Part shown: one piece after another, positions 1 through 32,561 of the stretch
How positions within the stretch are numbered: position 1 is the stretch's first letter
How the letters are laid out: the number at the start of each line of letters is the position of its first letter
From: a virus
IMG/VR virus record: IMGVR_UViG_3300045743_000086
Span: 1-32,561 of that record
Length of the DNA: 32,561 nucleotides
Strand: one strand, 5' to 3'
The notes under the pieces: model-generated
The model's input: the letters and a program-made list of their open reading frames with translations, nothing else
Databases searched by the model: none
Told to the model about the DNA's origin: nothing
Program-made: the position numbers and the translations under genes

Positions 1-223
1 GGCTTGTCTTGGTGGATCTATTAGAATTGCTACTCTTGATGGTTTTATTGATCTTAATATACCACCAGAAACTCAATCTGAAACTCAATTTAGAGTTAAA
101 GGTAAAGGTATTAAATCAACTAGGAACAGGTTAATTGGAGATCTTATATGTAAAGTAAAATTAGAAACACCAAAAAACCTTACAGATGAACAAAAACTGG
201 CTATTGAAAATTTAGATATATGA
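1..223 (+). CDS. dnaJ: DnaJ-type co-chaperone, C-terminal fragment (5' end outside window)
   Basis: The reading frame is open from base 2 and ends at TGA 221-223, leaving 73 residues. They read as the second substrate-binding beta domain of DnaJ: a GGSIRIATLDG strand, then LNIPPET, then RVKGKGIKS followed by GDLICKVKLETP and a short C-terminal helix. This order is typical of full-length DnaJ/Hsp40 proteins, which deliver unfolded clients to DnaK and stimulate its ATPase. The J domain and zinc-finger region would lie upstream, so the length cannot be judged. The stop overlaps the start of the next gene (ATGA at 220-223), which implies translational coupling to a second J-domain protein. DnaJ is uncommon in T4-like phages. 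Confidence 0.8.
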   Translation, partial: ACLGGSIRIATLDGFIDLNIPPETQSETQFRVKGKGIKSTRNRLIGDLICKVKLETPKNLTDEQKLAIENLDI

Positions 224-594
224 ACTATTATGAACTATTAGGCGTTTATCCAGATGCTTCTATGGAAGATATTAAAAAAGCTTATAGAACAAAAGCTAAT
301 ATTCATCATCCAGATAAAGGTGGTAATGCTGAGATTTTTAAAGATGTTAAAAAAGCTTATGAAACTTTATATAATGATGTGAAAAGGAAAAATTATAATA
401 ATCAATTTGGTTATAATACTAATACATATCAAAATCAAGACCCTTATCATTATAATGATCAATATACACAATATAGCGTTAAACCAAAATCTCAAACCCT
501 AGCCGAAATTAGAGCTATGGCTGCTAATCAATATGGTAAAGGAGTAAATAAAGACGCTGCCAATAAATATGGCTTTGGGAAATTTTGTAGTTAA
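220..594 (+). CDS. Short J-domain protein
   Basis: This 124-residue protein has an N-terminal J domain (about residues 2-62): the YYELLGV helix I start, the KKAYRTKA helix II, the diagnostic HPD tripeptide in HHPDKGG, and the FKDVKKAYETL helix III. The remainder is Asn/Tyr/Gln-rich and low in complexity, with no zinc finger or substrate-binding domain. J domains stimulate the ATPase of DnaK/Hsp70, so this looks like a minimal partner that recruits host DnaK. It overlaps the stop of the DnaJ-like gene by four bases. Its TAA at 592-594 also overlaps the stop of the convergent minus-strand nuclease gene, so there is no room for a terminator between them. Confidence 0.85.
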   Translation: MNYYELLGVYPDASMEDIKKAYRTKANIHHPDKGGNAEIFKDVKKAYETLYNDVKRKNYNNQFGYNTNTYQNQDPYHYNDQYTQYSVKPKSQTLAEIRAMAANQYGKGVNKDAANKYGFGKFCS

Positions 595-2183
595 ATATTA
601 TAGACCCAAACGCTATTTCCACAATTATAAATCTTTCTCCATCCATTATTGAATATATTCTCTCTTGGAGAAAGATTTTCATCATATATAGTTAAATTTT
701 TAGATAATTTTTTATTCTGTAAATATTCTCTAGATTTAACTATATATCCTTTAAAATAAGAATATCCAACTACCGTATCTTCAATCCTACTGAATCCCGA
801 TTGTTCATACATAGAACCATCAAATCTCATCTTATCACAATAAGAAATAATATTATTCAAATTACAATATTTAAATAATCTACTGAATCCTCCTATAACA
901 TTAGTATTTAATTTATTAGCATATCTAACTAATTCCCAATCATATTTTAATTTGTTGTATTTTCCTCTTGGTTTAGAAAAACTAATACAGGATACAATTT
1001 CGCCTTCATATTCTAATCCAATCTTAATAGATGCCGCTGCATACCCCTGTAGATGATTAATATTCATAAATTCTTCATATTGAGATACTGTTAATTCTAC
1101 TATTTTACATTTTCTAGCATATATGCGGTCATTCAATCCTAGATTAGATCTAATAATTGATTTGCATATATCAGTCTTAAATAACCATTCATAATCCCAG
1201 AATTGAACTAATTTTATTCCTTTATCAATACATAAATTTAATTTCTCTAAATGTCTAATTTTATCCTCTTTATGCCAATACATACCATTTAATTCTATTC
1301 CAAATTTAAAATCTGGTAAATATATATCAATCTCTTTTGGTGTTATAATTTTTTTTGTATCATAATCAATGTTAATTATTCCTAGTTCTTCTCTTATAAA
1401 TTTTGATATACCTTTTTGTTCTTTAACATCTTTAATTTTATGAGATTTTGCTTTAATATCATGTTTAGCTACCCATATCCAAACTGCATGTTGAGTAATG
1501 TTTAATTCTGCTGCTATTTGATTTATTCCTTTAGTTTTATTTTGTTCAATTATCCAATTTCTATCTCTTAATTGTGGTAATTTTTTAGTTCTTATTGCAA
1601 CTATTTTAGCTATAACATCAGGTCTCTGGCTGTTATATTCAACCCCATGATTAGCCATATTAGTAGCCTTTAATTGCTCATAGTTGTTATAATATTCATC
1701 ACCATATCTCTCTAATTTAGTAGCCTTAGTTTTATCTTTCATATTCTCGGATTGTGTAGTATACTCAACACCATATCTTTCCAAATTAGTAGCTATTACT
1801 TTATCTTTTATAATTGGATTGTGTATACTACATACAACACCATATCTTTCCAAATTAGTAGCTTGTATTTTTTGTGTTCTACTTTCCGATTTAGAAGCAC
1901 AAAATCTAGAACAAAAATCACTATATCCTTCTGTATAATTTTTAAAAAGTCTAGGTTTAATGCTACAATGAATACACAATTCTACTCTATTTAATTCTTT
2001 AACTAAATGAAAAGCTCTTCTAGTCATCATAGAATCATCTGGTAAAAATTTAGTTTTCTCTAAAATTTCATTATATATACTTTCATAACCACGTATGATC
2101 CACCATTGTAAATTTGTAGCTCTATTATTAAATTTATTTTGAACCGTTAACGTGTTATCTAAAATGAATTGTTTTAAATGCAT
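591..2183 (-). CDS. Putative free-standing homing endonuclease, Vsr-like (EDxHD) nuclease with tandem repeats
   Basis: This 530-residue protein is the only minus-strand gene seen. Visible parts in order: a probable zinc knuckle (Cys70, Cys73, Cys91, Cys95); four repeats of the type ATNLERYGV starting near residues 108, 131, 154 and 173; a helix-turn-helix-like stretch (IAAELNITQHAVWIW, about 223-237); and a PD-(D/E)XK/Vsr-like core, KEIDIYLPD followed by GIELNGMYWH (283-304), with acidic residues Glu284, Asp286 and Glu297 and His304 as candidate catalytic residues. The last 170 residues form a further domain (HLQGYAAASIKIGL onward) of a kind seen behind such nucleases in other phages. Selfish endonucleases of this type cut intron-less or gene-less alleles and spread by repair. 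Its opposite orientation to all neighbours supports insertion as a mobile gene. The exact class is inferred from motifs. Confidence 0.7.
   Translation of the reverse strand: MHLKQFILDNTLTVQNKFNNRATNLQWWIIRGYESIYNEILEKTKFLPDDSMMTRRAFHLVKELNRVELCIHCSIKPRLFKNYTEGYSDFCSRFCASKSESRTQKIQATNLERYGVVCSIHNPIIKDKVIATNLERYGVEYTTQSENMKDKTKATKLERYGDEYYNNYEQLKATNMANHGVEYNSQRPDVIAKIVAIRTKKLPQLRDRNWIIEQNKTKGINQIAAELNITQHAVWIWVAKHDIKAKSHKIKDVKEQKGISKFIREELGIINIDYDTKKIITPKEIDIYLPDFKFGIELNGMYWHKEDKIRHLEKLNLCIDKGIKLVQFWDYEWLFKTDICKSIIRSNLGLNDRIYARKCKIVELTVSQYEEFMNINHLQGYAAASIKIGLEYEGEIVSCISFSKPRGKYNKLKYDWELVRYANKLNTNVIGGFSRLFKYCNLNNIISYCDKMRFDGSMYEQSGFSRIEDTVVGYSYFKGYIVKSREYLQNKKLSKNLTIYDENLSPRENIFNNGWRKIYNCGNSVWVYNI
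1645..1866 (-). repeat. Tandem 69-nt repeats inside the nuclease gene
   Basis: The motif CCATATCT(T/C)TC(C/T) (reverse complement of the LERYGV codons) begins at 1702, 1771 and 1840, exactly 69 bases (23 codons) apart. A more diverged copy lies at 1645. The repeats encode the ATNLERYGV units, probably a modular DNA-recognition array. Confidence 0.75.
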
Positions 2184-2261
2184 AAGTTTGTATTTATTGA
2201 TAAGTAATTTTATAGTATATAGTAATTATATTTAATAGTCAACAACAACAGGTGAAAAATT

Positions 2262-3056
2262 ATGGAAATTAAACTAACTAAAGAAACTCTTGCTGGTAAA
2301 AAATTGTTTGTAGGGACTCCGATGTATGGTGGTCAATGTATGGGTATGTATATGAAGTCTTGTTTAGATCTACAAGCAATTTGTATGCAATATGGGGTTG
2401 AGGTTAAATTTTCCTTTCTATTCAATGAGTCACTCGTAAATCGCGCAAGATGTTATATAAGTGATGAGTTTTTAAGATCTGACTGCACACATTTAATGTT
2501 TATTGATGCTGATGTTGGGTTTAATGCTATCGATGTTTTAGCTATGTTAGCTATGGATAAAGAAATTGGTGGAGCACCATATCCTAAAAAATCTATTAAC
2601 TGGAATAATATTAAAAAAGCAATTGTAAAGAATCCTAAGATTAATTCTTCGGAATTGGAAAAATTAGGTGGTGATATTGTATTTAACCCTGCACATGGAA
2701 CTACTTCTTTTAATGTATCTGAACCATTGGAAGTTATGGAAGTTGGTACTGGTATGATGATGATTCGAAGAGAAGTATTTGATAAATTCAAAGTTGCTTA
2801 TCCAGAATATGATTATCTACCAGACCATGTTGGTACTGCTAATTTTGGCGGTGATAGATCAATCCATGCATATTTTAGTATTGAAATTGATCCAGTATCA
2901 AAAAGACTTTGGAGTGAAGATTATTTTTTTACGCAAAAATGTAGAGCTATCGGTATTAAAGTTTGGATGTACCCATTCATTAATTGTACTCATACAGGAA
3001 CATATACATTTCAAGGTAATTTAGCTTCTGTTGCAAATCATCTTGGTGAGATTTAA
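2262..3056 (+). CDS. Glycosyltransferase-like protein (GT-A fold)
   Basis: This 264-residue protein has the features of a GT-A nucleotide-sugar transferase. They are a start strand KLFVGTPMYGG (14-24), a Rossmann-like half ending in a hydrophobic strand with a metal-binding DxD (LMFIDADVGF, Asp82-Ala-Asp84), a SEDYFF acceptor-side motif and a late His (NCTHTG). GT-A enzymes transfer sugar from NDP-sugar with a divalent metal held by DxD. The start ATG follows a weak AGGTGA Shine-Dalgarno. The gene stands apart from the large sugar cassette at 21957-31469, between the inserted nuclease and a vWA gene, so its acceptor is unknown. The transferred sugar cannot be read from the sequence. Confidence 0.65.
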   Translation: MEIKLTKETLAGKKLFVGTPMYGGQCMGMYMKSCLDLQAICMQYGVEVKFSFLFNESLVNRARCYISDEFLRSDCTHLMFIDADVGFNAIDVLAMLAMDKEIGGAPYPKKSINWNNIKKAIVKNPKINSSELEKLGGDIVFNPAHGTTSFNVSEPLEVMEVGTGMMMIRREVFDKFKVAYPEYDYLPDHVGTANFGGDRSIHAYFSIEIDPVSKRLWSEDYFFTQKCRAIGIKVWMYPFINCTHTGTYTFQGNLASVANHLGEI

Positions 3057-3059
3057 TAC

Positions 3060-3088
3060 ATGACAAAAATGAAATCTAGTAGTATACT
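3060..3088 (+). promoter_or_regulatory. Sigma70-type promoter before the vWA gene
   Basis: ATGACA at 3060-3065, a 17-base spacer and TATACT at 3083-3088 form a good -35/-10 pair in the 64-base gap before the ATG at 3121. It would start a transcript covering the vWA protein, dNMP kinase and the gene at 4305. Confidence 0.6.
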
Positions 3089-3120
3089 GATTTAACTTTT
3101 AAAACCTATAGGATTATAAT

Positions 3121-3696
3121 ATGAAAACAGAAATTGTATGTGTAATTGATCGATCTGGATCTATGTCTAATATTGCATTAGATGCTATTGGTGGATATAA
3201 TAGTTTTATTGCTGAACAAAAATTGATTCCTGGTGATGCTAAATTAAGTTTGGTATTATTTGATGACCGATATGATGTTATCCATGATAGAATTAATTTA
3301 CAAGATGTTCCTGAATTGACTATGCAAGTATTTGCGCCAAGAGGAATGACTGCATTAAACGATGCTCTAGGTAAATCAATTACTTATTTAGGTAAAGAAT
3401 TAGATAAACATCAAGAACAGGTTGATAAAGTTATTTTTGTAATTTTAACTGATGGTGGAGAAAATTCAAGTTTAGAATATAGCCAAGAAGCAGTTGCTAA
3501 TATGATTAAACATCAAACTGATGTATATTCTTGGGAATTTATTTTTCTTGCAGCTAATCAGGATGCATTTAAAACTGGTGCTGGATATAATATTAATGCC
3601 CAAAATACTTCTAATTTTGCTGCTACTGGTGCTGGTACTAGAGGTGCTTATACTGCTATGAGTGGCATGACAACTTCATTTAGAACGGCTAAGTAA
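3121..3696 (+). CDS. von Willebrand factor A (vWA) domain protein
   Basis: This is a 191-residue, single-domain vWA protein. The metal-ion-dependent adhesion site is complete: DRSGS (Asp10, Ser12, Ser14), a Thr in RGMTALNDAL (Thr77), and TDGG (Asp111). The ITYLGKELDKH helix and FVILTDGG strand fit the Rossmann-like vWA fold. Such domains bind a protein partner through a metal ion; in phages the partner is generally unknown. There is no signal peptide or membrane segment. It has its own promoter just upstream, and its stop is one base from the start of the dNMP kinase gene, so the two are co-transcribed. Confidence 0.85.
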   Translation: MKTEIVCVIDRSGSMSNIALDAIGGYNSFIAEQKLIPGDAKLSLVLFDDRYDVIHDRINLQDVPELTMQVFAPRGMTALNDALGKSITYLGKELDKHQEQVDKVIFVILTDGGENSSLEYSQEAVANMIKHQTDVYSWEFIFLAANQDAFKTGAGYNINAQNTSNFAATGAGTRGAYTAMSGMTTSFRTAK

Positions 3697-3697
3697 A

Positions 3698-4318
3698 ATG
3701 TTAATATGTGTTGCTGGACTTATCGGATCAGGAAAAGGTGCTGTTAGCGATATATTAATAGCTAATGGTTATGTATCAGAATCTTTCGCAAAACCCGTTA
3801 AAGATGCTGTATCAGTCATGTTTGGATGGGATAGAGAGCTGTTAGAGGGTTCTACGGCAGAATCTAGAGAATGGCGTGAAGAACCTGATGATTTTTGGTC
3901 TGATAAATTTGGTTATAAAATAACACCAAGATATATTCTACAACAATTCGGTACTGATGTTACTAGGAATAATTTATTAGATTCTATTTGGATTGATTCA
4001 ATGGAAAAAAGAATCATAGAATCTAAGAATACTAATATTGTAATAAGTGATCTTAGATTCAAAAATGAAGCTAAATTTATAAAATCATATGGTGGTGTTA
4101 TTATCCAAGTATTTCGCGGTCAATATCCAGATTGGTATTATACTGCTTATGAAGATAATAAAAATAATACCAATAATATGAAACAATATTATCCTGATGT
4201 TCATGAATCGGAATATTCTATGATCGGGAATCCTACTATTGATTATATTATAGATAATAATGGTACATTTGAAGATTTAGAAAAAGATATTTTGGAGATT
4301 TTAAATGACTATAACTAA
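3698..4318 (+). CDS. 1: Deoxynucleoside monophosphate kinase (T4 gp1-like)
   Basis: This 206-residue protein opens with a P-loop (AGLIGSGKG, residues 6-14) right after the first strand, as in the T4 gene 1 deoxynucleotide monophosphate kinase. After it come the ESFAKPVKDAVSVMFGWD substrate-side region, a WREEPDDFWS lid-like segment, and ITPRYILQQFGTDVTR, all typical of this family. The enzyme phosphorylates dNMPs to dNDPs, using nucleotides released from host DNA for phage synthesis. Length is slightly below T4 gp1. The stop overlaps the next start by 14 bases. Together with dCMP deaminase at 11285 it is the nucleotide-supply part of this window. Confidence 0.85.
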   Translation: MLICVAGLIGSGKGAVSDILIANGYVSESFAKPVKDAVSVMFGWDRELLEGSTAESREWREEPDDFWSDKFGYKITPRYILQQFGTDVTRNNLLDSIWIDSMEKRIIESKNTNIVISDLRFKNEAKFIKSYGGVIIQVFRGQYPDWYYTAYEDNKNNTNNMKQYYPDVHESEYSMIGNPTIDYIIDNNGTFEDLEKDILEILNDYN

Positions 4319-4637
4319 AGAAAAAATTTATATCGGTATTTGGGTTCCTATTGGTTGGGATACTTGTTTATCTATGCAACCTATTATTGAGGGTGAAATT
4401 TTAGGTGATAGATGGGATTGGCATAGGAGTCTTCCAGAAATTCCATCAGATTTAATGGCATTTGATCCAGTATTAGGTCATAGAGAACCATATCCATCTG
4501 AAATACAACAATATAGAAGATATTATGATGGATATGCTTGGATATATAATCCATATACAGGTGAATTACGAGATCCTAAAGATATTGGTTCTGATGTTTT
4601 TGGTCATCTAATAAAACCTCCTAAAAATAAAGCTTGA
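4305..4637 (+). CDS. Hypothetical protein
   Basis: This 110-residue protein is rich in aromatic residues and Pro (GIWVPIGWDTCLSMQP, RWDWHRSLPEIP, RRYYDGYAWIYNPYTG). It has no recognised domain, membrane segment or signal peptide. The ATG overlaps the end of the dNMP kinase gene by 14 bases and a GGAG lies upstream, so it belongs to the same operon. The promoter for the following genes begins inside its last codons (TTGACA at 4634). No function is assigned. Confidence 0.7.
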   Translation: MTITKEKIYIGIWVPIGWDTCLSMQPIIEGEILGDRWDWHRSLPEIPSDLMAFDPVLGHREPYPSEIQQYRRYYDGYAWIYNPYTGELRDPKDIGSDVFGHLIKPPKNKA

Positions 4638-4661
4638 CAAATAAAATAATCGTGATATACT
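4634..4661 (+). promoter_or_regulatory. Strong sigma70-type promoter
   Basis: Consensus TTGACA at 4634-4639, a 16-base spacer and TATACT at 4656-4661. It overlaps the end of the preceding gene and would drive the 48-codon gene at 4694 and the CAT tRNA. Confidence 0.8.
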
Positions 4662-4693
4662 AATCATATATTAAATAACTAGGAAATTATATT

Positions 4694-4840
4694 ATGGCTG
4701 TTAAAAAATTGAATCCAAACCTAACTAAAACTGGTAAAGTACGATTGGGTACTCTTAGCGTTTCTGCTCTTATTAAATTGTCAGAAACTTGTACCAAAAA
4801 ATTGAAAGATAAAATTAATAATCGATTGAAATTGATGTAA
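4694..4840 (+). CDS. Small basic protein, 48 residues
   Basis: ATG 4694 follows a Shine-Dalgarno AGGA about nine bases upstream (4681) and lies just downstream of a consensus promoter. The product (MAVKKLNPNLTKTGK at the N-terminus) is strongly basic, with many Lys and few acidic residues and a helix around SVSALIKLSETCTKKLKDKI. It has no recognised family. A promoter, a ribosome-binding site and a clean stop just before a tRNA support it as a real gene. A nucleic-acid- or polymerase-binding role would fit its charge but is only a guess. Confidence 0.65.
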   Translation: MAVKKLNPNLTKTGKVRLGTLSVSALIKLSETCTKKLKDKINNRLKLM

Positions 4841-4849
4841 ATAGATAAC

Positions 4850-4924
4850 GGGACTGTAGCTTAAAGGTGAAGCAATCGACTCATAATCGAAAGATTGGGA
4901 TATCATAACTCCCCAGTCCCACCA
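4850..4924 (+). tRNA. tRNA with CAT anticodon (Met, or Ile2 if lysidinylated)
   Basis: The acceptor GGGACTG pairs perfectly with CAGTCCC, followed by discriminator A and an encoded CCA. The D arm is GCTT/AAGC. The anticodon loop is CTCATAA with CAT. The T arm is imperfect (GGGAT/CTCCC with a T-C mismatch) and the loop ATCATAA lacks the usual TTC start. The 27-43 pair is also a mismatch. Elongator Met, initiator Met and Ile2 cannot be told apart by eye; initiator is unlikely because the first acceptor pair is a matched G-C. Confidence 0.85.
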
Positions 4925-4934
4925 TATATAAAAC

Positions 4935-4962
4935 TTGACAAATTAAATATATACTGTATAAT
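4935..4962 (+). promoter_or_regulatory. Consensus sigma70-type promoter
   Basis: Perfect TTGACA at 4935-4940, a 16-base spacer and perfect TATAAT at 4957-4962. It starts directly after the CAT tRNA. The transcript would cover the Gln and Tyr tRNAs and run into the sliding-clamp gene. Confidence 0.85.
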
Positions 4963-4986
4963 ATGTCTTGTAGTTAAAAAGTTAAT

Positions 4987-5061
4987 TGTTCCTAAGTGTA
5001 ATGGTTTGCACATCTACCTTTGACGTAGATAGAAGTTGTTCAATTCAACTAGGAACTGCCA
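4987..5061 (+). tRNA. tRNA-Gln (TTG)
   Basis: Acceptor TGTTCCT / AGGAACT is matched except for a T-T at 1-72, then discriminator G and an encoded CCA. D stem is GTGT/GCAC; the anticodon stem TCTAC/GTAGA carries loop CTTTGAC with anticodon TTG; T stem is AGTTG/CAACT with loop TTCAATT. An open first pair and G73 are recognition features for glutaminyl-tRNA synthetase, which supports Gln. Confidence 0.9.
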
Positions 5062-5066
5062 AAAAT

Positions 5067-5152
5067 GGTTGTACGGTGAAGTTGGAGAGTCACGGCAGAC
5101 TGTAAATCTGTTGCCTCGTGCTGAGTAGGTCCGAATCCTACTGCAACCACCA
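5067..5152 (+). tRNA. tRNA-Tyr (GTA)
   Basis: This is an 86-base class II tRNA with a long variable arm. Acceptor GGTTGTA pairs with TGCAACC (one G-U), followed by discriminator A and an encoded CCA. Anticodon stem GCAGA/TCTGT carries loop CTGTAAA with anticodon GTA at 5102-5104. T arm is GTAGG/CCTAC with a normal TCCGAAT loop. Confidence 0.93.
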
Positions 5153-5176
5153 TTTTTATAATGAAAAGAGAGATAA

Positions 5177-5860
5177 ATGAAAATTTCACAAGAAACAAAT
5201 GCGATTTTAAAGAATTTTAGTCAAATCAACCAAGGTATTCTATTCAAGAAAGGTAGCGTTATTTCTACTATTTCTTCACAAAAGAATATTCTTGCTGAAG
5301 CTACTATTCAAGAAACTATTCCTCAAGATTTTAGTATCTATGATTTGAATAATTTCTTATCAGTAACATCTCTGTTCAAAGATGGTTCTGAACTTGACTT
5401 TGATGATAAACATGTTATTATTAAAGGCGTAGGTGGTAGATCTAAGATTAAATATAGATTTACAGATTCTTCAATGATTGTTGTTGCACCAGAAAAAAGA
5501 CCAAATCTTCCTACTGTAGATATTAAATTTACTCTATCTAAAGAAGATTTTGATTGGATTATTAAAACTGCTAATGTTTTAAGTTCTCCTAATATTTCTG
5601 TAGAAAGTAATGGTGAAACTATCTCTTTAGTTGCTTTTAATGAAAAAGATGATTCTGCTCATACAAATGCTTTAACTATTTCGGATGCAGATCCAGAAGG
5701 TAAAATTTTTAGTATGATTTTTAAAACAGAAAATTTAAAAGTATTGTCTGATACTTATTATATTGAGATTAGTTCTAAAGGTCTTTCTACTTGGACTTCG
5801 ACAACTCAAGAAATTAAATATTGGATTACTACAGAATTCAGTTCTACTTTTGGAGGTTAA
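5177..5860 (+). CDS. 45: DNA polymerase sliding clamp (T4 gp45-like)
   Basis: This 227-residue protein matches T4 gp45 in length (228) and along its sequence: the start KISQETNAILKNFSQINQGI corresponds to T4 KLSKDTTALLKNFATINSGI, and FSIYDLNNFLSVTSLF to VAIYDLNGFLGILSLV. The protein forms a trimeric ring around DNA. It tethers gp43 polymerase, is loaded by gp44/gp62, and in T4 also activates late transcription. The promoter at 4935 and the two tRNAs lie directly upstream, so tRNAs and clamp probably share a primary transcript. An AGAGAG Shine-Dalgarno precedes the ATG. A small membrane-protein gene follows after one base. Confidence 0.95.
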   Translation: MKISQETNAILKNFSQINQGILFKKGSVISTISSQKNILAEATIQETIPQDFSIYDLNNFLSVTSLFKDGSELDFDDKHVIIKGVGGRSKIKYRFTDSSMIVVAPEKRPNLPTVDIKFTLSKEDFDWIIKTANVLSSPNISVESNGETISLVAFNEKDDSAHTNALTISDADPEGKIFSMIFKTENLKVLSDTYYIEISSKGLSTWTSTTQEIKYWITTEFSSTFGG

Positions 5861-5861
5861 T

Positions 5862-6053
5862 ATGAAATTTACACTTAAAACTTTGTTAGTTTTCTTTTTT
5901 ATTATTAGTGTTGCTATTGTTGGATATGGTAGAAATATCTATAAATTAGCACATTGTGATTTTGCTTCTCCTTATAAATGTGAAGTTGTACATGCTGTAG
6001 GTATCATTCCTATTGTTGGGGCTTTTACTGGCTATATGGATTTCGGTCAATAA
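5862..6053 (+). CDS. Small single-pass membrane protein, 63 residues
   Basis: The start chosen is ATG 5862, which follows a strong GGAGG (5852-5856) at the end of the clamp gene; a longer frame upstream overlaps the clamp and lacks such a site. The N-terminus is basic (MKFTLKTLLVF) and leads into a hydrophobic segment (residues 7-22), like a signal anchor or a cleavable signal. The rest holds two Cys (AHCDFASPYKCEVV) that could form a periplasmic disulfide, then a Gly/Ile-rich segment (GIIPIVGAFTGY). It probably sits in the inner membrane or periplasm. Its position behind the clamp gene does not itself suggest a replication role. Confidence 0.75.
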   Translation: MKFTLKTLLVFFFIISVAIVGYGRNIYKLAHCDFASPYKCEVVHAVGIIPIVGAFTGYMDFGQ

Positions 6054-6060
6054 AGATTAT

Positions 6061-6582
6061 ATGAATATGGCTGAAGAGTGGAAAAATGTTGTTGGTTATG
6101 AAACTCTATTTAGAATTAGTTCTCACGGTAATTTATTTTCGTGTAGAACTAATAAAATACTAAAAACTCATATAAATAAAGAAGGTTATGTTGTTTGTTG
6201 TGTATCTTTAGGTAGTAGGTCTAATAAAAAGTTACTTAGAATGCATGTATTGGTTGCTAAATGTTTTATTGGTAATCCAGAAAATAAACCTCAAGTTAAT
6301 CATATAGATGGTATAAAACTAAATAATCACTATTCTAATTTAGAGTGGGTTACTAGTAAAGAAAATATTAAACATGCTTATGATACTGGACTTATGTGTG
6401 CTAGAGTTGGACTAGATAATAAATTATCAAAATTAACTTTAGAAGAGTTGGAATATATTGATGTTAATTATATTCCAAAAGATAGAATATTTGGATCTAG
6501 AGCATTAGGTAGATCTTTTAATATAACACATGGTAATCTTTTACGTGCATTAAATAATTATAGAGTTATGAAATCTCTATAA
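6061..6582 (+). CDS. HNH homing endonuclease with NUMOD4 domain
   Basis: This 173-residue protein begins with a NUMOD4 module (EEWKNVVGYETLFRISSHGNLFS). An HNH core follows: MHVLVAKCF, then VNHIDGIKLNNHYSNLEWVT with the paired His and Asn of the beta-beta-alpha-metal fold, then ENIKHAY. A C-terminal helical segment (LTLEELEYIDVNYI, then ALGRSFNITHGNLLRAL) is likely for DNA recognition. ATG 6061 is chosen because NUMOD4 starts there; the frame is open further upstream inside the membrane-protein gene. A second ATG at 6067 is possible. Such proteins cut a recombining allele to copy themselves. It is followed at once by intron-like RNA at 6594-6698, which hints that it once belonged to an intron. 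Confidence 0.85.
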   Translation: MNMAEEWKNVVGYETLFRISSHGNLFSCRTNKILKTHINKEGYVVCCVSLGSRSNKKLLRMHVLVAKCFIGNPENKPQVNHIDGIKLNNHYSNLEWVTSKENIKHAYDTGLMCARVGLDNKLSKLTLEELEYIDVNYIPKDRIFGSRALGRSFNITHGNLLRALNNYRVMKSL

Positions 6583-6593
6583 TGGCTCCAGTT

Positions 6594-6698
6594 TTGAAGT
6601 ATCTGTAGCTTTGTGTTATCTGTATACGTACAAAGCAGTTATTATATAAAGTAATAAGTAAGATATAGTTATGTGAAATACATAAACAGGAACTTCAA
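6594..6698 (+). ncRNA. Structured RNA resembling the 3' half of a group I intron
   Basis: An outer helix TTGAAGT (6594-6600) / ACTTCAA (6692-6698) encloses three hairpins: GCTTTGT 6608-6614 with ACAAAGC 6630-6636; TTATTA 6639-6644 with TAATAA 6652-6657; TTATGT 6669-6674 with ACATAA 6680-6685. Between the last two lies GTAAGATATAG (6658-6668). The order hairpin, AAGATATAG, hairpin matches P8, J8/7-P7' and P9 of group I introns, including the polymerase intron in this window (16429-16479). No clear P7 5' strand or P3-P6 core was found, so it is probably a remnant. A separate noncoding RNA is the alternative. Confidence 0.45.
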
Positions 6699-6706
6699 TT
6701 TTTTAT

Positions 6707-6781
6707 GCGGGATTGGTATATTGATTGTGCCTTAGCCTTCCAAGCTAATGAAAGGGGTTTGATTCTACCTATCCCGCTCCA
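6707..6781 (+). tRNA. tRNA-Gly (TCC)
   Basis: Acceptor GCGGGAT pairs perfectly with ATCCCGC, followed by discriminator T and an encoded CCA. D stem is GTAT/GTGC with wobbles. Anticodon stem TTAGC/GCTAA carries loop CTTCCAA with anticodon TCC at 6739-6741. T arm has loop TTGATTC. T73 fits glycine tRNAs. Confidence 0.93.
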
Positions 6782-6816
6782 ATTTTTTATAATGAAACAC
6801 AAGTGAGGATTTAAAG

Positions 6817-7104
6817 ATGTCAAAAGTAGTAAGTATTGAAACAGTTTTTGGTACATTGGATGCAGATCATCTTGATACTTTGAGAAATGGTATTAAAGAA
6901 ATGTCTGTAGTATTATCTAAGATGGATGGATTAAAAGCAGAATTAAAAGATGTTGTTGATAATATTGTGGATGAAACTAAAATCCCTAAGAAAATTGTAA
7001 ATCGTATTGGTAAAGTATATCATAAGAATACTTATGCTACTGTTGTGGTTGAAGATTCAGAATTTCAAACATTATATTCAACTGTATTAGAAGTGGCTGA
7101 ATAA
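6817..7104 (+). CDS. dsbA: DsbA-like double-stranded DNA-binding protein
   Basis: This 95-residue protein has the size and layout of T4 DsbA (89 residues): an acidic N-terminus, DHLDTLRNGIKEMSVVLSKMDGLKAELKD, then DETKIPKKIVNRIGKVYHKN, then EFQTLYSTVLE. In T4 the matching parts are EDLAKFIKEASDHKLKISGYNELIKD, GVDGKMFNRLLALYHKD and VVELYDTVF. T4 DsbA binds double-stranded DNA near late promoters and affects late transcription. The similarity is judged by eye over a short, helical protein, so the assignment is tentative. A GAGG site 9-10 bases before the ATG supports the start. It follows the Gly tRNA closely and may be read from the same transcript. Confidence 0.55.
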   Translation: MSKVVSIETVFGTLDADHLDTLRNGIKEMSVVLSKMDGLKAELKDVVDNIVDETKIPKKIVNRIGKVYHKNTYATVVVEDSEFQTLYSTVLEVAE

Positions 7105-7177
7105 TTATGATAGTATATTAGAACTAGTATTAAATATTTCTCACCAACTTTTCAATGAAATAAATAAGGAATTAAAT

Positions 7178-7486
7178 ATGAATGATGAAGAATTAGAACA
7201 ACAAATCCAAGATAAAGATTTAAATGCTCCTAGAGTTACTTTAGATATTATTAATAATCTTATTGTTGGTGCAACTTATACAAAACTTCCTAGTGGTAGA
7301 ACTCTTATTTGTGAACTAACTTTAGTTAACGGATATACAGTTCGTGGTGAATCATCTTGTGTTAGTATTGAAAACTTTGATCAAGAAATTGGTGAACGTA
7401 TTTCATTTGATGATGCTAGAGATAAAATCTGGCAACTAGAAGGTTATCTGTTAAAAGAAACTTTATACAGAGAGTCTTTGAGATAA
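7178..7486 (+). CDS. Phage gp49/gp66-family protein of unknown function
   Basis: This 102-residue protein carries the signature of the Gp49-like family (Pfam Phage_gp49_66) common in phages: YTKLPSGRTLICELTLVNGYTV, GESSCVSIENFDQEIG, then FDDARDKIWQLEGYLL near the C-terminus. The family is small and soluble and has no established activity. The N-terminus is acidic (MNDEELEQQIQD). An AAGGAA Shine-Dalgarno lies ten bases before the ATG. A structured intergenic region with inverted repeats follows before the clamp-loader gene. Confidence 0.75.
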   Translation: MNDEELEQQIQDKDLNAPRVTLDIINNLIVGATYTKLPSGRTLICELTLVNGYTVRGESSCVSIENFDQEIGERISFDDARDKIWQLEGYLLKETLYRESLR

Positions 7487-7493
7487 AAGGTTT

Positions 7494-7574
7494 TGTTAGT
7501 ATAACACTAGTCGGACTTAGAACCGTGTAATGAGATATCTATTGCTTTAAAATGCCTCCTATGTTATACTAACA
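7494..7574 (+). repeat. 13-bp inverted repeat enclosing an 55-nt loop in a leader region
   Basis: TGTTAGTATAACA (7494-7506) is the exact reverse complement of TGTTATACTAACA (7562-7574). Each arm is also nearly self-complementary (TGTTA/TAACA around three bases), so each could be a small operator or a hairpin. Smaller pairings are possible inside. As RNA it would form an 81-nt stem-loop just before the gp44-type gene; as DNA the right arm contains a possible -10 element. Confidence 0.65.
7542..7571 (+). promoter_or_regulatory. Possible promoter before the clamp-loader gene
   Basis: TTGCTT at 7542-7547, an 18-base spacer and TATACT at 7566-7571, inside the right arm of the inverted repeat. The -35 is imperfect; the -10 and the position 33 bases before the gp44-type ATG are favourable. 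Confidence 0.4.
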
Positions 7575-7603
7575 TTCTATTTACCATTGAGATTTAATAT
7601 ATT

Positions 7604-8542
7604 ATGAAAAAAGAGCATTTCCTATTTACTGAAAAATATAGACCCTCAACTGTACAAGATTGCATTGTATCGCCACATATTAAAGAAGCTTTCCAAGAAT
7701 ATGTTAATAGAAAAGAAATTCCAAATTTATTATTAGCTGGGAATCCTGGGTGTGGAAAAACAGGTATTGCTGTTGCTGCATGTAAAGAAATTGGATTAGA
7801 TTATCTATTTATTAATTCATCAACAGATAATGGTATTGATATATTAAGAAACCAAATAACAAACTATGCAACATCTGTTTCGTTATCGGGTGGTAGAAAA
7901 GTTATTATTATGGATGAATTTGATGGTTCTAGTCCTAATATGCAAGCAGGATTGAAAAGTTGTATAGAATCATTTTCTAACAATTGTACGTTTATTTTTA
8001 CGTGTAATCATAAAAATAAAATCATTGAACCAATTCATTCTAGATGTGCTATTTTTGATTTTTCTGTTTCTAATAAGAAGGAAAAACAAAAATTAATGGG
8101 ACTTTTCTTCAAACGAGTATGTTGGATTCTAGAACAAGAAAATGTTGAATATAATAAAGAGGTAGTATCGCAAGTAGTTATTAAATATTTCCCAGACAAT
8201 AGAAGGGTATTAAATGAATTGCAAAGATATGCCACATCAGGTAAAATTGATGCTGGTTTGTTATCAGAATCTTCATCTGGAAATCTTGATGATTTAGTTG
8301 GATTTATTAAAGAAAAAAGTATTAAAGATATTAGGATTTGGTTAACATCTGAAAATATTGATCCATCTACATTCTATAGAGCAATTTACAATAAAATGTA
8401 TGATCTATTGAATCCTAATTATGTTCCTGAGTTTATAGTTATTATTGGTCGATATCAATATCAAAACGCTTTTGTGGCTGATTCTGAGTTAAATACATTA
8501 GCATTTCTTACTGAAGTATTGTGTAATGCGGAGTTCAAATAA
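7604..8542 (+). CDS. 44: Clamp-loader large subunit, AAA+ ATPase (T4 gp44-like)
   Basis: This 312-residue protein matches T4 gp44 in length (319) and motifs. They are the N-terminal FTEKYRPSTVQDCI, Walker A GNPGCGKT (46-53), Walker B VIIMDEFD (100-107), the sensor-1 region FTCN (132-135) and the arginine finger in HSRC (Arg147). A helical C-terminal collar follows. With gp62 it forms a 4:1 complex that opens the gp45 ring and closes it on primer-template DNA using ATP. The stop overlaps the start of the tiny membrane protein (TAATG), giving tight translational coupling. Confidence 0.95.
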   Translation: MKKEHFLFTEKYRPSTVQDCIVSPHIKEAFQEYVNRKEIPNLLLAGNPGCGKTGIAVAACKEIGLDYLFINSSTDNGIDILRNQITNYATSVSLSGGRKVIIMDEFDGSSPNMQAGLKSCIESFSNNCTFIFTCNHKNKIIEPIHSRCAIFDFSVSNKKEKQKLMGLFFKRVCWILEQENVEYNKEVVSQVVIKYFPDNRRVLNELQRYATSGKIDAGLLSESSSGNLDDLVGFIKEKSIKDIRIWLTSENIDPSTFYRAIYNKMYDLLNPNYVPEFIVIIGRYQYQNAFVADSELNTLAFLTEVLCNAEFK

Positions 8543-8703
8543 TGTTTGCACTAGCAGGATTGTGGTTTGCTTTTATCTCTACTTTTGGTATAGCTATTAA
8601 AACTAAATGCGAAGGTGTTGATAGATTATCGTTAGGTATTAATTTTGTAGTATTTTCTATTAATAGTTTATTTTTATATAGTGATTTATATGGAATTATT
8701 TAA
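8542..8703 (+). CDS. Tiny hydrophobic protein between clamp-loader subunit genes, 53 residues
   Basis: ATG 8542 shares a base with the stop of the gp44-type gene; the frame runs to TAA 8701-8703. The product has two hydrophobic segments (about residues 2-20, FALAGLWFAFISTFGIAI, and 33-47, INFVVFSINSLFLY) separated by a short charged loop TKCEGVDR, so it could be a two-pass membrane protein. Its end overlaps the start of the gp62-type gene, and it bridges an otherwise 147-base gap. No family is recognised. It may also help couple translation from gp44 to gp62. Confidence 0.6.
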   Translation: MFALAGLWFAFISTFGIAIKTKCEGVDRLSLGINFVVFSINSLFLYSDLYGII

Positions 8704-9073
8704 GGAACTACTACCATCCTTATTACAGACTAAAAATTATCTGATAGATGATGATAATGAAAAGGAATATACACCTTATGTTGTTAACAGATCATTATCG
8801 AACCACGTAGATTGTTTAATGTATGCTAATGAAATGAATAACTATCCACATTTGGATAAGAAATTGCAATATGATTATTATTATCATTCATTGCCAGCTA
8901 AAAAAAGACCATATCAAAAATGGTTAAAATATACCGAGGCTTCTGATTTATCAGTTATTAAAGAATATTTTGGATTCTCTTTAGATAAAGCAAAAGAAGC
9001 TTTAAAAATTCTAACTCAAGATCAAGTATTAGAAATTAAAGAATTATGTAATAAAGGCGGACAAGGTAAGTAA
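8690..9073 (+). CDS. 62: Clamp-loader small subunit (T4 gp62-like)
   Basis: This 127-residue protein resembles the short gp62 form of marine T4-like phages rather than the 187-residue T4 protein. Features include MELFKELLPSLLQTK at the start, EYTPYVVNRSLSNHVDCLMYANEMNNYPHLD, QYDYYYHSLPAKKRPYQKWLKY and a final helical ALKILTQDQVLEIKEL. The subunit has no ATPase motifs; it completes the gp44/gp62 loader. ATG 8690 fits the family start; a GTG at 8681 in frame would add three residues. No good Shine-Dalgarno is seen for either, which suggests coupling to the overlapping tiny gene upstream. Confidence 0.85.
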   Translation: MELFKELLPSLLQTKNYLIDDDNEKEYTPYVVNRSLSNHVDCLMYANEMNNYPHLDKKLQYDYYYHSLPAKKRPYQKWLKYTEASDLSVIKEYFGFSLDKAKEALKILTQDQVLEIKELCNKGGQGK

Positions 9074-9082
9074 TTATTACTA

Positions 9083-9090
9083 TATAAATA
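9083..9090 (+). promoter_or_regulatory. T4-type late promoter octamer TATAAATA before regA
   Basis: An exact TATAAATA lies in the 54-base gap between gp62 and regA. A 9-bp hairpin, TATATTAAA (9089-9097) with TTTAATATA (9104-9112), begins at its end. A late transcript starting about six bases downstream would lack much of the 5' arm. Confidence 0.5.
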
Positions 9091-9127
9091 TATTAAAGTA
9101 GTTTTTAATATAATATATGGATGATTT

Positions 9128-9532
9128 ATGAATGATGATATTTTTAATGGGTATGGTGTAGAAATTAATATTGAGGAAAATAATTTCTTAAAAATTAAAG
9201 AAACTTTAACTAGAATTGGTGTGTTATCTAAAAAAGATAAAACTTTATATCAGAGTGTACATTTGCTACATAAGCAAGGTAGGTATGTTATTATACACTT
9301 TAAAGAATTGTTTGCTTTAGATAATAAAGATAGTGATATATCAGAGAATGATATAGGACGAAGAAATACAATTGCTAAATTATTAGAGGATTGGGGTTTA
9401 TTGCAGATAATGTATATAGAAGAATGTGAAAATCTATTTGTTCCAATTTCAGATTTAAAGATTATCCCGTATAAAGAAAAATCTCAATATAAGCTAGTTT
9501 CTAAATACAATATAGGTAAATTTAAATTATAA
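9128..9532 (+). CDS. regA: Translational repressor RegA
   Basis: This 134-residue protein is clearly RegA: LKIKETLTRIGVLSKKDKTLYQSVHLLHKQGRYVIIHFKELF matches T4 LKVKETLTRMGIANNKDKVLYQSCHILQKKGLYYIVHFKEML, and RRNTIAKLLEDWGLL and YKLVSKYNIGK also match. RegA binds AU-rich sequence over the start codons of many early mRNAs, including its own, and blocks initiation. The extension before the T4 start (MNDDIFNGYGVEINIEE) is a few residues longer. Its place after gp44 and gp62 is as in T4. A late-promoter octamer upstream is unexpected for an early gene. Confidence 0.95.
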   Translation: MNDDIFNGYGVEINIEENNFLKIKETLTRIGVLSKKDKTLYQSVHLLHKQGRYVIIHFKELFALDNKDSDISENDIGRRNTIAKLLEDWGLLQIMYIEECENLFVPISDLKIIPYKEKSQYKLVSKYNIGKFKL

Positions 9533-9545
9533 AATGAGGTAATAT

Positions 9546-10334
9546 ATGTGTGATTTTGAATTAAACAATCAGATCAAGGGGTTGCAGTCTAGATTGACAC
9601 AAGCAGAGACAGACATCAATGCGACATATGCTGGAATTTCTCAATTGGTCTTGGCATTAGCAGCAAATCCATTAACTGCTGCTTCTGTAGCACCATCAGC
9701 TGTTTTGTACAACCTTCAACCTTTTGGAATGCAGTTAGTTAGGCAGCTATTGCAGAGTTTGATACCTACAGAATTGCAAAATACAATGAAGATGCTTACA
9801 ATGATATCTGCTGCCAGTATTGATGCTGCTGCTGCTGATATAGTAGATACAGCAGCAGCAATGGCTGTTGGTGCTGTTAATAATGGTATTGATGCAGTTA
9901 ATGCTGCTGCAATGGATACAATTTTTGCAACAACATCTGCTATTGCGTCATTGGATACTACATTTGCAGCAAATATACATGCATTAACTACACCAGTAAC
10001 ACAATTAAATTATAGAAGTGTAGCACAAACTTCTTTTGATAATGCGTATACTGCTTGGTATAATGCAACACAAGCTTTAGTTGGAACTTATACTCAACCA
10101 CAATTGGATGCATTAAATCTTGCCAGATTAAAAGCTCAACGTGCTTTAGCTATGATTGATGCTGGTATAGGTGCTGCATTTTTAGGTGCAGATGGATCAT
10201 TATCTGGTGTTTATGGTACAGTAGATCAAATTAATAGTGCTTTACATGAAGTCAATGGTGTTTTGGGGTTTTTAACTACTCAAAACGATATTACTAGTTG
10301 TAAATCCTTATCAGTGCAAATTGGTGCTAGATAA
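9546..10334 (+). CDS. Ala-rich helical protein, possibly structural
   Basis: This 262-residue protein is dominated by Ala, Ile, Asn and Thr, with long predicted helices (ANPLTAASVAPSA, ASIDAAAADIVDTAAAMA, GAVNNGIDAVNAAAMDT) and almost no charged residues in the middle. The N-terminus (NNQIKGLQSRLTQAETDINA) looks like a coiled coil. It contains one early Cys and one late Cys. Composition suggests a fibrous or virion-associated protein, but no family is recognised. Its first part is visibly richer in G+C than neighbours (25 of 60 bases at 9601-9660) and uses CAG codons, a sign of a different origin. A good GAGG Shine-Dalgarno precedes the ATG, and a terminator-like hairpin follows. Confidence 0.75.
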   Translation: MCDFELNNQIKGLQSRLTQAETDINATYAGISQLVLALAANPLTAASVAPSAVLYNLQPFGMQLVRQLLQSLIPTELQNTMKMLTMISAASIDAAAADIVDTAAAMAVGAVNNGIDAVNAAAMDTIFATTSAIASLDTTFAANIHALTTPVTQLNYRSVAQTSFDNAYTAWYNATQALVGTYTQPQLDALNLARLKAQRALAMIDAGIGAAFLGADGSLSGVYGTVDQINSALHEVNGVLGFLTTQNDITSCKSLSVQIGAR

Positions 10335-10362
10335 ATATATTTATAGGAAATATTCTATAAAC

Positions 10363-10394
10363 CTAAATCTGCTTCGGGGATTTAGTAATTTTTA
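10363..10394 (+). terminator. UUCG-tetraloop terminator hairpin
   Basis: CTAAATC (10363-10369) pairs with GATTTAG (10379-10385), capped by a C(TTCG)G tetraloop, and is followed by TAATTTTT. It would end or attenuate transcripts after the Ala-rich gene. Confidence 0.7.
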
Positions 10395-10423
10395 AATTTC
10401 GCTTAACTAAAAGGAAATATCAA

Positions 10424-10867
10424 ATGACTACAGATGAATATAATATTCAACAAGAAAAAACATATTGGAAACATTATAATCAAGGATCTAGAATTATAGG
10501 TTTTGATGAATTATTTAAAACTCTTTCTGAGTTAGAAAAGCCTACTACTGGCTTTCCAGCATATAACATAATAAAACTTTCTGATACTAAATTTAAAATA
10601 GTATTAGCTGTTGCTGGATTCTCAAAAAATGATATTAGAGTAACCTTACATAATGGTAGTTTAAGTGTAGAGGGTAGTATTGATCAAAACAAACCTGTAT
10701 TGAATTTTATTTATAAAGGTATAGCAGAAAGGAATTTTAAACGAGATTTTACGGTTGCTGATACTGTTGAAGTTTCTAAAGTTTTCTTAGAAGATGGTCT
10801 TTTGACTGTTATTCTAGATAATATTATTCCAGAATCTACAAAGATTAAAACGTTTGAAATAGAATAA
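10424..10867 (+). CDS. hsp20: Small heat-shock protein Hsp20 (alpha-crystallin domain)
   Basis: This 147-residue protein has a central alpha-crystallin domain: YNIIKLSDTKFKIVLAVAGFSKNDIRVTLHNGSLSVEG, then FIYKGIAERNFKRDFTV, VSKVFLEDGLLTVIL with the conserved A/G-x-L-like GLLTVIL, and a short tail. Small heat-shock proteins are ATP-independent holdases that keep unfolding proteins soluble for DnaK/DnaJ. Hsp20 genes are known in many T4-like cyanophages. The window also has DnaJ-type genes at its start, so the phage carries several chaperone parts. An AAGGAAA Shine-Dalgarno lies before the ATG; a terminator follows. Confidence 0.9.
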   Translation: MTTDEYNIQQEKTYWKHYNQGSRIIGFDELFKTLSELEKPTTGFPAYNIIKLSDTKFKIVLAVAGFSKNDIRVTLHNGSLSVEGSIDQNKPVLNFIYKGIAERNFKRDFTVADTVEVSKVFLEDGLLTVILDNIIPESTKIKTFEIE

Positions 10868-10870
10868 AAT

Positions 10871-10895
10871 ATAAAACTACGTCTTTTAGTTTTAT
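10871..10895 (+). other. Hairpin after hsp20 without a T-run
   Basis: ATAAAACTA (10871-10879) and TAGTTTTAT (10887-10895) form a 9-bp stem with a 7-nt loop right behind the hsp20 stop. Without a T-run it is more likely an mRNA 3'-end stabiliser or processing site than a terminator. Confidence 0.5.
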
Positions 10896-10930
10896 ATAAT
10901 AAGGAATTCATATATTCCACTACACACACT

Positions 10931-10958
10931 AAATACCTCTTAATTGAGGTATTTTTTT
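10931..10958 (+). terminator. Rho-independent terminator
   Basis: AAATACCTC (10931-10939) and GAGGTATTT (10946-10954) form a 9-bp stem with loop TTAATT, running into seven or more T residues to 10958. It lies directly before a consensus promoter, so it marks a transcription-unit boundary. Confidence 0.9.
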
Positions 10959-10960
10959 GC

Positions 10961-10988
10961 TTGACATATAATAAATACATGTTATAAT
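10961..10988 (+). promoter_or_regulatory. Consensus sigma70-type promoter
   Basis: Perfect TTGACA at 10961-10966, a 16-base spacer and perfect TATAAT at 10983-10988. It starts three bases after a terminator and drives the gene at 11019 and dCMP deaminase. Confidence 0.88.
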
Positions 10989-11018
10989 ATATTTTTATTA
11001 CTTTATTAAGGTATTGTT

Positions 11019-11288
11019 ATGTCATATTCTAGATGGTCAAATTCCTCTTGGTATAGCTTTTGGAATTCTTCTTCAGATGAAGAAGATATTGATGGACAAA
11101 TTCTCAGTTTATGGTTAGGTGGAGATCAAAATTTAGATTTTTCTTATTCTGAACTTTTAGATTTTACTGAGGATACTATGAAATTTCATTATCCTGGGAT
11201 TTCTGATGCTGATATTATAGAGGGGTTAGGGTTGATTCGGACTTTTATTGAAGATGTTAATGAAGATTTTTATAGAGACAAAAAATGA
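11019..11288 (+). CDS. Hypothetical acidic protein with Ser/Trp-rich N-terminus
   Basis: This 89-residue protein starts MSYSRWSNSSWYSFWNSSS, a Trp/Tyr/Ser-rich segment. It is followed by a very acidic body (DEEDIDGQ, FTEDTMKF, IEDVNEDFYRDKK). No domain, membrane segment or enzyme motif is recognised. It is the first gene behind a consensus promoter and overlaps the start of the dCMP deaminase gene by four bases (ATGA), so it is co-translated with it. The AAGG at 11007-11010 is the likely ribosome-binding site. No function is assigned. Confidence 0.75.
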   Translation: MSYSRWSNSSWYSFWNSSSDEEDIDGQILSLWLGGDQNLDFSYSELLDFTEDTMKFHYPGISDADIIEGLGLIRTFIEDVNEDFYRDKK

Positions 11289-11782
11289 AAGAAAAATATA
11301 TAAAATATTTTATGGATGTGGCTGAGTTAACTGCAAATCTATCTAATGCAGTTAAATTAAAAGTGGGAACTGTGATTGTAAAAGATGATCGTATTATTAG
11401 TTGTGGATACAATTCTACTCCAGCTGGATGGGATAATTCTTGTGAAGAAGAAGTTGATATCACTAATACTGAGTTTAGAACTTTGTCTGGTATAGAACAA
11501 TCGGAATATCGTTTTGTATCTAATATGATAGAAGAATGTTGGCAAAAACTAAAAACTCATGATCATGTAATACATTCAGAAGCAAATGCCTTGTCTAGAT
11601 TAGCAAAATCAACTGAAAGTGGTGTCGATTCGATATTATTCTCTACAGTACTTCCTTGTATTAATTGTGCAAAAAGTATTTATAGTTCTGGAATAGTTTT
11701 GGTTTATTATAAATATGAATATAAAAATACTGATGGTATGGAATTTTTACTTAAATGTGGAATACCTTGTATTAAGATTTAA
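11285..11782 (+). CDS. cd: Deoxycytidylate (dCMP) deaminase
   Basis: This 165-residue protein has the zinc-dependent cytidine deaminase core: VGTVIVKDDRIISCGYNSTPAGWDN, the zinc His and catalytic Glu in HSEANAL (His97, Glu99), and the second zinc motif PCINC (Cys125, Cys128). It converts dCMP to dUMP, feeding dTMP synthesis, and suits an AT-rich phage. It is shorter than T4 CD (193 residues). A Cys53 in DNSCEE matches the region of the extra zinc or allosteric site in related enzymes, though a full second site is not obvious. It overlaps the upstream gene and shares its promoter. Confidence 0.92.
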   Translation: MKEKYIKYFMDVAELTANLSNAVKLKVGTVIVKDDRIISCGYNSTPAGWDNSCEEEVDITNTEFRTLSGIEQSEYRFVSNMIEECWQKLKTHDHVIHSEANALSRLAKSTESGVDSILFSTVLPCINCAKSIYSSGIVLVYYKYEYKNTDGMEFLLKCGIPCIKI

Positions 11783-11905
11783 GTATATATGTATGAAATA
11801 GATTTTCTATATCCAATAAAGTTGATGCTATTATTTCAGTATTAGATTTTTTATCATATAATTTTTAAGTAAATAGTATCTATATAATATTATATATAAA
11901 ACATA

Positions 11906-11934
11906 TTGACATTATTTTATATTTGTGGTATATT
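11906..11934 (+). promoter_or_regulatory. Sigma70-type promoter
   Basis: TTGACA at 11906-11911, a 17-base spacer and TATATT at 11929-11934. It lies in the 190-base gap after dCMP deaminase, about 39 bases before the ATG at 11973. The rest of the gap is AT-rich with no supported gene. Confidence 0.75.
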
Positions 11935-11972
11935 GATTTTTTAATTAAATGTGGAATAGAGGTAATAAAAGT

Positions 11973-12413
11973 ATGAAGAAATATATTAGTAATAGAATTC
12001 AAGATTTAAAGTTTTTTTGGCAATATTTAACCTTTGAATATACTAAAGTAAGTTATGAAAATAGTAGTCAATTAGAAAAGTTATTATATCTAAATTTCTC
12101 TAAGTTTGAATATCTGGTTGATACCTATTACCCATTAACAAATGTACTTGAAACAGAAAATTTATATTCTTGGTGGAAAGCTAGAGATTCTAGAGAAGAA
12201 CCTTTTGAAAAATATAATGATTTTATTGCAACATTGAGTAGTGATACATCATCTAAATTTTATTTTTCAGAAATCTGGAAACTTGAAAATACTAATATTT
12301 ATGATGAAGTTAAATTACAATTAAAGAGAGCTAGAGAATTAGAATCTAAGTATTTCTTTGAAGATAAAGAAATGTTACATCGGGTTATTGATTTAATGAT
12401 TAGTTATGATTAA
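11973..12413 (+). CDS. Hypothetical protein upstream of DNA methyltransferase
   Basis: This 146-residue protein starts MKKYISNRIQDLKFFWQYL. ATG 11973 is chosen because AGAGG at 11958-11962 is correctly spaced for it; an in-frame ATG at 11949 would lie too close to the predicted transcription start. The protein looks all-helical and rich in aromatic and charged residues (YSWWKARDSREEPFEKY, LQLKRARELESKYFF). No domain, signal or membrane segment is recognised. It overlaps the cytosine methyltransferase gene by eight bases and has its own promoter, so it heads the methyltransferase operon. Confidence 0.7.
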   Translation: MKKYISNRIQDLKFFWQYLTFEYTKVSYENSSQLEKLLYLNFSKFEYLVDTYYPLTNVLETENLYSWWKARDSREEPFEKYNDFIATLSSDTSSKFYFSEIWKLENTNIYDEVKLQLKRARELESKYFFEDKEMLHRVIDLMISYD

Positions 12414-13554
12414 GTATTTAAGTTTATTTTCTGGTATAGAAGCTGCTACTGTTGCATGGGAACCTCTTGGTTGGGAATGTAAAGCAGTAGCAGAAATCTT
12501 ACCATACCAATCTTCTGTAATTAAAAAACATTATCCTAATCTTAAAAATTTAGGTGATGTTACAAAAATTAATGATAATGATATAAAAGCATTAGGTGAA
12601 TTGGATGTAGTAATATTCGGAAGTCCTTGTCAAGATTTATCAGTAGCTGGAAAACAACAAGGATTAAATACAATTAAAGATGATACTAATCATTCTTCTA
12701 TTTTATTTTTTGAAGGTATGAGAGTATTTAGATTAGCACAAAAATATTGTGGTGCTAGATATCTAGTATGGGAAAACGTTCCTGGTGCGTTAAGTAGTAA
12801 TAATGGAGAAGATTTTGGAAAAATTCTTAATACAATGGTTGGGGTCGAATTCAATTCAAATCGACTTGTTTGGAGAAATGAGGGTGTCTGTTTCGGACGA
12901 GATTCAATGCTTGAATGGTCGGTGTTGGACGCTCAATGGTTCGGAATGGCGCAACGGCGCAGACGTTTGTTTGTTATCCTCGATACTAGAGACTGGACGA
13001 ATAGAAAGCCGATATTACTTGAGTCCAAAAGCTTGCGTGGGGATTTTGCTCCGAGCAGAGAAACGCAAAAGATCATTACCCAAGAAATTGATGGCAGCAT
13101 TGATAGCACAATCGACAGCGATTTAACTACATTTTGTTATGATATGCAAGCTATGGGTATATATGGAGATAAGAATGTTGCATCTACTTTAAAAGGTAGG
13201 GATTATAAAGATGCAACTGATCTTATAGTTGAGAAATCTTATACTTGTGCTATAGCATCTAATATTATTGGTAGGAATCCAGAAACTAGATCTGGAGGAA
13301 ATAGTACTGGATATAATGAAGACGTTATGTATACTTTAACTGGTGCAGATCATCATGCTGTTGTACATTCTGATCTAAAACATCATGTTAGAAGACTTAC
13401 CCCAATAGAATGTGAAAGGTTACAGGGATTTCCTGATAATTGGACTTTAATTGATGATAAAACTACTTTTAGTAAGCGTATTAACGCATTAGGTAGGTCT
13501 ATGGCTGTTCCTGTTATAAAATGGATAGGTATGCAAATTGAAAAAAATATCTGA
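12406..13554 (+). CDS. dcm: DNA (cytosine-5)-methyltransferase
   Basis: This 382-residue protein has the C5-methyltransferase motifs in order: I YLSLFSGIEAA (4-14), IV GSPCQDLS with catalytic Cys75, VI VWENVPG (121-127), VIII AQRRRRLFVI (182-191), IX RLTPIECERLQGFPDNW and X ALGRSMAVPVIKWI. It transfers methyl from SAM to C5 of cytosine, with a target recognition domain at about 200-325. In phages it usually protects DNA from host restriction. A segment, 12841-13080, is much richer in G+C (112 of 240 bases) than flanks (19 of 60 at 12781-12840, 21 of 60 at 13141-13200). It covers motif VIII and the start of the recognition domain and looks like an imported patch. The gene overlaps its neighbours on both sides. 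Confidence 0.92.
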   Translation: MIKYLSLFSGIEAATVAWEPLGWECKAVAEILPYQSSVIKKHYPNLKNLGDVTKINDNDIKALGELDVVIFGSPCQDLSVAGKQQGLNTIKDDTNHSSILFFEGMRVFRLAQKYCGARYLVWENVPGALSSNNGEDFGKILNTMVGVEFNSNRLVWRNEGVCFGRDSMLEWSVLDAQWFGMAQRRRRLFVILDTRDWTNRKPILLESKSLRGDFAPSRETQKIITQEIDGSIDSTIDSDLTTFCYDMQAMGIYGDKNVASTLKGRDYKDATDLIVEKSYTCAIASNIIGRNPETRSGGNSTGYNEDVMYTLTGADHHAVVHSDLKHHVRRLTPIECERLQGFPDNWTLIDDKTTFSKRINALGRSMAVPVIKWIGMQIEKNI

Positions 13555-14161
13555 TTGGAAATTTGAAAATATTGCTACTGAATTTGATTCTCATGTAAGA
13601 GAACAACTTCCTTGGTATGATTTGGTGATAGATTCTATTGCATTTATAGTTAAAAATTATATACCAAAAAACGGTAAAATATATGATATTGGAGGTTCCA
13701 CTGGAAATGTAAAAAAATTATTAATTGAAACAATTTCTGATAGAAATTTGGATTATTATATTTTAGATAATGTTTCTGAAATGAATCCCGATATTTTGGG
13801 TGATGCTGTAGAATACGATTATCAACCATTTGATTGTGCAATTTTAAATCTAACCTTAATGTTTATTCCCGTAAAACATAGAAGAGAATTATTATTATCA
13901 TTGTATGATAAACTTAATGTTGGTGGTTGTATAATAATTGTTGATAAATTTATACAAAACGAATCATACATATCAACGATCTTTAGACGTATGACTATTA
14001 ACTGGAAATTTAATAATGGTGTGAGTTGTGATTCAATAGTAGAAAAAGAGTTATCTTTATCTGGGATTCAAATACCATTATATCATACAGATATAGAATA
14101 TTATAGGGCGCAAAAGTTTTTTCAATTTGGAGAATTTTCTGGTTATGTCATATCAAAATAA
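13538..14161 (+). CDS. CmoA-like class I SAM-dependent methyltransferase
   Basis: This 207-residue protein aligns along its length with CmoA: FDSHVREQLPWYDLV (16-30), SAM motif I YDIGGSTGN (49-57), AILNLTLMFIPVKHRRELLLSLYDKLNVGG (101-130, compare CmoA [30 protein letters not shown]), VDKF, and a C-terminal FFQFGEFSGYVISK. E. coli CmoA makes carboxy-SAM from SAM and prephenate and needs Arg199. By my alignment the position is Glu171 here (VEKELSLSG), so an ordinary methyltransferase is more likely. The gene starts inside the end of the cytosine methyltransferase gene (17-base overlap), so the products are made together. The substrate is unknown: tRNA, DNA base or small molecule. Confidence 0.75.
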   Translation: MKKISDWKFENIATEFDSHVREQLPWYDLVIDSIAFIVKNYIPKNGKIYDIGGSTGNVKKLLIETISDRNLDYYILDNVSEMNPDILGDAVEYDYQPFDCAILNLTLMFIPVKHRRELLLSLYDKLNVGGCIIIVDKFIQNESYISTIFRRMTINWKFNNGVSCDSIVEKELSLSGIQIPLYHTDIEYYRAQKFFQFGEFSGYVISK

Positions 14162-14342
14162 AATTATATATGAATATGGTGGAGAAATAAAATATTATCT
14201 TGATGGAGATAATTCTAGAACTTATATGTTAAGAGATCTAGAATTACTTCAAATCAAAATGCAGAATCAGTATAGAGTTGACAAAGATGATTTAATGTGG
14301 TATAATGAATTTCAACAAAAATGTGAGGTAATAAATGGCTAA
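14145..14342 (+). CDS. Hypothetical small protein
   Basis: This 65-residue protein begins MSYQNKIIYEYGGEIKYY. ATG 14145 is preferred, with GGAGA at 14129-14133; a TTG at 14127 is an unlikely alternative. The body is charged and probably helical (RTYMLRDLELLQIKMQNQY, DDLMWYNEFQQKCEV). It overlaps the methyltransferase gene upstream by 17 bases and the next gene downstream by eight, so it sits in one continuous operon leading to the polymerase. No family or function is recognised. Confidence 0.65.
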   Translation: MSYQNKIIYEYGGEIKYYLDGDNSRTYMLRDLELLQIKMQNQYRVDKDDLMWYNEFQQKCEVING

Positions 14343-14694
14343 TATTAAAATGTTAAGACTCTCCACTGGAGAGAATGTATTGTGTGAAATTGTATCAGAA
14401 CATCATGATGATGGAGTATTCTCTAATTCTTCTGATTGTGTTTATTCTGATCATATTAAAGTTTCAAATGCGGTTGAATTAAGTATTGTCCCAAATCCAC
14501 AAGATAGACAACAAATGTCTTATGGGTTTCTTCCATTCCCACAATATGCAGCACCTAAATCTAAAGATTTGGTTACTATTCTAGTACGACATATTGTATT
14601 CTGTTTAGAACCAGATGTCCAATTTCTAGAACAATATAATGCAATTTTCAATAAGATTCTTGTTCCAGAATCTAGAATTATTCTAGGAAAATGA
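14335..14694 (+). CDS. Conserved phage protein, possible Sm-like (LSM) fold, upstream of polymerase
   Basis: This 119-residue protein begins with KMLRLSTGENVLCEIVSEHHDDG, a strand-turn-strand pattern of the Sm-like type seen in small proteins encoded next to gp43 in marine T4-like phages. A mid region follows (KVSNAVELSIVPNP, then FLPFPQYAAP), then strand DLVTILVRHIVFCLEP and helix FLEQYNAIFNKILVP. The LSM assignment rests on this pattern only. Bacterial LSM proteins such as Hfq bind RNA, but no RNA-binding residues can be claimed here. The stop overlaps the start of the polymerase gene by four bases (ATGA), so polymerase translation may depend on it. Confidence 0.6.
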   Translation: MANIKMLRLSTGENVLCEIVSEHHDDGVFSNSSDCVYSDHIKVSNAVELSIVPNPQDRQQMSYGFLPFPQYAAPKSKDLVTILVRHIVFCLEPDVQFLEQYNAIFNKILVPESRIILGK

Positions 14695-16160
14695 GTAGCT
14701 TCTACACAAATGTCAGAACAATAGGAAATTTTATATGTTATCGTGGTGTTGAAAACGGATTACCAGTAAAATTTAAATGTGAATATAGTCCTAAAGTTTA
14801 TATAAAATCTAATAAAAATTCTTTATTGAAAACTTTAGAAGGAGATAATGTAGTAGAGTTAAAATCTGGTGCTAGTATAAATGAAACCAAAGACCTTATT
14901 AAACAATATTCTGAAGTAGATAATTTTGAGATATTAGGTGATATTGGGTTTGATACTCAATATATATCAGATAAATTCAAAGGTGTGGTAGATTTTGATG
15001 TAGATAAAATATCTATTCATATTGTTGATATTGAAACTTCGACAGAACTTGGTGGCTTCCCAAATGCTTTATTAGCAGAAGAAGAAATTCTGTTGATTTC
15101 TATGTTAGACCTAAAAACTCAATTAGTTACAGTATTTACTGCTAGACCTTATGCAGGAGAACCTTTAGACAATGTTACTATTGTCTTATGTGAAAATGAG
15201 GTATCATTATTAAGACATTTTATCGATTATTGGAATAGAGTCGCTGTAGATATTGTTTCTGGATGGAATACTAATACATTCGATATACCATTTATTATTA
15301 ATAGAATTTCTAGAATAATGGGAGATAGTTGTGCTAAAGAATTGTCTCCCTGGGGTATGATAAAAAGTAGAACTTCTAAAGGAAATTATGGTAAAGAAGA
15401 AACTATTTATGAAATTTCTGGTGTATCTTGTATTGATATGTTAGATTTATATAAAAAATATACATATACTACTAGAGAGAGTTATACTTTAGATTTTATA
15501 TCTCAAGAAGAACTTGGGGTTGGTAAATTGGATCATTCAGAGTTTGCTAACTTTAAAGATTTTTACACGAATGGATTTTCTAAGTACCTAGAATATAATA
15601 CAATCGATGTAAAGCGGGTTGCTCAATTAGAATCTAAGATGAAATTAATTGAATTATGTTTAACTATGGCGTATCTGGCTAAAATCAACTATAGTGAAGT
15701 ATATTCTCAAATGAAGATGTGGGATGCTATTATTTATAATCACTTAAAGGATAATAATATAGTTATTCCAAAGAAATCTAATAGTTCTAAATCTGAACAA
15801 TTTGAGGGGGCTTATGTAAAAGAACCTATTCCTGGGTTATATAAATGGGGTATTAGTGTTGATGCAAAATCTTTATATCCTAGTATTCTTCAGGGATGGA
15901 ATATTTCTCCAGAAACTTTTATGGGAATGTCAAATACTCCATTAACAGTTGACAAATTAATAAATCAAGAGTATAATAATTTATCTGATATATATTGTAC
16001 TGCTGCTAGTGGTGCTATGTATTCTAAAGATAAACAAGGATTATTACCCGATTTAGTAGATTTATATATGTCTAAACGAGTTATAGCAAAAAATCTAATG
16101 AAAGATAATGAGAGAGAATTAGAAGTTTTAAAGAAAGAATTAAAATGTAGAGGATTATGA
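14691..16160 (+). CDS. 43A: DNA polymerase N-terminal part: exonuclease domain and palm motif A (gp43A)
   Basis: This 489-residue protein is the first half of a family B polymerase. It holds the 3'-5' exonuclease motifs ExoI VDIETS (112-117), ExoII GWNTNTFD (191-198) and ExoIII YNTIDV (302-307), then polymerase motif A DAKSLYPSI (391-399), and ends in the fingers (KRVIAKNLMKDNERELEVLKKEL). It stops at TGA 16158-16160, before motifs B and C, which lie in the next gene. The gene therefore cannot make active polymerase alone; its product must assemble with gp43B. A split gp43 is known in some Aeromonas T4-like phages. Exonuclease acidic residues are intact, so proofreading should work. Confidence 0.9.
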   Translation: MSSFYTNVRTIGNFICYRGVENGLPVKFKCEYSPKVYIKSNKNSLLKTLEGDNVVELKSGASINETKDLIKQYSEVDNFEILGDIGFDTQYISDKFKGVVDFDVDKISIHIVDIETSTELGGFPNALLAEEEILLISMLDLKTQLVTVFTARPYAGEPLDNVTIVLCENEVSLLRHFIDYWNRVAVDIVSGWNTNTFDIPFIINRISRIMGDSCAKELSPWGMIKSRTSKGNYGKEETIYEISGVSCIDMLDLYKKYTYTTRESYTLDFISQEELGVGKLDHSEFANFKDFYTNGFSKYLEYNTIDVKRVAQLESKMKLIELCLTMAYLAKINYSEVYSQMKMWDAIIYNHLKDNNIVIPKKSNSSKSEQFEGAYVKEPIPGLYKWGISVDAKSLYPSILQGWNISPETFMGMSNTPLTVDKLINQEYNNLSDIYCTAASGAMYSKDKQGLLPDLVDLYMSKRVIAKNLMKDNERELEVLKKELKCRGL

Positions 16161-17522
16161 TGTATAAAAATTATTCTGATAAAGAATTACTGGAATTAAA
16201 ATATAAATTAGAGGGGAATATATCTAAATATAATAATGCTCAAATGGCGGCAAAAATTGCTATGAATTCGCTAGACTAATATGGTGCTTTTATTGGTAAC
16301 AATAATCGAATAACTCTGTGAATTTGGTGGAACTCCAGACCGGACAATACCAAGCCAAGCCTAATATGGGAAGGTTTAACGACTATTCGTGGAAACGAAG
16401 TACACTCAAGTGAGTGGAAGCTCAGAGGTTCCTATAATTTAGGAATATGATATAGTCTGATCTTTATGGGAACATAAAGCTGTCTATCTATAGACGGGAT
16501 AGAATTCACGAATCTATCTGAACATAATATGATATGGAGCACTCGGAAATGCACATTTTAGATATTTTAAATTAGAAAATGCTAGAGCAATTACCTTAAC
16601 TGGTCAGTATATTATTAAATCTATGGATTATTGGATTAATTTTGAATTAAATAATATGTTTAATAAAAATAAAGTTGAACAAAATCAATGGGTTACGTAT
16701 CAAGATACTGACTCCTGCTATATTACATTAAATCCTGTAGTAGAGAGATTTTATAAAGAAAAAACTGATGATGAAATTGTAAATTTATTAGATACAATAT
16801 GTAAAGAGAAATTAATGCCAATCATTAATAAACATTGTGTAGCATTAGAAGATTATACTAATAATTTTAGAAAGACTATTATATTTGAACGAGAATCTAT
16901 TTTTTCTTCAGGAATATTTTTAGCGAAGAAGCGTTATTTTATGAATGTTCTTGATAATGAGGGGGTTAGATATGCTACACCTAAACTAAAAGTTATGGGT
17001 TTAGAAGTTGTTAAATCATCTACTCCTGGAGTTATTAGGAAAACTTTAAAGGCTGCATTGAGTATTATCTTAGATGAAGGTGAGGAGAAGATTCATGAAT
17101 ATATTGCAAAATGTCAATCTGAGTTTTCTAAATTTTCAATAGAAGAAATTTCATTTCCTAGAGGTGTTAATGGCTTAAGTAAATATAATGATTCGGTTAC
17201 TATATATTCTAAAGGAACTCCAATCCATACTAAAGGTTCTTTATTATATAATAATAAACTGCGAGAACTTGGATTAGAAAACAAATATCCATTAATAGGT
17301 GAAGGAGACAAAATAAAATATACATATCTGAGAGAACCAAATCCAATAAAAAATACGGTAATATCATATCCTACAGAATTACCAGTAGAATTCGGTTTAC
17401 ATAAATACGTAGATTTTAATATGCAATTTGAAAAATCGTTTTTAGCACCACTTAGAAATATTCTGGATGCTATAGGATGGAAAACCGAAAAATCAACATC
17501 AATCGAAGACTTTTTTAACTAA
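16160..17522 (+). CDS. 43B: DNA polymerase C-terminal part: motifs B and C and clamp-binding tail (gp43B), interrupted by a group I intron
   Basis: Exon 1 is 16160-16272 and exon 2 is 16532-17522; spliced, it encodes 367 residues. ATG 16160 has an AGAGGA site at 16149-16154, five bases away, and overlaps the stop of gp43A. Exon 1 gives the end of the fingers, KYNNAQMAAKIAMNS, and the first two bases of the next Leu codon. Exon 2 supplies YGALGN, completing motif B (KIAMNSLYG). Later come motif C DTDS (96-99) and a C-terminal peptide SIEDFFN like T4 gp43 ASLDFLFG, which docks on the clamp. Without splicing, translation ends at TAA 16277-16279. The two parts together (856 residues) are close to T4 gp43 (898). 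Confidence 0.85.
16273..16531 (+). ncRNA. Group I intron, 259 nt, no ORF, in polymerase motif B
   Basis: Core elements visible: P3 CTCTG 16314-16318 with CAGAG 16423-16427; P7 GACTA 16381-16385 with TAGTC 16453-16457 in GATATAGTC; P7.1 TTCG/CGAA 16386-16399; P7.2 CACTC/GAGTG 16403-16416; P8 TTCCTA/TAGGAA 16429-16445; P9 CTTTATG(GGAA)CATAAAG 16462-16479; further P9 hairpins to about 16519. P7.1 and P7.2 indicate subgroup IA. The 5' exon ends in T (TTCGCT) and the intron in G 16531; joining restores the frame CTA TAT GGA. A GGTG at 16283-16286 could be the guide pairing with exon CGCT, but P1 is short and uncertain. Confidence 0.88.
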
Positions 17523-17884
17523 TGGAAAATATAATGACAAGCGAAACTGAATGTGTAAATGATTGTGACAAAATTGAAAATTTCTCTGTATTTAATAGCC
17601 CAACAGTAGCTATTACTTTGTTGAAACATGAATGTGTAGATAATGGTGTAATGTATAATGTTTGTCTTGATTATATTTTATCAGATGATCCATTACAAGT
17701 GATTTCTACTACTACAGATTTATATTCTAATTACCCATTAGAACTTATCGTAGAAGCATCTGCACTTGGATCTATATATAATAATTTGTTGGATATTGTT
17801 AGAGTTATTGATCTAGAAACTGGCAAAGAAGTATCTGATGAAGTCTATTCTCTTGATGAAGTTCTTGAAGATTGGGAACTTTAA
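17522..17884 (+). CDS. Hypothetical acidic protein after polymerase
   Basis: This 120-residue protein shares one base with the polymerase stop (TAATG), so it is probably read by reinitiating ribosomes. A second in-frame ATG lies at 17534. The sequence is acidic with mixed strands and helices (VAITLLKHECVDNGVMYNVCLDYIL, SNYPLELIVEASALGSIYNNLL, SLDEVLEDWEL at the end) and several Cys in the first half. No motif, signal or membrane segment is recognised. It is the last gene of the polymerase operon, followed by a strong hairpin. Confidence 0.7.
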   Translation: MENIMTSETECVNDCDKIENFSVFNSPTVAITLLKHECVDNGVMYNVCLDYILSDDPLQVISTTTDLYSNYPLELIVEASALGSIYNNLLDIVRVIDLETGKEVSDEVYSLDEVLEDWEL

Positions 17885-17899
17885 TCTATATTTAATTAT

Positions 17900-17931
17900 G
17901 TCTAAGCTATATTATTTTGTATAGCTTAGAC
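17900..17931 (+). terminator. 12-bp hairpin at the end of the polymerase operon
   Basis: GTCTAAGCTATA (17900-17911) pairs perfectly with TATAGCTTAGAC (17920-17931) around an 8-nt loop. There is no T-run, so it may be a processing or stabilising structure rather than a classical terminator. Confidence 0.55.
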
Positions 17932-17942
17932 CATATAGTTTA

Positions 17943-17950
17943 TATAAATA
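17943..17950 (+). promoter_or_regulatory. T4-type late promoter octamer TATAAATA
   Basis: An exact TATAAATA lies 66 bases before the GIY-YIG nuclease gene. Just downstream is a hairpin AGTCAGA (17955-17961) / TCTGACT (17968-17974) at or near the expected transcript start. Late expression is also known for the T4 intron nuclease I-TevI. Confidence 0.6.
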
Positions 17951-18015
17951 TCTTAGTCAGAGTGGGATCTGACTCTTAAATATGATAAACCTAAAAGAAA
18001 TTAAAGGAGAACTAT

Positions 18016-19020
18016 ATGGTAACTACTCAACAGATAGAAAATTTATTTTATTCTGAGACAGATAATAAATATAAATTAATGTTAAAAACTCATTGGGAAA
18101 CTGGTATACATTATCTATGTATAACTAAACGAAAAAATTTTAGAAAATATACTGGATCTGGTGTTAGATGGAAGATTTTATTAAAATCCCATCCATCACC
18201 TGTATTCACTTGTTTGTTATTTTCATCTGATGATATAGATGAATTTAATGCTATATGTATAGAACATAATAATTTATTTAATATACCAAATAACCAAAAT
18301 TTTGCTAATTTAGTCCCTGAATATGGGTATACTGGAAATCAAGGAAATCTTCCTATGTGGTGGGAGACTGCATCTGATATAGATAAAGATATAACTAGAA
18401 AAAAGATAACGACATCTAGAAAAGTAACTTGTTTAGAAAAGTATGGTAAATCTCATGTTATGGATATAGCTAGACTTGGATTACTCGATTATTATATAAA
18501 ACATAATGTGAAATCTGCTATGCATATACCGGAAGTAGCAGAGAAATGTAAGCTTTCTAGAGAATCTACGATGATGGAAAAGTATGGGGTTATTAATAAT
18601 ATGCAAGTACCAGAGATATCAAATAGATGTAGAATTTCTAGGGAAGCAACTATGATGGAAAAGTATGGGGTTGTACATTCTTTACAAATTCCTGGATTGG
18701 GTAAAAAAGTAAAAATTTCTAGAGAAGCTACGATGATGGAAAAATATGGGGTTCCAAATGCATCATTAGTACCTGAAATTGCCGCTAAACGAGGTCTTAA
18801 AATATCAGAAACATTTAAGAATAAATCAAACGTAAAATGTGAATTTTGTGATCATGAATCGAAAAGTGTATTAAATCATCAAAATTATTGTAAATATAAT
18901 CCAAATAAACTTATTAGACAAAAATATGAATGTCCAAATTGCGGAGGATTTTTTGATAAATTAAATCTAAACAGGTGGCATCTAGATAACTGTAAATCAT
19001 TAACTAAAGGTATATTATGA
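18016..19020 (+). CDS. Putative GIY-YIG-type homing endonuclease with tandem repeats and zinc fingers
   Basis: This 334-residue protein begins with the variant GIY-YIG domain of phage nucleases: TGIHYLCITKRKNFRKYTGSGVRWKILLKSH (29-59), then an acidic helix (DEFNAICIEHNNLFNI) and NFANLVPEYGYTG (95-107). Glu76 or Glu83 may be the metal ligand. The middle has four repeats of the type REATMMEKYGV (from about residues 138, 184, 211 and 238). The C-terminus has two zinc-finger-like sets: Cys275, Cys278, His289, Cys292, and Cys306, Cys309, His322, Cys326. A strong AAAGGAG precedes the ATG. The gene lies between polymerase and UvsX and overlaps uvsX by four bases, as expected for a mobile gene tolerated in an operon. 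Confidence 0.75.
   Translation: MVTTQQIENLFYSETDNKYKLMLKTHWETGIHYLCITKRKNFRKYTGSGVRWKILLKSHPSPVFTCLLFSSDDIDEFNAICIEHNNLFNIPNNQNFANLVPEYGYTGNQGNLPMWWETASDIDKDITRKKITTSRKVTCLEKYGKSHVMDIARLGLLDYYIKHNVKSAMHIPEVAEKCKLSRESTMMEKYGVINNMQVPEISNRCRISREATMMEKYGVVHSLQIPGLGKKVKISREATMMEKYGVPNASLVPEIAAKRGLKISETFKNKSNVKCEFCDHESKSVLNHQNYCKYNPNKLIRQKYECPNCGGFFDKLNLNRWHLDNCKSLTKGIL
18556..18753 (+). repeat. Three 36-nt near-identical units at 81-nt spacing
   Basis: The segment TCTAG(A/G)GAA followed by ATGATGGAAAA(G/A)TATGGGGTT begins at 18556, 18637 and 18718, each 81 bases (27 codons) apart. Only a few bases differ between copies, so the duplication is recent or the units are homogenised by recombination. 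They encode the REATMMEKYGV modules. Confidence 0.85.
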
Positions 19021-20090
19021 AAAATCCACTATTAGATAGAATATTAAAAAATAGTCCAACAAAACATACATCAATTTTATCTAAATCTGTTATGTTTAAA
19101 GATAAAGATGTTATTCCTACAGATATACCTATTATAAATATAGCATTTTCTGGAGATATTGATGGTGGTATTAGTTCTGGTTTAACTTTGTTAGCTGGTA
19201 GCAGCAAGACATTTAAATCGATGGCTTCTTTAATTTGTGTTAGAGCATATTTAAACAAATATCCAGAAGCAGTTTGTATTTTATATGATTCTGAGGGTGG
19301 AATCACTCCAGAATATTTGACCGCATTAGGGGTAGATCCAGATAGAGTAGTTCATATACCAATTGAACATATTGAAATGTTAAAATTTGATTTAGTAAAA
19401 CAATTGAATGAGATTACTAGAGAAGATAAAGTTATTATTGTTATTGATTCAATCGGAAATACCGCGAGTCTTAAAGAATTAGAAGATGCTATAAATGAAA
19501 AATCTGTAGCAGAAATGCAAAGAGCAAAATCTATTAAAAGTTTGTTTAGGATGGTTACACCTTCTTTTGTTGCTAAAGATGTTCCGTGTCTAGCAATATG
19601 TCATACATATTCTGAAATGTCATTGCATCCTCGTCAAATCATAAGCGGTGGAACTGGATTAATTTATTCAGCAAATCAAGCATTTATAATTAGTAAAGCA
19701 CAAGAAAAAGATGGTACTGAATTAGTTGGTTATAATTTTACAATTAATATCGAAAAATCTAGGTTTGTTCGGGAAAAATCTAAATTAACATTTACTGTCA
19801 CGTATGAGAATGGTATTCAAAAATATTCTGGTTTAATGGATATTGCCTTGGGATTGGGGTTTTGTGCTAAACCAAAAAATGGTTGGTATGCTAAAGTAAA
19901 TTCTGACACTGGTGAAATTATAGAAAAGAATTATAGATTTAAAGATACTTTAAATGATGATTTTTGGGGTAGTATATTATCTGATGAAAAATTTAAATTA
20001 GCGGTTAAATCAAAATTTCAACTAGGTATGAATTCTATGATTTCTGATGAAGAAATAGAATCTCCGTTTCCTGAAGAAGACGAAGATTAA
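19017..20090 (+). CDS. uvsX: UvsX recombinase (RecA/Rad51 family)
   Basis: This 357-residue protein has a RecA core: DIPIINIAFSGDIDGGISSGLTLLAGSSKTFKS with a UvsX-type Walker A (60-68), LYDSEGG with the Glu that senses DNA (90-95), Walker B VIIVIDSIG (139-147), and ISGGTGLIYSANQAFII. The C-terminus is acidic (SPFPEEDED), as in UvsX. It coats single-stranded DNA and drives strand exchange for recombination-dependent replication and repair, working with gp41 in T4. The start overlaps the nuclease gene (ATGA). Length is slightly below T4 UvsX (391). A terminator follows. Confidence 0.94.
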   Translation: MKNPLLDRILKNSPTKHTSILSKSVMFKDKDVIPTDIPIINIAFSGDIDGGISSGLTLLAGSSKTFKSMASLICVRAYLNKYPEAVCILYDSEGGITPEYLTALGVDPDRVVHIPIEHIEMLKFDLVKQLNEITREDKVIIVIDSIGNTASLKELEDAINEKSVAEMQRAKSIKSLFRMVTPSFVAKDVPCLAICHTYSEMSLHPRQIISGGTGLIYSANQAFIISKAQEKDGTELVGYNFTINIEKSRFVREKSKLTFTVTYENGIQKYSGLMDIALGLGFCAKPKNGWYAKVNSDTGEIIEKNYRFKDTLNDDFWGSILSDEKFKLAVKSKFQLGMNSMISDEEIESPFPEEDED

Positions 20091-20097
20091 TCAAACA

Positions 20098-20132
20098 AAA
20101 GTAAAGAAGTCATAAAAACTTCTTTACTTTTT
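20098..20132 (+). terminator. Rho-independent terminator after uvsX
   Basis: AAAGTAAAGAAGT (20098-20110) pairs with ACTTCTTTACTTT (20118-20130) across a 7-nt loop, followed by a T-run (TTTTT). Confidence 0.9.
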
Positions 20133-20151
20133 CCTAAAGTTATAGTATACT
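20123..20151 (+). promoter_or_regulatory. Probable promoter overlapping the uvsX terminator
   Basis: TTTACT at 20123-20128, a 17-base spacer and TATACT at 20146-20151. The -35 lies inside the terminator stem. It would drive the small gene at 20213, gp41 and probably the sugar cassette. Confidence 0.5.
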
Positions 20152-20212
20152 AGAGTTTCGCATGAATTTATTACGAAAATTAAAACAACTATTTAAAAGA
20201 CGAGGTAAGAAT

Positions 20213-20554
20213 ATGGATGAATTAAAAGAGGGTATTGATTTCAGATTTCAGATGGTTAATGAGATTAGTGCTGTAGCGATTATTTCGGGTAAATATGATG
20301 GTGTTGTTGTAGCATTTAATGATGTTTCTATCTCAGAACCAGAAAATATTAATGGAGTTGATACTCCACCATATTTATCTTTTCATTATGATATTATTTC
20401 TGGTGTTGATTTTTCTGATGAAGAATTATTAGATGATGAAGAATTTAAAAATCATATTGGTAATATTTTAATGAATGTTATTGTTAATAGTAATACTACT
20501 ACATCATCTTTTACAGATGCTTTGGATGAAACTATAGAATATACTGAGATTTAA
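20213..20554 (+). CDS. Hypothetical acidic protein preceding the helicase
   Basis: This 113-residue protein starts MDELKEGIDFRFQMVNEIS. ATG 20213 has GAGG (20202-20205) at good distance; an in-frame ATG at 20162 would add a basic segment (MNLLRKLKQLFKRRG) but lies only a few bases from the predicted transcript start. Predicted strands (AVAIISGKYDGVVVAFNDVSI, PYLSFHYDIISG) are followed by an acidic loop (SDEELLDDEEF) and a helix. No family is named with confidence. The stop shares a base with the helicase start (TAATG), tying its translation to gp41. Confidence 0.7.
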   Translation: MDELKEGIDFRFQMVNEISAVAIISGKYDGVVVAFNDVSISEPENINGVDTPPYLSFHYDIISGVDFSDEELLDDEEFKNHIGNILMNVIVNSNTTTSSFTDALDETIEYTEI

Positions 20555-21960
20555 TGGATATTAATACTTTAATATTAAAGAACCTCCATTACAATGAAGA
20601 ATTTTGTAGAAAAGTTCTTCCATTTTTAAAACCTGAATATTTCACACAACGAAATGAAAAAATAATATTCGAAGAAATTTTAGATTTCATAACAGAATAT
20701 AGAAATATTCCTACATACGAATCTTTGATTATTCAAATGAATGAAAAATCATTATCTGAAAATGATTATAAGACTAGTATTGAATTATTAGATATTTTGC
20801 ATGAATCTAAAGCAGAAACTGTGGAGTTAGATTGGTTAGTAAATAAAACTGAACAATTCTGTCAAGAGAGAGCTATCTACAATGCTGTTGTAGAGTCTAT
20901 ATCTATCCTTGACAACACGAATACTACATTAAGTAAGGGTAGTATTCCCGGATTGCTTTCTGATGCTCTAGCAGTGTCTTTTGATGCCTCTATCGGACAT
21001 GATTATGCTGATGATTCAGATTCTAGATATGATTATTATCATAGGACTGAAGATAGAATTCCTTTTGATTTAGAGTACTTTAATCTTATCACAAATGGGG
21101 GTTTACCGAAGAAAACTCTAAATGTAATTCTCGCACCACCTCATTGTGGTAAATCTTTAGTTATGTGTCATTTTGCAGCATCTTTCTTGAGAGCTGGAAA
21201 GAATGTTTTATATATTACATGTGAAATGGCAGAAGAAGAACTGGCAAAGCGTATTGATGCAAACTTGATGAATGTATCAATGAACGAAGTTACAACAATG
21301 CCTAAAGATGTTTTTCAGCAAAAGGTTAATAAAATTACATCTAAATTAGTTGGTAAACTGAAATTTAAAGAATATCCAACAGCATGTGCTTCGGTATCTC
21401 ATTTTAGAGTTTTGTTGAATGAATTAAAACTAAAGAGTAATTTTGTTCCTGATGTTATATTTGTAGATTATCTTAATATTTGTGCATCGTCTAGGGTTAA
21501 GATGTCTGGTTCGGTGAATTCGTATACATATATTAAAGCTATTGGTGAAGAATTAAGAGGTTTAGCTCAAGAGTATAATCTTCCAGTAATTACAGCTACT
21601 CAGACTACTAGAGGTGCGAGTACATCTTCAGATCCTGAAATGGGTGATGTATCAGAATCGTTCGGAATTCCAGCCATTTCGGACATGCTATTTGCTTTAG
21701 TTAATTCAGATGAGTTGAAAGCATTAGATCAATTGATGATTAAACAGATTAAGAATAGATATTCTGATGTAAATAATAATACTAGATTTGTTGTTGGGAT
21801 TTCAAGACCTATGATGAAATTGTATGATGCTGAAGACTCAGCTCAAGTTGGTATTACTGGAGCTAATCAAACACCAGCAGTACAAGTACCAACAGCAGCG
21901 TTTGGTACTAATGGTAGAGAAGCATTTAAGAAAAAAAATATTAGTGGGATAAAAGTATGA
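20554..21960 (+). CDS. 41: Replicative DNA helicase (T4 gp41-like, DnaB family)
   Basis: This 468-residue protein matches T4 gp41 (475). It has a helical N-terminal domain (NEEFCRKVLPFLKPEYFTQRNEKIIF), a linker helix, and a RecA-like motor: FDLEYFNLITNGGLPKKTLNVILAPPHCGKS with Walker A at 194-201, YITCEMAEEELAKRIDANLMNV, Walker B VIFVDYLNI and TATQTTRGA. It unwinds DNA 5'-3' ahead of polymerase as a hexamer and supports primase. The motif order is complete. It overlaps the first glycosyltransferase gene of the sugar cassette by four bases, so the cassette is transcribed with replication genes unless internal promoters exist. Confidence 0.94.
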   Translation: MDINTLILKNLHYNEEFCRKVLPFLKPEYFTQRNEKIIFEEILDFITEYRNIPTYESLIIQMNEKSLSENDYKTSIELLDILHESKAETVELDWLVNKTEQFCQERAIYNAVVESISILDNTNTTLSKGSIPGLLSDALAVSFDASIGHDYADDSDSRYDYYHRTEDRIPFDLEYFNLITNGGLPKKTLNVILAPPHCGKSLVMCHFAASFLRAGKNVLYITCEMAEEELAKRIDANLMNVSMNEVTTMPKDVFQQKVNKITSKLVGKLKFKEYPTACASVSHFRVLLNELKLKSNFVPDVIFVDYLNICASSRVKMSGSVNSYTYIKAIGEELRGLAQEYNLPVITATQTTRGASTSSDPEMGDVSESFGIPAISDMLFALVNSDELKALDQLMIKQIKNRYSDVNNNTRFVVGISRPMMKLYDAEDSAQVGITGANQTPAVQVPTAAFGTNGREAFKKKNISGIKV

Positions 21961-22637
21961 AAATAAATTCTAGTGATTTTTTGTTAACCGTAATAACTCC
22001 AACTATAGGTAGAAAAAATTTAGATAATTTAATAAAAAGTATAGAAAATCAAACTATTTCTGATAAAATATTTCATATATTAATGTGGGATGAATTTAGA
22101 GAACTAGATTCAAAATTACCGGAAACTTATAATTCAACTAATAGATGGAGTATTAATCTTCCTTGGGGATTAGGTAAAAATGGAAATGCTCCAGGAAGCT
22201 CTCTAAGAGCTGTAGCTTTAAATGCAGCAGATACTCCATATGTAACATTTGCTGATGATGATGTAGTTTGGAAGCCTAATCATGCAGAAACATTATTAGA
22301 ATCTATTAAAAATTTAAATTGGTCTAGTTGTTTACGTAATATATATGCTGAATCCGGTGAATATTATGGTATAGATAATTTTGAAAGTGTTGGTGATTCG
22401 GTATCTAGAAGAGTTCCTTATGAAATGTTGGATGGGAACTGTATGATTTTTAAGCGTGAATATGGAATAGTCGCTTCACAATTATATCGCACAACACAAG
22501 ATCGAAATGATGATAGGTTATTATATAACTTTTTAAAAGAACATGCTGGACAATTAGGTAGAACCAATCAAGCTACAATAAATCATACATGTCCAGATTT
22601 TTTAAATGAGTTTTTTAAGGAGAATTGTACATTATGA
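21957..22637 (+). CDS. Family 2-type glycosyltransferase
   Basis: This 226-residue protein has a GT-A nucleotide-sugar fold: a starting strand LLTVITPTIGRKNLDNLIKS (9-28), a SLRAVALNAADTPYVTFADDDV segment with the metal-binding Asp100-Asp-Asp102, and an acceptor-side region DGNCMIFKRE. It would transfer sugar from an NDP-sugar with inverting stereochemistry, as usual for GT2. There are no membrane segments. It is the first gene of the sugar cassette, overlaps the gp41 gene by four bases, and its end overlaps the next glycosyltransferase start by four. Confidence 0.85.
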   Translation: MKINSSDFLLTVITPTIGRKNLDNLIKSIENQTISDKIFHILMWDEFRELDSKLPETYNSTNRWSINLPWGLGKNGNAPGSSLRAVALNAADTPYVTFADDDVVWKPNHAETLLESIKNLNWSSCLRNIYAESGEYYGIDNFESVGDSVSRRVPYEMLDGNCMIFKREYGIVASQLYRTTQDRNDDRLLYNFLKEHAGQLGRTNQATINHTCPDFLNEFFKENCTL

Positions 22638-23296
22638 AATTTGTGACGTTTTTAAATTCTGGTTGTTTAGAAATTTGTAAAAATATGTTAAAATCTGCAG
22701 AATTAGTTGGAATTAATTTAGATGATTTTTATATTGCATGTTTAGATAACAATTCTTTAGAGGCATTTAAAGAATATAAAAATGCATACCTATATATTAA
22801 TCAAGAATTAACTGAATACCAAGATTGGAGTTTTGATGAAAGTTCAAATTTTAGATCTATTGTCCAATATAAATGGAAAATTATTGAAGAGCAATATTTA
22901 AAACATAAAGATTTAGTTTGGGTTGATACTGATATTGTTTTTAAAGAAAACCCAACAGAATATTTGAATAGTTTTGATAAGATATGTTTCCAAAGTGATC
23001 TTCCTGGAAGTCTTGTTTGTACTGGATTTATGAAATTTGTTGATAGTGATTTGTGTCGCACATTAATTTCTTTGTGTGCAAGTTATGAAGGTCAAGATGA
23101 TCAATTAATTTTTAATCATATTATTAAAGATTATATTATTGAGTGTGAATTATTGAATGAAGATTTATTTCCAAATGGAAATTCCTATTATAAATTAGGT
23201 AAAAAATCTAAAGCTATTATTGTCCATAATAATTGGATGGTTGGGATTGATACAAAGATACAAAGATTTAAAGATGAAAATTTGTGGTTTATATAA
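22634..23296 (+). CDS. Nucleotide-diphospho-sugar transferase-like protein
   Basis: This 220-residue protein starts at ATG 22634, behind AAGGAG (22617-22622); a TTG at 22625 is a weaker option. It opens MKFVTFLNSG and has DFYIACLDNN, then KDLVWVDTDIVF with a DxD (Asp98, Asp100), then CFQSDLPGSLVCTGFM. The order resembles the nucleotide-diphospho-sugar transferase family (GT77-like), with VWVDTD the metal-binding site. A late HNNWMVG may contribute the catalytic pocket. It probably attaches one sugar of a short glycan; donor and acceptor are unknown. Confidence 0.75.
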   Translation: MKFVTFLNSGCLEICKNMLKSAELVGINLDDFYIACLDNNSLEAFKEYKNAYLYINQELTEYQDWSFDESSNFRSIVQYKWKIIEEQYLKHKDLVWVDTDIVFKENPTEYLNSFDKICFQSDLPGSLVCTGFMKFVDSDLCRTLISLCASYEGQDDQLIFNHIIKDYIIECELLNEDLFPNGNSYYKLGKKSKAIIVHNNWMVGIDTKIQRFKDENLWFI

Positions 23297-23313
23297 TAAA
23301 AAGGAAATTGGAA

Positions 23314-24150
23314 ATGAAAAATGAATTAAGACCTACCGCAGATTATCCAATATACCCACCATATCATACTGGATTGTACCTTGAAGAATATTTTTATGAC
23401 AAATATAAAGATTCTAATAGAGAATATATTGATATTTTTTGGACCAATCTTTATTGCAATAAGGATTATTTGAATTCCGACATAATTGATATTCAAAAAG
23501 CATTATCTGAATTAGATCCAAATAAAAAGTATTTTACCGTATGTCAACATGATGATGGACCAAAAGAAAATCTCCCAGAAGACACGTTAATTTTTTCTGC
23601 TGGAGGTAGGAGAACTCATGGAAATATTATCCCAATACCATTAATTTGTTCTCCAATACCAAAAGAATTAATTGGGTCTTATATTAAAAAAGATTTGTTT
23701 GCATCCTTTGTTGGGTCTCTTACACACAACATAAGAGAAAAGCTTTATTATGAATTAAAAGATAAAGAAGGTTATTCTTATAACATGTGTAATTGGTCTA
23801 ATACAGTTCCACAAGAAAATTTAAAATATTTTATTGATATTAGTTTAAGAAGTAAATTTGTTTTATGTCCTAGAGGATATGGTCCAACTTCATTTAGATT
23901 ATATGAAGCTTTTCAGTTAAATTCTGTACCAGTTTATATTTCTGATATACATTATCTTCCTTGGGTAGATGAATTAAATTGGGCTGAATTTTGCGTTATA
24001 ATTAATGAAGAAGATATTTCCAATATAGATACTATTTTAAAGTCTATATCAGATGAAGACTATAATAAGATGTTAATTAAAGGTGCTACAATATATAATG
24101 AATATTTTAGTTTATCTGGTGTATATAGCAACATAATGAAACGACTATGA
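23314..24150 (+). CDS. Exostosin-like glycosyltransferase (GT47)
   Basis: This 278-residue protein starts at ATG 23314 behind AAGGAAAT; a GTG at 23284 is unlikely. It carries the exostosin signature: RSKFVLCPRGYGPTSFRLYEAF, QLNSVPVYISD, LPWVDELNWAEFCVIINEED, and a helical end. It also has an N-terminal part with SAGGRRTHGNIIPIPL. GT47 enzymes are inverting glycosyltransferases of the GT-B fold. No membrane anchor is present, so it is probably cytoplasmic. The end overlaps the methyltransferase gene by four bases. Confidence 0.82.
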   Translation: MKNELRPTADYPIYPPYHTGLYLEEYFYDKYKDSNREYIDIFWTNLYCNKDYLNSDIIDIQKALSELDPNKKYFTVCQHDDGPKENLPEDTLIFSAGGRRTHGNIIPIPLICSPIPKELIGSYIKKDLFASFVGSLTHNIREKLYYELKDKEGYSYNMCNWSNTVPQENLKYFIDISLRSKFVLCPRGYGPTSFRLYEAFQLNSVPVYISDIHYLPWVDELNWAEFCVIINEEDISNIDTILKSISDEDYNKMLIKGATIYNEYFSLSGVYSNIMKRL

Positions 24151-24857
24151 TGATTTTTAGTGAAAAAGATATAAATGATACATATTTGGAATTTGTAGTA
24201 AAACCAGCTGAATATTTTAATAAATCCAATATAGAATATGATAAATTATCATCTAATGAAAAAGTTAAATGGTTTAATAGAGATTTTCCTAGATTAGCTT
24301 CTTTATTTGACTTTAAAGATTGGATTGTAAAATACAATATTTCTACGGGAGATAAATTATTATCCACCTTTATAGATGATTGCGAATTGGAATATATTAA
24401 CTATAACAAACTTTATGTTGCAGATTATTCTAAAGACTCTAGGTTTGATATACATACTATGGTATTATCTGAAACTAACTTTGATTTTATAATTTTCAAT
24501 CAAACGCTAGAACATTTGTATAACCCTTTTATGGCTATGGAAAATTTATACAAACATTTAAACCCTGGAGGGTATTTGTATACTACAGTACCAACCATAA
24601 ATATACCACATATGCAACCATTTCATTTTTGGGGAATTACGCCAATTGGTTTGTGTATGTTGTGTAAAAGTGTAGGTTTTAATATATTAGAATGTGGGTA
24701 TTGGGGAAATTTGGAGTATATTAAATACATATTCTCTAATAACAATTGGCCTACTACTGATGATGTATTGAATGATAATAAAATGATAGATAATAACATG
24801 GTATGTCAAGCACAAACTTGGGTATTAATACAGAAGCCAAAAAATGAGGTTAACTAG
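24147..24857 (+). CDS. SAM-dependent methyltransferase, probably acting on a sugar
   Basis: This 236-residue protein has the late motifs of a Methyltransf_23-type class I enzyme: FDFIIFNQTLEHLYNPFMAMENLYKHLNPGGYLYTTVPT (motifs II-IV), then HMQPFHFWGITPIGLCMLCKSVGF. The usual glycine-rich motif I is not obvious (GDKLLSTFIDDCELEY), so SAM binding may be non-standard. The N-terminal 60 residues are unusual for the family. Two adjacent ATGs (24147, 24150) are possible starts. Its place between glycosyltransferase genes suggests that it methylates a sugar or glycan, although small molecules or proteins remain possible. Confidence 0.7.
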   Translation: MMIFSEKDINDTYLEFVVKPAEYFNKSNIEYDKLSSNEKVKWFNRDFPRLASLFDFKDWIVKYNISTGDKLLSTFIDDCELEYINYNKLYVADYSKDSRFDIHTMVLSETNFDFIIFNQTLEHLYNPFMAMENLYKHLNPGGYLYTTVPTINIPHMQPFHFWGITPIGLCMLCKSVGFNILECGYWGNLEYIKYIFSNNNWPTTDDVLNDNKMIDNNMVCQAQTWVLIQKPKNEVN

Positions 24858-25609
24858 TGAAAAAATATTTAATGGTTATAGCAAATTATTCGGACTATAG
24901 ACAAGAATTCTTTAACGAATATATGTCAAAAAGAAATAGAGAATATTGCACACTTCATGATATAATATATTTAGAATATACGGCACCTATTGAAAAATAT
25001 AGAGATAATTATACATGGTTAAAGTTTACTATTGTGCGAGATTTGATTAATTCGGGATTTTTAGAAGATGGAGATATTCTGACCCATATTGATGCTGATA
25101 TGTGTATTGTAAATCCAAATATAGAATATCCAACTATAAAATCTTTTAATTATAGTATAGATTCCGGTAATACGCATTGTATGGGATCTTATTCTATAAT
25201 AGTAAATAGTTGGTCTAAGAATATGATAGATTTGATATTAGATCAAAGTAGGTTTGATATATTTAAACGCGAATATGTATATCATGAACGTTTAAAGTTT
25301 AATTTTAATTTTTGGGATCTGTTCAGAGAACAAGCATCTTGGTATTCTTTAGCTGGTATAATGCCACATTCCGATAAATCTTTTTGGGAGATAGATAATT
25401 ATGGGTGGCATTCTAAAAAAACAGAACATACTATTTATTCTTTACAAGAATTAGAAGATAATGTTTATATATTACCCACAGAATGGAATGTTACCGAATT
25501 AGTTAATGAATCATCGTGTGAATTTAATATTAATATATGTGATAAAGATTCGGTGATTATACGACATTTTGCTGGAGGTCAACCTTGGAGAAAAGAGTGG
25601 TTTATTTAA
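24857..25609 (+). CDS. Glycosyltransferase, GT34-like
   Basis: This 250-residue protein begins at GTG 24857, which shares a base with the upstream stop and has GAGGT at 24846-24850. It carries NYTWLKFTIVRDLI and DILTHIDADMCIVNP, the pattern of galactosyltransferases of the GMA12/MNN10 type, with DxD Asp79-Ala-Asp81. A GSYSIIVNSW segment and a late IRHFAGGQPW with a conserved His also fit. It is probably retaining by family, but the sugar donor is unknown. No other start is as well supported. Confidence 0.75.
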   Translation: MKKYLMVIANYSDYRQEFFNEYMSKRNREYCTLHDIIYLEYTAPIEKYRDNYTWLKFTIVRDLINSGFLEDGDILTHIDADMCIVNPNIEYPTIKSFNYSIDSGNTHCMGSYSIIVNSWSKNMIDLILDQSRFDIFKREYVYHERLKFNFNFWDLFREQASWYSLAGIMPHSDKSFWEIDNYGWHSKKTEHTIYSLQELEDNVYILPTEWNVTELVNESSCEFNINICDKDSVIIRHFAGGQPWRKEWFI

Positions 25610-25610
25610 T

Positions 25611-26333
25611 ATGAAAATTACAGAATTTACAATATGTTTACATTGTGGGTGTGATTATAATATAGTAAAATCACAAATGGATTCTTTATCCATATTAAAT
25701 TCAAAGTATAATGTATTTTGGAATAATAGAATAGATCGATATCCATATGCGTATCCAAGCTATTCAGAATTAATAAATCATTCAATTATTACATCAAATA
25801 CTGAAATAATTATTTTTATTAACGATAGAACTTTTCCTACCCCAAGCGAAGTTGAATCTATACTAGAACATTTAGAAAATGGGTATGCATGTTCTTTTAT
25901 GTATAATGCTGGATTTATGGGGTTTAGTAAAAGTTTAATCGGAAAAATCGGTTGGTGGGATGAACGGTTTTTAGGTGGTGGTTGGGAAGATGTGGATTGG
26001 GTTTTTAGACTAAAATTAAATAATTTAGCCTTATATGAAAGTTGTGATTCAACCTATAGTTATTCTTGGAAAAGCCCATTACAAGATAATGATAAATGTA
26101 TGAAATCAGAACCAGAATTTTTTTCAAAATATACTTTTTTAAATGATAAAATTATAAAAAATTTTGGTGAGCTATATAATAATTCATATACTGATATACT
26201 TATAAATGATAATTTTGCGTGGAAATCTTGGGATAATTCAACTTTAGGTAAAAATTATATTGGTCCAAATAAAGGCAATCCTGCATCATATCATTTAATT
26301 GACAAACTAATCATTGAGAATAATAATGTATAA
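25611..26333 (+). CDS. Glycosyltransferase with WED-type catalytic motif
   Basis: This 240-residue protein starts at ATG 25611, one base behind the previous stop. It has IIIFINDRTFP, where Asn71-Asp72 replaces the usual DxD, and WWDERFLGGGWEDVDWVFRL (115-134) with the Glu126-Asp127 pair that marks the C-terminal half of family 7-type galactosyltransferases. A GFMGFSKSLIGKIG strand is also typical. The fold is probably GT-A. The end overlaps the next start by eight bases. The acceptor cannot be told. Confidence 0.75.
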   Translation: MKITEFTICLHCGCDYNIVKSQMDSLSILNSKYNVFWNNRIDRYPYAYPSYSELINHSIITSNTEIIIFINDRTFPTPSEVESILEHLENGYACSFMYNAGFMGFSKSLIGKIGWWDERFLGGGWEDVDWVFRLKLNNLALYESCDSTYSYSWKSPLQDNDKCMKSEPEFFSKYTFLNDKIIKNFGELYNNSYTDILINDNFAWKSWDNSTLGKNYIGPNKGNPASYHLIDKLIIENNNV

Positions 26334-26958
26334 TATAAATTTAAGAAAAATAACTGAGCATTTAACTATGGTAGAAGAAAATCATGTTGGGGGATTTCTT
26401 ATAGAAAAAGACCCTGCTACTTATATGCCAAAATTGTGGGAATATATTATAAAAACTTATAATGTAAATTCAATTTTAGATATTGGTTGTGGTATGGGTC
26501 ATGCAATAGGAGAATTTTCTTCTCATATCCCATTAAATAATATTACTGGTGTAGATGGGTCAACTTTTGTAAAAGAAAATAGCACCTATTCAGATAATAT
26601 TATTTTTCATGACTTTACTTCTGGAGAATTAATTTTAGAACAGGAATTTGATTTTGGTTGGTGTTGTGAGTTTGTAGAACATATTGAAGAAAAATATAAA
26701 GCAAATTTCTTATCATTATTTTCAAAGTGTAAGATTTTAGCGATAACATATGCAGAACCTGGACAAGAAGGGCATAATCATGTAAATTGTCAACCAAAAG
26801 AATATTGGATTAATGAATTAGCATTATATGGGTTTAAATATGATGAACAATTAACCGAAAATTTAAAAGTAGTAACTTTTGCTGATGCAATATCTATTAA
26901 CCCAGAATATAAAGATAATCATTTTTATAATAGAGGGTTATTTTTTATAAAAAAATAA
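26326..26958 (+). CDS. Class I SAM-dependent methyltransferase
   Basis: This 210-residue protein has a clear SAM motif I, ILDIGCGMGHAIGEF (50-64), then ITGVDGS (acidic ribose-binding strand), FDFGWCCEFVEHI, and a later HNHVNCQPKEYWINELALYGF that could bind a metal through its His residues. Methyltransferases of this cassette type commonly modify sugars or glycans. ATG 26326 is used; a TTG at 26314 is the weak alternative. The start lies inside the end of the previous gene. The substrate cannot be stated. Confidence 0.8.
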   Translation: MYNINLRKITEHLTMVEENHVGGFLIEKDPATYMPKLWEYIIKTYNVNSILDIGCGMGHAIGEFSSHIPLNNITGVDGSTFVKENSTYSDNIIFHDFTSGELILEQEFDFGWCCEFVEHIEEKYKANFLSLFSKCKILAITYAEPGQEGHNHVNCQPKEYWINELALYGFKYDEQLTENLKVVTFADAISINPEYKDNHFYNRGLFFIKK

Positions 26959-26967
26959 AATATTATT

Positions 26968-28203
26968 ATGAATACTATATATAAAATACGTTGTAAATGT
27001 TCAAGTTGTGATTCGTCTAATTTATCAACAATTATTAGTTTAGGGGAAATTCCATTAGCTGGACATTTCCCAACTTCACCTGAATTCTCGACTAAATTTA
27101 ATTTGAACTTATTATTATGTGAAGATTGTAAATTGGTTCAGACTGATTCAATAATAAATGCTGATTATTTATTTAAAGATTATAGATATTCCTCTTCTGT
27201 TGGATTAAGTGCTCATTTTAAACAATATGCTATAGACTTAAATAATTTATATGATATTTCTAATAAAAATATTTTAGAATTTGGTAGTAATGATGGAACT
27301 TTATTATATTATTTAAAAGAATTTGGAGCTAATGTTTTAGGGGTTGATCCAGCCGAAAATATCATTAAGCTTGCTGATGATAAAGGGTTAACTACATTTT
27401 CTGGTTATTTTAATACTGCTAATTTTTGTATAGACACATATAAAAATAAATTTGATGTGATTATTGGAAATAATGTATTTGCTCATATTGATGATATAAA
27501 TGATGTAGTAAGAGCTATAGATTATTGCTTATCTAACTCTGGAAAGTTTATCTTTGAAGTTCATTATCTTAAAAATTTGATTTTAGAAAATCAATGGGAT
27601 AATATTTATCATGAACATATATATTATTATTCAATTACTTCCTTAAATAATTTATTTAATAAATATAATTTATATATTTCTAATGTAGATGAAGTTTCAA
27701 GCCATAGTGGATCAATTAGAGTCACTGTTGATAAACATAATTCAAATTCTAAACTTGTTGATGATATGATAGAAGCTGAAATTTTATTATATTCTAATGA
27801 GATCCCTAAATTTAAAACTAATTATATTCAAAATATTAAACATATTAAAAACTATATATTAGAGTTGAAGTCTAAAGGTTTTACTTTAGGTGGGTATGGG
27901 GCATCGGGTAGAGCTAATATGTTTTGTAATATTATTGGGTTAAATGATTCTATCATTGATTTTATAGTTGATGAATCATTAGAACGACAAAATAGATATA
28001 TTGCTGATTGTAAAATTCCAATTATTACATATGAAGAATTTCAAAAAAAATCTATAGATTATTTAATAATTTTTGCTTGGAATTATGTAAAATTAATTGT
28101 GAATAAAACTTCAGATCAAGATTATAATTATATTATATTTTTTCCAGAAATTAAATCATTTACAAAATCTGAACTTCAAACTCTTACTTTTAATTCATTA
28201 TGA
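26968..28203 (+). CDS. NDP-sugar C-methyltransferase (TylCIII/TcaB9 type)
   Basis: This 411-residue protein has the three-part layout of sugar C-methyltransferases: an N-terminal zinc-binding domain (Cys11, Cys14, Cys51, Cys54; SLGEIPLAGHFP), a SAM domain with ILEFGSNDGTLL (102-113) and GVDPAENI, and a C-terminal domain with GYGASGRANMF. The length, 411, equals the family norm. These enzymes add a methyl to C3 of a 4-keto-6-deoxy-NDP-sugar. A 4-keto sugar could come from the dehydratase-like gene directly downstream. The end overlaps that gene by four bases. This is the clearest pointer to a branched-chain, methylated deoxysugar. Confidence 0.88.
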   Translation: MNTIYKIRCKCSSCDSSNLSTIISLGEIPLAGHFPTSPEFSTKFNLNLLLCEDCKLVQTDSIINADYLFKDYRYSSSVGLSAHFKQYAIDLNNLYDISNKNILEFGSNDGTLLYYLKEFGANVLGVDPAENIIKLADDKGLTTFSGYFNTANFCIDTYKNKFDVIIGNNVFAHIDDINDVVRAIDYCLSNSGKFIFEVHYLKNLILENQWDNIYHEHIYYYSITSLNNLFNKYNLYISNVDEVSSHSGSIRVTVDKHNSNSKLVDDMIEAEILLYSNEIPKFKTNYIQNIKHIKNYILELKSKGFTLGGYGASGRANMFCNIIGLNDSIIDFIVDESLERQNRYIADCKIPIITYEEFQKKSIDYLIIFAWNYVKLIVNKTSDQDYNYIIFFPEIKSFTKSELQTLTFNSL

Positions 28204-29135
28204 TTGAAAATAGTAGAATATTTATAACAGGTGGTGCTGGATATTTAGGTAAACATATAATTAAACAATATTATGATAATAATGATATAACAATTTATTC
28301 AAGAGATGAGTCTAAGCATTATTTTTTAAAAAAAACTTACCCAAATATTAAGTGTGTAGTTGGTGATATTAGAGATTATGATTTACTTAAACGTAAATCT
28401 AAAAATCATGATATTGGAATTTTTGCTGCAAGTTTAAAACAAATCGAAGCTTGTGATGAAAACCCAGAAGAAGCAGTAAAAATTATTATTGATGGCGCAT
28501 TAAATTCTAGAAGAGTCTCTATAGAAAATGAATTTAAATGTGCTAGTTTTATTAGTACTGATAAATCTAGGTCTGCTACTACAATTTATGGTGCCATGAA
28601 ATATGTAGCAGGAGAAAGTTTTATATTAAATAATGATAGCGATACTAAACTATCTACTGTTATTTATGGTAATGTATTAAATTCTACTGGTAGTATAATT
28701 CCATTAATTTGGTCTGCTATAAAAAATAATATAGAAATACCTTTATATTCAAATTCAATGACTAGATTTGCAATTTGTGTTGACGATGCTATAAATTTAA
28801 TTGAAAGATCATTAAATTTTGATGGAGTAAATATTATACCTAATATTAAAAGTATTAATATATTAGATTTATTTGAAATTTATTCTGAAAAATTTAAATT
28901 AAAATATTCAATAAAATCCCCAAGGATTGGAGAAAAAATTCATGAAATAATGGCTTCATCTGAAGAGATTCCGAGGTTAAAATTTCATTCAGATTTTAAT
29001 TTATACTCGTTACACCCGAAAATTCATTTTAATGAACTTACTTTTAAAGATAATGAATATTCCTCAAAAAATTTTGTATTAGCAAAATCTGAATTGATTG
29101 ATTTATTAGAATCGTATGATTACTTTAGACAATGA
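28200..29135 (+). CDS. NDP-sugar 4,6-dehydratase-like enzyme (CapD/PseB/FnlA type)
   Basis: This 311-residue short-chain dehydrogenase has the NAD(P) loop GGAGYLG (11-17), FAASLKQIEACDENPEEAV, the catalytic Asp121-Lys122 in STDKS, and YGAMK with Tyr130 and Lys134. RxGNV and GSIIPLIW also fit CapD-type enzymes. Those convert UDP-GlcNAc to 4-keto-6-deoxy sugar, some with C5 epimerisation. The Asp-Lys-Tyr set is present, so it is probably active; the substrate (UDP-GlcNAc or other NDP-hexose) is inferred. It overlaps its neighbours by 4 and 20 bases. Confidence 0.82.
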   Translation: MIENSRIFITGGAGYLGKHIIKQYYDNNDITIYSRDESKHYFLKKTYPNIKCVVGDIRDYDLLKRKSKNHDIGIFAASLKQIEACDENPEEAVKIIIDGALNSRRVSIENEFKCASFISTDKSRSATTIYGAMKYVAGESFILNNDSDTKLSTVIYGNVLNSTGSIIPLIWSAIKNNIEIPLYSNSMTRFAICVDDAINLIERSLNFDGVNIIPNIKSINILDLFEIYSEKFKLKYSIKSPRIGEKIHEIMASSEEIPRLKFHSDFNLYSLHPKIHFNELTFKDNEYSSKNFVLAKSELIDLLESYDYFRQ

Positions 29136-29901
29136 TATTTTAGTTTTAGGTCATACTGGATTATTAGGCGATTGTGTTGTAAAATATTTCAATAGTAATG
29201 GAATTAGTGTTCAAGTTATAAATTTTAGATACCCATCAATTGAATTTTTTAACTCTATAAAATCTTTTTCTGGTATAGTTATAAATTGTATAGCAGAATT
29301 ACATGATGAAAGTAAATTTAATATTAATTATGATTTACCTACATTTTTACATAATAATTTTAAATTAATACATCCATGTTCAGATGCAGTATATTCTGGT
29401 AATATATTGCCAGAATATACATATAATAAATTTTCAATAATAAACCCATCAAATTATTATGGAGAAAGTAAAGCTAAGTTTTTTTCGAATATTAATAATC
29501 CTTCTAATGTTAGAGTGATTAGAAGTTCTATTATAGGATTCGATAAACATAATACTTCACTTTTATCTTGGTTTTTATCGTCAAAAAACGAATGTGCTGG
29601 ATATTCAAATTATTTTTGGAATGGTATAACTGCTCTTGAATGGGCAAAGTGTAGTTTTAATTTATGTTTAAATTTTAATACTACCCCATTATTAACTATG
29701 CTTTCTTCAGACTTAATAATTTCAAAATATGATTTACTTAATATTTTTAAATTAGTCTATAAAAAGCCTATAAATATTATACAATCTACTATTAAAGATA
29801 CAAAAAATTATTCCATTGAATCTGATATAAAATTAGATTCGATATATAACCAATTACTTTCTTATAATTTACTATACACTAACCCACAATTAATATTATG
29901 A
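29116..29901 (+). CDS. RmlD-like NDP-sugar reductase
   Basis: This 261-residue short-chain dehydrogenase has cofactor loop GHTGLLG (12-18), a CSDAVYSG strand with the catalytic Ser/Thr region, and YYGESKA with Tyr115 and Lys119. This is the pattern of dTDP-4-keto-6-deoxy-hexose reductases such as RmlD, slightly shorter than usual (about 290). It could reduce the 4-keto sugar made by the preceding dehydratase and methylated by the C-methyltransferase. The start overlaps the dehydratase gene by 20 bases, and the end overlaps the FkbM gene by four. The exact substrate is inferred from context. Confidence 0.75.
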   Translation: MITLDNDILVLGHTGLLGDCVVKYFNSNGISVQVINFRYPSIEFFNSIKSFSGIVINCIAELHDESKFNINYDLPTFLHNNFKLIHPCSDAVYSGNILPEYTYNKFSIINPSNYYGESKAKFFSNINNPSNVRVIRSSIIGFDKHNTSLLSWFLSSKNECAGYSNYFWNGITALEWAKCSFNLCLNFNTTPLLTMLSSDLIISKYDLLNIFKLVYKKPINIIQSTIKDTKNYSIESDIKLDSIYNQLLSYNLLYTNPQLIL

Positions 29902-30533
29902 TCAGTTATTCTCAAAATTCGTTAGATATAAAATTACTAGAATATGTTAACTATAAAAATGGAGTTTTTGTAGAATGTGGGGCTAATGATGGTATTACTG
30001 CTTCCAATTCATATTTATTTGAAACCACTCTGAACTGGTCTGGGTTATTAGTTGAACCTACTTTTGAAAATTATATTAAATGTAAAGAATTAAGATCGAA
30101 TTCTATAGTTGAAAATTATGCTTTAGTTAGTTTTGATTATGAAAAACACAATTCTACTATATCTGGGGATTTTATTTATTCTGAAGATAATGTTAATGGG
30201 CTAATGTCTGGAATATCTGGAGTCGAGAAGTATTATCAACCAACTATAGAATCTAAAAATATAAAAGTTCCTTGCATATCATTACATAATTTAATACTTA
30301 AACACAATATCAAATCTATAGATTTGTTTAGTCTTGATGTCGAAGGTTATGAACTTGAAGTATTAAATGGAGTTGATTTTTCTTATATCAGACCAAAATA
30401 TATTTTAATAGAAACTGCAAATATATTAAAATATCAAGAACTTATTAGAACTTTTATGGAAACTAAAAATTATGTATTCTTAACACAGCTTTCTGGTAAT
30501 GATGATTTATTTGTAGATTCATTTTTAATTTAA
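29898..30533 (+). CDS. FkbM-family methyltransferase
   Basis: This 211-residue protein follows the FkbM pattern: GVFVECGANDGITASNSYLFE (motif I), WSGLLVEP, ENYALV, then a loop, VPCISLHNLILKHNIKSIDLFSLDVEGYELEVLNG, and ILIETAN. FkbM enzymes are SAM-dependent O-methyltransferases, often on sugars or glycans. All strands are present, so it should be active. It would methylate a hydroxyl of the same sugar or of the growing glycan, but no direct evidence is available. The start shares bases with the reductase gene, and a short AAAGG-containing gap follows. Confidence 0.85.
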   Translation: MISYSQNSLDIKLLEYVNYKNGVFVECGANDGITASNSYLFETTLNWSGLLVEPTFENYIKCKELRSNSIVENYALVSFDYEKHNSTISGDFIYSEDNVNGLMSGISGVEKYYQPTIESKNIKVPCISLHNLILKHNIKSIDLFSLDVEGYELEVLNGVDFSYIRPKYILIETANILKYQELIRTFMETKNYVFLTQLSGNDDLFVDSFLI

Positions 30534-30545
30534 AGGTATAATATA

Positions 30546-31469
30546 ATGAAAATATTAGTAACAGGTGGTTCTGGTTTTATTGGTTCACATTTATGTGCAA
30601 AATTGCTTGATCAAGGGCATTTTGTAATTTGTGTTGATAATTGTTTTAGTAGTGATAAATCAAATATTAATAATTTACTTGATAATAAAAATTTTGAATT
30701 TATTCGCCATGATGTAACTTTTCCATTATATCTTGAAGTAGATCAAATTTATAATTTGGCGTGTCCTGCTTCTCCAATACATTATCAAAAAGATCCAATA
30801 CAAACAACTAAAACGTCTGTTCTTGGGGCGATTAATATGTTAGGATTAGCTAAGAGGTTGGGTGTTCGAATACTACAAACGTCTACCTCTGAGGTGTATG
30901 GAGATCCTTTAATACACCCTCAAATTGAATCGTATTGGGGTAATGTTAACCCTATTGGTATTAGGAGTTGTTATGATGAAGGAAAGAGAGTTGCAGAAAC
31001 CCTATTTTTTGATTATCATAGACAACATAATGTTGATATTAGAATAGCTAGAATTTTTAATACATATGGTCCTAATATGCACCCCAATGATGGTAGGGTG
31101 GTTTCTAATTTTATTATGCAAGCATTACAGGATAGAGATATAACTATATATGGCGATGGAAACCAAACTAGAAGTTTTCAATATATAGATGATTTAATAT
31201 CTGGATTAATATCCTTAATGAATTCGGATGAAGTTGGGCCAATAAATCTAGGAAATCCTAATGAATTTACTATATCTGAATTGGCAAATAAAGTAATACA
31301 ATTAGTTGGTAGTAAGTCAATTATAATATATAAAGACCTCCCCTTAGATGACCCAAAACAGCGTAAACCAGATATATCATTAGCTAAAACTAAACTAGGT
31401 TGGTATCCGCATATTCAATTAGATTCTGGGTTAAAATCTACAATTGAATATTTTAAAACCCAATTGTAA
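30546..31469 (+). CDS. UDP-glucuronate decarboxylase (UDP-xylose synthase) type enzyme
   Basis: This 307-residue short-chain dehydrogenase has GGSGFIG (7-13), [21 protein letters not shown], the catalytic TSTSEVYGD (112-120), [18 protein letters not shown] with Tyr143 and Lys147, and [18 protein letters not shown]. This set is specific to UDP-xylose synthase, which converts UDP-glucuronate to UDP-xylose via a 4-keto intermediate. UDP-glucuronate would have to come from the host, since no Ugd-like gene is seen. AAAGG before the ATG is the ribosome-binding site. It closes the sugar cassette, and a late promoter follows. Confidence 0.92.
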
Positions 31470-31474
31470 TTTTA

Positions 31475-31482
31475 TATAAATA
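31475..31482 (+). promoter_or_regulatory. T4-type late promoter octamer TATAAATA
   Basis: An exact TATAAATA immediately follows the sugar cassette. Its expected start site is near 31488-31490. This falls at the end of the 5' arm of the hairpin at 31478-31512. Confidence 0.75.
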
Positions 31483-31512
31483 CTTAATATAACTCTTTCA
31501 TATTAGGTATTT
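31478..31512 (+). promoter_or_regulatory. RBS-masking hairpin
   Basis: AAATACTTAATAT (31478-31490) pairs over 13 positions (one G-T) with ATATTAGGTATTT (31500-31512), loop of nine. The AGG of the ribosome-binding site for the ATG at 31516 lies in the 3' arm. Read-through transcripts from upstream would hide it; late transcripts would lack the 5' arm. This is the arrangement known in T4 for genes such as soc and e. Confidence 0.75.
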
Positions 31513-31515
31513 ACT

Positions 31516-31737
31516 ATGTTTTCTAACAATAAAGTTTCTCCATCTATTTTAGCTGCGATTAATACTATCTTTAATGAGGATATGGAATATGTAGCTGTTC
31601 ATAAACCATCCGGTAAGGTTTCGTTTGTTGGTAAAACTAAACAAGACAGGGATGGTTATATCACAAAACATGGTTCAAGTCATGAACCAAAGAAAACTAC
31701 TCCTAATAGTAAGAAAGTTGGAGATACTTGGATTTAA
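31516..31737 (+). CDS. Small late protein, 73 residues
   Basis: This protein begins MFSNNKVSPSILAAINTIFNED, a probable helix. It has a short strand MEYVAVHKPSGKVSFVGK and a basic, polar tail (KHGSSHEPKKTTPNSKK). It has no Cys, signal or membrane segment, and no family is recognised. The late promoter and masked ribosome-binding site upstream indicate expression only late in infection, consistent with a virion or assembly role. The next gene begins two bases after its stop. Confidence 0.75.
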   Translation: MFSNNKVSPSILAAINTIFNEDMEYVAVHKPSGKVSFVGKTKQDRDGYITKHGSSHEPKKTTPNSKKVGDTWI

Positions 31738-31738
31738 T

Positions 31739-32494
31739 ATGCAAAATAATCAAGCTTTATTTATATTAGGATCTCCTGGTTCTGGTAAAGATGTAGTAAT
31801 TAGAGATATAACATCAAACTATAATATAGTTGAATTTACTTCTGTGCAGATAGATGAAATGTTATCTAATAATGATTCTTTTGTTAGAGCCAAATCAGAT
31901 AAACGTAATGCTCTATTAAATACTGAATCTATAATAGTTACTGCCAATACATTTGATTTAAATTTCATAGTAACTAAACATGTATTAGAATCTATTGGTT
32001 ATACCTCACATTTAATTATTGTAGAAGCAGATTTATCTACCTCATACGATAGATTACAAAATAGGAATAATTTAAGAGAATCCTTAAATAGAATATCTAT
32101 AGGTAATTCAAATAAAAATTCTATCATTTCAGAATTTAATTCTTATGTTATAGTTAATAATTCAAAATATTTAGATTTAACAGAATCTAGGAATTATATT
32201 TCAGATATTTTATCTGATTTAAAGTTTAATAGTACATTATCATTAGAAGATATTGTAAAACCAAAATTAAAATCAAGATTTCGGTATAAATCAAAAACTG
32301 TTCCAGATCAATCTGAAAATGGTATAGTTGGTACTATAATGTTTACTGGTGTTGAATCTATTGATGAACCATCATTTGAAACTAATTTGTTTGGTTCTTC
32401 ACCACAACAAAATGATAAGATAGATAGACAAAACGTTTTAAGTAAAACTAAAAAGATATTATTTAAGAAAAGGATAATTCCAAATGGCATCTAA
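31739..32494 (+). CDS. P-loop ATPase or kinase-like protein
   Basis: This 251-residue protein has an N-terminal Walker A GSPGSGKD (11-18) in a typical strand-loop-helix (ALFILGSPGSGKDVVIRDI) and a later hydrophobic strand HLIIVEADLSTSYDRLQNRN, which resembles the lid of kinase-type P-loop proteins. The C-terminal part is unlike known families and ends in a basic segment (KTKKILFKKRIIPNG). The start is ATG 31739. A TTG further upstream, inside the previous gene, is not credible. It lies in the late gene region behind the late promoter. The substrate is unknown. Confidence 0.7.
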   Translation: MQNNQALFILGSPGSGKDVVIRDITSNYNIVEFTSVQIDEMLSNNDSFVRAKSDKRNALLNTESIIVTANTFDLNFIVTKHVLESIGYTSHLIIVEADLSTSYDRLQNRNNLRESLNRISIGNSNKNSIISEFNSYVIVNNSKYLDLTESRNYISDILSDLKFNSTLSLEDIVKPKLKSRFRYKSKTVPDQSENGIVGTIMFTGVESIDEPSFETNLFGSSPQQNDKIDRQNVLSKTKKILFKKRIIPNGI

Positions 32495-32561
32495 TATAAC
32501 CGATCCAATAACAGCCCATTTTAAATTTACTCAAGGTATTCATAGGTTTGGTAAAGATACT
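32484..32561 (+). CDS. Unknown protein, N-terminal fragment (continues beyond window)
   Basis: ATG 32484 is preceded by AAGGAT at 32470-32475 and overlaps the stop of the P-loop gene. The 26 codons visible read MASNITDPITAHFKFTQGI followed by HRFGKDT. It belongs to the same late gene block. The fragment is too short to assign to a family. Confidence 0.55.
   Translation, partial: MASNITDPITAHFKFTQGIHRFGKDT

Follow-up and report, generated by a model that had tools for sequence, protein, structure and literature searches.

A late-promoter sequence within a ribosome-site hairpin behind the sugar cassette of an uncultured T4-like phage: a candidate timing switch

The DNA analysed here, which we call the window, is a 32,561-nt fragment of a T4-like phage (IMG/VR record IMGVR_UViG_3300045743_000086) in which PHROGs recognise the gp45 clamp, gp44, gp43, UvsX and gp41. 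In T4, gp45 is also a coactivator of late transcription. The gp41 of the window shares 52-56% identity with the closest named relatives, which are cyanophages and marine single-cell viruses, and it is followed by a block of genes that resemble those for glycosyltransferases, methyltransferases and epimerases; in relatives, other sugar genes occupy the same position. From gp41 to the end of this block at 31469 the layout is co-directional throughout, and all of it lies upstream of a late-promoter sequence. The features are as follows.

5177-5860, + strand: gp45 sliding-clamp homologue (PHROGs)
7604-8542: gp44 (PHROGs)
14691 on: gp43 (PHROGs)
19017-20090: UvsX (PHROGs)
20097-20131, + strand: probable terminator between uvsX and gp41, 15-bp stem with T-rich flanks
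20554-21960: gp41 (PHROGs)
21957-31469, + strand: sugar/glycosyltransferase cassette, co-directional, after gp41
30546-31469, + strand: nucleotide-sugar epimerase, last cassette gene, stop 5 nt upstream of the promoter
31475-31482, + strand: T4-type late promoter TATAAATA (gp55 consensus), 41 nt 5' of the ATG
31478-31490, + strand: hairpin 5' arm AAATACTTAATAT
31488 (about +/-1 nt), + strand: predicted late transcription start, from the T4 spacing rule
31491-31499, + strand: hairpin loop AACTCTTTC
31500-31512, + strand: hairpin 3' arm ATATTAGGTATTT
31505-31507, + strand: Shine-Dalgarno AGG within the 3' arm, 8 nt 5' of the ATG at 31516
31516-31737, + strand: gene for a 73-aa protein of unknown function, the candidate for control
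31739-32494, + strand: following gene, for a P-loop (kinase/AAA-like) protein; the late RNA of gene 31516 probably extends over it

The stem at 20097-20131 is nearly perfect and T-flanked, and is probably a two-way terminator, which suggests that read-through RNA begins downstream of it, near gp41. Since the genes beyond are co-directional, and a scan of the + strand from 20135 to 31475 found no convincing terminator, the promoter would follow a long sugar operon, as the initial annotation of this DNA had described. Elsewhere in the window, two long open reading frames, 591-2183 (-) and 18016-19020 (+), carry repeated 'LERYGVE' / 'MEKYGV' units and look similar to homing-endonuclease-type proteins of phages.

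The window letters 31473-31518 read TATATAAATACTTAATATAACTCTTTCATATTAGGTATTTACTATG. That annotation had also placed TATAAATA over one arm (5') of a 13-bp hairpin, with the AGG before ATG 31516 in the other (3'), and the coordinates agree on both points: TATAAATA at 31475-31482 overlaps the arm at 31478-31490, and the AGG at 31505-31507 falls within 31500-31512. The stem consists of 13 consecutive pairs (11 A-U, one G-C and one G-U); being AT-rich, the hairpin (-13.8) does not reach the strength of its T4 gene e counterpart, and the Shine-Dalgarno sequence is short, two points that count against a switch. In T4, TATAAATA lies at about -13 to -6 from the late start; by this rule, an RNA begun at the predicted start, 31488, retains just 3 nt of the 5' arm. 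An extended form of the promoter, TATATAAATACT, recurs at G002:27935, in a contig that also carries the gene at 31516. Late promoters of the type NATAAATA are used by marine T4-like phages (PMC2984593). The sigma factor gp55 turned up in none of the fragments G001-G003, which counts against a switch, but it is found in G004 (E 5e-23), the nearest relative with a larger contig.

Neither part of the element is evidence when taken alone, since TATAAATA occurs in the window at chance frequency (13 found against 16.7 expected) and the + strand of the window, at 28% GC, holds ten 13-bp stems; the TATAAATA count was therefore rejected as an argument. The combination of promoter and hairpin is unusual. 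The fold of 31455-31540 (86 nt) has an energy of -13.8 kcal/mol against -6.1 +/- 2.2 for shuffles (z -3.5), a value that one of 200 shuffles equals. When the promoter is kept constant, the observed hiding of the ribosome site is matched by 6 of 2000 dinucleotide-shuffled leaders. These figures bear on the idea that the hairpin is a product of chance or mutation, in which the promoter fixes the 5' arm, the Shine-Dalgarno sequence fixes the 3' arm, and the rest is supplied by AT-rich sequence or by template-switch (quasi-palindrome) copying. The frequency of 13-bp stems in the window favours that idea, as does the fact that template switching can perfect palindromes, but hiding as strong as that observed was reached by only 6/2000 and 7/2000 shuffled leaders, and with the conservation and census described below we consider it unlikely. 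Another stem of at least 13 bp, at 11913-11958, overlaps the start of an open reading frame (11949-12413), with no TATAAATA there.

To quantify hiding, we computed the cost of opening the region from -18 to +12 around the ATG, in read-through RNA and in the predicted late RNA. For the window this cost is 12.1 kcal/mol on the read-through RNA, with the AGG paired, and 3.4 kcal/mol if the RNA starts at about 31488, so the model agrees with the proposal that the hairpin hides the ribosome site and, given that start, would be lost from late RNA. In the relative G003 the cost falls from 22.8 to 4.8 kcal/mol, and the established T4 leaders behave alike: 17.5 to 4.0 for e, 18.0 to 4.1 for 49 and 16.7 to 5.5 for I-TevI. 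At G002:27935, a neighbouring late promoter without a hairpin, the values are 3.6 and 2.2 kcal/mol. The locus had been likened to both soc and e of T4; the likeness to e stands and extends to I-TevI and 49, whereas T4 soc gives no clear switch in the model (9.0 to 7.8 kcal/mol). The locus is thus better compared with e, 49 and I-TevI, of which e and I-TevI come closest.

Across 14 T4-like reference genomes (2.6 Mb), a pattern taken from the pairing core, AAATACYT N2-25 AGGTATT, has only three matches, before T4 e, T4 I-TevI and RB69 e; the reversed pattern has none in the same 14 genomes. In the T4 switches, the hairpin forms on long early RNAs and late RNAs are without its 5' strand (PMC3014915, PMC2988022). 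A 100-fold reduction has been measured for the gene e hairpin, and deletion of the 5' strand at I-TevI leads to early translation (PMC3014915). The mechanism is published for e, 49, I-TevI and mobE and proposed for segB, and no gene e was found among the cyanophages covered in review (PMC3014915, PMC2988022). At T4 e, as in the window, TATAAATA lies in the 5' arm, the AAATACYT/AGGTATT core pairs over the Shine-Dalgarno sequence, the upstream genes are co-directional and the ribosome-binding site is freed in late RNA, in the window by computation; unlike the window, T4 has two tandem late promoters rather than one, and the window's gene is not lysozyme, the lysozyme gene lying about 4 kb downstream. 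T4 I-TevI, in the td intron, shares the AAATACTT/AGGTATTT pairing core and the late promoter in the 5' arm, but encodes an intron homing endonuclease with a link to splicing, whereas the window has a small orphan protein outside introns. At gene 49 of T4 and RB69 a late promoter likewise overlaps the 5' arm of a ribosome-site hairpin, although stem sequence and gene differ.

The 73-aa protein has no phage, PHROG or Pfam match and no solved structural relative, and its structure model (pLDDT 57) is too poor for function. No homology to the products of T4 e, soc, 49 or I-TevI was found, and it is apparently an orthologue of none of them. In a further test on a collection, promoter/Shine-Dalgarno complementarity AAGGTATT was found with a start codon in 15 gene families, against three each for the scrambled versions AAGGTTAT and AAGGTTTA; chance or divergent pairs may account for part of the 15, so we take this test as no more than supportive. 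A pattern scan of the genome contigs gave three matches, all without a suitable start codon.

The gene is carried by three IMG/VR contigs, and the search found no further relatives. Two of the three are identical to the window across the shared part, G002 adding 12 kb. Downstream, G002 encodes a T4-type lysozyme (PF00959), a gp61 primase homologue and nucleotide-metabolism genes; by analogy, late genes would here sit amid early genes, an arrangement in which T4 employs such hairpins. The third contig, G003, has a 73-aa protein of 68% identity behind quite different sugar genes. Between the window and G003 the promoter-hairpin block is identical at 36 of 39 positions, while the upstream flank is unalignable (50%) and the gene has about 77% DNA identity (69% at third positions of same-residue codons). 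The element is conserved across a swap of the cassette, and retention of the 3' arm outside the Shine-Dalgarno sequence, despite diverging flanks, speaks against a mutational by-product. In G003 an outer stem of 12 more pairs is added, in which sequence immediately upstream of the promoter binds the start codon of G003 and the three codons after it, 2-4 (extended fold -24.4, z -7.3). This outer arm does not have the window's sequence and matches G003's own codons, as expected under selection for hiding the start codon; template-switch copying could also produce such a stem. The element is known in just two distinct sequences. Its retention across the cassette swap, together with the outer stem added in G003, argues that the switch is selected. 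L232, the nearest relative by gp41 (65%), has gp41, then a sugar cassette, then a TATAAATA promoter; at this equivalent place the promoter precedes another gene and has no comparable hairpin, an observation that counts against a switch. Apparent intein-like insertions occur in G003 open reading frames for a nucleotide-sugar enzyme and for thymidylate synthase-like and ribonucleotide reductase-like proteins (L003:1-1989; L092:2357-4057 and 6721-8745).

The same sequence can also be read as two inverted, overlapping late promoters, in which case the 3' arm would be a divergent gene's promoter and the hairpin would follow from symmetry alone. There is a precedent: once the pattern was relaxed, a large family emerged in cyanophages, with a similar hairpin between head-closure and tail-tube genes, where CTAAATACTT..AGGTATTTAG fills a 40-nt divergent gap in Synechococcus phage S-SRM01 and many contigs. 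The span of this element is equal, at 35-36 nt, and its TAAATACTT..AGGTATT hairpin matches that of the window in length and spacing. The cyanophage pair, however, stands between divergent genes with no co-directional operon upstream, whereas no minus-strand gene adjoins the element in the window, whose cassette is entirely on the + strand and ends 5 nt before the promoter. Moreover, the would-be minus-strand box AGTAAATA reads CCTAATAC in G003, whose outer stem is not promoter sequence. With no divergent gene and an unconserved box, the divergent-pair reading does not apply to the window, and we hold it to be very unlikely. The conserved 40-nt element itself (NC_070963.1:23038-23082, loci L464, L430, L443 and others) apparently consists of inverted overlapping late promoters.

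A terminator or insulator closing the sugar operon might likewise be expected 5 nt past the cassette's last stop codon, at a boundary that coincides with the swap point between phages. The stem, however, has a single G-C pair among 13 and is followed by no T-run, and the terminator scan does not call it; we find this explanation very unlikely. In the PeSL (promoter-early stem-loop) cassettes of RB49 and phi1, reportedly described by Arbiol et al. in 2010, a promoter and a stem-loop mark a module boundary, as in the window. PeSLs combine sigma70 early promoters with terminators, whereas the window has a late promoter, and a PeSL cassette was rejected, the scan giving no terminator-like site in 31475-31518.

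Overall, we believe, with a probability of roughly 80%, that the element is a timing switch of the T4 gene e / I-TevI type, placed between the sugar cassette and a late gene block. Read-through RNA from gp41 and the cassette, presumably early, would carry both hairpin arms, and the hairpin would cover the AGG of gene 31516 and block initiation. After the onset of replication, RNA polymerase with the gp55 sigma factor would initiate at TATAAATA (31475-31482), and the late RNA, beginning at about 31488 without the 5' arm, would be translated. The T4 switch is known and experimentally proven; what would be new is its use in uncultured phages distant from the T-evens, at a site where the sugar cassettes of relatives differ. 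The finding gives a simple rule for locating such leaders, and predicts which late genes would lose their timing through the movement of modules.

How widespread such leaders may be was addressed by a census of 10 T4-like genomes and about 80 gp41-region contigs, in which 90 co-directional TATAAATA leaders were scored and those with at least 6 kcal/mol of extra hiding in read-through RNA were counted. Twenty-four of the 90 pass, against 8.3 +/- 2.4 after leaders have exchanged their promoter parts and 12.6 +/- 3.0 when leaders are shuffled within their own composition, an enrichment that again weighs against a by-product. They include T4 e, I-TevII, the RB69 leader corresponding to T4 49 (47768) and, in a soc-like position, that of an RB69 79-aa open reading frame at 15255. 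In the full set of 122 leaders, G003 takes second place and G002 the eighteenth. Further predicted leaders with a promoter in the hairpin, in isolated T4-like phages, are at DSL-LC03 (OR003938):40821, Acj9:76630, RB49:48731, RB69:159179, HTVC008M:46284 and KVP40:173443.

A broader and more tentative reading, which we think rather unlikely, is that T4-like phages in general insulate genes by means of a promoter within a ribosome-site hairpin, working in both directions, with late and with early promoters. In the late direction, where late genes would be kept silent on early read-through RNA, the device would comprise the present locus and roughly one in four co-directional TATAAATA leaders; in the early direction, and in these same phages, a sigma70-like early promoter in a 20-bp hairpin would silence gp61 on late read-through RNA. 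If true, one sugar cassette could replace another and leave the timing of the late gene that follows undisturbed. As a general counterpart, sigma70 promoters show no enrichment (11 against 9.9 +/- 3.0). The gp61 primase leader itself (L090:11387-11440, equal to G002:30887-30940, and G003:12005-12058) has a sigma70-like promoter (TTTAC[T/A], 16-17 nt, TATAAT) whose -10 box falls within the 5' arm of the 20-bp hairpin; both AGG and ATG are covered by this hairpin. Its opening cost falls from 20.4 to 5.7 kcal/mol in G002 and from 18.2 to 6.4 kcal/mol in G003, and in the model it would act as a mirror-image switch, silencing the primase on late read-through RNA. A TATAAT within a hairpin also precedes the primase gene of HTVC008M.
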